Assembly: GCA_947493885.1 (NCBI GenBank)
Contig: CANLTE010000004.1
Coordinates: 248,001-312,000 of the forward strand
Direction: 5' to 3'
Length of the DNA: 64,000 nt
Source of the DNA: an uncultured Maribacter sp.
Lineage (GTDB): Bacteria > Bacteroidota > Bacteroidia > Flavobacteriales > Flavobacteriaceae
This document shows, piece after piece, positions 1 through 64,000 of the stretch (its first letter is position 1; every line of letters starts with the position of its first letter). A program made the translations under genes and the position numbers. The notes under the pieces were generated by a model, which saw only the letters and a program-made list of their open reading frames with translations, had not been told where the DNA came from and searched no databases.

Positions 1-64
1 CATCTATCCAACTATGTTTTTCGGCTTCGTATTTCCAAAAATGCTGATGAGAATCTATTATCAT
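1..64 (-). CDS. Amidohydrolase, L-fuconolactonase-like (N-terminal fragment)
   Basis: Only the first 21 codons are inside the window; the gene runs off the left edge. The protein begins MIIDSHQHFWKY and continues with a His-Ser-Trp-Ile-Asp run. This is the typical start of the COG3618 amidohydrolase family, which holds L-fucono- and L-rhamnono-lactone hydrolases; the His-x-His is the metal-binding pair at the start of the TIM barrel. The start codon lies 4 bases past the stop of the GH29 gene, so the two are almost certainly one operon. With a fucosidase/L-galactosidase upstream, the likely job is opening an L-fucono- or L-galactono-lactone to the free aldonate. The exact substrate cannot be told from this fragment. 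Confidence 0.7.
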   Translation of the reverse strand, partial: MIIDSHQHFWKYEAEKHSWID

Positions 65-68
65 AATA

Positions 69-1613
69 TTATTGAGAAATGGTTATTTTAATTACCGTAG
101 CCATTTCATCCATTTGCTTAGACGGTGCTTTTACCTTCAACCCCTTTTCCTCATCTAAAGTCCATTCTATTTTTTCATTACTTCCTAAAAAGGAAACACT
201 TTCTATGGATGGTTTATCATGAATGTTATCGGTAGAAAAAGAAGTCAACAACACCTCTTTGTTCGCTTCAACACTCCCTAATATAATGGCATAAATATTA
301 TAGTCCTTAGTTGTATACCTAATATCCTTGTTAGAATATTTAAGCTTCATAAAATCTTTATGGTTTTTAAAGTGCCCATTAGGCTCTTTAGTTGGACCTT
401 CTCCAAAAGTATACCAAGCCTCTGTTCCGTAGATAGCTTCACCATACTTTTTTAACCAGCTCCCCATATTCAATAAACTTTCTTTTTGATCTTCAGGAAT
501 TGTACCATCAGCTTTAGGAGAAACATTTAGCAATAACACTCCGTTCTTACTTGTTATGTCTATAAGAATATGTAAAACATCTTTAGCCTCTTTAACACCT
601 AAATCATCGGTATATGACCAACTACCATCACTTATGGTAGCATCGGTCATCCAAGTTTTTGTACCAATAACATTTTTACGTGATTGCTCTAAATCCTCAA
701 CACTCATATTTAAGGGTAAATCGTGCTGTTTACGTACTATAACAACTTCTTTGTCGTCTTTTTTTGCCTCGTTTAAGTAATATGCTGCAAATTCTTTTCT
801 ATATTTTTCTGGAATATCACCCAAAACATAATCAAACCAAACAATGTCTGGGCTATATTTATCTATCACCTCTTTCAACTTAGGAAACCATACTTCTTTA
901 TACCATTTTTCTGGTTCCATATTACCATACATAAGCTGCAACTCAGGGTCATTAGAACTTGGCGGCATGCCTTCTAAATAGGGAAAATGACTATTTGGAT
1001 TCTCTTTACCCAACTCAGTACTTAACTGCAAGTTTTTAGAATGATGGAATGTTGTTATGAGTTTCATATCTCGCTTACGAATTTCTTTTTCAATCTCTCC
1101 AGTAATGTCTCTCTTTGGCCCCCTGTCTAATACATTCCATGGAGTAACTTCACTATCCCACATGGAAAAACCATCATGATGCTCTGCCACAGGACCTGCA
1201 AACTTCGCCCCTGCTTCGTAAAAAAGATCTACCCACTCTTTTGGATTAAAATTTTCCGCTTTAAACATAGGCACAAAATCATGGTAACCAAATTCAGAAG
1301 GTTCCCCATATTTTTCAACATGGTGTTTATATACTTTGTGATCTTTAAAGTGCATATTTCGTGGATACCACTCTGAGTGAAATGCAGGAACAGAATATAC
1401 TCCCCAATGAAAATATATTCCAAGTTTTGCATCTTTAAACCATTCCGGAGACTCTTTATGTTTACCAAGAGATTCCCAGTCTTCAGTATAAGGATTTTCT
1501 ATTGCAATTTGTTTGGTAATGTCTTCTTGAATATTTTCTGTTTTTTTTTCTCCACAAGAAACTGCCAAAAAAGATACAGAAAGTGCCCAGGTTTTTATAT
1601 AGCTTAATTTCAT
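69..1613 (-). CDS. GH29 alpha-L-fucosidase (possible alpha-L-galactosidase), lipoprotein
   Basis: A GH29 retaining exo-glycosidase that removes terminal alpha-L-fucose or the related L-galactose. The start at 1613 is chosen because it gives a clean lipoprotein signal (MKLSYIKTW..., Cys at about residue 20); an in-frame Met 11 codons upstream would spoil it. Family marks are the WFKDAKLGIYFHWGVYS block near residue 58, the EHHDGF block near 145, and PDIVWFD near 255-261, whose Asp is the expected nucleophile. The length, about 514 residues, is normal. It is the first gene of a two-gene operon with the lactonase-like amidohydrolase, and next to an L-galactonate/altronate operon, so L-galactose is a serious alternative substrate. 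Family call is firm; substrate is inferred. Confidence 0.9.
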   Translation of the reverse strand: MKLSYIKTWALSVSFLAVSCGEKKTENIQEDITKQIAIENPYTEDWESLGKHKESPEWFKDAKLGIYFHWGVYSVPAFHSEWYPRNMHFKDHKVYKHHVEKYGEPSEFGYHDFVPMFKAENFNPKEWVDLFYEAGAKFAGPVAEHHDGFSMWDSEVTPWNVLDRGPKRDITGEIEKEIRKRDMKLITTFHHSKNLQLSTELGKENPNSHFPYLEGMPPSSNDPELQLMYGNMEPEKWYKEVWFPKLKEVIDKYSPDIVWFDYVLGDIPEKYRKEFAAYYLNEAKKDDKEVVIVRKQHDLPLNMSVEDLEQSRKNVIGTKTWMTDATISDGSWSYTDDLGVKEAKDVLHILIDITSKNGVLLLNVSPKADGTIPEDQKESLLNMGSWLKKYGEAIYGTEAWYTFGEGPTKEPNGHFKNHKDFMKLKYSNKDIRYTTKDYNIYAIILGSVEANKEVLLTSFSTDNIHDKPSIESVSFLGSNEKIEWTLDEEKGLKVKAPSKQMDEMATVIKITISQ

Positions 1614-1789
1614 AATATTAATTCGTTTGTTTCGGCAATAAAACATTGCCTAAAATTATTATTGTTGCGTTTAATCTTACGGTACGGCAAAGTAGTTTAA
1701 TTGACCTCCCAAAAACGCAAAAATTGTTCTTAAGAGTATAACATATGGTTAGTACAATAGAACCAATGTTACCCTCACAAAGAAAATAT

Positions 1790-1807
1790 TAAGCGAACAA
1801 TCGCTTA
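1790..1807 (-). terminator. Weak hairpin after uxaB
   Basis: A 7-bp stem (arms 1790-1796 and 1801-1807) with an ACAA loop lies about 50 bases past the uxaB stop. The following minus-strand sequence is T-rich but not a clean T run, so termination is only plausible. The rest of the 1614-1854 gap should hold the GH29 promoter: a TACTTTG (complement of 1688-1694) resembles a shortened -7 box, with a TTTG about 22 bp further upstream. Confidence 0.3.
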
Positions 1808-1854
1808 TAAAAACACTTTTGATATTAAAAATCAAACAGTTAATAACAAAAAAA

Positions 1855-3288
1855 CTATACAATAGTTTTAATAGCTACATCTATCCCTTTTGTGATAATT
1901 ACTTCAAGATGATTTTTAACCAACTCTTCTAATCCGCTTACCTGCGTTAAATCTGTTCCCCAAAAATTAGTATTACTTAACACCGAATTTACGATTTCAG
2001 CGTAGTCGTTTTTACTCCACTGACTTTTAAAAAATTCCAATACTTTAGCATCATCCTTTAAAGCAATTTCCTCTCCATTTCGCTCTCCTTTATAAAATGC
2101 TATTAAAGCTGCTAAAGAAAACAATAATCTATTTGGTAACTTATTTTTTCGTTTTACATATTCCAAAACAGATGGCAATACTCTTGTTTTATATTTGGAA
2201 ATTGAGTTTAACGAAATACTCATTAAAGCGTGCTCTAAATAAGGATTTCTAAAGCGATCTAAAACATCATTAGAAAAGGTATCTAACTCTTCCTCCGGCA
2301 AATCAAGAGTAGGGCAAATTTCCTCAAAAATAGCATTTTTAAGGAATTTACCAACGACATCATCTTCCAACGAATCTCTTACTTTTTCTATACCATACAA
2401 ATACCCAACAGGAACCAATGTGGTGTGCGCTCCATTTAAAATTCGAACTTTACGGGTTCTATAAGGCTCCATATCATCAGTAAAAACAACATTGAGTCCA
2501 CATGCCTCTGAAGGAAATTCTTCTTTTACTTCTTTTGGTCCTTCTATAACCCAAAGGTGAAATTGTTCTCCTTCAACAACCAAATTATCTTGATATCCAA
2601 GTTCTTTGGTAATTACATACATTTTATCTCTAGGGTACCCTGGTACTATTCTATCTACCAAAGTATTGCAAAAAACATTATCCTTGTTAATCCAATTTAT
2701 AAATGCTTCACCTAACTTCCAATCGTTAGCATACTGTAGAATTATTTTTTTGAGATTATCTCCATTACGGTCTATCAACTCACAAGGAATAATGATTAAA
2801 CCTTTATCTGAAGCTCCTTGGAATGTCTGAAACCTTTTATAAAGTAAAGCTGTTAGTTTACCTGGAAAGCTTTTTTGAGGAGCATCTTCTAATCTATCAC
2901 CTTCATTATAAGCTATGCCAGCCTCAGTGGTATTAGAAATTACGAAACGTAAATTAGGGTTTGTTCCGTTAGCTAAATAGCCTGTAAAATTCTCGTACGG
3001 ATTAATTGCTCTTTGGATGCAATCAATAACTTCGTGCTGGCTAATTGCTTTTCCATTTTTTATTCCATTAAGATATAACGTATACAAACCATCTTGGTCA
3101 TTCAACATTTTAACCAAACCCTGATTTATGGGCTGTACTACAACTATACCAGCATCAAAATTTGCTTTTTTGTTCATTTCATGAACCATCCAATCTGCAA
3201 AAGCTCTTAAAAAATTACCTTCTCCAAATTGTAAAATTCTTTCGGTATATGTGTTTACTGATACTGTACTTCTATTTAATGTTTTCAT
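1855..3288 (-). CDS. uxaB: Tagaturonate reductase (altronate oxidoreductase) UxaB
   Basis: Reduces D-tagaturonate to D-altronate with NADH in the cytoplasm. The protein, 477 residues, is a long-chain mannitol-dehydrogenase-family enzyme: an N-terminal nucleotide-binding segment with the family-typical ILQFGEGNFLRAF at residues 18-30, and the KVRILNGAHT motif in the middle of the protein, which carries the catalytic Lys and the Asn/His typical of the family. It is the last gene of the operon that starts at 7789, 8 bases after uxaA, so tagaturonate is reduced and then dehydrated by its neighbour. In the window tagaturonate could come from the L-galactonate-dehydrogenase-like gene at 6779-7789; no uronate isomerase (uxaC) is present. 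Confidence 0.9.
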   Translation of the reverse strand: MKTLNRSTVSVNTYTERILQFGEGNFLRAFADWMVHEMNKKANFDAGIVVVQPINQGLVKMLNDQDGLYTLYLNGIKNGKAISQHEVIDCIQRAINPYENFTGYLANGTNPNLRFVISNTTEAGIAYNEGDRLEDAPQKSFPGKLTALLYKRFQTFQGASDKGLIIIPCELIDRNGDNLKKIILQYANDWKLGEAFINWINKDNVFCNTLVDRIVPGYPRDKMYVITKELGYQDNLVVEGEQFHLWVIEGPKEVKEEFPSEACGLNVVFTDDMEPYRTRKVRILNGAHTTLVPVGYLYGIEKVRDSLEDDVVGKFLKNAIFEEICPTLDLPEEELDTFSNDVLDRFRNPYLEHALMSISLNSISKYKTRVLPSVLEYVKRKNKLPNRLLFSLAALIAFYKGERNGEEIALKDDAKVLEFFKSQWSKNDYAEIVNSVLSNTNFWGTDLTQVSGLEELVKNHLEVIITKGIDVAIKTIV

Positions 3289-3296
3289 TTAAAATG

Positions 3297-4949
3297 TTAT
3301 AGTGAAATTCCTCTTTTCCAAGGAATGAAATCGTTTTGCCCTTTAATATTTGCCTTGGCAGCAACCTCTCCACTGGCAACCCGAATAATATGCTCAAGTA
3401 CTTTTTCTCCCATACTCTCAATGGTATCTTCACCAGTAATTACGGTTCCTGCATTAATATCAATAATGTCATTCATTTTTTCATATAAATGCGTATTACT
3501 AGACATTTTAAGTACTGGAGCAATTGGATTACCTGTTGGTGTACCCAAACCTGTTGTAAATACAATAACATTACATCCAGACCCTGCAAGTCCTGTGGTA
3601 CTTTCAACATCATTTCCAGGCGTACACAGTAAATTTAAACCAGATTTGGTAACAGATTCTGCATAGTCCAGTACTTCAACAACTGGAGAAGTGCCTCCTT
3701 TTTTAGCTGCACCAGCAGATTTCATAGCATCAGTAATCAGTCCATCTTTTATATTACCAGGAGAAGGGTTATTTTCAAATCCAGAACCTACTGCAACAGC
3801 AGCTGCAGAATAGGAGCGCATTAAACTAGCAAACTTCTTAGCATCTTCTTCTTTCTCGCACCTAGTTATTAATTCTTGCTCTACTCCATTTAACTCTGGA
3901 AACTCTGCTAATACAGGAGCTCCACCTAAAGCTACTAATAAATCTGAAGCATAACCTAAAGCAGGATTAGCGGAAATACCTGAAAAACCATCCGAACCAC
4001 CACACTCTAGACCTAAAACCAATTTACTTAATGAAGCTGGTTTACGTTCTATTTTATTCGCTTCTACGAGACCAACAAAAGTATGTTTTACAGCCTCTTC
4101 AATAAGTTTACGTTCACTTTCTGATTTTTGCTGCTCTATATAATGAACAGGCTTTGAGAAATTAGGATTTTTTTTGACAATAGCATTTTGAAGCATTTCT
4201 ACCTGTGCATTTTGACAACCAAGACTGAACACAGTTGCCCCTGCAACATTAGGGTGATTTATATATCCTGCTAATAAATTACAAAGTACTTCTGCATCTT
4301 GTCGAATTCCTCCACATCCACCATCGTGTTTTAAAAACTTAATACCATCTACATTTGGAAACACCCTATTTTTAGACATTTCCTCTTTGGTAGTAATAAT
4401 TGGTGTTGTATATAGTTCTTCACTTGTAGCACCGGCTTTATACTTCTCTATAAGTTTACCTGTATCTACTGCAAAATCTTTTTTTGTTTCGTAGCCTAAA
4501 ACCTCAGCTAATGCGCCTTCAAGCACATCTACATTTCTATTTTCACAAAACACTAACGGAATTACCAACCAATGGTTTTCCGTGCCAACATTACCGTCAG
4601 CACGGTGATAACCATTAAACGTTCTTCCAATAAATTTTGATGCATCAGGAGCCGTCCAAACAAATTTTTCGGTTTTATCATTAAATTGAGCTGAAGCATG
4701 CTTTACATTTTCAATGGTAATTGCACAACCTTTTTTAATGGGTTGTACCGCTTTACCAATGAGTACGCCATACATGTGAATTTCATCTCCAACGACAAAA
4801 TCATACAAAGCAAATTTGTGTTTCCCTTTGATATCTTCTTGTAAATCAAGACTCTCACCAGCAACATTCACCTTGGTTCCTTTCTCAAGATTATGAATTG
4901 CTACAATAATATTATCTCTAGGGTCTATTTGAACGTAACTCTTGGACAT
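3297..4949 (-). CDS. uxaA: Altronate dehydratase UxaA
   Basis: Dehydrates D-altronate to 2-keto-3-deoxy-D-gluconate (KDG). The 550-residue protein has the normal two-part form: an N-terminal SAF domain (about residues 1-95) and the large altronate dehydratase domain. Visible marks are GYHRADGNVGTENHW, the DGGCGGIRQD cysteine motif, LGLECGGSDGFSGISANPALG, and a C-terminal GLAGSGCNVIVFTTGLGTPTGN stretch with the Cys/Gly pattern of the iron-dependent family. It lies between eda and uxaB with gaps of 11 and 8 bases, a tight operon. The co-occurring kdgK and eda take its product forward. Confidence 0.92.
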   Translation of the reverse strand: MSKSYVQIDPRDNIIVAIHNLEKGTKVNVAGESLDLQEDIKGKHKFALYDFVVGDEIHMYGVLIGKAVQPIKKGCAITIENVKHASAQFNDKTEKFVWTAPDASKFIGRTFNGYHRADGNVGTENHWLVIPLVFCENRNVDVLEGALAEVLGYETKKDFAVDTGKLIEKYKAGATSEELYTTPIITTKEEMSKNRVFPNVDGIKFLKHDGGCGGIRQDAEVLCNLLAGYINHPNVAGATVFSLGCQNAQVEMLQNAIVKKNPNFSKPVHYIEQQKSESERKLIEEAVKHTFVGLVEANKIERKPASLSKLVLGLECGGSDGFSGISANPALGYASDLLVALGGAPVLAEFPELNGVEQELITRCEKEEDAKKFASLMRSYSAAAVAVGSGFENNPSPGNIKDGLITDAMKSAGAAKKGGTSPVVEVLDYAESVTKSGLNLLCTPGNDVESTTGLAGSGCNVIVFTTGLGTPTGNPIAPVLKMSSNTHLYEKMNDIIDINAGTVITGEDTIESMGEKVLEHIIRVASGEVAAKANIKGQNDFIPWKRGISL

Positions 4950-4960
4950 CTATATTTATG

Positions 4961-5629
4961 TTATTTTCTAACCGCTTTAACTATTGCAAGTGCTTTTTTA
5001 ACATCTTGTTCTAATTTAGTATAGTCTTTATTTGCGATAATTTCTTTTGAAATTAATTTAGAGCCCATACCAACACATGTAACACCTGCATCAAACCAAC
5101 CTTTTAAATTTTCTTCGGTTGGAGACACACCACCCGTTGGCATTATAGACGTCCATGGCTGTGGTCCTTTTATACCTTTTACAAACTGAGGTCCGTATAT
5201 ATCTCCCGGGAATAATTTTACGATTTCGCATCCTAATTCCTCGGCTCTAGTAATTTCTGTTAAAGTACCGCAACCTGGTGACCATAACACTTTTTTACGG
5301 TTACAAGCTATTGCAATATCTTCTCTTAAAACAGGCGTAACGATAAAATTAGCTCCTAACGCCATATATAATGATGCAGCCGCACCATCAGTAACCGAAC
5401 CAACTCCCATTATCATACCTGGTAACTCTGCAATAGCATATTTGGTTAACTCGCCAAATACTTCATGAGCAAAATCACCACGAGCAGTAAATTCCATTAA
5501 TCTTGCTCCACCATCGTAACAAGCTTTTAATACCTTTTTACTTAATTCAATATCGTTATTAAAAAACAAAGGAATCATCCCTGTTTCTTTCATTGCCGCT
5601 GCAACTTCTATTCTTGAAAACTGTGCCAT
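4961..5629 (-). CDS. eda: KDPG aldolase (2-dehydro-3-deoxyphosphogluconate aldolase)
   Basis: A class I aldolase that splits 2-keto-3-deoxy-6-phosphogluconate into pyruvate and glyceraldehyde-3-phosphate. The protein is 222 residues, slightly longer than the usual 205-215. The catalytic Glu is in MEFTAR near residue 43 and the Schiff-base Lys in VKLFPGD; the phosphate-binding end MPTGGVSP is present. It directly follows kdgK, with an intercistronic hairpin between them, and precedes uxaA by 11 bases. It is the common end point for both the L-galactonate/uronate and L-AHG routes proposed here. Some family members also take KDPGal; the sequence alone does not exclude this. Confidence 0.92.
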   Translation of the reverse strand: MAQFSRIEVAAAMKETGMIPLFFNNDIELSKKVLKACYDGGARLMEFTARGDFAHEVFGELTKYAIAELPGMIMGVGSVTDGAAASLYMALGANFIVTPVLREDIAIACNRKKVLWSPGCGTLTEITRAEELGCEIVKLFPGDIYGPQFVKGIKGPQPWTSIMPTGGVSPTEENLKGWFDAGVTCVGMGSKLISKEIIANKDYTKLEQDVKKALAIVKAVRK

Positions 5630-5640
5630 AATTTATAGTT

Positions 5641-5668
5641 AAGTCCTCCCCATAAATGAGGAGGACTT
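5641..5668. terminator. Intercistronic hairpin between kdgK and eda
   Basis: Perfect 9-bp arms AAGTCCTCC (5641-5649) and GGAGGACTT (5660-5668). A T8 run follows on the plus strand, so it has terminator form in that direction, although no plus-strand gene lies upstream. In the actual minus-strand operon transcript the A run precedes the hairpin and no U run follows. There it is more likely an RNA processing or stability element than a terminator. Confidence 0.55.
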
Positions 5669-5688
5669 TTTTTTAATTGTTTTTTAAA

Positions 5689-6735
5689 TTATCTAGCAAC
5701 ACGTCCAGACGCATCACCTCCCATTAACTTTTCTACTTCGGCAACAGTAACTAAGTTAGCATCACCTTTAATCGTATGCTTTAAACATGATGCAGCTACT
5801 GCAAAATCTAATGCATTTTGGTCATCCTCAGGGTATTTTAACAATCCGTAAATCAATCCACCCATAAACGAATCTCCTCCACCTACTCTATCTACGATAT
5901 CAGTGATTTGATATTGACGCGTTTGATATAATGTAGTACCATCATATAAAACACCCGCCCAAGTATTATGAGAAGCAGAAATTGAACCTCTTAAGGTTGT
6001 AATTACCTTTTTAGCTTTAGGGAATTTCTTCATCATTTGCTCACAAACTGATAAGAAAGCCTCTGCCTTTACATTATGGCCTTCAGTTTGTACACTAATA
6101 CCTTCTGGCTTAATACCAAAGTGCATTTCTGCATCTTCTTCGTTTCCTAAAACAATATCACAGTATGATGTTAATTCGGTCATTACATCTTCTCTGTGCT
6201 TATCACTACAGTACTTCCATAATTTAGCTCTATAATTTAAGTCCGTAGAAATTGTAATTCCCTTAGCACTTGCAGCTTTAACAGCTTCTAAACAAACATC
6301 TGCAGACCCTTGAGAAATCGCTGGGGTTATTCCAGTCCAGTGAAACCACTCTACTCCTTCAAAAACAGCATCCCAATCAATCATTCCTGATTCTATCTCA
6401 GACATTGCAGAATGTGCTCTATCATAAACAACCTTACTTCCCCTACTTACAGCACCTGTTTCTAAGAAATAAATTCCTAAACGGTCTCCTCCATAAACAA
6501 TTTTATCAACACCTACTCCACGCTTACGCATTTCCATCATTGCACATTCACCAATATCGTTTTTTGGCAAACGTGTAACAAAATCAACTGGTACACCATA
6601 GTTGGCTAAAGATACCGCAACATTAGATTCTCCTCCTCCATAGATAACATCGAAGTTATTGGCCTGTGAAAATCTTAAAAATCCCTGAGGTGCTAATCTT
6701 AGCATTATCTCTCCGAAGGTTACTACTTTTTTCAT
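5689..6735 (-). CDS. kdgK: 2-keto-3-deoxygluconate kinase (PfkB family)
   Basis: Phosphorylates KDG to KDPG with ATP. A 348-residue ribokinase/PfkB-family protein with the N-terminal substrate-side GGGESNVAVSLANYG near residues 33-47 and the C-terminal signature DIVDRVGGGDSFMGGL, whose Asp in GGGDSF is the catalytic base. The neighbours eda, uxaA and uxaB define the substrate as KDG better than the sequence alone. It sits 43 bases after the dehydrogenase gene and 59 bases before eda. A kinase for 2-keto-3-deoxy-D-galactonate is the nearest alternative, but nothing here favours it. Confidence 0.9.
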   Translation of the reverse strand: MKKVVTFGEIMLRLAPQGFLRFSQANNFDVIYGGGESNVAVSLANYGVPVDFVTRLPKNDIGECAMMEMRKRGVGVDKIVYGGDRLGIYFLETGAVSRGSKVVYDRAHSAMSEIESGMIDWDAVFEGVEWFHWTGITPAISQGSADVCLEAVKAASAKGITISTDLNYRAKLWKYCSDKHREDVMTELTSYCDIVLGNEEDAEMHFGIKPEGISVQTEGHNVKAEAFLSVCEQMMKKFPKAKKVITTLRGSISASHNTWAGVLYDGTTLYQTRQYQITDIVDRVGGGDSFMGGLIYGLLKYPEDDQNALDFAVAASCLKHTIKGDANLVTVAEVEKLMGGDASGRVAR

Positions 6736-6778
6736 TTGTTTTACTTTTAAAAATTAGTTTTTTAGTTTTGAGTTTATA

Positions 6779-7789
6779 TTAATTAAAGTTAACAGTTGCT
6801 TTAATCACCCCGGTAGAAGGGTCTAACCAACTGTCAAAATTTTCAATCATTTTTGATGAATCTACATTGTGTGTAATGAATGATTCTGTAGGAAACTGAT
6901 CCAAAACATTTATAACATGTTCAAAATCTTCCAATGTTGCATTTCTGCTGCACATTACTGTTGTTTCTTTTGCATGGATTGCAGGGTGCGTAAAGGTTAA
7001 CTCTCCTTTAGATAAACCAACCAAAACATATCTTCCTCCATGTGACATATAATTTGGTCCTGCTTCTAAAGCTCCTTTATGACCAGTTGCATCATATACC
7101 ACTGTTGCCATATCACCTTTAGTTATTTCCTCAATTTGTTTAACAGCATCTGCCCCCCCCAATACAATATGGTCCACACCTATTTTTTCTTTTGCATAAT
7201 CCAAGCGTTGTTGATTCATATCAATAGCAATAACCTTAGCACCTTTTATTTGAGCTAATTTCATAATACCTATTCCAATAGGCCCACAACCTACTACTAC
7301 TACAGTTTCTCCATTGGTTAATTGAGACCTTCGTATGGCGTGAGCTCCTATAGCAAGAGGTTCCACAATTGCCATTTGGTCATCGCTTAAATTGTTTGCG
7401 GGAATAAGTAAATCTGTTGGTACAGATATAATTTCTTGCATACCTCCATCAGTATGTACTCCTAAAACTTTAATATTTGTACAACAATTTGTTTTGCCGT
7501 TTCTGCATGCAATGCACTTTTTACAACTGACATATGGCATTACCACAACTTTATCCCCTGACTTAATGCCCTGAGGGTTTTCTTCAATCTCCATTACTTC
7601 TGTAGCCAATTCATGACCCAAAATTCGTGGATATTCAAAAAAAGCTTGATTACCTCCATAGGCATGCAAATCTGTACCGCATATCCCTACTTTTTTAACC
7701 TTTAAAAGTGCTTCACCTTTTACTTTCTGAGGTGCTTCTTTTTCTTTCAATAAAAAAGTACCTGGAGTTTCACAAACTATATATATCAT
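6779..7789 (-). CDS. Zinc-dependent dehydrogenase, L-galactonate 5-dehydrogenase (LgoD/YjjN)-like
   Basis: A 336-residue medium-chain zinc dehydrogenase. The catalytic zinc motif is GICGTDLHAYGGNQ with GHE following, and the structural zinc site is intact (CKKCIACRNGKTNCC). The NAD-binding GCGPIGIG is present. The runs HAYGGNQAFFEYPRILGHE and KETTVMCSRNAT resemble E. coli LgoD, which oxidises L-galactonate to D-tagaturonate. Heading an operon with uxaB and uxaA, which consume tagaturonate, fits that activity exactly. The same subfamily also includes 2-keto-3-deoxy-L-galactonate 5-dehydrogenases of the L-AHG pathway, so that is the main alternative. A -7 box lies 40 bases upstream of the start. 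No gene symbol is given because the substrate is inferred. Confidence 0.75.
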   Translation of the reverse strand: MIYIVCETPGTFLLKEKEAPQKVKGEALLKVKKVGICGTDLHAYGGNQAFFEYPRILGHELATEVMEIEENPQGIKSGDKVVVMPYVSCKKCIACRNGKTNCCTNIKVLGVHTDGGMQEIISVPTDLLIPANNLSDDQMAIVEPLAIGAHAIRRSQLTNGETVVVVGCGPIGIGIMKLAQIKGAKVIAIDMNQQRLDYAKEKIGVDHIVLGGADAVKQIEEITKGDMATVVYDATGHKGALEAGPNYMSHGGRYVLVGLSKGELTFTHPAIHAKETTVMCSRNATLEDFEHVINVLDQFPTESFITHNVDSSKMIENFDSWLDPSTGVIKATVNFN

Positions 7790-7828
7790 ATTTATATGAT
7801 GCTTTTTCTTACGATTTAATAATTATGG

Positions 7829-7836
7829 CAAATATA
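7829..7836 (-). promoter_or_regulatory. -7 promoter box for the kdgK-eda-uxaAB operon
   Basis: The minus strand reads TATATTTG, a full match to the Bacteroidota -7 consensus TAnnTTTG, 40 bases before the operon start codon. The -33 part is poor: the nearest TTTG (complement of 7863-7866) is 26 bp away, longer than the usual 19-21, which would suit a promoter that needs an activator. Confidence 0.45.
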
Positions 7837-7848
7837 AATTGACAAAAA

Positions 7849-7871
7849 TGGAATAGCTACCACAAATTCCA
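7849..7871. promoter_or_regulatory. Inverted repeat TGGAAT-N11-ATTCCA
   Basis: Perfect 6-bp arms at 7849-7854 and 7866-7871, lying between two divergent promoters and over the -33 zone of the leftward one. It could be a regulator site, the adjacent AraC protein being the first candidate. Only sequence symmetry and position support this. Confidence 0.35.
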
Positions 7872-7888
7872 CCTATTATGATACTATT

Positions 7889-7921
7889 TTTGCCGTTACA
7901 TACTTTTAAATCTTAAATTTG
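7889..7921 (+). promoter_or_regulatory. Promoter of the AraC gene at 7965
   Basis: TTTG at 7889-7892, a 21-bp spacer, then TAAATTTG at 7914-7921, both matching the Bacteroidota housekeeping consensus. The implied leader before the ATG at 7965 is under 45 bases. Confidence 0.55.
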
Positions 7922-7964
7922 TTTTTATTTGCAATAAAACAGCTGTTTTTTTAGTCAAACACCT

Positions 7965-8834
7965 ATGAAACTACATTTAATAAGTAGAGATAATTTAGAG
8001 AACGACTCTGTTATGATTACACATCATAGAGAGCCCTCTTTTTTAAAGGTTTGGCATTATCATCCAGAACTGGAGTTAGTTTTAACTCTTAAAAGCACTG
8101 GCACTAGATTTGTTGGCGACAGTATTAAAAAATTTCAAGAAGGAGACTTGGTACTAATTGGAAAAAACCTGCCTCATATGTGGGTAAATGATGATTGCTA
8201 TTTTGAAGCTAATTCTGGTCTAATTGCTGAGGATGTTGTTGTTCATTTTAAAGAAGAGTTTTTAGGTAAAGATTTTTTTGAAACCAAAGAAATGAAACCT
8301 ATTGGCAGACTTATACATAGAGCCAAATTTGGAATTAAATTTCTTTCAGTTAGTGACGATGTTCTTGACAAAATAAAAACAATGACTACCTTAAGTAGTT
8401 TTGAAAGAACTATTAACTTATTAACTATTCTAAATACCCTTACACTAAATAATGACTATGAAATACTTTCAAGTGAAGGGTACATAAAAACGTTTAATAA
8501 AACCAAAAACGTAACGTTGGATAACACCTACGAATATATTTTTGAAAATTTTAATAAGCCCATTTCTTTGGAAGATGTAGCGAATGTAGCAAAGATGAAC
8601 CCCTCTTCCTTCAGTAGATATTTCAAACGAATAAACCGAAAAACATTTTCAACATATTTAAATGAAGTACGTATTGGATACGCTTGCAATCAGCTCATTG
8701 AACAGCGCGGAAATATTGCAACCATATGCTACGAATCTGGTTTTAACAATATTTCTAATTTTAATAGGCAGTTTAAAAAAATAACACTTAAATCTCCGTC
8801 TGAATATTTACGTCATTATACCGAAATTGAATAG
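7965..8834 (+). CDS. AraC-family regulator with N-terminal cupin sensor
   Basis: A 289-residue DNA-binding regulator. Residues 1 to about 130 form a cupin-like sugar-sensing fold (WHYHPELELVLTLKSTGTRFVGD... EGDLVLIGKNLPHMW); about 185-285 are the double helix-turn-helix, ending PSEYLRHY. It is divergent from the kdgK-uxaAB operon and convergent with dctM, with stops 10 bases apart. Two close paralogues sit at 13643-14509 and 55596-56450, sharing the WHFHPE and FVGD-type cupin motifs. The divergent layout suggests control of the kdgK operon; the effector is unknown, a sugar acid or sugar being likely. Confidence 0.88.
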   Translation: MKLHLISRDNLENDSVMITHHREPSFLKVWHYHPELELVLTLKSTGTRFVGDSIKKFQEGDLVLIGKNLPHMWVNDDCYFEANSGLIAEDVVVHFKEEFLGKDFFETKEMKPIGRLIHRAKFGIKFLSVSDDVLDKIKTMTTLSSFERTINLLTILNTLTLNNDYEILSSEGYIKTFNKTKNVTLDNTYEYIFENFNKPISLEDVANVAKMNPSSFSRYFKRINRKTFSTYLNEVRIGYACNQLIEQRGNIATICYESGFNNISNFNRQFKKITLKSPSEYLRHYTEIE

Positions 8835-8844
8835 ACCTTTGTTT

Positions 8845-10140
8845 TTAAAGGTTAAACAGGCCTGGTAACCATAAGCTTAGTTGCGGAAAGTATGTAACCA
8901 AAAATAGCGCTAAAATCATGGCGACGAACAACGGTAATAATGGTTTTACAACTTTCTCGATAGTAGTTTTTGCTACGCCAACACCAACAAATAATACCGA
9001 ACCAACAGGAGGCGTACATAAACCAATACATAAGTTGAGAATCATTATTATTCCAAAATGAACTGGATCTAAGCCTAATTTGGTAACTACAGGTAAAAAT
9101 ATTGGAGTAAATATTAACACCGCTGGTGTCATGTCCATGAATATACCTACAGCCAGTAACAGTAAGTTTATAATAAGTAATATTGCTATTTTATTATCGC
9201 TTAAACTTAGCAATCCTGTACTAATGTCTTGAGGTATATTCTCATATGATAACGCCCAAGACATGCTCATTGAGGCTCCAATTAACAACATCACAATAGC
9301 AGTTGTTGACGAAGAATCTAATAAAATTTTTGGTAAACTTTTAAGAGATATCTCCTTATAAATAAACCCTAAGATTAAACTATATAAAACAGCTATTGCA
9401 GAAGCTTCTGTAGCCGTAAACACACCAGTGACAATACCTCCAATTACAACTACCAGCATAAATAAACTTGGAAGTGCTACAACAAACGTTTTGAATACAT
9501 CTTTAAGTTTGCTTTTTTCTCCTATTTTGTACTTCTTCTTTTTAGCCCAAATAGACGCCACTATCATTAAAAACAACCCCGTAAGAATTCCAGGAATATA
9601 CCCTGCCAAAAACAACGCCGCAATAGATGCACCTCCACTTGCTAATGAATAAACAATTAACACATTACTTGGAGGAATTATTAAACCAGTTGTAGCAGAT
9701 GTTATATTAACGGCTGCACCAAACTCCTTTGAATATCCTTCTTTTTCCATTTCGGGACCTAAAATACTTCCCATTGCAGATGCAGATGCCATTGCTGAAC
9801 CTGCTATTGCTCCCATTAGCATTGCTGATATTACATTAATTAAGGCAAGCCCCCCTGGTAAGGCTCCGACCAAAGTTTTTGCAAAGGCTATTAATCTATG
9901 TGCTATGCCTCCTTTATTCATTAATTCTCCAGAAAGAATAAAAAACGGAATTGCCAACAAAGCAAAACTATCTAGACCAGTCCCAATTCGTTGCGCAACT
10001 GTTGTAAAAGCAGGTAAAGCCGGAATACTTACAAGCATTGTTAATAAGGACGATATCGTTATGCTCCATGCAACTGGAGTTCCAATTGCCAGAAGACAAA
10101 TGAAACTAATAGCTAAAACGAGAATTGGTAAATATTCCAT
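8845..10140 (-). CDS. dctM: TRAP transporter large membrane subunit (DctM)
   Basis: The translocation subunit of a tripartite ATP-independent periplasmic transporter, driven by a sodium or proton gradient. At 431 residues it has the normal length, and about 12 hydrophobic segments are visible. DctM-like marks are FALLAIPFFILSGELMNKGGIA and NLCIGLCTPPVGSVLFVG. It is the last gene of lacI > dctP > dctQ > dctM, 5 bases after dctQ. With kduI and the uronate catabolic genes alongside, the cargo is probably a uronate or unsaturated-uronate derivative. TRAP systems do not move oligosaccharides, so this is a monomer importer separate from the SusCD systems. Confidence 0.92.
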   Translation of the reverse strand: MEYLPILVLAISFICLLAIGTPVAWSITISSLLTMLVSIPALPAFTTVAQRIGTGLDSFALLAIPFFILSGELMNKGGIAHRLIAFAKTLVGALPGGLALINVISAMLMGAIAGSAMASASAMGSILGPEMEKEGYSKEFGAAVNITSATTGLIIPPSNVLIVYSLASGGASIAALFLAGYIPGILTGLFLMIVASIWAKKKKYKIGEKSKLKDVFKTFVVALPSLFMLVVVIGGIVTGVFTATEASAIAVLYSLILGFIYKEISLKSLPKILLDSSSTTAIVMLLIGASMSMSWALSYENIPQDISTGLLSLSDNKIAILLIINLLLLAVGIFMDMTPAVLIFTPIFLPVVTKLGLDPVHFGIIMILNLCIGLCTPPVGSVLFVGVGVAKTTIEKVVKPLLPLFVAMILALFLVTYFPQLSLWLPGLFNL

Positions 10141-10145
10141 AATGA

Positions 10146-10604
10146 CTAGTTTTTTAAAATATCTGATATTTTGTAATAAATAATTAAAATTCCGCTTATA
10201 GGTAATACAACATAAACAGCTGCTAATGGCACTTGTAATGCAGGAGAATACTGTTTTAAAACATAGGTAATAAATACCAGCCTAGCCCCTCCAATTACTA
10301 AAGCAAAAAGGCAAAAAAGAATTATCAAAACCCGAACTGTAACTTTAAGCTTTTTCTGCGTTTTTTTACTAAACTTCGATGGCAGCACATCAATCGCCAC
10401 ATGTTTATTTCTTCCAGATACATAGGCTGCACCTAAAACTCCGACCCAAATCATAAGATATCTTGCTAGCTCATCTGTAAAAGAACTTGGAGCCCCTAAA
10501 AAGTATCTACTAAACACTTGCCACAAAACATTTAATACCATTATTCCCATTATTCCTATTAACAGGCTTCCTAAAATTTTATCAATTTTTTCTCTTAATT
10601 CCAT
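10146..10604 (-). CDS. dctQ: TRAP transporter small membrane subunit (DctQ)
   Basis: A 152-residue inner-membrane protein with four hydrophobic helices and the DctQ-typical WQVFSRYFLGAPSSFTDELARYLMIW region (residues about 26-51), expected to brace DctM. It lies 1 base after dctP and 5 bases before dctM. Function follows from family and operon. Confidence 0.9.
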   Translation of the reverse strand: MELREKIDKILGSLLIGIMGIMVLNVLWQVFSRYFLGAPSSFTDELARYLMIWVGVLGAAYVSGRNKHVAIDVLPSKFSKKTQKKLKVTVRVLIILFCLFALVIGGARLVFITYVLKQYSPALQVPLAAVYVVLPISGILIIYYKISDILKN

Positions 10605-10605
10605 A

Positions 10606-11583
10606 CTACTTTGTTTGTTGAATATCTTGAATTAATTTATACAACACTTTGTCTTCTTTATACTGTTCAAATATATTTTTAGTCTTTTCCAAAAAAAGTG
10701 CTTTGTTAGGTCTAATTATTGTTACACCTGCAGCTTCAACTGCGGTTAAAGCTTCTTTTTCCGCATCAATCCATAACTTTCTTTGGTAATCAATTGATTT
10801 CTTCACAGCCTCTTTTAACCACCCCTTTTCTTCATCGTTGAGTTTTTCCCATAAATGTGTTCCTGCAATTAATACATCTGGTAAAACAGTATGCTCATCT
10901 AGACTATAGTATTTACATACTTCATAATGTCTGGACAGGTAAAAACTTGGAGGATTATTTTCCGCTCCATCTACAACCCCTTGCTGCAGCGATGTATATA
11001 ACTCTCCCCACGATATTGGAGTTGGAGCTCCTCCCAACTTATTTACCATATCCATAGCTGTAACACTTTCCATTACCCGTATTTTAAGTCCTGCTAAGTC
11101 TTCAGGAGAGTTTACAGGTTTATCTTTTGTATAAAAACTTCTGCTTCCTGCATCATAATATCCAAGACCTTTTAACCAATATTGCTCACCGTCATTCAAT
11201 AATTGCTGACCAATAGGTCCATCCAAAACTTTAAAAGAATGCTCCCTATTTCTAAACAAAAAAGGAAGTCCTAAAACTTTCATTTTAGGGGCAAAGTTTT
11301 CTAGTACTCCAACCGAAACCTTAGTCATATCTAAACTACCTATTTGTAATAATTCTAAACACTGCCTTTCGGTTCCTAATTGCTGACTTGGGTATATTTC
11401 AATTGCCATTTTTCCATTAGATAACTTTTCTAAATCTTCACCCATTTTGACCATTGCTTTATGTACAGAATGCCCCACGTCTAAACCATGAGCTAACTTT
11501 AAAGTCTTTTTTTGAACTAACTTATTACAACTACTAAGCCCTATTCCTATTATAAAAAGTATAAGTATTGTTAAACTACGCAT
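10606..11583 (-). CDS. dctP: TRAP transporter solute-binding protein (DctP), lipoprotein
   Basis: The periplasmic substrate-binding subunit, 325 residues. The signal ends in a lipobox (IGIGLSSC, Cys near residue 19), so it is membrane-anchored, as in many Bacteroidota. The conserved carboxylate-clamping Arg is in LKIRVMES, followed by the helix GELYTSLQQGVVDGAENNP typical of the DctP family. Sugar-acid-binding DctPs have this pattern, and the neighbouring uronate genes point the same way. It follows lacI by 11 bases. Confidence 0.9.
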   Translation of the reverse strand: MRSLTILILFIIGIGLSSCNKLVQKKTLKLAHGLDVGHSVHKAMVKMGEDLEKLSNGKMAIEIYPSQQLGTERQCLELLQIGSLDMTKVSVGVLENFAPKMKVLGLPFLFRNREHSFKVLDGPIGQQLLNDGEQYWLKGLGYYDAGSRSFYTKDKPVNSPEDLAGLKIRVMESVTAMDMVNKLGGAPTPISWGELYTSLQQGVVDGAENNPPSFYLSRHYEVCKYYSLDEHTVLPDVLIAGTHLWEKLNDEEKGWLKEAVKKSIDYQRKLWIDAEKEALTAVEAAGVTIIRPNKALFLEKTKNIFEQYKEDKVLYKLIQDIQQTK

Positions 11584-11594
11584 GGACTTTGATT

Positions 11595-12626
11595 TTAACT
11601 TTTGTTATTTTTATTAGAAGATTCTCTTTCAATCAATGAAGGTTTTAATATTATAGTTTCAGGGGAAATAGACTCTTTTTTTTTCTCTATTTGCTTTAAC
11701 AATAGTTCCATTGCTAATTTCCCCATTTGACTCCCGGACTGATCTATTGTGGTTAGCGAAGGCTCAATTACTCTTGAAGTAGGTTCGTTACTAAAGCCTG
11801 TAAATGCAATATCTTCAGGAATCAACACCCCTTTACTTTTTAAATATTGCATAGCACCAATTGCTGCAACATCATTAGCCGAAAAAACACCATCAACTTG
11901 TTTTTGCATAGACAGTAATTGTTTTGCAAGCAAAGCTCCTTCCTTCTCCATTAAATGAGAACTTAATACCAAATCTTTATCAAAAGGGATGTTATTTTTT
12001 TCAAGAGCAGTTCTATATCCTTGAAATCTATTTTGATACATCATTAAATTTCTTGGTCCAGAAAAATGGACTATTCTAGTACAACCTTTAGAAATTAAAT
12101 GACTGGTTCCTAAATACCCTCCTTCAAAATCATCCAACAACACATTACTATTTCCAGGAATATCACAATGTCTATCAAAAAATAGGACAGGAATATTATT
12201 GGTTTTAAGAATATCTAAATGTTTATAATTTAAAGTCTCCATTGAAATGGACATAATCACACCATCCACTCTATTCGCTACCAATGTTTCTACTAAATTT
12301 TGTTCCCGATCTAACTGTTCTAAAGATTGACATATAACAACCTTGTACCCTTTTTCAAAAGCCATCTCTTCAATTCCTGCAATTGCAGATGAAAAAAAGT
12401 GCCTTGATATTCTAGGAACTATTACACCTATGGTGAAGGTTTTATTCTTTCTTAAATTAGATGCTAACAAATTTCGTTGATAGCCCAACTCCTTGGCTTT
12501 TTCTAATATTTTATCCTTTGTCTTCTTTGTTACCCGATTACTGTCGTTTAAGGCTCTTGAAACCGTAGAGCTATCAATCCCTAAAGCTTTCGCTATATCA
12601 TGTATTGTCATAGAATTATTCTCCAT
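11595..12626 (-). CDS. LacI-family repressor of the TRAP/kduI module
   Basis: A 343-residue LacI/GalR regulator: helix-turn-helix at the N-terminus (MTIHDIAKALGIDSSTVSRALN) and a periplasmic-binding-like sensor domain (from about residue 65, IGVIVPRISRHFFSSAIAGIEEMA). It is the first gene of the TRAP operon and divergent from kduI. A perfect 42-bp palindrome in the 121-bp gap carries a LacI-type central CG core and covers the -33 boxes of both promoters, so it should repress itself, the transporter and kduI until a uronate metabolite binds. The start at 12626 gives five extra residues; the Met at 12611 is an equally good start and leaves a more normal leader. Confidence 0.9.
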   Translation of the reverse strand: MENNSMTIHDIAKALGIDSSTVSRALNDSNRVTKKTKDKILEKAKELGYQRNLLASNLRKNKTFTIGVIVPRISRHFFSSAIAGIEEMAFEKGYKVVICQSLEQLDREQNLVETLVANRVDGVIMSISMETLNYKHLDILKTNNIPVLFFDRHCDIPGNSNVLLDDFEGGYLGTSHLISKGCTRIVHFSGPRNLMMYQNRFQGYRTALEKNNIPFDKDLVLSSHLMEKEGALLAKQLLSMQKQVDGVFSANDVAAIGAMQYLKSKGVLIPEDIAFTGFSNEPTSRVIEPSLTTIDQSGSQMGKLAMELLLKQIEKKKESISPETIILKPSLIERESSNKNNKS

Positions 12627-12636
12627 TGAATAATCT

Positions 12637-12667
12637 CAAATATTATAATTTTCCATAAATATACAAA
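12637..12667 (-). promoter_or_regulatory. Promoter of the lacI-dctPQM operon
   Basis: On the minus strand, TTTG (complement of 12664-12667), 19 bp, then AATATTTG (complement of 12637-12644), one mismatch from TAnnTTTG. The -33 box lies inside the 42-bp palindrome, so repressor binding would block it. Confidence 0.45.
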
Positions 12668-12698
12668 AAATACAATCGATTGTATTTTTTGTATATTT
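12657..12698. promoter_or_regulatory. Perfect 42-bp palindromic operator between lacI and kduI
   Basis: Every base from 12657 to 12677 is complemented in reverse by 12678 to 12698. The centre is TACAATCGATTGTA, an even-length palindrome with the CpG centre typical of LacI/GalR operators. The outer arms add A/T tracts. The site overlaps the -33 elements of both divergent promoters. Confidence 0.8.
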
Positions 12699-12710
12699 TC
12701 ATTAAGTTTG
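12680..12710 (+). promoter_or_regulatory. Promoter of kduI
   Basis: TTG at 12680-12682, a 20-bp spacer, then a perfect TAAGTTTG at 12703-12710; the kduI ATG follows 37 bases later. The -33 box is within the palindrome core. Confidence 0.55.
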
Positions 12711-12747
12711 TTTTGTAATACAAACAGATTATATATATCCCATAATT

Positions 12748-13587
12748 ATGAATACATTTTATGAAAATAGATATGCTTCTAGTCCTGAAGCTGTGAAAAA
12801 ATATGACACAACCCAATTACGAGATGAATTCTTGGTGGACAATCTAATGCAAGAAGGGAAAATAAACCTAACTTATACTCACTATGACCGCTATATTGTA
12901 GGGTCAGCAGTACCAACTGATTCGTTAACGTTAGAAGCAATTGACCCATTAAAGGCCAACTTTTTTCTAGAACGAAGAGAACTTGGTATTATCAATGTAG
13001 GCGGCAAAGGCTCTGTTGAAATTGATGGGGAGGTGATTAAATTAAATCATAAAGATGCACTATATGTAGGAATGGGAATAAAGTCTGTTGTTTTTAACAG
13101 CGATGACAAAAAAAAACCTGCTAAATTTTATTTGAACTCTGCTCCTGCGCATACCAATTACCCAACCAAAAAAATTAGTCTCGAAGAAGCTAATAAACTA
13201 GAACTGGGATCTCTTGAAACTGCAAATCATAGAACTGTTAGTCAAATGATTATTGGAGGCGTCATTACATCATGCCAATTACAAATGGGAATGACAGAAC
13301 TTAAAACAGGCAGTGTTTGGAATACTATGCCTGCTCATGTTCATGATCGTAGAATGGAAATTTATTTTTATTTGGATATTCCTAAAGAACAGGCGGTATG
13401 TCATTTCATGGGCCAACCTAATGAAACAAGACATCTTTGGATGCATAATCATCAAGCTGTAATATCACCACCATGGTCTATTCATTGTGGGTCCGGGACA
13501 TCAAACTATACATTTATATGGGGAATGGCTGGAGAAAATTTAGATTATACCGATATGGACGTTGCTAAAATTACCGATTTAAAATAA
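12748..13587 (+). CDS. kduI: 5-dehydro-4-deoxy-D-glucuronate isomerase KduI
   Basis: Interconverts 5-keto-4-deoxyuronate (from unsaturated uronates) and 2,5-diketo-3-deoxygluconate, the substrate of KduD. At 279 residues it is full length. The zinc ligands of this cupin are visible: MPAHVHDRRMEIYFY gives His-x-His and Glu, and PPWSIHCG gives the last His. It is a single-gene unit, divergent from the LacI/TRAP operon, with its own promoter and terminator. It implies that unsaturated uronates (pectin, ulvan or similar) are also used, or that the enzyme feeds the same diketo intermediate as the L-AHG route. Confidence 0.93.
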   Translation: MNTFYENRYASSPEAVKKYDTTQLRDEFLVDNLMQEGKINLTYTHYDRYIVGSAVPTDSLTLEAIDPLKANFFLERRELGIINVGGKGSVEIDGEVIKLNHKDALYVGMGIKSVVFNSDDKKKPAKFYLNSAPAHTNYPTKKISLEEANKLELGSLETANHRTVSQMIIGGVITSCQLQMGMTELKTGSVWNTMPAHVHDRRMEIYFYLDIPKEQAVCHFMGQPNETRHLWMHNHQAVISPPWSIHCGSGTSNYTFIWGMAGENLDYTDMDVAKITDLK

Positions 13588-13606
13588 TATAGGTTAATAG
13601 ATATCG

Positions 13607-13642
13607 AAAAAGTCGCTGAGATTGAAAACTTAGCGGCTTTTT
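13607..13642. terminator. Bidirectional terminator between kduI and AraC
   Basis: Arms 13607-13620 and 13629-13642, 14 bp with two G-T wobbles, with A5 before and T5 after, so it works both ways. It ends exactly at the stop of the convergent AraC gene. Confidence 0.75.
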
Positions 13643-14509
13643 CTAACTAAAAGCCCTTTTATACTTCTGCTGATAAACCAAAGGGGAACATCCTATAAAT
13701 TTGTTAAACTGCCTGTAAAAAAACGGTAGACTTTCATACCCTGAACGAAAAGCAATTTCTGACACCTGTTTATCAGATTCAATCAACAGTTTACAAGCTA
13801 ATTTAATTTTATATTCATTCAAAAATGTAAAAAACGATTTGTTGAATGTTTTTTTAAAAAATCTACAAAAAGACTCTTCATTCATGGCTACCAAACTTGC
13901 CATTTCAGAAAGGGTAATCTGCCTATTATAATTTTCGCTTACAAAATTATGAATGACATTTATTCTTTCATTGGTTTTATGATTAAGTTTTGCTGCGAAA
14001 TTGTCTCCTGAAAGTAATGTGTTTTCTGAAGATTCAGACAAAATATCTAAAACCTTTAAAAGTGTAATGGTTTTCTCAAAAGGTCGTTGATTCAACATTG
14101 CCTTTAATAAAGTAGCAGTTTTTTCAACAGCTTCTCCTTTAAAGTGAATTCCTCTAGATGATCGCTTGAGCATTTTTTTCATAGTGGTAAATTCAACGCC
14201 ATCCAACCATCCGTCCCCCATAAAATCTTCTCTCCACTGAACAACTATAGATTTTGCAGGGGTTTTATTTTCTTCAGTATTCTTCCAACAGTGCGGTAAA
14301 TTAGACCCTAGTAACACTAAATCGTTTTCTTCAAACTCCATAACACTATCTCCAACATATCTAATACCATTACTTTTTTCAATAAAAACCAACTCATATT
14401 CTGGATGAAAGTGCCAAGGCGCATCAAAGGCTTTATTTTCATATTTAAACACCTTAAATGAGCTTTGCGGAAGACTTGTTATTTTTTCTAATTGCGCTTT
14501 CATTCGCAC
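13643..14509 (-). CDS. AraC-family regulator with N-terminal cupin sensor
   Basis: A 288-residue paralogue of the regulators at 7965 and 55596. The cupin part (about residues 20-125) shows APWHFHPEYELVFIEKSNGIRYVGD and LLGSNLPHCW; the C-terminal double helix-turn-helix spans about 190-285. It is divergent from the alcohol dehydrogenase/esterase pair at 14664 and convergent with kduI, so the pair is its likeliest target. The divergent gap of 154 bp shows GATATTTG at about 14605, one mismatch from the -7 consensus. The start could also be the third codon. Confidence 0.87.
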   Translation of the reverse strand: MRMKAQLEKITSLPQSSFKVFKYENKAFDAPWHFHPEYELVFIEKSNGIRYVGDSVMEFEENDLVLLGSNLPHCWKNTEENKTPAKSIVVQWREDFMGDGWLDGVEFTTMKKMLKRSSRGIHFKGEAVEKTATLLKAMLNQRPFEKTITLLKVLDILSESSENTLLSGDNFAAKLNHKTNERINVIHNFVSENYNRQITLSEMASLVAMNEESFCRFFKKTFNKSFFTFLNEYKIKLACKLLIESDKQVSEIAFRSGYESLPFFYRQFNKFIGCSPLVYQQKYKRAFS

Positions 14510-14663
14510 AAAATATGAAATTAAAATAACTTATTTAAACGTAAAAAATGCAAAACCCATTCATATAAGTTAATATAGGGTATTGTTTCATCCATTTTAG
14601 GATATTTGTATCTTCAGCAAAAAAACTAGTTTTAGCGATATTAAAAAACAAACAGATCTTTAA

Positions 14664-15785
14664 ATGTCTATACTATGTAACGCAGCAATTGCAGATGGAA
14701 AAGGAGGCTTTATTATAGACTCCATTACAGTACAAAAGCCAAAGCCAGATGAAGTTTTAGTTCAAATGAAAGCCGCTGGTTTATGTCACACAGATCACGA
14801 CTCTTTACATTGGGGAAAACCAATTGTTCTAGGTCATGAGGGAGCTGGGATAGTTTCCGCAATTGGTGATAACGTAAATAATATAAATATTGGCGACTCC
14901 GTAATACTTAATTGGGCCACTCCATGTGAAAATTGCTTACAATGTAATTTAGGCAATCAGCATATATGTGAAAATAATTCTCCTGTTGTTGCTGGTGGAA
15001 ATGGTTATACCGATGGTCATGCGCATATTGACGGCACTACATGGCAAAACAACCCTATTGAACGTTCTTTCAATATTGGTACACTATCTGAATATACTTT
15101 GGTTAAAGCCTCTGCGGTTGTAAAAAACTCTTCTAATAAAATGCCCTTTCCATCAGCAAGTATAATAAGCTGTGGGGTAATGACGGGATTTGGCTCTGCC
15201 GTAAATTCAGCTAAAGTCACTCCAAATAGTTCTGTAGTGGTATTAGGAACAGGGGGTGTTGGTATTAGCGTTATTCAAGGTGCCAAAATTAGTAAAGCAA
15301 CTAAAATTATTGCTATCGACATTAATGAAAAGAGATTAGAAATGGCAAAAGAATTTGGTGCAACGCACCTTATTCTTGCAGATAAAAATGATGTTGGATT
15401 ATTAAATGCAGCAAAAAAAGTAAAAGCAATGACCGAAGGTCGTGGGGCTGATTTTGCTTTTGAATGCACAGCTGTTCCAGCACTTGGCGCAGCTCCTCTA
15501 GCCATGATAAGAAATGCAGGAACAGCCGTTCAGGTTAGTGGTATTGAAGAGGAAATTACCATAGACATGAATCTTTTTGAATGGGATAAAATTTACATTA
15601 ACCCATTATATGGCGGATGTAATCCAAATATTGATTTCCCAAAGCTTGTAAATTTATACGAGCAAGGTGAACTAAAGCTTGACGAAATGATCACTAACAC
15701 GTATGAATTGAAAGACTTACAACAAGCTTTTGACGATATGTTAAGCGGAAAAAATGCAAAAGGTGTAATTGTATTTAATTCATAA
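14664..15785 (+). CDS. Zinc alcohol dehydrogenase, class III (formaldehyde dehydrogenase)-like
   Basis: A 373-residue medium-chain dehydrogenase of the class III/mycothiol-dependent type, with catalytic zinc GLCHTDHDS and GHEGAG, structural zinc CENCLQCNLGNQHIC, and the cofactor loop GTGGVGISVIQGAK. Class III enzymes oxidise S-hydroxymethyl-thiol adducts of formaldehyde; other family members oxidise alcohols. Its stop overlaps the start of an esterase-D-like gene by one base (TAATG), so the two are translationally coupled, which matches the formaldehyde dehydrogenase/S-formylthiol hydrolase pairing. Formaldehyde could arise from 6-O-methyl-galactose, common in porphyran, or from methyl esters via methanol. 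No P450 demethylase is in the window. Confidence 0.78.
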   Translation: MSILCNAAIADGKGGFIIDSITVQKPKPDEVLVQMKAAGLCHTDHDSLHWGKPIVLGHEGAGIVSAIGDNVNNINIGDSVILNWATPCENCLQCNLGNQHICENNSPVVAGGNGYTDGHAHIDGTTWQNNPIERSFNIGTLSEYTLVKASAVVKNSSNKMPFPSASIISCGVMTGFGSAVNSAKVTPNSSVVVLGTGGVGISVIQGAKISKATKIIAIDINEKRLEMAKEFGATHLILADKNDVGLLNAAKKVKAMTEGRGADFAFECTAVPALGAAPLAMIRNAGTAVQVSGIEEEITIDMNLFEWDKIYINPLYGGCNPNIDFPKLVNLYEQGELKLDEMITNTYELKDLQQAFDDMLSGKNAKGVIVFNS

Positions 15786-16585
15786 TGAGCAAATTTAAAA
15801 CTACCGAGTTATCTCAGGCCGAATTTGAAAGTAACAACCTAAGGTTTATAACCGTTAAAACTAAAAACCTAAAAGGTAGAGGCGACATTTGTCTTTTTGT
15901 TCCCCCTATAGCTAATTTAAATGATATTCCTATTGTTATACTACTTCATGGAGTGTACGGTAGTTCTTGGGTTTGGTCACAAAAAGCAGGTGTCCACATT
16001 TCTGCTTTAAAAATGATGCAAGAAGGGATATTATCACCCATGGTAATTGCGATGCCTTCCGATGGGTTATGGGGTGATGGCTCTGCTTATTTACCTCACA
16101 ATACTATAAATTACGAAAAATGGATTGCTGAAGATGTGCCACAAGCAGTTATTGAAAACATACCACAAGTAAGTACAAATTCTAAGCTCTTTATTTCTGG
16201 TTTATCAATGGGTGGTTATGGAGCTCTACGAATTGGATTAAAATATGCCACTAAGTTTACCGCTGTTTCTGGACACTCATCCATTACCGCTTTTGACCAA
16301 ATGTCTTTATTTGTAGAAGAATCTCTTGAGTCCTATGACAATCAAAAAGATGAACCCAACTCTGTAATAGAAACCGTTTTAAACCAAAAAGAAAAACTTC
16401 CTAAATTTAGGTTTGATTGTGGTTCTTCCGATTTATTAATTGAGCATAACCGTAAGTTACACCAACAATTAAAGGAAAATACTATTGAACACATCTATGA
16501 GGAGTTTCCAGGTGGTCATGAATGGTCTTATTGGGAAAAACATATCAAAAAGACCTTGCTTTTTTTTAACACTAACTTAGGTTAA
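15785..16585 (+). CDS. Alpha/beta hydrolase, esterase D / CE1-like
   Basis: A 266-residue serine hydrolase with no signal peptide, so probably cytoplasmic. The nucleophile elbow is SGLSMGGYGALRIG near residues 140-150 (GxSxG), the HGVYGSSWVW loop supplies the oxyanion hole, and GGHEWSYWEKH carries the catalytic His. This is the esterase D fold shared by S-formylglutathione hydrolases and CE1 feruloyl or acetyl esterases. One-base overlap with the upstream dehydrogenase favours a formylthiol hydrolase role; a deacylase for algal sugars is the alternative. Its stop overlaps that of the convergent DUF1080 gene. Confidence 0.75.
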   Translation: MSKFKTTELSQAEFESNNLRFITVKTKNLKGRGDICLFVPPIANLNDIPIVILLHGVYGSSWVWSQKAGVHISALKMMQEGILSPMVIAMPSDGLWGDGSAYLPHNTINYEKWIAEDVPQAVIENIPQVSTNSKLFISGLSMGGYGALRIGLKYATKFTAVSGHSSITAFDQMSLFVEESLESYDNQKDEPNSVIETVLNQKEKLPKFRFDCGSSDLLIEHNRKLHQQLKENTIEHIYEEFPGGHEWSYWEKHIKKTLLFFNTNLG

Positions 16586-17454
16586 TTGCCCATATTTTCA
16601 GGCAAGTCTGAAGCGGTTATTGATTTTATTTGAATTCTTCTATAAAAAGCTTCTGCGGCCTCAGATTGTATCTGTAATTTTCCACTCGTAACTGGCTCAA
16701 AACCATTATCTGTTTTGCGCTCAGCATTGTTCAAAATCATAACCACATGTCCATTTACAATATGATATGATTTTCCCTCAAAACAAATTAACTCCAATGT
16801 ATTCCATTCACCATGTGGTTTTTCATAGTCAACACTTCGCACACATCGGTACATTTTTTCACCTTCAACAGCAGTTCCTAATTTGTTTTCCTCACCCTCT
16901 GGATTGTATACGTAAAAACCATCCTCTCTTTTGGTTGAATTAATATTGTTTACACCTCCAGCCAGTCCAAAGTAATCTCCCATATCACCAACCTGAACTT
17001 GAAATTCCTGAGACTCCATCCATACATTCCAAAAAGCTCCATGATTGCCATTGCAATGGTACAAAAGTCCATTATCTTTTTTATCATTTAACCTAGGCTC
17101 CCACTTTTTATCTCCCCATTTAAATTCCATTTTTAAATGGTAGTTTTTGTAAACTTCTTTAGATGTCAATGCACCGTAAATTTGTCCACTAATATGAAGA
17201 ACAGGTTCACCTCCAATCTCAATCATCCTAAAAACATCAAGAGGATCATTATTAAGACCTAAAGGTTTCGCTCCTTCTTTACCATCTCCCTTTGGAATAC
17301 TATCTATTCCCTCTACCGAATAATGAGGTACTCCGAGAAATTTATCCCAATTCGTAAAGTTTTTATCTAATAATGGTGTCCATTCTTTCTTTTGAGCATA
17401 CGCTCCAAATGATAAAAAAATGCTTAGAGTATAAATTAATAGGTTATGTTTCAA
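16582..17454 (-). CDS. DUF1080 (3-keto-disaccharide hydrolase family) secreted protein
   Basis: A 290-residue protein with a signal peptide (cleavage near GAYAQ), so periplasmic or exported. The rest is one DUF1080 jelly roll (WTPLLDKNFTNWDKF... to RRIQIKSI), a lectin-like fold; some members hydrolyse 3-keto-glycosides, others may only bind glycan. It lies 27 bases after the GH16 gene and is probably co-transcribed with it. A second DUF1080 is fused to a PQQ dehydrogenase at 52571-55423, which makes a 3-keto-sugar role worth considering. No catalytic residues can be assigned safely. Confidence 0.8.
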   Translation of the reverse strand: MKHNLLIYTLSIFLSFGAYAQKKEWTPLLDKNFTNWDKFLGVPHYSVEGIDSIPKGDGKEGAKPLGLNNDPLDVFRMIEIGGEPVLHISGQIYGALTSKEVYKNYHLKMEFKWGDKKWEPRLNDKKDNGLLYHCNGNHGAFWNVWMESQEFQVQVGDMGDYFGLAGGVNNINSTKREDGFYVYNPEGEENKLGTAVEGEKMYRCVRSVDYEKPHGEWNTLELICFEGKSYHIVNGHVVMILNNAERKTDNGFEPVTSGKLQIQSEAAEAFYRRIQIKSITASDLPENMGN

Positions 17455-17481
17455 GGTTCAAGTTTTAATGTGAGTTCTAAT

Positions 17482-18318
17482 TTACTCTATTTTCTCTAAT
17501 TTGTAGGATCTTACCCAATCGTAATATGTAGTATTTTTAGTATCGTCCGCCAATTCCTTTGGTGTAGGTGGTGTTTCCCAATAATACGTTTCCGTTACCA
17601 TATGCATATACATTGATCTATTAAAAGGGTTTTCTCTATAAAATGTACTTGGGTTTATGGTATATTGAAATTCTCCATCTAAATAAAAATGGAGCGTTTT
17701 AGCATCTACCCACCAACACCCGTATACATGATATGCTTCATTTGCTGGAGGCGAAATAACTGCTCCAGGACCCGGAGTTGACTTTACCTCCTTTTCTCCT
17801 TTACAATTACGATGGAAAATATGAGCATTTGACCTCATAGTTTCTCTAAAATCTCCTCCTTTTTTTTGCTGCCCTACTACTTCCAAAATATCAAGTTCCA
17901 ATTGTTCCTGTGGACAATCATCAGAAACTGGTTTATTTTTTAACCAAAAAGTGGAAGACATAGAAACACTAGACGCTAGCATTTTAGTTTCGTAATAACC
18001 ATAAAATGCATCTTTGGCAACAGAAGCTACTGCACCTCCCGCTATATTATATTTTTCATCTCCTTCTAAAACCGAATTTTTTATTTGAAGAGCACCATCC
18101 TTTACTGACACTGAATACGCTCTGAAAGTAGCCGGGGGTCGGCCATTTACCCAATAGGGAGAACGGTCATACCATTTTGTTGCATCTAAAATACTATCAT
18201 TAAATTCATCTGAAAATTTTTCATTCTTCACCCACTTATAACCATTGGGGGCTTCAGGCGTTTGCCCATAAGTTTCTGCTATTAAAAACATGCAACATAA
18301 ATATACAAGTGCTTTCAT
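17482..18318 (-). CDS. GH16 endo-galactanase, agarase/porphyranase type
   Basis: A 278-residue secreted GH16 beta-jelly-roll enzyme; a signal peptide ends near ETYGQ. The retaining catalytic motif ELDILE lies near residues 138-143 (nucleophile Glu, helper Asp, acid/base Glu), the ExDxxE form of the agarase, porphyranase and carrageenase branch. The NGRPPATFRAYSVSVKDGAL and SSTFWLKN blocks are typical of beta-agarases and porphyranases. It is a single domain without a CBM or sorting tail. It sits just downstream of a SusCD block with a terminator between, and is followed by DUF1080. Whether it prefers neutral agarose or sulfated porphyran cannot be told here. Confidence 0.85.
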   Translation of the reverse strand: MKALVYLCCMFLIAETYGQTPEAPNGYKWVKNEKFSDEFNDSILDATKWYDRSPYWVNGRPPATFRAYSVSVKDGALQIKNSVLEGDEKYNIAGGAVASVAKDAFYGYYETKMLASSVSMSSTFWLKNKPVSDDCPQEQLELDILEVVGQQKKGGDFRETMRSNAHIFHRNCKGEKEVKSTPGPGAVISPPANEAYHVYGCWWVDAKTLHFYLDGEFQYTINPSTFYRENPFNRSMYMHMVTETYYWETPPTPKELADDTKNTTYYDWVRSYKLEKIE

Positions 18319-18460
18319 TTTCTAAATGTTTATATGCTGCCTCAATTTGCGATAATTTAAACTTAAAAAAAGCAACAGAATTACTTAATACTACAACAAA
18401 TGATTAATACCAACAAAGTATTTTTATAATTATGCACGATAAAGTGCCTATAAACAAAAA

Positions 18461-18484
18461 AGCCTGCGAGTAAACTCACAGGCT
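18461..18484 (-). terminator. Terminator after the SusC-SusD-SGBP operon
   Basis: Arms AGCCTGCGAGT (18461-18471) and ACTCACAGGCT (18474-18484), one mismatch. The minus strand then reads TTTTTGTTTA. It lies 20 bases beyond the SGBP stop and separates that operon from GH16. Confidence 0.7.
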
Positions 18485-18503
18485 ATAAAAATCAAAATTA
18501 CTT

Positions 18504-20132
18504 TTATGGTCTTGTTTCTACTTCATTAATGTAAAAATCATCAAAATAAGCTACGTAGTCAGAATCTCCGGTACCATTAGGTAATATCCTAAAATACAAT
18601 TGGGCTAATTCCCCTCCTGAGGTGAATTGATGTTCAAGAGTAATCCATTCTCCCATTACCTGATTAGGAGAAACCCATTGTTGAGTCCATTCATGTAACC
18701 TCCACCAACTAATTTCAGCTGGCAAAACACTTGAAGACTCTAAATACATAGAAAACCTCATTACATATTGTTTTCCTGCTTCGAAATTAATAACCTCTCC
18801 ACCTTCTAAGAAAGATGTTACCGCACTCCTTTGCCCTGCTTCCGTTGACAATTTCATACTATACTCTCCATCAAAAGCTCTATCTATAGTATACTCTATA
18901 CCTCCTTGATTTTCTCCCCATGCTGGAATAAAAGGCCCCCATCTTAAGCCCCCATCTTCAAAACTTGCTACGTTTAATGGTAACATATTTACATCATGCA
19001 TAACGACAGCCTCATTAGTAAATACAACAGGAGAACGTGTATCTGTTGATTGCAGCGTACCTGCACCATTATAGGAAACTGTAATAACGTCCGGTCTATA
19101 TATTGGTTCTATCAATTTAATTTCCAAAATTGTTGCGTCAGTGGCATTAATAGTTACAGATTCAATTTCAAACTCATCTCCATTAACTGTTACCGTAAAA
19201 AAGTCCTCTTGTCCAATAAATGGTGCAAATTCTCCATTAAAAGGAACAAAAATCGTTTCGTCCTCCTGTTCTGCTATATCTCCTGTCAAAACAAAAGGTT
19301 TTGAAGAAGGAATTACTTTGATTGGCCTTGGTAGAACATATTGATCATTATCTTGAGGTATAAATTGCCCTGTTCTACTTACATTTACCCCCGCTTCGAA
19401 AACACCCAATTTCTTAAAAACTAAATTGGCAATTGAATCGGAGCTTGAAGCTACAATATCATCATCAGTCTGTTCCACACCTTCTCTTTTAGGGTTTCTC
19501 GCAAACCACCAACGCCCATTTGGCTCTCCGATTGTGGACAAATCTTTAAACTCCAATTCGTCACCAGCCTCAACATATATGGTATCCAAACTATTCTGAT
19601 TTAACAACTCCCCAGCTTGTCTAACTTCTATATTAGGAATAATCGTATCAAAAACCTTAATTGTAAATGTTGTGTCAATAACCCATTTATCGCCTTCTTC
19701 TACTGCTGGAAATGTATATTCTTCTTCTCCATTATGTCCAACAAACTCAACATATTTTTCAAAAACATTTCTTAATCTAACCTTTTGATATCCTGATTTT
19801 TGAAAAAACACGTGAATGGTTTTATCAGTGGTTTCTAATTCTCCTGGATAAATAATGTTTTGTTCAAATATTTCTGTAGAATCTTTACTCCCAAAGGGGC
19901 CCTCCAAAAAGGAATTGCCTTCATCTATAGTCCAAGAATGCTCGGTTGTTCCTTGAGATAAATCGGAAAAGGACATATAATCAAATATTCCTATTTGAAG
20001 CTCGGCTGCTCTACCAGCACTTGAATAAAAACCAACTGCAGCTAAATCATTTGGGGCCTCGTAGTCGTCATCTTGACATCCAAAAATTACACCTGCTAAG
20101 ACAAGTACAATTATAACTATTTTATATTTCAT
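18504..20132 (-). CDS. Surface glycan-binding lipoprotein of the first SusCD system (SusE-position)
   Basis: A 542-residue lipoprotein (signal ending in VIFGC, Cys near residue 19, followed by QDDD, an acidic surface-export-type tail). It has two PKD/Ig-like segments (about 30-160 and 165-275), an Ig-like linker ending in VITVSYNGAGTL, and a C-terminal jelly-roll region (about 385-540, NVASFEDGGLRWG... YFDDFYINEV) like CBM4/CBM9-type modules. There is no catalytic motif. Third gene after susC and susD, it should hold the polysaccharide at the cell surface. The protein at 42356-43972 has the same layout. Confidence 0.78.
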   Translation of the reverse strand: MKYKIVIIVLVLAGVIFGCQDDDYEAPNDLAAVGFYSSAGRAAELQIGIFDYMSFSDLSQGTTEHSWTIDEGNSFLEGPFGSKDSTEIFEQNIIYPGELETTDKTIHVFFQKSGYQKVRLRNVFEKYVEFVGHNGEEEYTFPAVEEGDKWVIDTTFTIKVFDTIIPNIEVRQAGELLNQNSLDTIYVEAGDELEFKDLSTIGEPNGRWWFARNPKREGVEQTDDDIVASSSDSIANLVFKKLGVFEAGVNVSRTGQFIPQDNDQYVLPRPIKVIPSSKPFVLTGDIAEQEDETIFVPFNGEFAPFIGQEDFFTVTVNGDEFEIESVTINATDATILEIKLIEPIYRPDVITVSYNGAGTLQSTDTRSPVVFTNEAVVMHDVNMLPLNVASFEDGGLRWGPFIPAWGENQGGIEYTIDRAFDGEYSMKLSTEAGQRSAVTSFLEGGEVINFEAGKQYVMRFSMYLESSSVLPAEISWWRLHEWTQQWVSPNQVMGEWITLEHQFTSGGELAQLYFRILPNGTGDSDYVAYFDDFYINEVETRP

Positions 20133-20143
20133 ATCTATTTTTT

Positions 20144-21925
20144 TTAATTATACAATTCTGGGTTTGTAAGCTCCTCGACATTGGAGATTGGCCAATATGC
20201 GTGTACTGCGTCATTATAATTTACTGAAGCTTCCTGAAATTCATTCCAAGCATCATTAACCAAGGGATCTCCTAGAGGAACCTCTGTTACTATAGATTCC
20301 CATTTTGTTTCTTTAGTTCCATCAACTTTTGTAATTTCATAATGCTCTCCGTAATAACGACGTGAAGCTAATTCTCTAAATCTTTCTGCTTTTACCCCCC
20401 ATCTTCTTAAATCAATGTTTCTATTTCCGTCACCTTCAGCAGATAGCTCCAAAGGATATTCTTTATACATTAAATGTTCCATTAAAGTTTGGGCAGTATA
20501 ATTAGCGTTATCGTGATCATTTCCTGGAAACTCACCAGAGCCATTTGGTCCAAGTAATTGAACAGCTGAACGCCTTCTAACTTTATTAATATATAGCAGG
20601 GCTTCCTCGACCCCACTTTCATCTGTACCTCCCTTAATAACAGCCTCAGCGTACTGTAAATAAATTTCAGCCAAACGAATTAGTCTTTCATTTATTCCTG
20701 AACGTACTTTTCCTGGAGAAATGTCTTCCTCCTTTTCAAATCCCAGATCCCAATTTGTATGTTTTCTCCAAAATGCGGTCATCTTAACATTAAAATTCGC
20801 AGCCTGACCTGTTCTTGGACTTCCGTAATACTCAGTATCGTCATCATCTACTAAAGCAACCGATGCAGAAGTTCTTAAACTAAATTTTCTAAACCTTTCT
20901 GCACCGTTCTCATCTCTGATAATATTTCTTGGGTCGGAATAATCAGGTGTATCGTTTCTGTACTCTAATATTAGCCAGTTAGCACAAACAGCACCAAACC
21001 ATTGACCAGGGGCTCCTGTAAACAATTTTTGATAACCACTGGTTGAAGCAACATCTCTTGCATCCCATGCATTTAATTCATTTTTGAAATCAGTGGAATA
21101 AACAAGCTCTAATATAGATTCTTCATTTAATTCATCTCTAGTGGTGAAATTACTACCTATATCAGGTGTTAATGAATATCCAAAATCTTCAATAACCCTT
21201 TTAAAATACGTTGCTGCTTCATCATAATTACCTACATATAAATGTGACTGTCCAATCAAAGCAACAGCAGCACCAGCAGTAACTCTACCTTTATGAATAT
21301 CATTCCAAGATGTTGGTAAATTTTCCGCTGCAAATTCCAAATCTGTTAGGTAAAATGCTCTAACTTCATTTTCAGGAGATATAGAATTATAATATGTTTC
21401 GCCATTGGGGACAAAATCTAATATTGGAACTGCTCCTCCATTAAATGAATTATGAAGGATAAAGTATGAATACCCTCTAATGAATCTTGCCTCAGCTAAA
21501 ATAACAGAAGCTCTTTCTTCTTCTTCCTCATTTCCAAAAGTTCCAGTTAAATCTTCAACTGCTACGATTACCTGATTTGCTCTAAAAATGGTTCTGTACA
21601 ATGCTGCAAACTTTTGCCCAACTGCATTAGACGCATTATTAAATGTTTGTAAATAATACTCATTATTGTTATTTGGTCTTTGCCATCCACTTGACCAAGC
21701 TAAATCTGACCTTGAAAGCTCATTAACCAAGTGTACATTATGAGGGCTTGCCATTCCTTTATAAGCAGCTACTAATCCTTGTTCCAAATCTAGAATACTT
21801 TTCCAAAAACTACCTGTAGATAGATTATTTGGATTTGTTTCCTCTAGAAACTCATCTTTACATCCAAGCAATGATAAAAACAATGTTAAAATCAAAGCTA
21901 TTTTTATGTTAAATATTCTTCTCAT
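20144..21925 (-). CDS. SusD/RagB-family outer-membrane lipoprotein
   Basis: The lid protein of the SusCD importer, 593 residues. The lipobox is LLGC (Cys about residue 22), followed by the SusD-typical DEFLEETNPNNLSTGSFWKS. TPR-type helices and the EARFIRGYSYF motif mark the N-terminal half; RLAEIYLQYAEAVI and RRSAVQLL are typical of the C-terminal half. It lies 12 bases after susC and 11 before the SGBP gene. Substrate is inferred from context as agar-type oligosaccharide. Confidence 0.92.
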   Translation of the reverse strand: MRRIFNIKIALILTLFLSLLGCKDEFLEETNPNNLSTGSFWKSILDLEQGLVAAYKGMASPHNVHLVNELSRSDLAWSSGWQRPNNNNEYYLQTFNNASNAVGQKFAALYRTIFRANQVIVAVEDLTGTFGNEEEEERASVILAEARFIRGYSYFILHNSFNGGAVPILDFVPNGETYYNSISPENEVRAFYLTDLEFAAENLPTSWNDIHKGRVTAGAAVALIGQSHLYVGNYDEAATYFKRVIEDFGYSLTPDIGSNFTTRDELNEESILELVYSTDFKNELNAWDARDVASTSGYQKLFTGAPGQWFGAVCANWLILEYRNDTPDYSDPRNIIRDENGAERFRKFSLRTSASVALVDDDDTEYYGSPRTGQAANFNVKMTAFWRKHTNWDLGFEKEEDISPGKVRSGINERLIRLAEIYLQYAEAVIKGGTDESGVEEALLYINKVRRRSAVQLLGPNGSGEFPGNDHDNANYTAQTLMEHLMYKEYPLELSAEGDGNRNIDLRRWGVKAERFRELASRRYYGEHYEITKVDGTKETKWESIVTEVPLGDPLVNDAWNEFQEASVNYNDAVHAYWPISNVEELTNPELYN

Positions 21926-21937
21926 GTTATCTTTTTT

Positions 21938-24900
21938 TTAAAATTCTAATTGTAAACCAACTCGTATTTGTGATGAAATTGGATATGTCCCTTTATCTAT
22001 ACCACGCGTACTTAATCCATTGTTTCCAACTTCTGGATCATATCCATCATATTTTGTTATTGTTATTAGATTTTGACCAGTAGCATAAAATCTTAACTTG
22101 GATATCCCTATTTTCTCCAGACGACTTGCCGGATAACTATATCCTATAGTAATATTTCTGAATCTAACAAAAGTGCCATCTTCTAACCAATAGTCAGAAA
22201 AACCTCTCACATTATTATGGGTGCTGCTACCTCTATAAATTGGTATTTCAGAATCTGGGTTAGAAGGTGACCATCCATAAATTAAATCTTGGTGATTTCC
22301 TACTTGGTATGCAAACGCTTTATTTCCATTGATGATTTCAGCACCAAAGGAGCCATAAATTTGAGTTGAAAAATCGAAATCACTATAATTCGCAGAAAAA
22401 TTAAAACCAAGTTCAAATTCAGGAGCACCACTTCCAGCATATTGCTGATCTTCTATTCCAATAGTTCCGTTCCCAGAATCTGCTATTCCATCTCCATCAG
22501 TGTCTTCAGTTATTGCATCAAGTAACTTTAAATCGCCTAGTTTAGCTCCACTCGTAGGGTATTCTTCTAAATACGCTGCCAATTCTTCTTCACTTTGTAT
22601 TACTCCATCTGTTTTAATTAACATGAAAGCACCTGCTTCAAGTCCCTCTTGCAGAATTGTCACTCTATCAGAATCATTATCTGTTCCGGATATGGTGCTA
22701 TCATCAAAATATATACTTTTCACGTTATCACTCATTTTCGTCATTATATTTTCATTTTCGGAATATGTTAAACTTGCGTTCCATGAAAATTTACCATTAT
22801 GACGATAACTTGCCGCTAACTCAAATCCTTTATTCTCCATATCTCCAACATTTCTAATGAGTATTGCATCGGAACCGGATACTCCATCAGTTGGAGGAAG
22901 TAAAACCTGGGAAAGCATATCTTTTTTCTTTGTAGTGTATACATCGGAAGATAAAGTCAATCTATTGTCAAAAAAAGATAGGTCATATCCAAAGTTGTTA
23001 GAAACAGAGGTTTCCCATTTAAGATCTGGATCTCTATATGCTTGTTGGGTAGCTCCAAGTTGTAAATTTTGATTAGTATTACCTCCAAACACTACATCGT
23101 TTTCCAAAATTATTATTGGGGCAAAGCCATAATCTCTGATTGCAGAGTTACCTGTAGTTCCACGACTTGCTCTCAATTTAAAAGAAGACACCGTATTTTC
23201 TAAATACTTCCAAAATTTTTCATCTGAAACATTCCAACCTAAAGATACTGAGGGAAAAACACCGTAGGGTTCCTTCTCAAATCTACTAGTTCCATCTCTT
23301 CGGACGCTAACACTTAATAAATATTTTTCCTCAAAGTTATATTGCAATCTTCCAAGAATACCATTATATGTTGTTATCCTATCTTCTGACCATTGATCCC
23401 TTCCTGAACCCGCGTTTGGATCTAAAGTAGCTCCATTTAAAACCGTAATATTATTATTGAAGATGTTTGCTCGTTGTCCAAAAAACCTTGAAAATGTATA
23501 TTTTTCAGCTGAATACACTCCAGTAAAGCTAATGTTATGGTTACCAAATTGTCTTGTATAATTTAGTATTTGTTCCCAAGTTGTTTTTTTTGACAAAGAA
23601 CTTTCATTATAGATTAATGACCTTTCTGTAGCTATTTGCTCTCCTTCATCATTAAAGGCAATGTATTGAGGGTTTATTCTTCGTCTTGTTTCATTATCTG
23701 CACTAACCGATGCTCGTGATGTTATATTTAAACCATTTAGCAAGTTATAGGTTACTCCTAAATTTCCATCAAAATATTGTCTTTCAGAATTATCATCTTG
23801 AATTAATTTATATCCTAATTGAGATAAATTGACTGCCCCACTGCCATCTCCAGCATCTCTTCTTTCAGAAATATTTGGATCCAAAGCAGGTTGAATTGCA
23901 GAATAACTTATAACATCTTTGGTAAGTCCCCATGGAGCATGTTCTTCCTCTTCAATTCTAAAAGATACACCTGTGTCGATATTCCATTTGCCTTTTTTAT
24001 ATTGAGTGTTTAATCTAACGTTAAACCTCTCTAAACCAGATTTTATAATAGACCCTTCTTGGCTATAAAAATTACCATTAACACTGTAAGACAGTCCATC
24101 TCTTCCTCCTGATACATTTAAACTATGGTTTTGGATTACTGCATTATCATTCTCAATTACATTTACTAAACTTGTGCTGTTCGTTAATTGATGCGGAGAT
24201 CTTTCAATAACGGTCCATGTATTACCATATACTGTACCATTTTGAGCGTTGGAAGTCAAAAACAATCTATATAATCTATCCTCTCTGTCCAAGGTAGGAA
24301 TACCCGAAGTAATATTTTGTGTACCATAGTAGCTATTAAGGCTAATACTCATTTTCCCCTCTTTACCTTTTTTGGTAGTAATTAATATAACTCCTGCAGC
24401 ACCTCTTGTTCCATAAATAGCAGCTGAAGCCGCATCTTTCAAAACATCTATGGTTTCTATTTCAGACATACTTAGCCTTGGATCCCCATCAAAGGGAACT
24501 CCATCTACCACGTAAAGGGGTCTATTACCCGCAAAAACTGAAGTTAAACCACGAATTTGAATGTTTGCCTCAGCTCCAGGGGCTCCAGAGCTAGAAATGA
24601 CGGTTACACCAGCTATTTGCCCTTGAAGTGCCGTACCTAAATCGGCAGTTGCTACATTTTGAATGGATTCAGCTTTTACTTGAGCTACAGCTCCAGTAAT
24701 TTCTTTCTTTTTTTGAACCCCATAACCCACAACAACAACTTCTTCTAAAGCTGCAACATCTGCTTCAAGAATTACATTTATAGTAGTATTATCTCTAACC
24801 ATAACTTGTTTGTCCTTATAACCTATATAACTAAAAACCAAATTATCACCTACATTGGCGTTAATTTCATAGTTACCATCAAAGTCTGTAACAGTTCCGT

Positions 24901-25063
24901 TAGATGTTCCTTTTACTACAACGCTCGCTCCAGGTAAAGGTTCTCCTTCAGATGAAACAACACCTTTAACCTGCGTTTGCGCTTGAATTACACCAAAACC
25001 AAAGAATAGCAAACATACTATCCAAGCCTTGAGTTTTAAATTAGCGAATAAATAATTTTTCAT
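21938..25063 (-). CDS. SusC/RagA-family TonB-dependent oligosaccharide importer
   Basis: A 1041-residue outer-membrane channel. It has a signal peptide (to about VIQAQ), a carboxypeptidase-regulatory-like domain (about 30-105), a plug with the EEVVVVGYGVQKKKEITGAV TonB-box region (about 108-127) and NIQIRGL, then the beta-barrel ending in an aromatic C-terminus (GLQLEF). No N-terminal signalling (STN) extension is visible, so it probably does not talk to an anti-sigma factor. It starts the SusC-SusD-SGBP operon. The second SusC (37514-40603) has the same domain order. Confidence 0.95.
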   Translation of the reverse strand: MKNYLFANLKLKAWIVCLLFFGFGVIQAQTQVKGVVSSEGEPLPGASVVVKGTSNGTVTDFDGNYEINANVGDNLVFSYIGYKDKQVMVRDNTTINVILEADVAALEEVVVVGYGVQKKKEITGAVAQVKAESIQNVATADLGTALQGQIAGVTVISSSGAPGAEANIQIRGLTSVFAGNRPLYVVDGVPFDGDPRLSMSEIETIDVLKDAASAAIYGTRGAAGVILITTKKGKEGKMSISLNSYYGTQNITSGIPTLDREDRLYRLFLTSNAQNGTVYGNTWTVIERSPHQLTNSTSLVNVIENDNAVIQNHSLNVSGGRDGLSYSVNGNFYSQEGSIIKSGLERFNVRLNTQYKKGKWNIDTGVSFRIEEEEHAPWGLTKDVISYSAIQPALDPNISERRDAGDGSGAVNLSQLGYKLIQDDNSERQYFDGNLGVTYNLLNGLNITSRASVSADNETRRRINPQYIAFNDEGEQIATERSLIYNESSLSKKTTWEQILNYTRQFGNHNISFTGVYSAEKYTFSRFFGQRANIFNNNITVLNGATLDPNAGSGRDQWSEDRITTYNGILGRLQYNFEEKYLLSVSVRRDGTSRFEKEPYGVFPSVSLGWNVSDEKFWKYLENTVSSFKLRASRGTTGNSAIRDYGFAPIIILENDVVFGGNTNQNLQLGATQQAYRDPDLKWETSVSNNFGYDLSFFDNRLTLSSDVYTTKKKDMLSQVLLPPTDGVSGSDAILIRNVGDMENKGFELAASYRHNGKFSWNASLTYSENENIMTKMSDNVKSIYFDDSTISGTDNDSDRVTILQEGLEAGAFMLIKTDGVIQSEEELAAYLEEYPTSGAKLGDLKLLDAITEDTDGDGIADSGNGTIGIEDQQYAGSGAPEFELGFNFSANYSDFDFSTQIYGSFGAEIINGNKAFAYQVGNHQDLIYGWSPSNPDSEIPIYRGSSTHNNVRGFSDYWLEDGTFVRFRNITIGYSYPASRLEKIGISKLRFYATGQNLITITKYDGYDPEVGNNGLSTRGIDKGTYPISSQIRVGLQLEF

Positions 25064-25402
25064 TTTGTTAGTTTAGAATTATATGGCAACAAATGTTGAA
25101 ATAATTAAAAGCTAACAGTTGTAGAAATGTCTTTTAAAATAGTACATATGATCAAAATCCTAACAAAACGTTAATATTTAAACCGCTTTATCAATACTTA
25201 AAAAATGAACTTAAATAATTATTAAACCAATATTTTTACTACAAATGCCTTACGATTTATACATAACTAATTGGTTAATTTTCATTTATTTTTTAAGTAA
25301 TTAGGTTTTGGATACTAAGGAATAAACCAAAAAAAGTGCTGCCTTTTTCAAGACAGCACTTTTTTATATAATCTTTAAAACTACTACACTAGTTTACTTT
25401 TC
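25064..25402. promoter_or_regulatory. Gap between the first susC and the RhaT-like gene
   Basis: This 339-bp AT-rich gap must hold the promoter for susC, but no full TAnnTTTG match is visible on the minus strand, which hints at activator dependence. Its left end holds the terminator at 25329-25365. No reading frame of interest was seen. Confidence 0.4.
25329..25365 (-). terminator. Terminator of the L-AHG operon
   Basis: An A7-GTGCTG arm (25329-25341) pairs with CAGCACT-T5 (25354-25365); the symmetric A and T runs make it active in both directions. It lies about 40 bases past the stop of the RhaT-like gene. Confidence 0.75.
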
Positions 25403-26422
25403 TTAAGCTAAACTATTACTGTAGGCAATAATTACAATACCAACTACCATACAAGTTAAACCTAGATACAAAAAGCTTTTTGCTTTTGACGATGCTTTTA
25501 CCCATTCTTTAGTAATTAAACCGCTAACAATAGCTGTTACCACACATGCTGTATTAAAAATAGCATAACCTACACTTCCTCCTAATTCTTTACCTAATTT
25601 AAAACCTGCATAAGCAAACACTACCGACGCCGCAAAGTTGAATACTCCCATTATAGTTGTGAGCATTATATTTTTACCTAAATGCGGTGTTTTAAATTTC
25701 CCCCATAATTTTTTGGCAGATAACTGCTGGGCAAAATAAATAGCAATTGCTACACCTCCGGCCATATATATAACATACATAACAGCTATTGCACTTTTCC
25801 AAGGTTCATTTCCTTGCGCTTGAGAAGCTGCATCTATTATTTCCCCTCCAGCTGCATAAGCATAACTAAAACCTGTTGCCAATAAACCACCAATTATTGC
25901 AATTAAAATTCCAGTAATTACAGAACTACCCTTTTTCTCTTCAGTATCCTTGTTTACCTCTTCATCTTTTTGCCGTATTATTCCTGCTCTTCCATTCGCC
26001 ATTACACCTACAAGAACAACAGCCAAACCAGCTAAAATAGTAAGTAACACATTTGTTTTTGGCAAACCAACTTGTATAAAGGGTAAAAGTGACCCTACAA
26101 GAATTATTGTCCCTATAAAAATTGAAAAACCTAATGATAGGCCAATATAATTGATAGCCTTACCCCACATCATAGCTCCTATTCCCCAAAGCACACTACA
26201 TACAATCATAATCATCAATGGTTTTGTAGGTATTGCTGCTAAAACATCTGAAAACCCATCTATTAACAAAAACGCTGCTACATTAGGAACAACAAATGTG
26301 TTAATAGCGAAAAACATACTCCACGTATTTTCAAATTCATAGTCTTTGGTAAACTTTTCCGGCAAAGCGTATAATCCAAGCAGGAGACCTGCCAGGATTG
26401 CAAATAAAACACCTGTAATCAT
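25403..26422 (-). CDS. RhaT-family sugar/proton symporter (candidate L-AHG importer)
   Basis: A 339-residue inner-membrane protein with about ten hydrophobic helices and no signal peptide. It belongs to the L-rhamnose/proton symporter (RhaT, drug/metabolite) group: the start MITGVLFAILAGLLLGLYALPEKF, the central NGRAGIIRQK loop and the C-terminal half KELGGSVGYAIFN are in keeping. It is the last gene of the L-AHG catabolic operon, after galM, so its cargo is more likely 3,6-anhydro-L-galactose or a related 6-carbon sugar than rhamnose, for which no catabolic gene is present. The cargo is inferred. Confidence 0.75.
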   Translation of the reverse strand: MITGVLFAILAGLLLGLYALPEKFTKDYEFENTWSMFFAINTFVVPNVAAFLLIDGFSDVLAAIPTKPLMIMIVCSVLWGIGAMMWGKAINYIGLSLGFSIFIGTIILVGSLLPFIQVGLPKTNVLLTILAGLAVVLVGVMANGRAGIIRQKDEEVNKDTEEKKGSSVITGILIAIIGGLLATGFSYAYAAGGEIIDAASQAQGNEPWKSAIAVMYVIYMAGGVAIAIYFAQQLSAKKLWGKFKTPHLGKNIMLTTIMGVFNFAASVVFAYAGFKLGKELGGSVGYAIFNTACVVTAIVSGLITKEWVKASSKAKSFLYLGLTCMVVGIVIIAYSNSLA

Positions 26423-26459
26423 AATTTCTTGTTTTTTGGTTATTAGTTAATATTTAAAA

Positions 26460-27497
26460 CTACCATTCAAATTTAAAAATAGTAGTACTCTTAAATTTTT
26501 CTCCAGCCTTAGTAACTGTTCTTGGAGAGTTTTCAATATTGGGTCCATTCTGATAACGATGTGTTTCGCAACAAAATCCTTTGTACTTCCCGTATTGTTC
26601 TCCATTTTCTCTTCTAATAGCATCAGAAGTATATTTACCCGTATACAATAGCATACATGGCTCAGTACTCAAAACAGTTAAATTTCTTCCTGATGCTTCC
26701 GATTTAACACTAGCCACCTCTTTTAATTCAGAATTTGGGTTATCAAAAACGTAAAAATTTTCAAAACCATCTCCCATTTCTAAATGAGCATCTCCAATTT
26801 TTTTTCCATTAGTTAAATCATCAGGCTTACCTGAGATATCAATAACTTCACCCGTGCCTGCCCCAGTTGCGTCCATTACCTGTCTTTTGTTGGTATTTAC
26901 CTTGGCGATATGATTTTCAACTGTTGAAGAAAAGGCTTCTAAATTAAAATATGTATGATTCGTCATGGACAAAGGAGTATCTTGATCAGGAAGTCCTGTA
27001 TAATCAATTTTCACTTCATTATTCTCTGTAATAGTAAAAACTACAGAAACTTCAACGTTACCCGGAAATCCTTCTTCTAAATCTTTACTAAGCAGCGACA
27101 TTTTTAATGAATTATCACTTACAATTTCTACATTCCATATTTTTTTATCAAAACCGGTTGCACCACCATGCAAATTATTCTCGCCACAATTTTTCGCTAA
27201 ATTATACTCTTTTCCATTTAAGGTGAATTTAGAATCTTTAATTTGAGAGCAATACCTTCCAATAGTTCCTCCAAAATATGGTGAATTTTCCACATATTCT
27301 TTTCCAAAATAACCATCAAGAGTATCAAAACCACAGGCTATGTTTTCTACAATTCCTTTGGAATTGGGAACCTTTAAAGTAGTTATAGTTGCTCCATAAT
27401 TGGTTATTTGAACTTGAACCCCATTACTATTACTTAAAGTATATAATTGAACGTTTTCACCATTAAAAACGCCAAACTCTGCTGTTTTGATACTCAT
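26460..27497 (-). CDS. galM: Aldose 1-epimerase (mutarotase)
   Basis: Interconverts alpha and beta anomers of galactose and similar aldoses. A 345-residue GalM-family beta-sandwich with the two active-site histidines in NNLHGG (about residue 104) and SMTNHTYFNL (about 180) and the catalytic Glu in FCCETHRYQNGPN near residue 312. No signal peptide, so cytoplasmic. It lies between the cycloisomerase and the sugar symporter of the L-AHG operon; it may supply the anomer needed by the sugar dehydrogenase, or serve galactose released by GH2. Confidence 0.9.
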   Translation of the reverse strand: MSIKTAEFGVFNGENVQLYTLSNSNGVQVQITNYGATITTLKVPNSKGIVENIACGFDTLDGYFGKEYVENSPYFGGTIGRYCSQIKDSKFTLNGKEYNLAKNCGENNLHGGATGFDKKIWNVEIVSDNSLKMSLLSKDLEEGFPGNVEVSVVFTITENNEVKIDYTGLPDQDTPLSMTNHTYFNLEAFSSTVENHIAKVNTNKRQVMDATGAGTGEVIDISGKPDDLTNGKKIGDAHLEMGDGFENFYVFDNPNSELKEVASVKSEASGRNLTVLSTEPCMLLYTGKYTSDAIRRENGEQYGKYKGFCCETHRYQNGPNIENSPRTVTKAGEKFKSTTIFKFEW

Positions 27498-27515
27498 TTT
27501 GATTATTTTTTAATA

Positions 27516-28610
27516 TTATTTTACTTGATGTGGCGCTAATTTTCCCCAGTCAAATTCAACCCCTGTTCCTGGGTAATCGGGAGCAATAGCTAAATGATTT
27601 TCCACCACTAGTTGCCTTTTAGTATATTCATCGATTGGAAAACTATGCACCTCCAACCAACCTGCATTTGGCTGGGCTGACACTAAACTTACATGTAACT
27701 CATGCATTCCATGAGAACAAGCAGGAATACCATGTTTATCTGCCAATCTAGCTGCCTTTAACCAACCTGTAACTCCTCCACAATTTGAGGCATCAGGCTG
27801 AATAAAAGATAATTTGGCCTGATCAAACGCATATTCAAACTCGTGAATTGTATGTAAATTTTCACCCATAGCTAAAGGAAAGCCTGTTTTGTCAACAATT
27901 TCTCCAAAACCTTTATAGTCATCTGGTATTATAGGCTCTTCAAACCAAGTAATATCATGCTCTTTAAATCCTTCAATTGCTTTTATTGCCTTTTCTTTAC
28001 TCATAGAGTAGTTGGCATCAACCATAAAAGTAATGTCCGGACCAATATATTCGCGAACTGCCTTTATTCTTTCTAAATCTTCTTCAAGGTTTTCTCGTCC
28101 AATTTTAATTTTAACAGCATTAAAACCCCTTTCCATATAGGTTTTCATGTTATTCAACAACTTTTTAATTGGAAACTGTAAATCAATTCCACCACAATAC
28201 GCTTTACAAGCGTTGCTTTCTCCGCCTGCCATTTTCCATAATGGTTGACCTGCTTTTTTACATTTTATATCCCACAAAGCAATATCTATTGTAGAAATAG
28301 CAAATGAAGCAATACCTCCACGTCCAACATAATGAATATGCCATTCCATGAAGTCATAAAGACCGTCAATGTCCGTTCCATCTTGACCAATTAAAGCAGG
28401 AGTAAAATCATAATCAACCATTGCTTTTATAGCATGACCTCCTTTTCCTCCTGTATAAGTATATCCGGTTCCTTCACTACCATCCTCCAAAGTCACCGTA
28501 GTGGTTACTAACTCAAAATGGGTGTGATCACCGTGTTTAGCATCATTTAAAACTTCCGGTAACGGAACTTTAAACAACTTAGATTCTATTTTTGAAATTT
28601 TTGTGCTCAT
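27516..28610 (-). CDS. Enolase-superfamily enzyme, probable 3,6-anhydro-L-galactonate cycloisomerase
   Basis: A 364-residue protein of the mandelate racemase group: KIK acid/base motif in AVKIKIG near residue 166, metal ligands in VDANYS (about 194), WFEEP (about 220) and MGENLH (about 246), then [12 protein letters not shown] and a His-rich [11 protein letters not shown] near 296. In the L-AHG pathway such an enzyme turns 3,6-anhydro-L-galactonate into 2-keto-3-deoxy-L-galactonate, and the length matches. The neighbours (AldA-like, KduD-like and zinc-type dehydrogenases, GH117 nearby) point to that reaction. Alternatives are L-fuconate, L-rhamnonate or galactonate dehydratase; the lack of a matching aldolase for the first two makes them less likely. 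Confidence 0.75.
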
Positions 28611-28629
28611 CTAATAAAAATAAATTAAA

Positions 28630-28666
28630 AAAAACAGCCTGCAATATAATACCACAGACTGTTTTT
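28630..28666 (-). terminator. Internal terminator/attenuator in the L-AHG operon
   Basis: AAAACAG pairs with CTGTTTT (inner CTG/CAG added after a mismatch), and the minus strand continues with eight T. It lies in the 63-bp gap between the aldehyde dehydrogenase and cycloisomerase genes, so some transcripts should end here, giving more of the upstream dehydrogenases than of the downstream cycloisomerase and symporter. Confidence 0.6.
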
Positions 28667-28673
28667 AACTTTA

Positions 28674-30128
28674 TTATGCTTTATGTCTTACGTAGAAAGT
28701 TTTCTTCTCCATGTACTGTTCAAAGCCATATTTACCATCTTCACCTCCTGAACCTGATAATTTATATCCATTATGGAACCCTTGATGTTGTTCTCCATGA
28801 CCACGGTTTACATATATTTCTCCGTACTCCAACTCATCATTACATTTCATGATTGTATTCATGTCATTTGTGAAAACCATTGCAGCTAAACCATATTCAC
28901 AGTCGTTAGCATAGCCAATAACTTCTTCAAAAGTTTTAAACTTCAACACAGGCAATATTGGACCAAAAGATTCTTCGTGAACGATTGTCATATCTTGTGT
29001 AACACCAGTTAAAACGGTTGGTTCAAACCAGAATCCTTTCTGGAACTCAGCTCCTTCAGGACGTTTACCACCTGCGGCAATTGTAGCTCCTTCTTTTACT
29101 GAAACTTCTACTAAATGCTCCATATGTTTTAGCTCCGACCCATTTACTTTAGGCCCCATATCAGTTTCCTCTAACATTGGATCGCCAACTTTTATTTCTG
29201 CTACTTTTGCTAGGAATTTTTCCATGAAAGTATCGTATATACCTTCATGTATATACATACGCTCGTTACAAGTACAAACTTGTCCACAGTTATCAAAACG
29301 AGAATGTAATGCTGCATCTACAGCTGCATCAATATCAGCATCTTCAAAAACAATAAAAGGAGCTTTGCCACCTAGTTCTAATTGAACATGTGTTAAATTT
29401 TGCGCTGCTGCACGAGCAATAGATTGACCTACAGGTGTGGAACCAGTCATGGTTACCATTTTGCAAATAGGGCTTTCTACTAGTGCATTACCCATAGCTC
29501 TACCTGGGCCTGTTAAAATGTTGATTACCCCAGCAGGGATACCTACTTTCTGAGCTAAGTTACCTAGCTCTAATGTAGCTAACGGAGTTTCTGATGTGGG
29601 CTTAATAACGATGGTGTTACCTGCTACTAATGCAGGACCTAGTTTGCGACCGGCTAAAGCAAAAGGAAAGTTCCAAGCAGTAATTGCAACAACAACCCCT
29701 CTTGGTACTTTTTGAATCCAAATTTGCTCATTAGCATTATCAGAAGGAATAATATCTCCTTCTATTCTTCTTGCTCCTTCACAGGCGTATCTAATAAATG
29801 AAGCACCTACGGCTACTTCAAAACGAGCTACTTTTAAAAGTTTTCCTTGCTCCTTTACTAATAACTGTGCTAATTCTTCTGTATTAGCATCAATTTCATC
29901 TGCTAATTTGTATAATAAATCTGCACGAGTTCTTGCTGGTAACTTTTTCCATTCTTTTTGAGCCTTATCAGCCGCTTCTAAAGTTTGTAATGCTTCTTCT
30001 GCTGTACCATTTTGTACTCTTGCTACTATTTCTTCTGTAGAAGGGCTAACAATATCAATAGTTTCTCCAGAAGTAGACTTTACCCACTCTCCATTGATAA
30101 ATAGTTTATATTCTTTAATATCTGCCAT
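28674..30128 (-). CDS. AldA-like aldehyde dehydrogenase, probable 3,6-anhydro-L-galactose dehydrogenase
   Basis: An NAD(P)-dependent aldehyde dehydrogenase of 484 residues from the chosen start (MADIKEYKLFINGEW); an upstream in-frame Met would overlap the SDR gene. The catalytic Cys is in NCGQVCTCNE near residue 282 and the general-base Glu in QLELGGKAP near 248; ITAWNFPFALAGRK and EESFGPILPV are family-typical. It resembles E. coli lactaldehyde dehydrogenase AldA, the same subfamily as the L-AHG dehydrogenases of agar degraders. The operon context favours oxidation of L-AHG to the aldonate. A lactaldehyde role is possible but no lactaldehyde-forming aldolase is seen. Confidence 0.8.
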   Translation of the reverse strand: MADIKEYKLFINGEWVKSTSGETIDIVSPSTEEIVARVQNGTAEEALQTLEAADKAQKEWKKLPARTRADLLYKLADEIDANTEELAQLLVKEQGKLLKVARFEVAVGASFIRYACEGARRIEGDIIPSDNANEQIWIQKVPRGVVVAITAWNFPFALAGRKLGPALVAGNTIVIKPTSETPLATLELGNLAQKVGIPAGVINILTGPGRAMGNALVESPICKMVTMTGSTPVGQSIARAAAQNLTHVQLELGGKAPFIVFEDADIDAAVDAALHSRFDNCGQVCTCNERMYIHEGIYDTFMEKFLAKVAEIKVGDPMLEETDMGPKVNGSELKHMEHLVEVSVKEGATIAAGGKRPEGAEFQKGFWFEPTVLTGVTQDMTIVHEESFGPILPVLKFKTFEEVIGYANDCEYGLAAMVFTNDMNTIMKCNDELEYGEIYVNRGHGEQHQGFHNGYKLSGSGGEDGKYGFEQYMEKKTFYVRHKA

Positions 30129-30157
30129 TGCTAATTGTTTTTTAATTTGAATTTGTT

Positions 30158-30928
30158 TTATCGGCCCATCCAACCACCATCTACAAGTGTGATAGAACCA
30201 TGCATATAATCAGAAGCTTTTGAGGACAAGAAAACTACTGGTCCAGCAAAATCTGTAGGTTCACCCCAGCGACCTGCTGGAATACGAGCTAAAATAGAAT
30301 CTGCTCTTTCTGGATTATTACGTAATGCTTCGGTATTATCTGTAGCGATATAACCAGGAGCAATTCCGTTTACATTAACCCCTTTACCTGCCCATTCATT
30401 AGCAAAAGCCATAATCATTTGACCAATAGCACCCTTACTTGCTGCATAACCAGGAACAGTAATACCTCCTTGGTACGTTAATAACGAAGCTGTAAATACT
30501 ATTTTACCAGAACCACGAGCAATCATATCTTTCCCAATTTCTCTTGTCAAGATAAATTGGGCATTTTGATTTACCTCAATTACCTTATCCCACATTTCAT
30601 CTGGGTGCTCAGCAGCAGGAGTTCTTAAAATGGTTCCCGCATTATTAATTAAAATATCTATTTGAGCGTGATTTGCTTTTACTTCTTTGATAAATGCATA
30701 AAGCGATTTTCTATTTGAAAAATCACATTGGTAAGCTGTAAACTTTTTACCTCTAGCATTAACTTCTTTTTCAATATCACTTCCTTCTAACTCTAAGGAA
30801 GCAGAAACACCAATAATATCTGCACCTGCCTCAGCTAAAGCTATTGCCATACCTTTACCAATACCACGTTTACAACCCGTAACAATGGCTACTTTTCCTT
30901 CTAAACTAAAACTATTTAATATACTCAT
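30158..30928 (-). CDS. kduD: KduD-like SDR, 2-keto-3-deoxy-D-gluconate 5-dehydrogenase
   Basis: A 256-residue short-chain dehydrogenase. It opens with FSLEGKVAIVTGCKRGIGKGM (cofactor TGxxxGxG), has NNAG, and shows the Ser-Tyr-Lys active site in TASLLTYQGG and GYAASKG; the end DFAGPVVFLSSKASDYMHGS closely follows KduD. KduD reduces 2,5-diketo-3-deoxygluconate to KDG. In the L-AHG pathway it completes the C5 inversion of 2-keto-3-deoxy-L-galactonate begun by the dehydrogenase next door; it could also serve KduI. It sits between the two other oxidoreductases, with gaps of 55 and 29 bases. Confidence 0.85.
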   Translation of the reverse strand: MSILNSFSLEGKVAIVTGCKRGIGKGMAIALAEAGADIIGVSASLELEGSDIEKEVNARGKKFTAYQCDFSNRKSLYAFIKEVKANHAQIDILINNAGTILRTPAAEHPDEMWDKVIEVNQNAQFILTREIGKDMIARGSGKIVFTASLLTYQGGITVPGYAASKGAIGQMIMAFANEWAGKGVNVNGIAPGYIATDNTEALRNNPERADSILARIPAGRWGEPTDFAGPVVFLSSKASDYMHGSITLVDGGWMGR

Positions 30929-30983
30929 TATCTTATTATTATATCTATTTATATAATGATTTACAGTAACTTATTTTCTGAAA

Positions 30984-32000
30984 TTATAATTGACAGTCCA
31001 TTAAAACTTTTAATCCATCAGGGTTATTATCGATATTTTCGAAAACCTGTTGAATATTAGATAATGGTTGAACATCAGTAATCATTTCTTCAAATGGTAA
31101 TTCATTTGCTGTAATTAAAGCAATTGACTTTTCATAATCTTCTTTTTCGTATACACGAGCCCCAATTAACTTTAACTCTTTCCAGAAAAACTTGAATAAA
31201 TTAACAGGCTTTGGTTCTCCGTGAATCGCAACCATAACAATACGGCCTCTAATTCCTGCAACTTCTGTCATAACATCAAGAGCAGGCTGAACTCCAGCAA
31301 CCTCAAAAACAACATCAGCCAAACGACCTTCGGTTTGCTCCTTTACATAAGCAACTAAATCCGTATTAATTGGATTTACAGCATCAAAACCTAATTCTTT
31401 TGCCTTTGCAATTCTATTTTCATTAACCTCCGAAATAATAACTTTTGCTCCTGTGTCTTTTGCAACCATAGCTACCAATAAACCAATTGGCCCACCACCT
31501 AAAACAACAGCAGTCTCACCTGCTTGAAGCCCACTTAAGCGAACATCATGCACGGCAACTGAAAGTGGTTCTATAAGGGCTGCTAATTTTAAATCAGTTT
31601 CTGCTTTTAATTTGTGCAATGTAAAGGCTGGCACATTCCAATATTGCTGCATAGAACCAGGGCTATCTATACCAATAAACTTTAAATCTTCACAAACGTG
31701 ATTAAACCCTTTGTCTGAAGGTTTTGCACCACGATCATCTAATGGTCTTACAACCACTTTTTCACCTGCTGAGTAACCAGACACTCCTACTCCAACAGCA
31801 TCGATAACGCCAGACATTTCATGACCAATGGTAACAGGTATGGAAACACGCTTATCCATCATCCCATGATAGATATGCACGTCCGTTCCACAAACACCAG
31901 AATAAGCCACCTTAATACGTACCTCTCCTTCTTTAGGTGCTTCTACTTCCTTTTCAATTACACTGAAGGTTTTATTACCTTCATACCTTGTTGCTTTCAT
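30984..32000 (-). CDS. Zinc-type dehydrogenase, probable 2-keto-3-deoxy-L-galactonate 5-dehydrogenase
   Basis: A 338-residue medium-chain dehydrogenase and first gene of the L-AHG operon. The catalytic zinc site is kept (GVCGTDVHIYHG, then TIGHEMSG), as is the cofactor loop LGGGPIGLLVA. The structural zinc loop is degenerate: where relatives have four cysteines, this one reads PLDDRGAKPSDKGFNHVCED with a single Cys, so it probably lacks the second zinc. With the KduD-like SDR it can epimerise C5 by oxidation then reduction, turning KDGal to KDG. L-threonine/sorbitol-type dehydrogenase activity is the generic alternative. It is preceded by a -7 box and a 34-bp inverted repeat. Confidence 0.7.
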   Translation of the reverse strand: MKATRYEGNKTFSVIEKEVEAPKEGEVRIKVAYSGVCGTDVHIYHGMMDKRVSIPVTIGHEMSGVIDAVGVGVSGYSAGEKVVVRPLDDRGAKPSDKGFNHVCEDLKFIGIDSPGSMQQYWNVPAFTLHKLKAETDLKLAALIEPLSVAVHDVRLSGLQAGETAVVLGGGPIGLLVAMVAKDTGAKVIISEVNENRIAKAKELGFDAVNPINTDLVAYVKEQTEGRLADVVFEVAGVQPALDVMTEVAGIRGRIVMVAIHGEPKPVNLFKFFWKELKLIGARVYEKEDYEKSIALITANELPFEEMITDVQPLSNIQQVFENIDNNPDGLKVLMDCQL

Positions 32001-32008
32001 TTATTTTA

Positions 32009-32042
32009 GTTTCAAATAATAAACCAGTTTCTTATTTGAAAC
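32009..32042. promoter_or_regulatory. Inverted repeat in the leader of the L-AHG operon (candidate IclR operator)
   Basis: Perfect 11-bp arms GTTTCAAATAA (32009-32019) and TTATTTGAAAC (32032-32042) with a 12-bp spacer. It lies between the -7 box and the start codon of the first catabolic gene, where a bound repressor would block transcription. The IclR gene is the nearest regulator. Confidence 0.6.
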
Positions 32043-32049
32043 AAATATA
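32042..32049 (-). promoter_or_regulatory. -7 promoter box of the L-AHG operon
   Basis: The minus strand reads TATATTTG, a full match to TAnnTTTG, 42 bases before the ATG at 32000. No good -33 TTTG is seen at the right spacing. Confidence 0.45.
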
Positions 32050-32213
32050 CAACATTTTGCTCGAAATTACAGTGATATTTTTAAGATAAAAAATACATTT
32101 TCACACACCTAACAAGAAGATAATCAACGTTTAGTATATAACACTAGAAAAGTAAAACTACACATTTTAAAAGTACTAAAAAATACTTTCAAAATATACC
32201 TCAAACAGCAGTT

Positions 32214-33005
32214 TTATTGTGTCAAATAACCCAATTTCACTGATATTTCCATAGCGTATTTAGCAACAATTTTCCCTTTTTCCTCAAATTCTTCATGAGG
32301 GAGCCTACCATGTGGAGCTGTAATCCAAAGTGCTGCAACTGGATAACCATACTCATTGTAAATTGGCGCTCCAACACAATGAATACCCTGTATATCCTCA
32401 CCATTGTCGATGGCGTAGCCATTTTGTTTAATCTCCTTTAATTGGTCTCGAAATTCTTTTTTAGATACAATAGTATTCTTGGTATACTTGGTTAGCGAAA
32501 TTTTCTTAAGAATCTCATTAGATTCTTCTTCTGGAAGATTAGCTAAAATACTTTTGCCTCCTACTGAACTATGCAGATTAAATTGCGTTCCTTGCTCCAC
32601 AAATAATTTCACTGGATATGATGATGCCACTTGCTCAAGAATAGCTCCTTTTACCCCCAACAAAACCCCCAACATTACGGATTCTTTTACCTTATCTCGT
32701 AACGCCCTCATAACATCAATAGACACCTCTACAATACTTTGTTCATTCATAGAAGATATACCCAAAGTGAGCATTTTTCGAGAAAGCGTGATTTTCTTAG
32801 TAGTTTCGTTTTTTTGTAAATAGTTTTTGAAAATTAATGTACTTACAACACGAAAAGCAGTTGTTTTAGTAAAAGTAAGTGCCTCGGTTATTTCCGCCAA
32901 CGTAAGTCCGCTCTTTTTAACTGCCAAAAGCTCAATAACCATTAAACCCTTTTCTAGATTAGGAACATTGTATGTGGATTTTAAATCGTTTTTAGCTCTA
33001 CCCAT
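32214..33005 (-). CDS. IclR-family regulator of the L-AHG operon
   Basis: A 263-residue regulator: winged helix-turn-helix at about residues 12-75 (NLEKGLMVIELLAVKKSGLT then ITEALTFTKTTAFRVVSTL) and an effector-binding IclR domain after it, with SSVGGKSILANL and the typical NGYAIDNGEDIQGIHCVGAPIY. IclR proteins often sense sugar acids or keto-deoxy-sugar acids (KdgR is one). It is upstream of and in the same direction as the L-AHG operon, separated by 213 bp that hold a strong inverted repeat. Repression relieved by KDG or a related intermediate is the simplest model. Confidence 0.88.
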   Translation of the reverse strand: MGRAKNDLKSTYNVPNLEKGLMVIELLAVKKSGLTLAEITEALTFTKTTAFRVVSTLIFKNYLQKNETTKKITLSRKMLTLGISSMNEQSIVEVSIDVMRALRDKVKESVMLGVLLGVKGAILEQVASSYPVKLFVEQGTQFNLHSSVGGKSILANLPEEESNEILKKISLTKYTKNTIVSKKEFRDQLKEIKQNGYAIDNGEDIQGIHCVGAPIYNEYGYPVAALWITAPHGRLPHEEFEEKGKIVAKYAMEISVKLGYLTQ

Positions 33006-33024
33006 AATGAAACATCATATTTCT

Positions 33025-33032
33025 CAAATTTA
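33025..33032 (-). promoter_or_regulatory. -7 promoter box of the IclR gene
   Basis: The minus strand reads TAAATTTG, a full consensus match, 20 bases before the start codon. A TTG about 23 bp further upstream is the best -33 candidate. Confidence 0.45.
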
Positions 33033-33068
33033 ACATTATTTATAAAATTTAATAACAACTAAAAAAAA

Positions 33069-33092
33069 GAGGGGTAATTAACATCACCCCTC
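33069..33092 (-). terminator. Terminator of the GH2-GH117 operon
   Basis: GAGGGGT (33069-33075) pairs with ACCCCTC (33086-33092); the minus strand then has a T8 run. It lies 31 bases past the GH117 stop. Confidence 0.8.
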
Positions 33093-33123
33093 CAATCACA
33101 ATTATGTATAAATCTTAAAAAAA

Positions 33124-34359
33124 CTACTTCTTTGTTCCCTTAGCTCCTTTAGCAACGTGTTGCTTTTTTCTTTGAGACGTAAAGCTCATAATACTTTGAT
33201 AATTCCAACTATTATATACGTGAGACAATCCCCAACGCAAAATTTCAGTTGGCTCCTTTTCGTTATCTGAAGTTCTATCCAGACCTATCGCATGGGCATC
33301 AACCCCTGGTATAACTGACATAATCTCGAAGTTAATACCATCAGGAGACCATTGAATAGTGTTTTTTTCTGGACCATCAGTTGTAATTAAAGCTGCAATA
33401 CCGCCATTATACGGCCAAACACATATCTCATGACCACTATTACTAATAGGGTTATAAGGCGACTTTACGTATGGACCTAATGGGTTATCTGCTATCGCCA
33501 CACCATGACGAATTTGTCTACCGCCAAATGTAATAGCCTCACCCATTTGCTCTCCTTTATAATACAGGTAAAATTTTCCTTTGTATGGAATGATGCATGG
33601 GTCATGAACTTTATGACTATCAAAATCACCTTTTTTCTTTACCATAAATCTGTTTTGCTCTTCACCTTCCCAAATACCATTATCAGCAGGACTTAAGATA
33701 GGCTCTTCACTTTTTATCCAAGGTCCATCAGGAGAATTTGCCCAAGCTAAACCTACTTGATTTTTTACTCTTACTGAGTAAGGAGATTTTACTGTTTGAT
33801 AACATAGATAGTATTTATCCTCATGCTTCATAATTTCCACAGTAAAAACAGAACGATCATCATAAGAACCTTTTTCTCCTCTTCCTACAGCCATACCTTC
33901 TTCTTTCCACGTAATACCATCTTCTGAAGTTGCGTACCAAATATCACATCTATCCCATGGAAACACCTTATCCTTTTCTACATCACCACCAAATCCTTGA
34001 GAAGGACCCGTACTTCTAGAGTACCATACATAATACTTTCCATTTTCCTTTATCATAGCACTCGGATCTCTACGAACAACACCTTCCTCATATGCTAAAT
34101 CTCCTTTCAAAGGCTTTAAAGGACCAAATTGAATAAACCACTCATTTCCTAAATCTTTTGGCCATTTTAACGCCCTCTTAGTAGCCGCACTTAACGAATC
34201 TACATTTGTAATTCCTAAATGATCAACTACATCCGCAGGTATTTCTGTCTCAACATTAGACTCTTCTTTAGCAACCTCTTTAGGCGCGTTCTGCATATTA
34301 CAAGACGATACCGCTATAGCTAGCGCTAGATATAATACATTTTTTGTTTTTAAAATCAT
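33124..34359 (-). CDS. GH117 alpha-1,3-(3,6-anhydro)-L-galactosidase, lipoprotein
   Basis: Removes the non-reducing terminal 3,6-anhydro-L-galactose from neoagaro-oligosaccharides. The start at 34359 gives a lipoprotein signal (MILKTKN... SSCN, Cys about 20) and leaves 7 bases after GH2; a longer frame would overlap GH2. The five-bladed propeller is recognised by FIQFGPLKPLKGDLAYEEG, VVRRDPSAMI (catalytic Asp near 97), KVHDPCII and SNSGHEICVWPY (His/Glu near 308, the proposed acid and partner in characterised GH117 enzymes). The 411-residue length is typical. It is the most diagnostic gene in the window, tying the locus to agar-type galactans and supplying L-AHG to the adjacent operon. Confidence 0.95.
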   Translation of the reverse strand: MILKTKNVLYLALAIAVSSCNMQNAPKEVAKEESNVETEIPADVVDHLGITNVDSLSAATKRALKWPKDLGNEWFIQFGPLKPLKGDLAYEEGVVRRDPSAMIKENGKYYVWYSRSTGPSQGFGGDVEKDKVFPWDRCDIWYATSEDGITWKEEGMAVGRGEKGSYDDRSVFTVEIMKHEDKYYLCYQTVKSPYSVRVKNQVGLAWANSPDGPWIKSEEPILSPADNGIWEGEEQNRFMVKKKGDFDSHKVHDPCIIPYKGKFYLYYKGEQMGEAITFGGRQIRHGVAIADNPLGPYVKSPYNPISNSGHEICVWPYNGGIAALITTDGPEKNTIQWSPDGINFEIMSVIPGVDAHAIGLDRTSDNEKEPTEILRWGLSHVYNSWNYQSIMSFTSQRKKQHVAKGAKGTKK

Positions 34360-34366
34360 GTTTAAT

Positions 34367-36901
34367 TTATTTAGTTGATATAGATATTGTGTTACTTTTA
34401 ATGTTTGTTGCATTGGCAGAAATACTTACATCACCGGAAAGTCCTTTAATAGATTGAACAATTAACAGACATCTTCCTTGATTAGTGACTATTTGATTAG
34501 TGTTATAATCTTGAACGTTAGTAGCTGCTCCGTTATCCACACCAAGTACTTTTATATTCCCCTCTGATTTGAAATTTAACTTAACATTGCTTGTTTTAAC
34601 TGGATTTCCATTTTTATCTACTAATTGAGCCACAATATGTGCAACATCGTAACCGTCAGCATCTAAATTTGTTTTATCCACCGTTAGTTTTATTTCGGTA
34701 ACTTCTTCAGGTGTAATTAAGGTTGTACTTACATGTTTTCCATTTACACTACCCCTAGCTACCAATTTTCCAGCACTAAATGGTACAGCCCATTTATAAA
34801 TATGATCTTCGAAATCTGCTAATTTTTTTACACCTAAACTTTTTTCGTCTAAAAACAATTCTACCTCATCACAGTTAGAATACACTTCAACTGACACCAT
34901 TTCATTATCATCATAATCCCAATGATTATTTACATTATGCCAAATCCATAGTGCAGTTTTCCACGCCTCTGGATCTTTAGCTACTAACTCGCCAGTTTTT
35001 TCATCAATTTTATTAATAGACCAATCTAACTTCTGAGTTGCTATGTAAACCGAAGGCTCTTCTGACCATAACGATTTATACATATAAAAAGATGGTTTTT
35101 TAAACCCAGCCTGATCTAACAAACCTGAATTTAGAGTTTTTCTTGGCCACTGACCATTAGACTCCCCCATATAATCAATACCTGTCCATAAAAACGTTCC
35201 AGAAACATGATCACGCTCTTCAATTGCTTTCCATTCATGCCATTGCCCTAAATTTTCAGTTCCCATAAGAGGAAGGTCAGGGTAATTTTCACGACCATAG
35301 TCGTACAAAATTCTTCTATAACTAAATCCAATAATATCTAACGCATCCGCATAACCAGTTTCATAACTAGCAGTTGGAAGTATACAATTAGCTATTACAT
35401 ACCTAGTAGTATCTAATTCCTTTGTCCATTTGGATAACTTTTTAGCAGTTTCCCCAACATCGTACTTACCCTTGGGCAAGGTTGCTATCTTTTCCTTTAC
35501 CTGCTCTATAGAATACGGGGATTTTTCCCAGAAATAATTACCTGTCCACTCCATATTACCAAAGAAACCAGTAGCCTTTTGACTATTTGGATAAGTCCAT
35601 TCAATTTCATTACCAATACTCCATTGAATTATCGAAGGGTGATTACGATGAGAAAGCATTGTATTAGTTAAATCTTTCTTAGCCCAGTCTTGAAAGTAAC
35701 GACCATACCCTTGAGTAATAGTATCTACTTTAGTTTCCCATTTATTTAACCTTTTATCTTTTGGATTGTCCCATTCGTCAAAAAACTCGTCTTGAACCAA
35801 AATTCCCATCTCGTCGCATAACTCCAAAAACTCTTTTGAAGCTGGATTATGAGAAACTCTAATAGCATTACAACCACCATCTTTTAAATTCTGAAACCTT
35901 CTGCGCCACACCCCTTTTGGTACAGCAGAGCCAACAAGACCTCCATCATGGTGTAAACAAACGCCTTTTATTTTCATGTTTTTTCCGTTCAAGAAAAACC
36001 CTTTATCCACATCAAAAAGTATTGTTCTAATTCCAAAAGAGGTTTCCTTAACATCCACACTTTCCCCTGCTTCAACAACACTTGAAACAGCACGGTACAA
36101 ATACGGATTATCAACTCCCCAAAGTTCCGGATTATCAACTATTGCATTGGATTTAAATGTTTTTTCCTCTCCTGCTTGAAGTGAAACTTCATCAATTGAC
36201 TCTCCTACCTTAGCATCGTCTTTGTTAAATATTTCGGTAACAACTTTAAACGATTTTTCTACATCATAATCGTTCTTAACCTTTACATCAATGGTAACTT
36301 CAGCTTCAGTATCAGTTACAGATGGTGTTGTTATAAATGTTCCCCATATTGGTATATGAAGTTTATTTTTTACAATAATTTTTACATTTCTATAGATCCC
36401 AGAACCTGTATACCATCTACTATCAGCATACCTGTTGTGATCAACCTCGACCTCAATTGCATTTTCACCACTCTTTAAATGAGAGGTTATATCATAAAAA
36501 AATGGCGAATAACCATAAGGGTGAAAACCTAATTCTGCTCCGTTTAAGCTAACGGTTGCATTGTTATACACTCCATCAAATAAAATGAAAGCTTTTTGAT
36601 CTTCACTTAAAGGCAATGTGAAGTTTTTCTTGTAAATTCCTAAACCACCTGGCAAATAACCTGTAGCTCCTTCTCCTTTGATTGAATCAAAAGAATATTC
36701 TCTACTCCAATCATGAGGCAAAGTAACATTTTGCCATCCATTAGTGGAAATACCAAAAGCTGTGTCCACTAGTTTAAATTGCCAATCGAAATTAAAATCT
36801 TGTTGGCTTACATGATTCCGTGTCAATTCTTTTTTATCCCCTTCCGTACATGCTGCAACAAAAGTTAATAACAAAAGAACATAAATTAATTTTTTCTTCA
36901 T
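34367..36901 (-). CDS. GH2 beta-galactosidase, lipoprotein
   Basis: An 844-residue retaining exo-beta-galactosidase with a lipoprotein signal (VAACTEGD, Cys about 18). Layout: sugar-binding sandwich (about 35-185, [24 protein letters not shown]), Ig-like domain (190-300), TIM barrel (300-600) with the acid/base Glu in [11 protein letters not shown] near 430 and the nucleophile Glu in [10 protein letters not shown] near 546, and C-terminal Ig domains including the family-typical [12 protein letters not shown]. It is first in an operon with GH117; agar oligosaccharides are taken apart by alternating GH2 (D-Gal) and GH117 (L-AHG) steps, so this is the partner enzyme. A porphyran-specific role is possible. 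Confidence 0.92.
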
Positions 36902-37513
36902 TAAGAGTTTTAAGGTTTAAGTTTTTGATAACAACGTGCTTTTAGCACAAGCTTTTAAAATTAACCATATTCCCTTACAAACATGTCTAAACATCACTAG
37001 ACAAAAACTAAACATGACAATTTTCTCTATTTCAAAAACATAACAATCCAATAGACGTCAACTAAAACCAAACATAATTATTAAACCCTAAATATTTTAA
37101 GAAAAAACATGAATTAACAAACAATTACAACAATCAATACAAAGCTTTAAGCTCATATATAGTTATGATTACGTTAAAATTCAGTTAAAAAAAACTAAAT
37201 GAATCATTTTCAAAAATTTTAATGACGGAAAACATAAATAGATAAACATGACATGTTTTAAAAAAACTTTGATTTAACCCTAAATAATTCTTGACAATCA
37301 AAAAAAGCATCCTCTTTTTATCTAAACACCCATAAGCTCAATTTTAACATAATTTTAAAAAAAAACACCCCTGTTAAGTTTTTGTCAAGTGTCTTTAACT
37401 TAATCTAGTTTACTGACTTCTTAAATTAGCAGCAGATAAAATACGAAATCAATAAAATCGAAAGCCTCTTATTGCGTATTTGTCTAAAAAATCTATTAAC
37501 TCAAACTAATTTT
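36902..37513. promoter_or_regulatory. Divergent control region between GH2 and the second susC
   Basis: A 612-bp, very AT-rich gap between two divergent PUL operons. It holds repeated AAACATG motifs (about 36979-36985, 37010-37016, 37044-37250 more loosely), the inverted repeat TGTCTA-N8-TAGACA (36984-36989/36998-37003), a 15-bp palindrome AAACATG-A-CATGTTT (37244-37258), and a GTGC-TTTTA-GCAC hairpin near 36936 in the GH2 leader. A weak promoter for susC (TTTG near 37381, TAGTTTA near 37406) is possible. No reading frame of interest. Confidence 0.5.
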
Positions 37514-40500
37514 ATGAAAAGAACAATGAAATTATGGAAAAAATCACTTCACATGCTTGTGTTTTTCCTATGCTTAAGTGTTCCGAAAATGCACGCACAA
37601 GACGTCGTTACGGGACAAGTATTAGATGATCAAGGTATACCTCTACCCGGGGTTACTGTAATAGTCTCTGGTACAACAACGGGATCTGTAGCTGATATAG
37701 ATGGAAACTACAGTATAGCAGCATCTGAAGGTGATGTCCTAGAGTTTTCGTATATTGGATTTAAGACGGAAACAAGAAAAGTTGGAACATCGAAGGTTGT
37801 AAACATTCAAATGAATGAAGACACACAATACCTTGAAGAGGTAGTTGTTGTTGGTTACGGTACTCAGAAAAAGAAAGAAGTAACCGGTGCTGTTGCTAAG
37901 GTGGGAGCTGAAGAATTAGTAAAGGTTGCTGTATCTGATATTGGTGCCGCAATTCAAGGTAAAGTAGCTGGGGTAAACATCCAAGCTGCAAGTGGGCGTC
38001 CAGGTGAAGCTGCTAACGTGCAAATTCGTGGATTAGTTTCTTTAAACGGAGGAGAGCCATTATACGTAGTGGATAATATCCCACAAGAGGGCAATCCTAA
38101 TTTGGCTCCTGAACAAATTGAGTCTATCGATATTCTTAAAGATGGTGCATCAGCTTCTATTTATGGAGTGCGTGGTGCAGGGGGTGTAATTTTGATTACA
38201 ACAAAACGTGGTAAAAAAGGTAAAATGAAGGTAGATGTAAATATGTTTACGGGTATCCAAAACATTACTTCAGGAACTCCATTATCAAGCACAGCTGATT
38301 ATCTCTATGTTAGGGAGACTTCTGATCAAGTAAATGGTGTTGAGCCACAAACATTTAGAATAAATTCTAACGCCTTAGATTTTGATACAAACTTTGTTGA
38401 AGAAGTACAAAACGACAATGCGGTGGTACAAAATTTTAATGTAAATTTATCTGGAGGTTCTGAAAACCTAACCTACAATTATAATACTACCTATTACAAG
38501 CAAGAAGGTACTATAATCAATTCAGATTTTGATCGTTTAACAAACCGTATTACTGGGCAGTTTACTAAAGGAAAATTTAAAGCTTTTGCATCTGCTAGTT
38601 TAACAACAGAAAACCGTAAGCAAGAACCTTGGAATATCTTTGGATTTGCTATAGGTAACCCTCCCCACACAGCTCCTTTTAGTGCATTTGAACCAGATGG
38701 TCAAAATACAGTACAATTAGATGATGTGGATAACGCAATATTTTATGGCTTTTTAGCACGTCAGTTAGATAATACCGATGATAGAGAAACTAAAAGAACC
38801 AGTATTTCTTTAAATGCGGAGTACGAAATTTTAGATGGATTGAGTTATAAATTAAATATTGGCCGTAATGAGGGTCAGAATTTTAGAAAATTCTTTCAGC
38901 CCCAATATATAGCTTTAGACCGTAATGGAGATCCTGTTATATCTGGTTCTACGCCACAGGCTAGTTTGCAATACAATCAATGGTTTTCTAAAAGAGAGAC
39001 TATAGAACACATTTTAAATTATAAAAAATCTTTTGGAAAGCATAATTTAAATTTAATAGCAGCAGCTTCTTACGAAAAGTACCAATTTAGAACCTTGAAT
39101 ACAGGTACGGTTTTTGCTGAGGATGCATCTAATGATGTACAAGTACTAAATGCCGGAGCTGAGCCACAGACTCCAAGTGAAAATAGAAATGCCAATACTT
39201 TGGCGGGTAAATTAGGTAGAATACAATACAATTATGATGGTAAGTATCTTTTTACTGCTAGTATTAGACGTGATGGTTCTTCTAAATTTCCTTCAAAGAA
39301 TAGATACGAAAACTTCTATGGTTTTTCAGCAGGATGGAACGTAAGCGATGAAGAATGGTTTAATGTAGATGCTATTAGCAATTTAAAAATTCGTGGTAGT
39401 TGGGCACAAGTAGGATTTAATGGTATTAATGATTACACATTCATACCAGTAATCGAATCGGGTGTGAATTATCCTTTTGGCGTTGATGAAAATTTACAAA
39501 ACGGTTTAGTGCAACGTAGATTTGCAAACCCTGATGTACAATGGGAAACTCAAGTTTCTTCAAATATTGGTTTTGAGTTGGGCTTATTTAACAATAAGTT
39601 AAACATTACAGCAGATGTTTATAAAAATGACAAGGAAGATATGTTACTTAATGAACTAACTGGTCCTTCTGCTGGTTTGTGGCAACCACGAGCAACAAAT
39701 GTATATGGGTCTATACCTATAAATGCTGGTAATATGGTAAATAAAGGTGTTGAGGTTGCTGTTAACTATAAAGGTACAATAGCCGAAGATTTTAAATTTG
39801 GAATTTCTGGAACTTGGACGCTAAATGATAACAAGATTACCAATTTAAATGGTAAAACACTTGGTGCTAATGGAGGTAGAATTAGGAATTTTGATGGTAG
39901 TACTAGTAATCTTTCAACAACTATTTTAAGATTAGGAGAACCAGCTGGGGCCTTCTATTTATACCAACATGATGGGGTAATAAAAACACCAGAAGAATTG
40001 GCTGAGTACCAGGCATTAAACACATCTAGTATTGGTTCTCCTGAATTGGGAGATATCAAGTTTAAAGATATTAATGGTGATGGTGCTATTAATGATGCGG
40101 ATCGTTTATTCTCTGGTTCAGGTATTCCACAATGGGAAGCTGGTTTAAATCTTGATTTGGGTTATAAAAATTGGGATTTTTCTGTTCAAGGTTATTTGGC
40201 TTATGGTGCAGAAATATATAACGGTAATAAGGTGTTAGCTTATCAGGGCGGGCGTCATCAAGATCAAGTTTTTCAATGGACCCCTCAGAATGCAAATTCT
40301 GATATTCCTACCCATAGAGGCAACCAACACTTTAACGTACAACCATTTTCAGATTGGTTCTTAGAAGATGGTACCTATTTACGTATTAGATCTTTGACTC
40401 TAGGATATACTGTTCCAAACACACAAGATTATGGAGTTGAAAAAATTAGATTATACTTATCTTCTGTAAATCCATTTACATTTACTAATTATACGGGTTA

Positions 40501-40603
40501 TGATCCAGAGGTAGGTGGTAATAGTCTATTTAATAGAGGTGTAGATAATGGAAATTATCCAATCGCTCGTCAATTTATGATGGGTGTTCAATTAAGTTTC
40601 TAA
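37514..40603 (+). CDS. SusC/RagA-family TonB-dependent importer (second system)
   Basis: A 1029-residue outer-membrane channel from the chosen start (MKRTMKLWKKSLHM), which gives a proper signal peptide ending near PKMHAQ; a farther upstream Met would precede it with unlikely residues. Domains are the regulatory-like Ig fold (about 30-105, VVTGQVLDDQGIPLPGVTV), the plug (EEVVVVGYGTQKKKEVTGAV, NVQIRGLVSL) and the barrel ending GVQLSF. No STN extension. It heads a plus-strand susC-susD-SGBP operon divergent from GH2-GH117. Having two whole systems suggests two galactan fractions, for instance neutral and substituted repeats. Confidence 0.95.
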   Translation: MKRTMKLWKKSLHMLVFFLCLSVPKMHAQDVVTGQVLDDQGIPLPGVTVIVSGTTTGSVADIDGNYSIAASEGDVLEFSYIGFKTETRKVGTSKVVNIQMNEDTQYLEEVVVVGYGTQKKKEVTGAVAKVGAEELVKVAVSDIGAAIQGKVAGVNIQAASGRPGEAANVQIRGLVSLNGGEPLYVVDNIPQEGNPNLAPEQIESIDILKDGASASIYGVRGAGGVILITTKRGKKGKMKVDVNMFTGIQNITSGTPLSSTADYLYVRETSDQVNGVEPQTFRINSNALDFDTNFVEEVQNDNAVVQNFNVNLSGGSENLTYNYNTTYYKQEGTIINSDFDRLTNRITGQFTKGKFKAFASASLTTENRKQEPWNIFGFAIGNPPHTAPFSAFEPDGQNTVQLDDVDNAIFYGFLARQLDNTDDRETKRTSISLNAEYEILDGLSYKLNIGRNEGQNFRKFFQPQYIALDRNGDPVISGSTPQASLQYNQWFSKRETIEHILNYKKSFGKHNLNLIAAASYEKYQFRTLNTGTVFAEDASNDVQVLNAGAEPQTPSENRNANTLAGKLGRIQYNYDGKYLFTASIRRDGSSKFPSKNRYENFYGFSAGWNVSDEEWFNVDAISNLKIRGSWAQVGFNGINDYTFIPVIESGVNYPFGVDENLQNGLVQRRFANPDVQWETQVSSNIGFELGLFNNKLNITADVYKNDKEDMLLNELTGPSAGLWQPRATNVYGSIPINAGNMVNKGVEVAVNYKGTIAEDFKFGISGTWTLNDNKITNLNGKTLGANGGRIRNFDGSTSNLSTTILRLGEPAGAFYLYQHDGVIKTPEELAEYQALNTSSIGSPELGDIKFKDINGDGAINDADRLFSGSGIPQWEAGLNLDLGYKNWDFSVQGYLAYGAEIYNGNKVLAYQGGRHQDQVFQWTPQNANSDIPTHRGNQHFNVQPFSDWFLEDGTYLRIRSLTLGYTVPNTQDYGVEKIRLYLSSVNPFTFTNYTGYDPEVGGNSLFNRGVDNGNYPIARQFMMGVQLSF

Positions 40604-40613
40604 AAAAAAAACT

Positions 40614-42344
40614 ATGAAATCAATGAATAAAATAATAATAAAAAGTCTTGCTCTTCTTGCACTAGTTAGTACTAGTTGTAACGAAAGCACATTTTTAGAT
40701 GAACAAAATCCAAATGCGCTTACAGAAAGTAACTTTTGGAAAACAGAGGGTCATTTTAATTCTGCGCTTACTACAGTGTATGGTGCTTTACAGAACCGAG
40801 GGGTGAGTGGTTCTGAATTGGTACAGGAGTTCGTATTAGGAGATATCGCTGGTACTCAACCTTGGTATCGTCCTTCTCCTTTTAGAAATTTAACTTATAA
40901 TAACGCTCAAAATCACGTTACGAACAAGTGGGAAGAGCTGTATATTGGTGTTTTTAGAGCAAATACCATACTTACTCAATTAGAAAAAGTTGAGGAAGAT
41001 ATTTTAGATGCTGAGGCTAAAGCAATAATTGAAGGGGAAGTGAGATTTTTGAGAGCGTTCTTTTATTTTCAAATTGTACACACCTATGGAGGTGCAATGA
41101 TACATGATGGGGTTGCTCAAACTATAGCAGAATTGAGCAAACCCTTATCAAGTATTGATGATGTTAACACGCAGGTAATTATTCCAGATCTTGAATTTGC
41201 AATGAACAACTTGCCTGAATCATGGGAAGCAGATCAAGTAGGTAGAGCTACATGGGGAGCTGCTACATCACTATTAGGTAAAGTGTATTTATATGACCAA
41301 CAATGGGGTCAAGCAGCAACTTTATTCAAACAAGTAATAGATTCTGATATATACGGTTTAACACGTAATATTGAAGATAACTTTACGCATTTTAATGAGT
41401 TTAATGAAGAGTCTATTTTTGAAGTAAATTTCTCGTTCGATTTAGTCCCAGGAGCTGGTGGTGCTTTTAAAGATGATACCACAACAGGTGTTATAGGATC
41501 TGAGGCAACTGCTATGTCCAATGAAATAGGTACCCTTGCGCATGGTGCTTTTAACACGGTTTTAACATCGTATAGTTTGCATGAATTGTTAGTGCATGAC
41601 GAGGTAGATCCAAACAACCCTATTAACAACGGTAATGTAGAATCGCGCAGAATGAATTATACCATTGCTCCTAGAAATGGGGAAGGCGATTATTATTTAG
41701 AGCCATTTGCTGAATCTAAAGCTAGTTGGGGTGGTGGAATAAGTGCATACGTAAAAAAACATTCTAACTGGTATCATATGGACGCAGAGCCTCTAATGGG
41801 ACGTAGTGGAATAAACTTTAGACATATTCGTTATGCAGATGTTCTATTAATGTATGCCGAAGCTATAATCAATGATAATGGTGATTTTATGACTGCTATT
41901 GAATATATTGATATGGTAAGAAGTCGTGCAGGTGTATATACCTTACAACAGTATATGAATATGAATGGTGGAATGTTTCCTGCCTTTCATGTGAGTCCAC
42001 AAGTTAATGATGGGAATCTAACTTTTGTTGCTCCTAATGCACAAACAGTAATGGAACATATTCAAAAAGTAGAGCGAAAAATAGAGCTTTGTTTTGAAGG
42101 ACATCGTTACAAAGATTTAGTTCGATGGGGCATCGTTAAAGAAGTTTTTGATGAATTACGTGCTGATGAAGTTTGGAGAAATGATAATTTAGATGTTTCG
42201 GGTGAAGGTGTAGCCCCTTTATTTATACCGGGATTTGTTAGACAAGATTTCCTGCTTGCCGCTGATAACTATCAATCGGATCAACACGACTATTACCCAG
42301 TTCCTACAGGAGAAGCATTAAATAATCCAAATTTTAATAATTAA
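40614..42344 (+). CDS. SusD/RagB-family outer-membrane lipoprotein (second system)
   Basis: A 576-residue SusD with lipobox VSTSC and the following NESTFLDEQNPNALTESNFWKT, an EVRFLRAFFYFQIV motif, and RHIRYADVLLMYAEAI in the C-terminal half. Starts at codon 1 or codon 4 (MNKIII) are both reasonable. It lies 10 bases after susC and 11 before the SGBP start. Partner of the second SusC; substrate inferred as agar-type oligosaccharides. Confidence 0.92.
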   Translation: MKSMNKIIIKSLALLALVSTSCNESTFLDEQNPNALTESNFWKTEGHFNSALTTVYGALQNRGVSGSELVQEFVLGDIAGTQPWYRPSPFRNLTYNNAQNHVTNKWEELYIGVFRANTILTQLEKVEEDILDAEAKAIIEGEVRFLRAFFYFQIVHTYGGAMIHDGVAQTIAELSKPLSSIDDVNTQVIIPDLEFAMNNLPESWEADQVGRATWGAATSLLGKVYLYDQQWGQAATLFKQVIDSDIYGLTRNIEDNFTHFNEFNEESIFEVNFSFDLVPGAGGAFKDDTTTGVIGSEATAMSNEIGTLAHGAFNTVLTSYSLHELLVHDEVDPNNPINNGNVESRRMNYTIAPRNGEGDYYLEPFAESKASWGGGISAYVKKHSNWYHMDAEPLMGRSGINFRHIRYADVLLMYAEAIINDNGDFMTAIEYIDMVRSRAGVYTLQQYMNMNGGMFPAFHVSPQVNDGNLTFVAPNAQTVMEHIQKVERKIELCFEGHRYKDLVRWGIVKEVFDELRADEVWRNDNLDVSGEGVAPLFIPGFVRQDFLLAADNYQSDQHDYYPVPTGEALNNPNFNN

Positions 42345-42355
42345 AATTGCTAGAT

Positions 42356-43972
42356 ATGAAACAAAATAAATTTTTAAGTATGTTCTTCGTCTTGGCTTTG
42401 CTTTTTGTGAGCTGCGAAGAGGAAGATGATTTAAACCTAAATGATACCAATCATCGAATTATTGTAACCTCCGAAATGAACTTTGAAAACAAAGTAATTG
42501 TTGGTGGAGATATAGATTTTGGGGATATTTCACGAGGTGTTGAATCTAGAACATGGACGCTTCCTGAAAATGGGCGTATTGTTTCTGGAGGAAGTGGACA
42601 GACATCGTCCGAAAATGTTATTAAAGCAAAATTTAATAAAGCAGGTATTTATAATGTTGTTCTTAATCAAAAATTCAAAGGAAATGTTTTTCGTAATGAA
42701 GATAGTAGTGAACCTAGCGATACTAGAGAGTTAGATACAACCATTGTAGTAACCGTACTAGATTCAATTACTTCAGTGTTAAAGGTACATCGTGTTAATC
42801 CAGATGGTAGTACTGGCACGGAGCTAAATTTAGCAGATAATGCTGAACATGAATTAGAAGCGAGTAATTTCATTCGTTTAAGTTATACAGCAATTGGAGA
42901 ACCTCAGAATATAAATTGGTCTTCTGAGGGTGGTAAACCCAATAAAATTAATCATGAGCTTACAGATGATTTTGTAGATATGAAATTTAGTAAGTTAGGC
43001 TCTTGGGATTTACAATACATAGCTGATAGATTTCGCCCTACCGACGCCGATACCCTTTTCTTTGAAAAATTAATAAAAGTAATTCCATCTTCTGCTCCTG
43101 TAACACTAGATAGACTAGAAGAAAAAGACAATAAAATTCTCTTAGAATTTAGTAGAGAAATAGATGATACTACTGTTAATGCTGGTGATTTTACGGTTAG
43201 AATAGAAAACAATACGGATGAAATGAATCCTATTGTGCTTAATCCTACAGTTACTTCCGCCACGGTAGATAGTAATGAGGCAACAATTGTTATTCTAGAA
43301 TTAGATAACGAACCACTTTATATTGATGATCAAATTTATGTATCTTATACTCCTGGTGGTTTAACAACTACTGACGAAGTTGCTTCTGATGCTATCGTTG
43401 ATGCGCTGGTAACTGAGTTTACCGAGCCTGAAAACATTTTTGCTCTTAATGGTGTTGATTATGGTTTTGAATCTACAACAGCTAATAGCCCTGAAGATGG
43501 TGGAGGTGACTGGCCATATCAAAATTGGGGAGGCAATTGGGGCCAATATGATATAGGCACTAATTTCGATCTTCCATTTGAAGGAGATAAAAGTATGCTT
43601 ATAAATTTTAGACCAAATGGAGGAATGATTATTGCAGCTCAACCCGAATTCACAATCGAAGGAGGAAAGACTTATGAAATTAGTTATTGGCTGTATTTAG
43701 TAGATCCAATTTCTGATGCCCCTACTGGTGATGCTGCATCAGATATTAGATTCTATGATGGACCTTGGTCTTTTGCAGATGTAGTAGGTACAGTTTTTGA
43801 ACCAGATATGCCAGCTGGTGAATGGATTTACCAAAGTGCAACTTGGCAACAAGGCAACACTTCACAAATAAAATTCTTAATAAGAGGACAAAATGCGAAC
43901 TATAATGGTCCTATTAAATTTTATATCGATAATATGAAGTTAAGCCAACTTAACTTAAGACCTCAACCGTAA
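42356..43972 (+). CDS. Surface glycan-binding lipoprotein of the second SusCD system
   Basis: A 538-residue lipoprotein. The ATG at 42356 is chosen over a TTG three codons earlier because it gives the classic MKQNKFLSMF... LFVSCEEEDD lipoprotein start with an acidic export tail. It has PKD/Ig-like segments (about 30-250), an Ig-like linker ending in DQIYVSYTPGGLTT, and a C-terminal jelly roll (about 375-535) rich in Trp/Asn/Gly (DGGGDWPYQNWGGNWGQYD), a plausible sugar-binding face. The layout equals the SGBP at 18504-20132, including the closing IDNMKLSQLNLRPQP, so the two sets are paralogous. Confidence 0.78.
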   Translation: MKQNKFLSMFFVLALLFVSCEEEDDLNLNDTNHRIIVTSEMNFENKVIVGGDIDFGDISRGVESRTWTLPENGRIVSGGSGQTSSENVIKAKFNKAGIYNVVLNQKFKGNVFRNEDSSEPSDTRELDTTIVVTVLDSITSVLKVHRVNPDGSTGTELNLADNAEHELEASNFIRLSYTAIGEPQNINWSSEGGKPNKINHELTDDFVDMKFSKLGSWDLQYIADRFRPTDADTLFFEKLIKVIPSSAPVTLDRLEEKDNKILLEFSREIDDTTVNAGDFTVRIENNTDEMNPIVLNPTVTSATVDSNEATIVILELDNEPLYIDDQIYVSYTPGGLTTTDEVASDAIVDALVTEFTEPENIFALNGVDYGFESTTANSPEDGGGDWPYQNWGGNWGQYDIGTNFDLPFEGDKSMLINFRPNGGMIIAAQPEFTIEGGKTYEISYWLYLVDPISDAPTGDAASDIRFYDGPWSFADVVGTVFEPDMPAGEWIYQSATWQQGNTSQIKFLIRGQNANYNGPIKFYIDNMKLSQLNLRPQP

Positions 43973-44375
43973 TGGTTAAATTTTAACTAGTAGAGTTAGT
44001 TAGTTTGTTAATAAGGGGTGATTAAACGAAAGTTTAATTGCCCTTTTGTTTTTTAGTCATAGTCTTTCTTATTTATAATAACCCTAAAGGTAAACTCACC
44101 AGATATTAGCTTAGAGTAGATTCAATTGAATAAAATGGTTTTGAAACAAAATCTGACAATCACTTTCAGAAGCCATATAGCTATCACTTTTTCATTACTA
44201 CGTATCTTCCAATAGTGTTTATATAAACCCTTCTCCCTGTATTGTCCACTAACTCAAGGAAGATGAGCGAGACCTCTCTGTAGTAATTTTTATTATTTTG
44301 GCAATTTTCGATGTGTCAAGGTTAGAAAAAGAATATATATAGTAGCTCTTCTCCTCTCCCCTCACCTCAATAAAA
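43973..44375. other. Gap between the second SGBP and the TPR-LuxR gene
   Basis: The first 80 bases hold the terminator at 44013-44054. The remaining 320 bases show no credible reading frame, promoter or repeat. Confidence 0.5.
44013..44054 (+). terminator. Terminator of the second susC-susD-SGBP operon
   Basis: A 15-bp stem with three G-T wobbles (arms 44013-44027 and 44032-44046) closed by a GAAA tetraloop, followed by a T-rich tail. It lies about 40 bases past the SGBP stop. Confidence 0.85.
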
Positions 44376-45998
44376 TTATAAAGAAGCAATAAAGTTTTCT
44401 AAATTTGTACTTCTTGGAAGGTTCATTTTTTTACGTAACCTATGCCTTGTAGTATGCACAGATTCTACAGAAATACCTAATAAACGAGACATATCTTTAC
44501 TAGAAAAATTAAGCTTAATTAAAGCACATATTTTTTGATCCCCTTGGCTTAAATTAGGAAACTCTTTAGTAAGTTTTTTATAAAATCTTTTGTTTACCGC
44601 AGTGAATCGCAGCTTAAATTCTTCCCAACTTTGATCATTATTTAAAGATATTGATTTAATAACCTTATTTATTTCTTCATTATTCGGTGAGCTTTTTTCT
44701 TTAAGGTTATTTTTCAACGATCTTAAGAACTCGTCTTTCTCGATTAACTGTAAAGCTGAAGCCGCGAGCTCCTTATTTTTAAGTTCTAATAGCTCTTTTG
44801 CTTTATTAATTTCAAGTTCTTTATTTTTTCTTATAAGTTGTTTTTCCGTTTCATGCTTGGCTCTTAAATGCCTAACATATATAAATCCAATGATGGCTAA
44901 AAACACCAATGAGCCCAATAAAATAATGCGCTGCAATAATGAAATTTTATCTTCTTGAATTAATTGAGCAACTTTTTGTTTCTGTATTACTTTTTCTTGT
45001 CGTTCCTTTTCTATTCTATACTCATCTTTAATTTCAAGAAAGGCCTTGTTCTTTTCACTTCTACTATCAAAAAAAATTTCATCTAACTCCTTTGCCTTTT
45101 TTAAATTTTCAAAAGATTTTTTATAATCCCCGTTTTTTAAATGTGTATTGGATAACCTCTCATAAATAAGAGGCGTAAAATCTATATGACTATTGTATTT
45201 ATTTGAAATTGCTAAAGCTTTTTCGTACATTTTTTCACCTTCTACATGATTCTTTAAATCAACATATAGATCTCCCCAATAGGTATACAATAAAACTAAA
45301 TAGGCAGGCGCATATCTTAAAAACCAAGATTCAGTTTCTTTAAACGTCACTAAAGCCTCTTCATGCTTATCTTCTTTAAACAAAATAAATGCCTTCTCAA
45401 AATTTAAATAAGGCAAGCTTACTTTGTCAGGAAAACGCTTATTTAACAGAAAACAACTGTCTAAATATTTTCTTCCCATTACGGTATCATCAATTTCTCT
45501 GTAGGTAGAACAAATGAAAAAATAATTTTCTACCAAATCTCCTTCATTTAATTCTCCCTTTTCTACTAACTCTTTTTTTATTTCTAGCGCTTTATTTAAA
45601 TAATAAAAAGCTTTTTCTTTTCTTTTAAAAAAACTGTGTAATCTTCCGAGCCTATTGTATATTGATGCTGTAAGCCCATCATCATGCAATCCATCAGATA
45701 AAAAAAGTGCTTGCCACAAAAACTCATAGCAAGTAGCATAATTTCCCTTTTGTCCAAGAATATCTGGCATTTCAAGCAATGCATTTACCGCATTAAGGGT
45801 ATCTCCTATTTTTAAATATTCGTGGTGTACTTTTTCTAACAAAACCAAAGAACTATCCGGGTTTTGATGTCTAATATTCCGAGCTTGTAGAAACATATTA
45901 TCTACCGAATTATCTTGAGCACTAGTAAAGATACCACCGTAAAAAAATAACAAGCAGGTAAAAATCTTAACAAAAAAATACTGTTTTCTTGACCACAT
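44376..45998 (-). CDS. TPR-containing membrane regulator with LuxR-type HTH
   Basis: A 540-residue one-protein sensor-regulator. A signal peptide (to about FTSAQ) exports the N-terminal half, about eight TPR-like helical pairs (35-330); a transmembrane helix ILLGSLVFLAIIGFIYV spans about 356-373; a charged coiled coil follows (375-440), then a cytoplasmic LuxR-type helix-turn-helix (about 480-540, LSQGDQKICALIKLNFSSKDMSRLLG and VHTTRHRLRKKM). This layout is common in Bacteroidota and often near PULs. Convergent with the second SusCD operon, it may sense its glycan or cell-envelope state; the ligand is unknown. No kinase domain is present, so it differs from the hybrid two-component sensors usual for PULs. 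Confidence 0.85.
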   Translation of the reverse strand: MWSRKQYFFVKIFTCLLFFYGGIFTSAQDNSVDNMFLQARNIRHQNPDSSLVLLEKVHHEYLKIGDTLNAVNALLEMPDILGQKGNYATCYEFLWQALFLSDGLHDDGLTASIYNRLGRLHSFFKRKEKAFYYLNKALEIKKELVEKGELNEGDLVENYFFICSTYREIDDTVMGRKYLDSCFLLNKRFPDKVSLPYLNFEKAFILFKEDKHEEALVTFKETESWFLRYAPAYLVLLYTYWGDLYVDLKNHVEGEKMYEKALAISNKYNSHIDFTPLIYERLSNTHLKNGDYKKSFENLKKAKELDEIFFDSRSEKNKAFLEIKDEYRIEKERQEKVIQKQKVAQLIQEDKISLLQRIILLGSLVFLAIIGFIYVRHLRAKHETEKQLIRKNKELEINKAKELLELKNKELAASALQLIEKDEFLRSLKNNLKEKSSPNNEEINKVIKSISLNNDQSWEEFKLRFTAVNKRFYKKLTKEFPNLSQGDQKICALIKLNFSSKDMSRLLGISVESVHTTRHRLRKKMNLPRSTNLENFIASL

Positions 45999-46820
45999 AA
46001 TTCCTTTTTTATTAGCATAATCTAAATGTTAAATGTCTTCGTAAGATGAAATAATTTAACATTTAGTTTAACAAATATACTTTCAAAAAGTGCTTAAACG
46101 TAAATTTATCTATAAATAATATCCAATTGGATTACTCGTTCTTTCTCATAAAAAAATAAAAAACCTCAAAAAAAAGCCCATTATATACTACTCTTATAAC
46201 CAAAAACACTTCTTTTTTTTACCATATCTACCCTATTTTTCTCTTCTTTACATGTAAATAGAATCGGTTCTTACGAGATAACCATTACTTTCTACAATAC
46301 AGATAATGGAAAAACCTTCATTGAAACCCGTAAGTTCCTATGAAGGTTTTCACCTAACTCCCTTTATTTATAAATTATCACTAGATAATTTTACAAAATT
46401 TGACTAGTCTTATACAATTAAGTGGCTAGAATAACTACTAGCGTGTGTTAAAACTGAAACTTTCCGCATTAATGATTTATCTAATTTTTAATGTTTTTCT
46501 TAAATTGTATTTATATTTCCTTTTTTAGTTAAACTTGTTTAAAATGAGGGAAATCGTTGTACAAAAATTGACATATAGGTTTTGTTAAAAACCTACGAAC
46601 CAGAAAAACTCTACAAATTTCGGACGGTCAACAATGAAAGTAGGTTAATTTTTGCGGATGCCTTCCCTAATTTTAATTTTACTGTTTCATATATGATTTT
46701 TGAAGCAATGCTCTTTCATAAGCTTTTATTCCCTATGATTACAAATAGTTTTGAGGGAAAATAAACACGATTTTCAAACTATTTTCAATATTAATCAACG
46801 TCTTAACTTTTACTAGTGTA
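45999..46820. other. 822-bp gap with no convincing gene
   Basis: Very AT-rich. One hairpin (arms AAAACCTTCA 46311-46320 and TGAAGGTTTT 46341-46350) may be a terminator or an old repeat. A 60-codon frame at 46582-46764 starts at TTG and resembles nothing known to me. No transposase or repeat ends were seen; this may be degraded DNA at the edge of the PUL. Confidence 0.4.
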
Positions 46821-47543
46821 TTACTTTTCTTTAATTGTTTTTAAAACTTCTTTTGTTGTAAATACATGACTGGCAATCATTTGAAAATTAACCAGGGAAG
46901 CTTCATATGCATTTAGACCTGGTAATATAGCTCCTGCAGTAGCATCCTTGACAACAGCAACTTTAAATCCAGATTCTATTAAATCTCTCATATGAGATTC
47001 GGTGCAAAGATTGGATGACATTCCTGCTAAAATAATATTGTCAAAGCCATGTTTACGCAATTGCAAAGCCAAGTCATTTGATTCTGGCCCGTACACTTTA
47101 TGTGGACTAGTTACAATTACATTTTCGTCGTTAATGTATTTCTTGTATAAATCCAACCAGTCAGCACCAGAACCTTCAAAACCTTCTAGTGACAAAGGGC
47201 CAGTTCTATCAAACATTTTAATACTATGCATTAAAACCTCCAAAGAACCTTCTATTTTCCAATTATGATCATGCTTATAGTAATAGTGAGGAGAAACAAA
47301 AACTGTAATTCCTTTTCTCTTAGCTATCTTAAACAGCTCTTCAATATTTTTAACTGTATTATTGGCTGTTACACTTTCCCCAACAACTCCCCATGTAACT
47401 CCATCTGGGCTTAAAAAATCATTTTGAGGGTCTGTTATTACAATTGCTGTCCTTGAATTTACATTAAATCCTGGGTCGGGCAATTGGGCAAATAACCCTG
47501 TTACACTTAAAATTGTTATTACATTTAATACTAAATTTTTCAT
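46821..47543 (-). CDS. Isochorismatase-family cysteine hydrolase, exported
   Basis: A 240-residue protein from the start chosen at 47543, which gives a signal peptide (MKNLVLNVITILSVTGLFAQ); an earlier Met adds 12 unlikely residues. The catalytic triad of the family is visible: Asp in AIVITDPQNDFL, Lys in TSPHKVYGPESND, and Cys in LAGMSSNLCTESHMRDL, with the non-proline cis turn before it. Family members hydrolyse amides, vinyl ethers or nicotinamide. A periplasmic location is unusual, and no neighbour explains the substrate, so it is left as an unassigned hydrolase. Confidence 0.85.
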   Translation of the reverse strand: MKNLVLNVITILSVTGLFAQLPDPGFNVNSRTAIVITDPQNDFLSPDGVTWGVVGESVTANNTVKNIEELFKIAKRKGITVFVSPHYYYKHDHNWKIEGSLEVLMHSIKMFDRTGPLSLEGFEGSGADWLDLYKKYINDENVIVTSPHKVYGPESNDLALQLRKHGFDNIILAGMSSNLCTESHMRDLIESGFKVAVVKDATAGAILPGLNAYEASLVNFQMIASHVFTTKEVLKTIKEK

Positions 47544-47929
47544 TTTATTGATATTTATGAGGTTATACTTATTTTTCATACTAATTATAGTTTTTACCAG
47601 CGAAAAGTTTATTTCAATTTTGTTAAGTTATGCAGCTAATTCATAAATGTTTTCCTTCTAATTAACACTATCTCATCAGTCAAACTCCTTTGAATTAAGA
47701 AACAGAAAAAAACTCTTTAAGTATATCAGAATTTATATTTCCTTTTCTTTTAGCAGTTTTTAGACTTCCCTGATAAACTATTTTTCAACACAAAAATTAC
47801 TACCAATAGTGTTTAGAAGCTTAATAGTGATTATATTTTGTTTTTAATTATAATATGTTAATGGGTATTTTATAATTAGGACTGGTGAAAAGTCACCACC
47901 AGCCCTAACCAAACTAACCAACCAAAAAC
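47544..47929. other. Gap upstream of the isochorismatase-like gene
   Basis: About 390 bp. Its left end (47879-47906) holds a GGTGA-AAAG-TCACC hairpin with flanking partial repeats, just beyond the YceI stop, probably its terminator, although the T run is weak. The rest shows no credible frame. Confidence 0.4.
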
Positions 47930-48454
47930 CTATTCTTTTATAAACTGTAGGTCAATTATTAATTTAACCGTATCACCTACAATAATTCCTCCTGCCTCAG
48001 TTACAGCACTCCAAGTCAGGTCAAAATCTTTTCTGTTTATGTTTCCAGTAATTTCAAACCCAGCTTTCGTCTGCCCAAATGGGTCTATAACAATACCATT
48101 AAAATCTACACTTAAGGAGATTTCTTTTGTTATATCCTTAATTGTTAAATCCCCAATTAATATTTTGCCATCAAAATCTTTTGAAACATATTTTATTTCG
48201 GGATATACCCTGACATCAAAGAAATCATCTGACTTTAGGTGTTCATCTCTGTCTTTATTCTTGCTATTTATAGATTCAACCTGTGCAATGAATACAAATT
48301 TTGCATCATCAAAACTATTATTTTGGGTCTCAGCCAAAGCATTAAAATTCTCAAAATGTCCTGTAACCATAGAAATCATCATATGCCTTACCCTAAAGCT
48401 TATTTCAGAGTGCGCGGCATCGATATTCCACTTTGTTTTTGTTGCTATTTCCAT
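47930..48454 (-). CDS. YceI-family lipid-binding-type protein, cytoplasmic
   Basis: A 174-residue YceI domain covering the whole protein (KWNIDAAHSEISFRVRHMM... to KLIIDLQFIKE), a lipocalin-like barrel that binds isoprenoid quinones or similar amphipathic molecules. No signal peptide, unlike the periplasmic E. coli YceI. Marks are HSEISFRVRHM, the SDDFFDVRVYPEI stretch and GDLTIKDITKEISL. It stands alone, upstream of and divergent from the sigma-54 activator gene with a 753-bp gap; in that layout it may be the activator's target. Confidence 0.9.
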   Translation of the reverse strand: MEIATKTKWNIDAAHSEISFRVRHMMISMVTGHFENFNALAETQNNSFDDAKFVFIAQVESINSKNKDRDEHLKSDDFFDVRVYPEIKYVSKDFDGKILIGDLTIKDITKEISLSVDFNGIVIDPFGQTKAGFEITGNINRKDFDLTWSAVTEAGGIIVGDTVKLIIDLQFIKE

Positions 48455-49207
48455 ATGTACTGATTTTAAAATTTACATTTTGATTTATCTGTTTTGATAT
48501 CAACTCTAATGTTTCATAAGCAACCAATATTAGATTTCCCAAAGTTATTTAAGGTTTAATTCAAATATCATTCATACACATATAACACTTTTTATATCAA
48601 ACGATATAACCATGCTTTTCTTGAAGCATTCTTCTGCCGTTTTAACCATATAAATGAATTCAAAAACTACATTGGGTTAACCAAAGGGAATTCTACAAGG
48701 CCTATTTTTCTATACCTGCAAACGTTTTTTCACTAGAATCTGAATAACTAATTACTCCATAAAAAAAGTTAGGTCCTAAGTCTTGAAATCAAAACCAATT
48801 TCTGATAACCAAAACGTATAGTTCTCGCTAATCACCTTTAAATAAAATTCCCAACCTAGAGTTTCGATAGTACAAATCCAATTTATCAAAGTCTATATTG
48901 CTACTCCTTCTTTTTTATTCATTCGAATATTTATAGTTTAAAAAAAATCGAATCATTTATGTGTGGTTGTAAATTTCAAGAGTGATGCCAAAATCAAAAC
49001 AAAATAAGATTTGATAAGAATAGAAATAATTTATTATATTGATTATCAAATCGTTATAATCCTAAAAAAAATAAATAGGTCGATTTTTTCTATTGGGAAA
49101 AGTAATTTTCAACCTATGATATATCGTAGGTCAATATGCACTTATATGATATTTCGTATTTTAATATTGAAATCTAAGATGTAAGTTGAAGTAATACCAA
49201 GTTATAC
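48455..49207. promoter_or_regulatory. 753-bp divergent gap between yceI and the sigma-54 activator
   Basis: No credible reading frame. It holds a 10-bp inverted repeat GATTTGATAA/TTATCAAATC (49008-49017 and 49043-49052) and, nearest the activator gene, a pair of near-identical 14-mers described separately. I looked for a -24/-12 (GG-N10-GC) promoter facing yceI and saw no convincing one. Confidence 0.45.
49112..49158. promoter_or_regulatory. Paired 14-bp sites 30 bp apart upstream of the sigma-54 activator
   Basis: TATGATATATCGTA (49115-49128) and TATGATATTTCGTA (49145-49158) differ at one base and start exactly 30 bp apart, about three helical turns. The first is the middle of a 20-bp near-palindrome (49112-49131, one mismatch). 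They end 49 bases before the start codon and could bind a dimeric regulator, possibly the activator itself. Confidence 0.5.
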
Positions 49208-52200
49208 ATGGAGGAAAACGAGCATATAAAACCTGGCATTCAAAAGGATATTTTTTCTGGTGTCAACGAAGCAATGGCCACAATAAGTGATAGGGAATAT
49301 CTTTTTCACTTCATGATGAATAAAATTCGTCCTGTAATAAAGTTTCAGGAAGCTGTTATTGTAGAAGTAAGCGCCAATCAAATGCACCATAAAACTTTCT
49401 TGACCATTTCCCCAGATTCGACAAAAGCACACCCAAATTATGATAAGATTGTTGGGAATTGGTTACCTGTAAATGGGGAGGTTGTATTTTGGACATTAAG
49501 CCAAAAAGAAGATTTGTTTTTTAGTCATACAAATGAGTTGTTACAATTATATCCAGATAGTATCATAGTTAACCTGATGAAAGATGCTTCCCTTAACCAT
49601 TCATTGATACTAAAACTACATTGGAGTGGTGTACTTAGAGGGTTTGTAGTATTTCATTTTACCAAAAAACCTAAAATTGATATTAAAAAAACAAAATACT
49701 ACAAAAGTATAGCCAATCAAATTTCTATGGCTTTATTAAATATTATAGCTAATGAAGATATTTTAGAAAGGCAAAAAGAAAAAGAACTCCTTTTAAAAAT
49801 TAGTGAAGCTATTATAGCTATCCGAGATAGGGATGTACTTTTTAGTACCTTAATGACACATATTAAACCTATCATAAATTTTGATGATGCCGCTGTAGTA
49901 GAGCTAAACAATAACAAAACACACTATCATCTATTTTTGACAATGTCTCCTGCAACTACCATGGAACATCCAACTTATAAAGAAATTATTAGACGTTGGC
50001 TACCTATGGAGCAAGGAATGGTTTCTTGGTTGTTGGAGCAAGAGGGTGATGTTGTGGTTAGTAATATCGATAACCTGTTAAAACTTTACCCAAATAACAA
50101 CATAATTAACTCAATGAAAGAACTTTCATTGGAACATTCTCTATCATTTAAACTACGTTCAAGTGGGCTGTTAAAAGCGTTACTAATCTTTAGTTTTAGA
50201 GATAAACAAAAATTAAATTTAAACAGAACCAATCTTTATAAAAGCATTGCTAATCATATATCAATGGCTTTGGTTAATATTATTGCCAACGAAGATATTT
50301 ATAGAAGAGAGAAGGAAAAAGAACTTCTATTAAACATAAGTGAACAGCTTTCTAAAGTTAGAAATTGGGATGATTTATTTAATGATGTTTTCTCAATACT
50401 TCAAAGCGTTTTTAACTTTAAAGAAGCAACAATAACTCATCTGAATTCATCAGGATCATGTACATGCAAGGTTTTTAAAAGTATTGATGGCCTTGGGCGT
50501 ACAAGTAAAATAGCTAATCTAGAATTTGAAAAACCATTTTACTTTATTCAGATTTGCTCTTACAAAAAACCTAAGCTTCTCACAATTCAGGATTATGAAG
50601 AACTATCACCTGGCATTGAAAGAGTAAAGAGCTTAAAAAATTCGGGAATACAGGCCTCTTGGGTTCAATCGCTACAATACGGAAATTCGAATAAAACCAC
50701 TCTAGAGTTTCATTATATTTCAAAAGAAAAAGCCAACACTTTAAACGTTTCGCTATTTAAAAATGTTGTCAATCAACTGTCAGTAACAGTTGCTAATATT
50801 TTAACAAACGAAAATATTTTAGAAAGTGAGAAAATTAAAAATTTGAGAGCAAAATTGGCATTGGCATTAACCTCAAAACCAAACTGGCCTTCACGATTTA
50901 TGGATATACTCCATTCCTTAAAAGAGGTCATTCCATTTGATTATATAAGTTTTCTTATAGACATTGATGATAATTATGCAAAAGGCTATGGTTTTGAAAA
51001 AATAGGTTTTGATGAATATCGATTGATAAGTACCAAACAGTTTTACAAGCAGTCTGGTAAAACTGAAGAAGAATACAGAAAGAAACGTTTCAAAATCCCA
51101 TATAAGAGAAGCAAAATCTATAATGCTAAAGACTTTGAAAATAATATAAAAAAAGATGAAGTAAAGAATGCCATAAGTAGATTATATAAAGTGAAATCGA
51201 ATCTCAATATACCCTTAAAATTAACTATTGATGGGTATTTTCAACTTTCTTTTTACAGTAAAGACATTAATGGCTATACTATAAAACATCTAAACATTAT
51301 GAATCAACTCGTTGATTCAATAATTCACCCACTAGAAAAGGTTCTTGCATATAATCAAATTTCACAGCTTAACAGCCTGTTAGAACAGGAAAAAGATTAC
51401 TTAATAGAAGAGATAAAGGACAATCACAATTTTGAGGAAATTATTGGTAACAGTAAAGAAATTAAACAAGTTTTTTTTAAAATAAGTCAAGTAGCCAATG
51501 CTGACACGACGGTTTTAGTCACTGGTGAAACGGGTACAGGTAAAGAACTTATAGCTAGGGCTATACATAATGTTTCCTCTCGCTCTGATAAGACACTAAT
51601 AAAACTAAATTGTGCTGTTTTGCCTCCTCAATTATTGGAATCAGAGTTATTTGGGCATGAAAAGGGTGCTTTTACCGGGGCTGAAAAAAGACGTATAGGT
51701 AAATTTGAATTAGCCCATAAAAGCACTATTTTTTTAGACGAAATTGGTGAATTGCCTATAGCATTGCAGGCAAAATTACTTCGGATTATACAAGAAAAAG
51801 AATTTGAAAGATTAGGAGGGAATGAAGTCATAAAAACAAATGTAAGGGTAATAGCTGCAACCAATAGAAAACTAAAGGATGAAATATTCAAAGGTAATTT
51901 TAGGTCTGACCTTTTCTTTAGACTGAATGTTTTCCCTATTAAGTTGCCACCTTTACGTGAGCGCCCTGAAGATATCCCCTTACTCTCAGCTTACTTTTTA
52001 GAAAAAAAATCAAAACAGATGGGCAAAAGAATATCAAGTATTTCAAGTAGTTCCCTGAAAAAACTAATGGGATACAATTGGCCAGGAAACATTAGAGAGT
52101 TAGAGCATGTAATAGAACGAGCTATATTACTCAATAAGGGCTCCATATTATCAATAAACCTGGAAAAGCAAACCATAGAAAATAATGTAAATACTTCCAA

Positions 52201-52387
52201 TAATCCCTTCAGAGTTAAAACACTTAAAAATGCGGAAAGAGAACTGATTTTAAATACTCTTAAATTTTGTGGAGGAAAAATTAGAGGTGCTGGTGGAGCT
52301 GCAGAGTTATTAGACATTAATCCAACTACCTTAGATTCTCGAATAAAAAAGCTCGGAATTACCAAAACTCATATATTTAAGGAATAA
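49208..52387 (+). CDS. Sigma-54-dependent transcriptional activator with repeated GAF-like sensor domains
   Basis: A 1059-residue FhlA/NtrC-type activator. The N-terminal 745 residues form about four GAF-like units of about 180 residues; units 1 and 2 are clear duplicates ([11 protein letters not shown].../[11 protein letters not shown]..., each ending [13 protein letters not shown]). The AAA+ domain (about 760-990) is intact: Walker A GETGTGKE near 772, the sigma-54 contact loop GAFTGA near 819, Walker B IFLDEIGE, and [22 protein letters not shown] Fis-type helix-turn-helix ends the protein. There is no receiver domain, so it should respond to a small molecule rather than a kinase. The likeliest targets are itself and yceI. 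Confidence 0.92.
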
Positions 52388-52570
52388 TTCATATTACTTT
52401 TTAGTTTTAAAGACTTTTCCTTACTAGATATCGCTACTTACAACTATTTCGTCATTCTTCACAACCGAAGTCCCCTAAGATTCACCGATGCTTTTCTTAG
52501 TATAATTTTTATTGAAAGACTCTTTTAATTTTAACTTTTGTCATTTTTAGTTATTTATAATAACTCTCCG

Positions 52571-55423
52571 TTAAATTGGTCTTACTCTAATATTTTTCCA
52601 TCCCATCTTATACTGTTTTTCTCCTTTCATTCCATGTACTTGTAAGCCAATAAATCCTTTTGGGTGGGTCCTATACACTTCTTCATTAACAACATCATCT
52701 ATTTTGTGCCCATTCAAAAATGTTTGAATTCGCGGGCCTTTTGCTACGATTCTAATTTTATTCCATCCTTCAGAAATATAATAATCATGACCATTTTTAA
52801 CTTTTTCCTCTGAAGACAGAAAACCTATCCCCATTGCTTCTCCATAAATTAAACCTGTTGTAACGGTGCTCTCTTCCATTTTTTGTCTAATTTCTAATTG
52901 TGGACCCCATACACGCCCAGCTCTATAAAGACTATGGTCTTTTATAGTTACTGGTCTTGCTGATGAACGAAATTGTACACCTTGATTAGTTGTATTGTCT
53001 ACCATAACATCGCATTCAAATTCAAAATCATCAAATTCTTGTAAGGAACACAAAAAAGAGTTTTCGCTATTGGGAGTGGTTCTGCCTATAATTGCTCCTT
53101 TTTCTACTTTGTATGTATGAGAACCATTCATATGTGTCCATCCAGCTAATGTTTCTCCATCAAAAAGTGATATCCAACCTTCATCATCTTTTTCTCCTTC
53201 TACCTCCACTTTTGAGGCTTTTAAATAATCATCTGGAAGTGCAAATGCCATTACATAATCACCTGACGGTGTGCCATTTTTACCACCACCGCCTGCAACA
53301 ATAACAACATATTGTTTACCATCCTTCATATAAATTGTGGGTGTTGCATAGCCTCCAACAGGAAGTTTGTATTCCCATAGCAATTTCCCTCTACTTTTTT
53401 CAAAAGCTCTAATTTTCTCATCTGCTGTGGCAGCTATAAACACCAATCCTCCAGAAGTTGCTACTGCCCCTCCATAATTCATTGTGCCTGTATTTCTAAT
53501 ACCTTGTTTTACCAACTCCGGATATTCTCCTAATGGTTTTCTCCAAATATAATTTCCTGTTCCTAAATCTATACCATTTAAAGTTCCCCATGGTGGCGCA
53601 ACCGCAGGATAACCTTGGTTATCAAGAAAATTAGCATAACCATCATGAATATATCTCACTTTTCCTTTTTTACTAATAGTATCGTCCTCTACCACTTCAT
53701 TACTCAACAAATATGTTGATAATGCATTTAACTCTTCTTTTTTTAACTGAGGAAAAGCAGGCATAATATTGCGTCCATTTTGTATTATTTGGGTAATCTC
53801 TGGTTTAGATTTTGTTATATTTTCTAGACCAGGATACACAGGTAAATTCCCTTTGCGCTCCACTCCATGACAGGAAGCACAATTTTGAACATAAATCTGT
53901 TTTCCCAATTGTAAATTGGTTGCTTTTTTTCCTTTTTGTAAATCTCTCATTTTCTTTAGCTTCAATATAGAAGCCCCATGATTAGAATTTACGTATAAGA
54001 TGTTGCTGTGGGGGTCAAATGAAGCTCCCTGCCACTCAACGCCACCCAATGTTCCTGGAGCGGCTATTGTACCCACCTCGGATGGTGGTTCATATAAAAC
54101 TCCAGGTCTAAGTTTTGAAAATTTTTCAAGCGCAGCTGCTCTTGCTTCAGGTGATATGTTCGTTAAATCAGCTTCTGTTATACCCAAAGGACCCAATGGT
54201 AGAGGCTTTGTTGGTATTGGCTGCGTAGGTGAAGCCTCTTCCCCTTCAACTGTAGAAATAGGCACTTTCATTTCTTCCACAGGAAATATTGGCTCTCCCG
54301 TTTCTCTATCCAACACAAACGTAAGTCCCATTTTTGTAAGTTGCACCACAGCGTCTCTTTGTTTGTTTCCATCTTTTATGGTTACTAAAACCGGAGCTGA
54401 TGGATTATCATAATCCCATAAATCGTGATGCACAGTTTGGTAATGCCATATACGCTCACCAGTTTCTGCATTTAAAGCCAATACACAATTACCAAACAAA
54501 TTTGCTCCTTTTCTATTTCCGCCGTAAAAATCAAACGAAGGAGACCCAGTTGCACAGAATACCCAACCTCTTTCTTCATCTACGGTAAATCCACCCCAAG
54601 CATTAGCGCCTCCATACGTTTCCCCTTCTACAAACTCCCACGTATCATAACCAAATTCTCCCTTTTTTGGTATGGTATGAAAAATCCATTTAAACTCACC
54701 TGTTACAGCATCATAAGCTCTTATGTGACCAGGTGTAGACTTATACCCTTCTGGTACTCTAGACGAAACCATTAAATAATTTTTGTAAACTATTCCAGGT
54801 GTGGTAACTTCTATAGAGGCTTCTTCCAATGTAATATCTAAATGTTCCCTTAAGTCTATAAACCCTTTACCATTACCAAAATTTTTAATAAGACTTCCTG
54901 TTTTTGCATTTAAAGCATAAACTCTATTTTTCACATAGTGAAATATACGTGAATCATTACCATCAGTAGATTCCCAATAGGTAACTCCTCTACTTCTTCC
55001 TCTAAAAACGTTTCCATTTTCATTATATTTTGAAGACTCAAAAACCCATGCCTCTTTACCAGTTGTTGCATCTAAAGCAATAGCCTTTAAAGTAGATGTT
55101 GAAAAGTAAAGCAAACCATTAACCATTATTGGATTGCATTGCATAGAAGAACGATCTCCTGCATCTCCCGTTCTATACTGCCATGCTAACCCTAATTTGT
55201 GAACGTTTGCAGCATGTATTTGAGCTAATTCTGAAAACTGATTTCCTTTTTTATCTCCTCTGTAGGACTTCCAGCCAACATAGTCTGTTTTACTTTTTAC
55301 CTGCTCTTTAGTTTTAACAATACTTTTACTGCTATTTTCACTTTTACTAGAACATCCTATAGCAACAAGAATAACAATTACTACAAAGTATTTCCGAAAA
55401 TTATTAAATATAAATTTTAACAT
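52571..55423 (-). CDS. PQQ-dependent dehydrogenase fused to cytochrome c and DUF1080
   Basis: A 950-residue lipoprotein (AIGCSSKS, Cys about 24). Residues about 50-490 and 590-735 form the quinoprotein propeller (GWKSYRGDKKGNQFSEL, LGLAWQYRTGD, YGGANAWGGFTVDEERG, and AVATSGGLVFIAATADEKIRAFE); a class I cytochrome c (CASCH, about 512-516) is inserted between the two propeller parts, and about 750-950 is a DUF1080 domain (GWISLFDGETLAGW). It would oxidise a sugar or alcohol in the periplasm and pass electrons through its own haem. The DUF1080 tail, a fold with 3-keto-glycoside hydrolases, suggests oxidation followed by cleavage. It is divergent from an AraC gene; the substrate is unknown. Confidence 0.88.
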   Translation of the reverse strand: MLKFIFNNFRKYFVVIVILVAIGCSSKSENSSKSIVKTKEQVKSKTDYVGWKSYRGDKKGNQFSELAQIHAANVHKLGLAWQYRTGDAGDRSSMQCNPIMVNGLLYFSTSTLKAIALDATTGKEAWVFESSKYNENGNVFRGRSRGVTYWESTDGNDSRIFHYVKNRVYALNAKTGSLIKNFGNGKGFIDLREHLDITLEEASIEVTTPGIVYKNYLMVSSRVPEGYKSTPGHIRAYDAVTGEFKWIFHTIPKKGEFGYDTWEFVEGETYGGANAWGGFTVDEERGWVFCATGSPSFDFYGGNRKGANLFGNCVLALNAETGERIWHYQTVHHDLWDYDNPSAPVLVTIKDGNKQRDAVVQLTKMGLTFVLDRETGEPIFPVEEMKVPISTVEGEEASPTQPIPTKPLPLGPLGITEADLTNISPEARAAALEKFSKLRPGVLYEPPSEVGTIAAPGTLGGVEWQGASFDPHSNILYVNSNHGASILKLKKMRDLQKGKKATNLQLGKQIYVQNCASCHGVERKGNLPVYPGLENITKSKPEITQIIQNGRNIMPAFPQLKKEELNALSTYLLSNEVVEDDTISKKGKVRYIHDGYANFLDNQGYPAVAPPWGTLNGIDLGTGNYIWRKPLGEYPELVKQGIRNTGTMNYGGAVATSGGLVFIAATADEKIRAFEKSRGKLLWEYKLPVGGYATPTIYMKDGKQYVVIVAGGGGKNGTPSGDYVMAFALPDDYLKASKVEVEGEKDDEGWISLFDGETLAGWTHMNGSHTYKVEKGAIIGRTTPNSENSFLCSLQEFDDFEFECDVMVDNTTNQGVQFRSSARPVTIKDHSLYRAGRVWGPQLEIRQKMEESTVTTGLIYGEAMGIGFLSSEEKVKNGHDYYISEGWNKIRIVAKGPRIQTFLNGHKIDDVVNEEVYRTHPKGFIGLQVHGMKGEKQYKMGWKNIRVRPI

Positions 55424-55595
55424 AAAAGCACAGTATGAAGTAAATTAATCAAGAGCTACAATTATACGAATTTAGCCTACTTAAAAAGGACTGTGTTTTA
55501 GCTAAAACAGACTTTATTATATCAATTAAATGACTGTTTATTCAATTTACCGATAAATTAGTGTTAATTTACCCGTAATTCAATCCATTTATAAA

Positions 55596-56450
55596 ATGAA
55601 AACTGCAATTCAAAAATCGCCAATACCACAAAATCGTTTTTTTGTTGTTGAAACATTAAAACAACCTTTTTTTGACCCCAATTGGCATTTTCATTCAGAA
55701 TATCAATTATTCATTGTTTTAAAAGGCTCAGGGACAAGGTTTATTGGAGATAATGTTGAAAGGTACGATGAAGGTAGTATTACATTTACTGGTCCTAATT
55801 TACCGCATTTGTGGCGTAGTGATTATGATGGTTCTCAAGACTGGTCTGAAGGTATTGTTCTTTATTTTCATGAAGATTTTATAAGCCAAAATTTTCTAAA
55901 TAAAGATGAAGCTATAAAACTAAAACAACTTCTAAAATTGAGTTTACGGGGTATATCCATTAAAGAGAAAACTCTAAATGCTATAAAAGAAATGCTTTTA
56001 AAGCTTCCTAAACTAAAAGGTTTTGATGGCGTCTTGCAACTACTAAGTATACTAAACTATTTATCGAAAAGTAATGATATTGAATTACTAACTAGCCCTA
56101 GTTATACCAATTCTCTTAAAGAAGGTGATACCAATAGAATGAACAAAGTGTATTCTTATGTTATGCAAAACTTTAAACAAAAAATTAGTATTACAGAGTT
56201 AGCAGAATTAACTAACATGACACCAACATCTTTTAGTCGCTATTTTAAAATGCATGCAAATAAAACATTTTCAGATTTTATTAGCGAAATACGTATTGGT
56301 TATGCCTGCAAACTACTAATAGAAAAAAACATGAACGCCTCGCAAGCTTGTTATTCTAGTGGTTTTAGGACATTATCCAATTTTAATAAACAGTTTAGAA
56401 CTATCACTAAAAAATCACCTTTAGAATATAAAAAGGAATATAACGTATAA
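55596..56450 (+). CDS. AraC-family regulator with N-terminal cupin sensor
   Basis: A 284-residue paralogue of the two other cupin-AraC proteins in the window (PNWHFHSEYQLFIVLKGSGTRFIGD, FTGPNLPHLW, and a C-terminal double helix-turn-helix ending SPLEYKKEY). It lies between the divergent PQQ dehydrogenase and the co-directional DUF642-ThuA gene. TTTGTAGC-like sites in both flanking gaps, 21 bp apart, suggest it controls both. The effector is probably a sugar. Confidence 0.88.
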   Translation: MKTAIQKSPIPQNRFFVVETLKQPFFDPNWHFHSEYQLFIVLKGSGTRFIGDNVERYDEGSITFTGPNLPHLWRSDYDGSQDWSEGIVLYFHEDFISQNFLNKDEAIKLKQLLKLSLRGISIKEKTLNAIKEMLLKLPKLKGFDGVLQLLSILNYLSKSNDIELLTSPSYTNSLKEGDTNRMNKVYSYVMQNFKQKISITELAELTNMTPTSFSRYFKMHANKTFSDFISEIRIGYACKLLIEKNMNASQACYSSGFRTLSNFNKQFRTITKKSPLEYKKEYNV

Positions 56451-56541
56451 CCTATATTTTGTCATTTTTAGAGTTAAAATCAACTAAATAATTAATACAA
56501 ATGATAAAATACAGTCGTTCCTTGACAATATAAAGATAGGT

Positions 56542-56571
56542 ATTTGTAGCTACGATTACTTAATTTGTAGC
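56542..56571. promoter_or_regulatory. Direct repeat ATTTGTAGC, 21-bp period, before the DUF642-ThuA gene
   Basis: ATTTGTAGC occurs at 56542-56550 and 56563-56571, exactly 21 bp apart, the two-turn spacing typical of AraC half-sites. A related reverse copy (GCTACAAT, 55455-55462, with CCTAC 21 bp further) lies in the gap on the other side of the AraC gene. Confidence 0.55.
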
Positions 56572-56628
56572 ACGCTATAATTAGCATAAAATTTAGACTA
56601 TACGCATTTAAAATATTAAATATAAACC

Positions 56629-58539
56629 ATGAACATTTTTTGCCATAAAAATATAAATACACTTTTCTTTTTTTTAGCATGTAATGTGATTTTTGGACAA
56701 AACCTCCTTAAAAATGGGGCTTTCGAGAACAAAAAGATTAAATCTGAAAGTAAGATTGTAAAAAAACTTAACGGTTGGAAGGTAACTAACGGAAATGTAG
56801 AGTTCATCAGCAATACAATATTTTCTTCAACTGATAAAAACCTAGTGTTAGATTTAAATGGAAATCAACCTGGAGCAATTAGCCAAACTATTAAAGGATT
56901 AAAAAAAAACAGCAACTACACTTTAAAATTTGCTTACGCTGACCAGAAAAACAGAAATCGTGATATATCAGGAACTCTAGCTACCGCAGAAGTTTTTGTA
57001 AATGATAAAAAACTAACAACACTTCGCAACCTATCCCCTGCTCCAAATTATATTAATGGAATTGGTTTTGCATTTAAATCTTCTTCTAAAGGCGTTGCAA
57101 AAATTGAATTTGTTTCAACAACCAAAGGAAAAATGGGGCTTGTAATAGACAACGTTAACGTAAAAGAAGGCTTACCGTTAGAGCCTCCTGTAAATAATCA
57201 CTTGGTTAACGGAAGTTTTGAAATGAAAGTTGATAGTGAGGACAGTAACCCTCATCTTTTTGGAGAACAGCTTCCTGGATGGTTAATTATGAAAGAGAAT
57301 GTTGATATTATAGCAATTGATAATTATGGTACACCTCATGGAAAATGGATAATTGACCTTGGTGGTCATGGACCAGGTGGTATTGCTCAAACAATTAACA
57401 ATTTAACCCCTGGAGCTAATTATAGATTGTCTTTTTTATACTCTAGGCATAGATACTGGAATCAAGAAGACCCTTTAACTGGCAAGGTCTTTTTAAATGA
57501 TAACTTAGTTTTAAATCTGAGTAGAAATAAAAATTACAAAGCTCCACGATGGGAAAAAATTACCTATGATTTTATAGTTCCTCCAAATGGACAAGTAACC
57601 CTCTCCATGTTTTCAACTGCTCTAAAAGTTGGAGGCGGAATTTTATATGACAATATTCAAATTGAAAAAGTAACAGATATTGTTAAACCAAAAAAAATAC
57701 CCGTTTTAATTATTGATGGTTTTAGTAACCATCATTGGCAATTAAACACAAAATACCTTCAAAAAATACTGGAATCTAGCGGAAAGTTTACCGTTTCTGT
57801 AAGTACCTGTCCCAACAAAGAAAAAAATAACGCTGCTTGGGAGGATTGGAATCCTAACTTTTCTAACTACCCCGTAGTTATTCAAACCTGCAATAATATT
57901 AATAAGGAAAGTAGTTTACAATGGCCAGAAGAAGTAAAAAAATCATTTGAAGAATATGTAAAAAAAGGTGGTGGCGTTTATATGTACCATGGTGCAACTA
58001 ATGCGTTTAAAAGCTGGGATGCATATAATGAAATGATTGGTTTAGGATGGAGAAAAAAAGATTTTGGAATTGCGCTAACAATTGATGAAAATGAAAAAAT
58101 CACTGTGATACCAAAGGGTGAAGGTGAAAATACAGGCCATGGTCCTCGTAGAAATGCCTTAATTACACGAATTGGTCAACACCCTATTCATATAGGCATG
58201 CCAAAAAAATGGATTGCAGCCGATATAGAGGTTTACAGATACGGAAGAGGAACAGAAAAAAACCTTGAGGTATTATCTTATGCCAAAGATGAAAAAACTG
58301 GTTTGAATTTCCCTATAGAATGGACGGTAAAATATGGGGAAGGAAAAGTTTATAGCTCTACTTACGGACATTTATGGCATAATCAAAAACAACCTCCTAG
58401 TATGGAATGTGTTGCTTTTCATCAAAGTATGATACGTGCTTTGCAATGGCTAAGCAACAATAAGGCAGAAAATTACGTTCCTCAAAATTTTCCAATAGAA
58501 GAAAGGTTTTCTTTAAAAAAAGTAATCGTTCAAGAATAA
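56629..58539 (+). CDS. Secreted DUF642-like x2 + ThuA-like domain protein
   Basis: A 636-residue protein with a signal peptide (to about VIFGQ). Two related jelly-roll modules of the DUF642 kind follow (about 24-180, LLKNGAFENKK... and 190-350, HLVNGSFEMKVD...), which bind carbohydrate in plants and bacteria. The C-terminal 280 residues, from KKIPVLIIDGFSNHHW, are a ThuA-like class I glutamine-amidotransferase-fold domain (VYMYHGATNAF, YSSTYGHLWHN). ThuA proteins accompany trehalose and 3-keto-sugar use, which agrees with the PQQ/DUF1080 fusion next door. An enzymatic role is unproven. Confidence 0.8.
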   Translation: MNIFCHKNINTLFFFLACNVIFGQNLLKNGAFENKKIKSESKIVKKLNGWKVTNGNVEFISNTIFSSTDKNLVLDLNGNQPGAISQTIKGLKKNSNYTLKFAYADQKNRNRDISGTLATAEVFVNDKKLTTLRNLSPAPNYINGIGFAFKSSSKGVAKIEFVSTTKGKMGLVIDNVNVKEGLPLEPPVNNHLVNGSFEMKVDSEDSNPHLFGEQLPGWLIMKENVDIIAIDNYGTPHGKWIIDLGGHGPGGIAQTINNLTPGANYRLSFLYSRHRYWNQEDPLTGKVFLNDNLVLNLSRNKNYKAPRWEKITYDFIVPPNGQVTLSMFSTALKVGGGILYDNIQIEKVTDIVKPKKIPVLIIDGFSNHHWQLNTKYLQKILESSGKFTVSVSTCPNKEKNNAAWEDWNPNFSNYPVVIQTCNNINKESSLQWPEEVKKSFEEYVKKGGGVYMYHGATNAFKSWDAYNEMIGLGWRKKDFGIALTIDENEKITVIPKGEGENTGHGPRRNALITRIGQHPIHIGMPKKWIAADIEVYRYGRGTEKNLEVLSYAKDEKTGLNFPIEWTVKYGEGKVYSSTYGHLWHNQKQPPSMECVAFHQSMIRALQWLSNNKAENYVPQNFPIEERFSLKKVIVQE

Positions 58540-58595
58540 CTTCTACTGAACTTTTAAAACAATATTCGTTTTAACAAATGTTATTGCAAATTTTT

Positions 58596-59051
58596 TTATT
58601 CTAATTTATCTAGTAGCTTGTTTAAAACAGCAACTTCTTCATCAGACCACACATCTGTCTTGTCAACTATTTGGTTTACCATATTTTTGGTTTCTTCTAC
58701 CTTTTTTAAACCTTGTTCGGTTAACGAAACTAGTATCATTCTACGATTTTCCTCTGGTATTTCTCGTTTAACCAAATCCTTTTTAATCATGCGGTCAATA
58801 ATTCTGGTAACATCAGATGCTTGACTTATTAATAATTTAGATATTTCACCAGATGGAATAGGTTTTGGATGTTTATTACTCAATATTTTAAGTACATTAA
58901 ACTGTACTTCACTAATACCATAAGGTTTCAGTTGTTTGTTAAATAGCGAGAAAAAACGACTACCCCTAACTTGAATATTGGCTACAACCTTTTCCCTTTG
59001 AGTTACATCTTTTTTTATTTTAAGTATATCCAAAATTTTCTCTAATTCCAT
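58596..59051 (-). CDS. MarR-family transcriptional regulator
   Basis: A 151-residue winged helix-turn-helix repressor of the MarR type (ISEVQFNVLKILSNKHPKP, SGEISKLLISQASDVTRIIDRMIKKDLVKRE, and the wing NRRMILVSLTEQG). Members respond to small aromatic or oxidising molecules. It is convergent with the ThuA gene and stands alone. An inverted repeat overlaps its own -7 box, so it likely represses itself; nothing in the window shows another target. Confidence 0.9.
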   Translation of the reverse strand: MELEKILDILKIKKDVTQREKVVANIQVRGSRFFSLFNKQLKPYGISEVQFNVLKILSNKHPKPIPSGEISKLLISQASDVTRIIDRMIKKDLVKREIPEENRRMILVSLTEQGLKKVEETKNMVNQIVDKTDVWSDEEVAVLNKLLDKLE

Positions 59052-59065
59052 TTTCTAGCTTAAAC

Positions 59066-59087
59066 AACATTTGTTCTGACAAATATA
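59066..59087 (-). promoter_or_regulatory. Overlapping -7 box and MarR operator
   Basis: The minus strand reads TATATTTG (complement of 59080-59087), a full -7 match 29 bases before the marR start. The inverted repeat ATTTGT-TCTG-ACAAAT (59069-59084) covers it, the usual layout for MarR autorepression. Confidence 0.55.
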
Positions 59088-59136
59088 TGTAATTGGTTCT
59101 AAAATTCAGTCACATTAGTAAACCTTAAAAAAACAA

Positions 59137-59176
59137 AAAGCCTCAAACACCTATATTATAAAGCATTTAAGGCTTT
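59137..59176 (-). terminator. Second terminator downstream of tRNA-Pro
   Basis: AAAGCCT (59137-59143) pairs with AGGCTTT (59170-59176), loop of 26 bases. The minus strand then reads TTTTTGTTTTTTT after the hairpin, a strong terminator tail. Confidence 0.55.
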
Positions 59177-59194
59177 GTCGGGATGACAGGATTT
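59177..59194 (-). repeat. Partial copy of the tRNA-Pro 3' end
   Basis: GTCGGGATGACAGGATTT here is identical to 59306-59323, which covers the acceptor arm 3' strand, discriminator and part of the T arm of tRNA-Pro. It lies 113 bases downstream of the tRNA, just before a terminator. Either a tRNA relic or half of an attachment site; it is too short to be functional as tRNA. Confidence 0.7.
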
Positions 59195-59243
59195 TGATAA
59201 TCCTTATAAACCCTCATTGCAAATAAAGCATTGCTTTATTTAA

Positions 59244-59304
59244 AAATAAAAGCTCCAGTTTTCTTAAGAAAGCACACTTTCTACAAAAACCAAAGCTTTT
59301 ATTT
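59244..59304 (-). terminator. Terminator directly after tRNA-Pro
   Basis: Perfect 11-bp arms AAATAAAAGCT (59244-59254) and AGCTTTTATTT (59294-59304), ending two bases from the tRNA 3' end and followed on the minus strand by a T-rich stretch. A further 10-bp palindrome lies at 59221-59241. Confidence 0.6.
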
Positions 59305-59306
59305 AG

Positions 59307-59380
59307 TCGGGATGACAGGATTTGAACCTGCGACCACTCGACCCCCAGCCGAGTGCGCTACCGGACTGCGCTACATCCCG
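59307..59380 (-). tRNA. tRNA-Pro (anticodon GGG)
   Basis: A 74-base cloverleaf. Acceptor stem CGGGATG/CATCCCG, discriminator A, D arm around GCGCAGTCCGGTAGCGC, anticodon stem CTCGG/TCGAG with loop CTGGGGG giving anticodon GGG, and T arm GTTCAAATC. The CCA end is not encoded. All minus strand. Confidence 0.95.
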
Positions 59381-59438
59381 AAATTGGTTTGCAAAAATAG
59401 AAAAGCTACCTTTAATTGAGGTCTTTTTCTAAAAAAAA

Positions 59439-60374
59439 TTAGTCCACCTCAAATTTATTCATCCAGATTATCAATTTTTTAGACCATTCTTCTAAATCTG
59501 GTATGTCTTGTGCCAAGCTAAATCCATGCCCTCCTTTCTCATAAAGGTGTAACGTAGACCGCCCTTGCCCTTTTACGGATAACATGGTGTGAAAAAACTC
59601 GCTATTCTCTCTTGGCACAGCTTCATCATCAATGGCGTGTACAAGAAAAGTTTTAGGCGTATTCTCATCAATATTTAGTTCACTAGAATACTCGTGAACC
59701 AGGTTTATAGAGGGTTTTTTTCCCAATAGATTTTCTCTAGAACCTTGATGTGTTTCCTCCCCCATTGTAATAACCGGATATATTAATGCCATAAAATCTG
59801 GCCTTGCACTTAAATTATCTATTCTATCCATTGGTTCATAAACTTTTTTACTATGCTGAGTTCCTAAGGTAGATGCTAAATGTCCTCCAGCGGAAAAGCC
59901 AATTACACCAATCTGGTTTTGATTAATTTTCCAGTCATCTGCTCTACTTCGCACCAATCGCATTGCCCGTTGTGCGTCTATTAGAGGCACTGTATGTTTA
60001 TTGGTTTGCGTTTTATCTGATGGTAACCTATACTTAACCACGATACCCGCTATACCGTGTTTATTCAAAAATTTAGCAATATCGGTTCCTTCCCAATCAT
60101 AAGCAAGTAAACCATAACCTCCTCCCGGAAAGATTAACAATGCCTCGCCTGTGGCCATAGATTTATCTGGTAAGAACACTTCTATAGTTGGCTTTTGAAC
60201 ATTTTTTATTCTAAGAATATTAGTTTGTTCATGTATCTCCTCTACATTAGTTTTTATGTGATTTGGAATTTTATCTTCTGGCCATAACGCTATTATATTT
60301 TTATTTGATTCACATCCAAAAAATCCAAACAATATAACCACCATTAAATACTTTTGAAGTTTAATTAACGCCAT
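59439..60374 (-). CDS. Alpha/beta hydrolase (BD-FAE/acetylesterase-like), lipoprotein
   Basis: A 311-residue serine esterase. Lipoprotein signal (VVILFGFFGC, Cys about 21). The oxyanion motif is FPGGGYGLLAYDWEG, the nucleophile is Ser in GVIGFSAGGHLAS, the Asp is in VHAIDDEAVP and the His in GGHGFSLA. Related proteins remove acetyl or feruloyl groups from plant and algal polysaccharides. It overlaps the dipeptidase gene by 14 bases, so the two are co-translated. Acting in the periplasm on acyl-substituted oligosaccharide is the likely role. Confidence 0.82.
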   Translation of the reverse strand: MALIKLQKYLMVVILFGFFGCESNKNIIALWPEDKIPNHIKTNVEEIHEQTNILRIKNVQKPTIEVFLPDKSMATGEALLIFPGGGYGLLAYDWEGTDIAKFLNKHGIAGIVVKYRLPSDKTQTNKHTVPLIDAQRAMRLVRSRADDWKINQNQIGVIGFSAGGHLASTLGTQHSKKVYEPMDRIDNLSARPDFMALIYPVITMGEETHQGSRENLLGKKPSINLVHEYSSELNIDENTPKTFLVHAIDDEAVPRENSEFFHTMLSVKGQGRSTLHLYEKGGHGFSLAQDIPDLEEWSKKLIIWMNKFEVD

Positions 60375-61086
60375 TACATTCCCATTTAAAATTAGCTACT
60401 TTATCATTGCTCGCTGCAGATAAATTATAATGCCACCATTCCGTTCTTATAGACCAAAAACCAAACTTTTCCATAGTTTGTTTTAATAATTTTCTGTTTT
60501 TTAAAACTGCATCTGGTAAATCGGTATTATCATGATATGCCTTTCTACCAAAAAAATCAAAGTCCGTTCCCATGTCTAATTCTTCTCCATCCACTGTAAC
60601 TAAAGTGATATCAACGGCTCCTCCTTTATTGTGGATTGATCCCTTCACAGGGTTTGCTACATACTGCGGATTAGGCACAATTTCCCACATTTTATATTGA
60701 ACAGAATTTGGTCTATAGCAATCAAAGAACTTTATCTTATAACCCTTTTCTATAAACGCTTTATTTGCTTTTAATAAAGCCTTGGCGGTTTTTACACGAG
60801 TATAACATTCTGCACAATCATACACTTTTGCTTTTAAAAAATTATTCTCCGTTGCGTAACGTAAATCATAAGCAAAGTCTTTGCTAAAATCAGCTAGGCG
60901 TATAAAAGTACTGTCCGCGAAATTACTGAGCGATTTAAGCTTCTTCTCCGGGGTACTTTCTTTTGAAGAAATAACTACAATAGAATCCTTTTTTACTTTT
61001 TCGTTAACTACTTTCTTCTGTTCTGAAGTCCGTTTGCAACACATAAAACATAGGCTTACAATCGCTATATATTTGCTATACTTCAT
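60361..61086 (-). CDS. ddpX: D-alanyl-D-alanine dipeptidase (VanX/DdpX family)
   Basis: A zinc M15 peptidase that splits D-Ala-D-Ala. At 241 residues it has a signal (CFMCC start, possible lipobox) then the VanX core: FAYDLRYATENNF, CYRP (FFDCYRPNSVQYKMW) and zinc ligands in SIHNKGGAVDIT (His, Asp) and EWWHYN (His, with catalytic Glu). Exported VanX-like enzymes recycle peptidoglycan and are not resistance genes as such; no vanA/vanH partners are here. It is 101 bases after the GH95 gene, and its place inside a carbohydrate operon is unexplained. Confidence 0.9.
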   Translation of the reverse strand: MKYSKYIAIVSLCFMCCKRTSEQKKVVNEKVKKDSIVVISSKESTPEKKLKSLSNFADSTFIRLADFSKDFAYDLRYATENNFLKAKVYDCAECYTRVKTAKALLKANKAFIEKGYKIKFFDCYRPNSVQYKMWEIVPNPQYVANPVKGSIHNKGGAVDITLVTVDGEELDMGTDFDFFGRKAYHDNTDLPDAVLKNRKLLKQTMEKFGFWSIRTEWWHYNLSAASNDKVANFKWECNGVN

Positions 61087-61187
61087 TTATATTACTAGTA
61101 TAATTTGAAAACACCTATTTCAAATATAACGGAAAAGAGTCAATTGCTTAATATATAGCCCAAATGCATGTGATTTTTAGATTACTC

Positions 61188-63638
61188 TTACCAAGTTAAC
61201 TCTATTGTTTTTGTTTCTCCGACTTCAAAATTTGTAGAAAAAGTATCTCCACCCAAACTCACTGTTTCTCCATTCACTTTTGCTGATCTTAATACTTTTC
61301 GAAGTTGAAAAAGGATATTCTGTTTTTTTCCACTCGATACTTTGGCAGTCATAGTTTTACCTACCATATCCCATTCTAAGTTTTCTACTTTAGCTTGCGT
61401 TCTACATAAAACTCCCGAAACACTTCCCTTTGAAAGTTTTTCGGATAATGCTGGTAAAAACTCAATAACCCCAGGTTTTGAAAATACAAGCATCTCCAAT
61501 ATCACTGCTGGGATTGAATGTAGTGCATCGGTATTATAGATTACATCTGGATTATGAGATGTTACCAAACTACTATACAGGTAATCATTTTTCATAAGGA
61601 ATAATAAATTACCGTACACCAAATCACTCTTTTTTAAGCGAGCAGCTATAAGCGCCGTATGCGCCAAACCATGAGCACTCCCGTTTCCTCGTCCGCGTTT
61701 TTCAATGGCAATATTTGAAGCTTTAAAAAGTTTTTCTTCTTCAGGAGAAATTTCTAATCCAGGCCACACGGGATAAAGATGAGAGATATGTCTATGGTTA
61801 TAATTATCTTTTAAATTAGGATGTGCCCATTCTTTTAAAGCGCCATCCTCGTTAATTAAATAAGGGGGTAATTTCCCCAACATGTCCTGCCAAAGCATTA
61901 CTTTCTCATCTTTTAAATCTAATTCTTTATTTACCGCGAGTAAATTGATGAGTAATTCTCTAATTACCGCAATATCCATAGTAGCATTTGCAACGGCTCC
62001 CATTCGTTCTCCATTTGGTAATAGAGCTTTATTTTCAGGTGAATAAGAAGGCCCTATTAAATACTTTCCATTATCATCATACATATCTAAAAAATCTTCG
62101 TAGAACAACGCTGTTTTCTTCATCATGGGGTATAGCCTTTTTTGCATAAACTCTTTATCTCCCGTACATTGATAGTATTCATAACATGGTAATAATAACC
62201 ATTCAACGCCTGCAGTCCAATAATTTCCAGGCCATTTACCAAAATGTGTATGATAATTATGCCTACCTGAAGTTCGTGTTCCTGATACGTAACCTCTGCA
62301 TCCAAACAAATTTTTAGCATTGACTTCCCAATCTGGTGCAATACGTTCCAACAATGTCATATAGCTATCAATAGCTTCTTTTTGGTTGGCTAGATTAGCT
62401 GCTGCTACTTGTAAATTTACGTTGGCATCCAAAGTAAAATCACCTGACCAACGCGGTCTCCAGCTTCCATTCCATATCCCCATTAAGTTAGGTGGATTTT
62501 TTCCACTACTAGAAATTAAACCGTAAACCCCCATGTTGAACACTTTTTCTAGTAAATACGGATTGATAACTTCTACTCCTTCCTGATTAGCTATTAGTAT
62601 TTCGTTAGGACCATCAGTAAATCCTGTCTTATCAAGATTCAGGGTAATACGGTTAAACATTTCACCATGTACAGCTTCATGTTTTTTTAAAACCTCATCA
62701 TAAGACACTAAACTCTTAATATTTGTTTTTACTTCTGAAATAGCAGATTCTGAAAACGGTTCAATAGGAATAACCTTTGCGTAAACCTCAACATCATCAG
62801 CTTCTTTAACAATTATTTTATTGTTTTTAGTAGTTAGAACACCGCCTTCATTCTTAATATTTACTACAACTTCATAGCCTCTATCTACCAATTGATATTT
62901 ACTCCTAAACGTTATCCAATGGTTATCTGTAACATTTTCAGGTTGCTCAACCAAAGGCGTATTTAGTTGTTCCCACTTATCAGGAAATAGCATTTTTATA
63001 TTTTGCTGAATACCAGATTCTTTATCTTCTTCAGATTGATTCTCATCAATTTGGTGGGCTAAGGAAAATGTAATGTTGATGTTTTTTTCTTTGCTACTTT
63101 TAATCTTTGTAGCAATTACATTATCGGGTCGAGACACAAAAGATGTTCGTTGAAATTGCACTTTATTCGCATTCCATTTTATGGTAATCTCTCCACTTTC
63201 ATAATTTAAGCTTCGTTCGTAACCTGAAACATCTCCTTGAAATTCTTGATTTAAGTTTAATACACAAGCAGGGTGATAAGGGTCGGTCCATAAAATATCT
63301 TGATACCCTCTGGTTTTGGCATGCTTCAATATTTCACTTTTAGCTTCTGCATATTTTTCAGCTCTAATTAGCTGTTTAGCCTTTGGCATTATATCACCTA
63401 TATCTGGAGGTTTCACACCTTCTGTTCCTATATATTCGTATAAAAACTCATGGTTAAAAATGATTTTCTCATCACGCGGATTTCCATGAACTAAAATACC
63501 CATTTCTCCGTTTCCACTTATTAAGGCATCTTGCCAACGAGAGGCTGGCGCATTACTTGATATAGAAGCATCATTTTTTGTTTTCTCCCCGCTGCAAGAC
63601 AATAAACACAATGTTAATACAAGAAAAATTCTATTCAT
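61188..63638 (-). CDS. GH95-family alpha-L-fucosidase/alpha-L-galactosidase-like, lipoprotein
   Basis: An 816-residue exo-enzyme; the start at 63638 gives a lipoprotein signal (MNRIFLVLTLCLLSCSGEK). An N-terminal beta sandwich (about 20-290, WQDALISGNGEMGILVHGNP, NHEFLYEY) is followed by an alpha/alpha barrel with LMGIWNGSWRPRWSGDFTLD, the HRHISHLYPVWPG block and a C-terminal sandwich. The barrel motifs diverge from classical GH95: the NxNxxMNYW stretch reads DANVNLQVA, and the usual DGNFG reads TDALHS. That may mean a changed substrate, such as L-galactose. It is upstream of, and probably with, the dipeptidase and esterase genes. Confidence 0.8.
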   Translation of the reverse strand: MNRIFLVLTLCLLSCSGEKTKNDASISSNAPASRWQDALISGNGEMGILVHGNPRDEKIIFNHEFLYEYIGTEGVKPPDIGDIMPKAKQLIRAEKYAEAKSEILKHAKTRGYQDILWTDPYHPACVLNLNQEFQGDVSGYERSLNYESGEITIKWNANKVQFQRTSFVSRPDNVIATKIKSSKEKNINITFSLAHQIDENQSEEDKESGIQQNIKMLFPDKWEQLNTPLVEQPENVTDNHWITFRSKYQLVDRGYEVVVNIKNEGGVLTTKNNKIIVKEADDVEVYAKVIPIEPFSESAISEVKTNIKSLVSYDEVLKKHEAVHGEMFNRITLNLDKTGFTDGPNEILIANQEGVEVINPYLLEKVFNMGVYGLISSSGKNPPNLMGIWNGSWRPRWSGDFTLDANVNLQVAAANLANQKEAIDSYMTLLERIAPDWEVNAKNLFGCRGYVSGTRTSGRHNYHTHFGKWPGNYWTAGVEWLLLPCYEYYQCTGDKEFMQKRLYPMMKKTALFYEDFLDMYDDNGKYLIGPSYSPENKALLPNGERMGAVANATMDIAVIRELLINLLAVNKELDLKDEKVMLWQDMLGKLPPYLINEDGALKEWAHPNLKDNYNHRHISHLYPVWPGLEISPEEEKLFKASNIAIEKRGRGNGSAHGLAHTALIAARLKKSDLVYGNLLFLMKNDYLYSSLVTSHNPDVIYNTDALHSIPAVILEMLVFSKPGVIEFLPALSEKLSKGSVSGVLCRTQAKVENLEWDMVGKTMTAKVSSGKKQNILFQLRKVLRSAKVNGETVSLGGDTFSTNFEVGETKTIELTW

Positions 63639-63667
63639 TAGTTTTATTTTTTTACCTCTCAAGGTTA

Positions 63668-64000
63668 TTAATTTTTCAAAAGTTTATTTTCAATTTCGGA
63701 TTGCTGTTTCTCAACTTGTTTTAATTGTATATCTCGCAATTCAATTTCAATCCTTCTTAGTTTTTCTTTTAATGGCTTTATTTCATCACTGTTTTTTAGT
63801 GTAAACTCGCTTTTTTTGAATACCTCCTTATCTGGCTTTTCAGAAAAAATCATCCTTGTAGCATTATTTATACTTTCAAATTCAATTTCTCCTTCAACAG
63901 CTTTGTTAATCCCTTCAAAAACAAGTTTTGCCTTTACTTTTATCTTTCCTGATTTATTAGTAGCTTGTACTAATACAGGTGCAGTTCCCCATTCTACTTT
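63668..64000 (-). CDS. C-terminal part of a probable GH2-type glycosidase (runs off the right edge)
   Basis: The frame is open from the right edge (64000) to a stop at 63668, 110 residues, so the protein start is outside. The first stretch WGTAPVLVQATNKSGKIKVKAK resembles the C-terminal Ig-like domain of GH2 beta-galactosidases. It then has EIEFESINNATRMIF and a highly charged helical coiled-coil tail of about 50 residues (EKLRRIEIELRDIQLKQVEK). The tail is unusual for GH2. It ends 30 bases before the GH95 start, so the two are one operon. The first methionine visible is internal. Confidence 0.6.
   Translation of the reverse strand, partial: KVEWGTAPVLVQATNKSGKIKVKAKLVFEGINKAVEGEIEFESINNATRMIFSEKPDKEVFKKSEFTLKNSDEIKPLKEKLRRIEIELRDIQLKQVEKQQSEIENKLLKN

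Follow-up and report, generated by a model that had tools for sequence, protein, structure and literature searches.

We consider that a 950-residue fusion protein from an uncultured Maribacter sp. could well be, though at somewhat short of an even chance, a periplasmic quinohaemoprotein glycoside dehydrogenase whose C-terminal DUF1080 domain handles the keto product. The protein suggests a variant of the known 3-keto-glycoside pathway, new in that a PQQ-haem oxidiser is fused to DUF1080; in all the 3-keto-glycoside routes that we know of, the dehydrogenase is a separate, NAD- or flavin-dependent protein. At the level of sequence, the architecture, the conserved catalytic and haem residues and the pairing with the gene for a DUF642-ThuA protein are established. 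The ORF list confirmed the positions and strands originally predicted for the three genes concerned, which lie in the window (the whole 64,000-nucleotide stretch of DNA that was analysed) as follows.

52571..55423, minus strand: PQQ/haem/DUF1080 fusion, 950 aa, predicted lipoprotein (ORF and Pfam)
55352..55423, minus strand: lipoprotein signal peptide, lipobox-like VAIG/C24 (assigned by eye)
53915..55273, minus strand: N-terminal part of the PQQ propeller, residues 51-503 (Pfam, alignment to 1kb0)
53708..53914, minus strand: inserted cytochrome c domain, residues 504-572, with C515-x-x-C518-H519 and M554 (Pfam, alignment)
53306..53587, minus strand: C-terminal part of the PQQ propeller, residues 613-706 (Pfam)
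52580..53179, minus strand: DUF1080 / 3keto-disac_hyd (PF06439), residues 749-948 (Pfam; nearest structure BT3469)
55596..56450, plus strand: cupin-AraC transcription regulator, 284 aa, divergent from the fusion gene (ORF and Pfam)
56629..58539, plus strand: DUF642-DUF642-ThuA protein, 636 aa, predicted secreted (ORF and Pfam)
57703..58449, plus strand: ThuA domain, residues 359-607 of the 636-aa protein (Pfam, alignment)

Architecture, conserved residues and distribution of the fusion

The claimed architecture, a quinoprotein dehydrogenase with an inserted haem domain and a C-terminal DUF1080, was borne out by Pfam, which placed PQQ at residues 51-503, Cytochrome_CBB3 at 504-572, PQQ_2 at 613-706 and 3keto-disac_hyd at 749-948, with the propeller (PF01011) split by the c-type haem domain. 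A lipobox-like VAIGC motif ending in Cys24 was recognised by eye at the N-terminus; judged in the same way, 9 of 13 relatives begin with a hydrophobic stretch that runs up to a Cys, and 4 do not clearly do so. W276, D337 and K364 are invariant in 30/30 aligned homologues, and the position of E225 holds Glu in 26 and Asp in 4. These residues align with W245, D308, K335 and E185, respectively, of 1kb0, where we take the Trp to stack on PQQ, the Asp and Lys to be catalytic, and Glu, Asn and Asp to be the metal ligands. The ligand Asn263 of 1kb0 is replaced by Ser in 26/30 homologues, this fusion included, and the Glu/Asp and Asp ligands are kept. The haem CxxCH motif and Met554 are present in 29 of the 30, the exception being another fusion (L061) without the haem motif. 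A lanthanide-dependent reading based on Asp339, two places after D337, was set aside, because the same Asp is found in E. coli glucose dehydrogenase just as in XoxF.

The nearest NCBIfam model, TIGR03074 (glucose/quinate/shikimate dehydrogenase), matched the fusion at 487.8 bits and did not reach its cut-off of 832.65. Members of this group and the type II quinohaemoprotein alcohol dehydrogenases (1kb0, 1kv9, 1yiq) share the PQQ propeller and the aligned catalytic Asp and Lys with the fusion, and the type II enzymes also have a c-type haem domain, which is C-terminal in them but inserted within the propeller sequence here; the DUF1080 tail and the Ser for the Asn metal ligand set the fusion apart from both. 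The Foldseek neighbours of the structure model (pLDDT 79.9, pTM 0.83) were quinohaemoprotein alcohol dehydrogenases, with 4cvb and the sorbose dehydrogenase 4mh1 among others.

In the phylum sample, PQQ-haem homologues were present in 54 of 395 genomes, and the full fusion in the host genome only. The family sample (149 genomes) had the fusion in three; they include two from other genera of Flavobacteriaceae, whose proteins are homologous over the full length at 80% and 67% identity. Nine further one-ORF fusions were found in other records (52-71% identity in the best segment; one ends at its contig end). Since full-length homologues and one-ORF fusions exist elsewhere, a frame error in the host assembly does not account for the fusion. 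All 12 fusions fell into one tree set of 15 that spans Bacteroidota, Verrucomicrobiota and Acidobacteriota. Note that the tree labels were set before the flanks were scanned for DUF1080, so that L006, L072 and L117 are marked 'none' despite a nearby DUF1080 ORF, and that G473, which showed a long open frame, had no DUF1080 on checking. No paper treating PQQ together with DUF1080 was found in the open-licence PMC collection searched, which does not show the fusion to be unpublished.

Relations of the DUF1080 domain

The DUF1080 domain scored 117.7 bits against PF06439 (gathering cut-off 26.8). The structure nearest to its model was BT3469 (TM 0.80, 34% identity), a protein without assigned function, and catalysis by the domain is putative and among the least certain parts of our reading. 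The Bacteroides 3-keto-glycoside enzymes (8tda, 8rr2, 9fbe, and BT2157, 3osd) have the same DUF1080 fold, from which 3-keto-glycoside chemistry would be expected, but they are only 16-17% identical to the domain. The oxidiser in the Bacteroides pathway is an NAD-dependent Gfo/Idh enzyme. The eliminase/hydratases 8rr2 and 9fbe and the hydratase 8tda gave TM 0.66-0.67 by query length and 0.52-0.56 by target length. With a single DUF1080 sequence, the characterised eliminase/hydratases were matched at E about 0.04, short of a close relation; a profile of such domains found 8rr2, 9fbe and 8tda at E 2.5e-7 to 1.2e-6 with partial cover, most of the likeness falling within roughly the first 90 residues. 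According to their crystal structure titles, DUF1080 enzymes are a 3-keto-2-hydroxy-glucal hydratase and 3-keto-glycoside eliminase/hydratases. These titles make oxidation, elimination and hydration likelier than plain hydrolysis.

It is also possible, if doubtful, that the fusion is an ordinary quinohaemoprotein sugar dehydrogenase acting at C1, C6 or another position, and that its DUF1080 is only a CBM66-like carbohydrate-binding module that keeps the enzyme on a glycan, as CBM1 does in the fungal AA12 enzyme. DUF1080 and CBM66 have a common fold, and CBM66 structures gave TM 0.51-0.58 against the domain model by query length and 0.63-0.74 by target length. We presume that the PQQ domain of the AA12 enzyme differs in fold from that of the fusion. 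As described in an excerpt of PMC4332668, the PQQ pyranose dehydrogenase of Coprinopsis cinerea (CAZy AA12) resembles the fusion in joining a cytochrome, a PQQ domain and a carbohydrate module in one chain, but has haem b and CBM1, and a passage of PMC5673643 notes an overlap of DUF1080 and CBM66 annotation. However, BT3469 and the eliminase/hydratases match the sequence profile better than CBM66 structures do (E 0.11-0.15 for the latter; no close sequence relation), 40 columns, polar ones included, are invariant across the domain in 14 sequences, and a two-domain DUF1080 relative is encoded beside a Gfo/Idh gene in the host genome (L031), all of which argues against a mere binding module.

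Gene neighbourhoods

The predicted tie between a PQQ-type dehydrogenase, cytochrome c, DUF1080 and ThuA recurs in proteins of various architectures and in several gene arrangements. PQQ-haem and DUF1080 are encoded by separate adjacent genes at L055, L056, L123, L125 and L046; G314 (L175) has the gene run DUF1080 - DUF6807 - PQQ-haem, and at L061 a cytochrome c-GSDH-DUF1080 protein is encoded near the PQQ-DUF1080 fusion. ThuA-GSDH-PKD-cytochrome c proteins occur once in the host genome (L154) and twice in G129 (L159, L160), where one of the genes is closely clustered with DUF1080x2 and Gfo/Idh genes. These proteins likewise tie a predicted PQQ-type sugar dehydrogenase, cytochrome c and ThuA together, but with GSDH (PF07995) for PF01011 and with ThuA in the same chain. 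The host genome also has a cluster of GMC, Gluconate_2-dh3, Gfo/Idh, two AP_endonuc_2, MFS and DUF1080 genes, the domains of which we take to match LacABC, presumably a flavoprotein oxidiser. This cluster resembles the LacABC-DUF1080 clusters of PMC9007349, which proposes, for LacABC lactose 3-dehydrogenase and Caulobacter CCNA_01705, periplasmic glycoside oxidation followed by a DUF1080 protein, much as suggested here; LacABC is, however, a separate multi-subunit membrane-bound oxidiser, whereas our PQQ-haem protein is fused to DUF1080.

Among loci that are not independent (15 clade loci kept at any length; 72 outside the clade of at least 12 kb, shorter ones dropped), DUF6807 was found near 5/15 fusion-clade loci and 0/72 other PQQ-haem loci (p 8e-5). 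The corresponding differences were not significant for ThuA (3/15 vs 3/72, p 0.06), separate DUF1080 (5/15 vs 11/72, p 0.10), Gfo (3/15 vs 14/72), AP_endonuc_2 (1/15 vs 5/72), GSDH (1/15 vs 0/72) and GMC (0/15 vs 0/72). Of 90 non-clade PQQ-haem genes (73 with full flanks), 6 had a DUF1080 ORF no more than 1.5 kb away, as did 4 of the 9 best-scoring further genes; near a fifth, L164, the profile missed a DUF1080 gene. Further Foldseek neighbours of the fusion, namely PQQ dehydrogenases titled as DON-detoxifying (7wmd, 22vi) and methanol/ethanol dehydrogenases, would fit a propeller whose substrate is a secondary alcohol of an aglycone or of a non-carbohydrate compound (a polyol, or something resembling a steroid or toxin), with the haem feeding respiration and DUF1080 and ThuA incidental, but the repeated linkage to DUF1080, ThuA and DUF6807 genes makes this improbable.

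The 636-aa neighbour consists of two DUF642 stretches and a ThuA domain (65.3 bits against PF06283, cut-off 33.4) whose core has 17 invariant columns in 7 sequences of 21-74% identity; judged by eye from its N-terminus, it is predicted to be secreted. Of the 149 family genomes, only the three with the fusion gave a full-length match to it, and it adjoins the fusion in all three, upholding the predicted pairing. The three genes did not prove to be a widely conserved unit: the regulator (HTH_18 and AraC_binding over cut-offs; Cupin_2 slightly under, 25.8 vs 27.2) is beside the fusion in 2/3 family genomes, with a relative at the same place in G019 and none at the G129 locus, neither AraC nor DUF642-ThuA was found at other fusion loci, and ThuA was not found at the 12 other clade loci, several of which are on short contigs. 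The idea that the regulator controls both flanking genes gained no support either, since 12 tests (4 regions x 3 spacings) revealed no convincing common operator in the fusion and ThuA promoters. Conserved blocks do exist when the window is compared with G019, but the two best tests (7 and 13 of 500 shuffles) concerned the region upstream of the window's fusion gene and were not repeated in G019. Promoter-like sites (28 vs 28.3 by chance) and terminator-like sites (3 vs 3.2) showed no excess.

PQQ supply and proposed route

A model search for PqqC, which was positive at 319-323 bits in 2/7 hosts of other homologues, found none in the host genome and none in 13 further hosts of clade members; this absence was not foreseen in the original prediction. 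E. coli glucose dehydrogenase works with scavenged PQQ. The absence of PqqC, the replaced metal ligand and a match to the model acido-empty-quinoprotein (241.5 bits, far under the cut-off of 650) would suit a fusion that is mostly apoprotein in the host or that serves for binding as an 'empty' quinoprotein, but the invariant W276, D337 and K364 and the E. coli precedent render this very improbable.

In the glycoside dehydrogenase reading that we prefer, the fusion would sit membrane-anchored in the periplasm, and its propeller, with PQQ supplied from outside the cell, would oxidise a secondary hydroxyl of a glycosyl unit, most plausibly at C3, although this site is among the least certain elements. 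The internal c-type haem would relay electrons from the propeller to the respiratory chain at no cost in NAD, the DUF1080 domain would handle the keto product, and the adjoining DUF642-ThuA protein may work on the same substrate or product. We infer PQQ loading, this electron path and a carbohydrate substrate. Counted against this reading were the absence of PqqC, the Asn263 to Ser replacement, the confinement of the DUF1080 likeness mostly to the first 90 residues or so, the better superposition of CBM66 by target length, the L061 fusion without haem, and the non-significant enrichment of DUF1080, Gfo and AP_endonuc_2. We also counted against it two published results: B. thetaiotaomicron deleted for BT2157 or BT2158 grew unimpaired on sugars of the raffinose family (PMC11501099), and in one Pedobacter no DUF1080 gene had a lactose phenotype (PMC9007349).

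A bolder version, which we consider rather unlikely, is that one polypeptide couples C3 oxidation via PQQ and haem to respiration and then cleaves or hydrates the product with its own DUF1080, acting as an NAD-independent, non-hydrolytic periplasmic glycosidase on scavenged PQQ, with counterparts built from GSDH-type dehydrogenases and ThuA or DUF1080. The fusion offers a single expressible protein for probing the idea. If true, functions would be suggested for the BT3469-type branch of DUF1080 and for DUF6807, and glycan cleavage would be linked both with respiration and with the sharing of PQQ between bacteria.

The fusion protein and its redox residues

As examined by ORF calling and Pfam, the three genes of the original prediction were present, and their domains matched the architecture claimed for them, namely a PQQ dehydrogenase with an inserted haem domain and a C-terminal DUF1080, a cupin-AraC regulator and a DUF642-DUF642-ThuA protein:

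52571-55423, minus strand: 950-aa fusion, with PQQ propeller (residues 51-503), cytochrome c domain inserted within the propeller sequence (504-572), PQQ_2 (613-706) and 3keto-disac_hyd, that is, DUF1080 (749-948)
55596-56450, plus strand: cupin-AraC regulator
56629-58539, plus strand: 636-aa DUF642-DUF642-ThuA protein

A Foldseek search with the AlphaFold model of the fusion (mean pLDDT 79.9, pTM 0.83) retrieved PQQ dehydrogenases, and BT3469 (4jqt) for the tail. Quinohaemoprotein alcohol dehydrogenases aligned with the fusion-family profile (30 homologues), where W276, D337, K364 and E225 of the fusion correspond to W245, D308, K335 and E185 of one such structure, 1kb0. W276, D337 and K364 are kept in 30/30 aligned homologues, position E225 holds Glu in 26 and Asp in four, and Asn263 of 1kb0 is replaced by Ser in 26/30. 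The haem CxxCH and Met554 are found in 29/30, the single row without them being an 851-residue fusion (L061). The closest NCBIfam model, that of the glucose/quinate/shikimate group, scored 487.8 bits, below its cut-off of 832.65.

Distribution, origin and gene neighbourhood

Named relatives and a SusD gene point to Bacteroidota as the phylum of the host. The fusion is single-copy in its own genome. With up to five candidates scored per genome, the family sample gave a homologue at E <= 1e-60 in 20/149 genomes, and the match extended through DUF1080 in three (G000, G019 and G129). With up to two candidates scored per genome, the phylum sample gave a homologue at E <= 1e-120 in 54/395 genomes, own genome counted, and a full-length match in the own genome only. 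The next-best phylum match (G314, 54%) has genes for DUF1080 (434 aa), DUF6807 (317 aa; L175:8514-9464) and PQQ-haem (772 aa) in a row on one strand. Among 79 distinct loci retained from at least 594 relatives in the genome collection, PQQ and DUF1080 share one ORF at no fewer than nine (L049-L053, L057, L058, whose ORF ends at the contig end, L061 and L064), from Bacteroidota, Verrucomicrobiota and Acidobacteriota records. At L055, L056, L123, L125 and the family locus L046, PQQ-haem and DUF1080 are encoded by separate, adjacent genes; a few further loci have a DUF1080 ORF near the PQQ-haem gene. At L068 and L073, tblastn matched the PQQ enzyme, but ORF calling yielded no PQQ-haem ORF.

A quick tree built from 105 PQQ-haem proteins, with SH-aLRT as its only support measure, placed all 12 fusions found in one starred 15-member set together with the split L055 and L056 and with L054, whose ORF has no DUF1080, suggesting that the fusion probably had a single origin followed by some splitting, and that it was transferred or lost between phyla. 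The tree put L123, L125 and L046 elsewhere, indicating that PQQ-haem/DUF1080 adjacency arose more than once.

Full-length matches to the DUF642-ThuA protein were found in 3/149 family genomes, which are the three fusion genomes, and its ThuA part, a relative of the putative ThuA-like protein 4e5v, was matched alone in two more. The predicted three-gene linkage held for DUF642-ThuA, which adjoins the fusion in 3/3 family genomes, and only partly for AraC (2/3). The AraC gene sits between the other two in the window and G019; in G129, which lacks AraC at this locus, DUF642-ThuA lies directly upstream of the fusion on the same strand, its stop codon 13 bases ahead of the fusion's start. Note that this pairing spans three genera of one family, that is, few independent events. 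The neighbourhood survey extended the fusion beyond Bacteroidota, to Verrucomicrobiota and Acidobacteriota. ThuA was found at none of the 12 other fusion-clade loci, some on short contigs. No operator common to the fusion and DUF642-ThuA genes was established. DUF6807 (PF14100), present at 5/15 fusion-clade loci versus 0/72 others, either neighbours the fusion or is attached to the split DUF1080 (L051:181-1080; L053:8702-9649; L054; L055:12067-13686; L056:12225-13811), and is a possible further part of the pathway.

PqqC, the sole pqq gene searched, had no match in the own genome or 14 control genomes, 18 weak matches (0 over cut-off) in 247 phylum genomes, and none in 13 other fusion-clade hosts (11 fused, 2 split; L054's host left out), several hosts being MAGs of uncertain completeness; as a positive control, 2/7 hosts of other homologues gave 319 and 323 bits. 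The fusion presumably relies on imported PQQ.

The role of the DUF1080 domain

Most likely, the fusion is a respiratory quinohaemoprotein that would oxidise a glycoside to a keto product, on which DUF1080 would then act; with DUF1080 as the partner, C3 suggests itself as the candidate oxidation site. Across 14 aligned DUF1080 domains, 40 columns are invariant. The predicted domain structure (pLDDT 85.7) best matched BT3469 (TM 0.80 by query length, 34% identity), followed by other DUF1080 structures, including 8tda, titled 3-Keto-2-hydroxy-glucal-hydratase BT2 of B. thetaiotaomicron, which we take to be BT2157 (entry 3osd), and 8rr2/9fbe, titled 3-keto-glycoside eliminase/hydratase (TM 0.66-0.67 by query length); CBM66 chains reached 0.51-0.58. 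By target length the order is reversed, with CBM66 at 0.63-0.74 versus 0.52-0.56 for 8tda, 8rr2, 9fbe and 8v31. For the domain profile, E values were 2.5e-7 to 1.2e-6 against 8rr2, 8v31, 8tda and 9fbe, the match being strongest over about residues 4-93, versus 0.11-0.15 against CBM66. These comparisons place the fusion's DUF1080, a putatively catalytic domain, in PF06439 but outside the characterised branch.

The chief rival is that DUF1080 serves as a binding module, for which a fungal AA12 enzyme (PMC4332668) offers a parallel. The target-length CBM66 scores weigh against the main reading, the DUF1080-DUF6807-PQQ-haem run of G314 for it. In a B. thetaiotaomicron study, growth on raffinose-family sugars was unaffected by BT2157 or BT2158 deletion (PMC11501099), which counts against a strong general role of the pathway.

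Related clusters and separate assemblies

Further genes of related type were found in the own genome and relatives:

L147:7447-15998 (own-genome contig C5:164001-180000): cluster of DUF1080, two AP_endonuc_2, Gfo/Idh, MFS, GMC and Gluconate_2-dh3
L154:4951-7950, own genome: ThuA-GSDH-PKD-cytochrome c protein, 1000 aa, weak cytochrome match
L159:2473-5880 and L160:4041-7079, G129: ThuA-GSDH-PKD-cytochrome c proteins
L061:17450-20098, Opitutales MAG: cytochrome c-GSDH-DUF1080-ankyrin protein, 883 aa

The L147 genes presumably match LacABC in their domains. By predicted domain content, L147 is a second cluster of 3-keto-glycoside type in the own genome, resembling the LacABC-DUF1080 clusters of PMC9007349. 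An Agrobacterium O-glycoside eliminase had been annotated as a sugar phosphate isomerase (PMC10628242).

Within the window, a second DUF1080 gene (16582-17454) shares the stretch 13643-17454 with genes for a further cupin-AraC protein, a zinc ADH and an esterase. At 25403-36901 and 61188-63662, GH2, GH43 and GH95 genes accompany those for aldose epimerase, MR_MLE, aldehyde dehydrogenase, SDR, ADH and RhaT-like proteins; this region may serve the oxidative use of a deoxysugar such as fucose or rhamnose. In G129, L161 encodes a 1169-aa ThuA-DUF7133-plastocyanin-like protein (L161:2785-7341), AP_endonuc_2 and Gfo/Idh genes, and a cupin-AraC protein that begins with the KSPIP motif also seen at the start of the regulator in the window.

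The ThuA-GSDH-PKD-cytochrome c proteins span 1000-1136 aa; that of L159 lies in a tight run, preceded by Gfo/Idh and HEAT-DUF1080x2 genes, with a metallophosphatase gene also in the run. The L061 protein is encoded ~5 kb from a PQQ-DUF1080 fusion. With 10 DUF1080 and 4 ThuA domain matches in the own genome, chance proximity within a few kb is unlikely, albeit not of zero probability. Since the GSDH family differs from PF01011, a sugar-dehydrogenase domain, cytochrome c and DUF1080 or ThuA have been joined more than once, and no other evidence supports a functional link as strongly as these recurrent GSDH-type assemblies, predicted to be of PQQ type.
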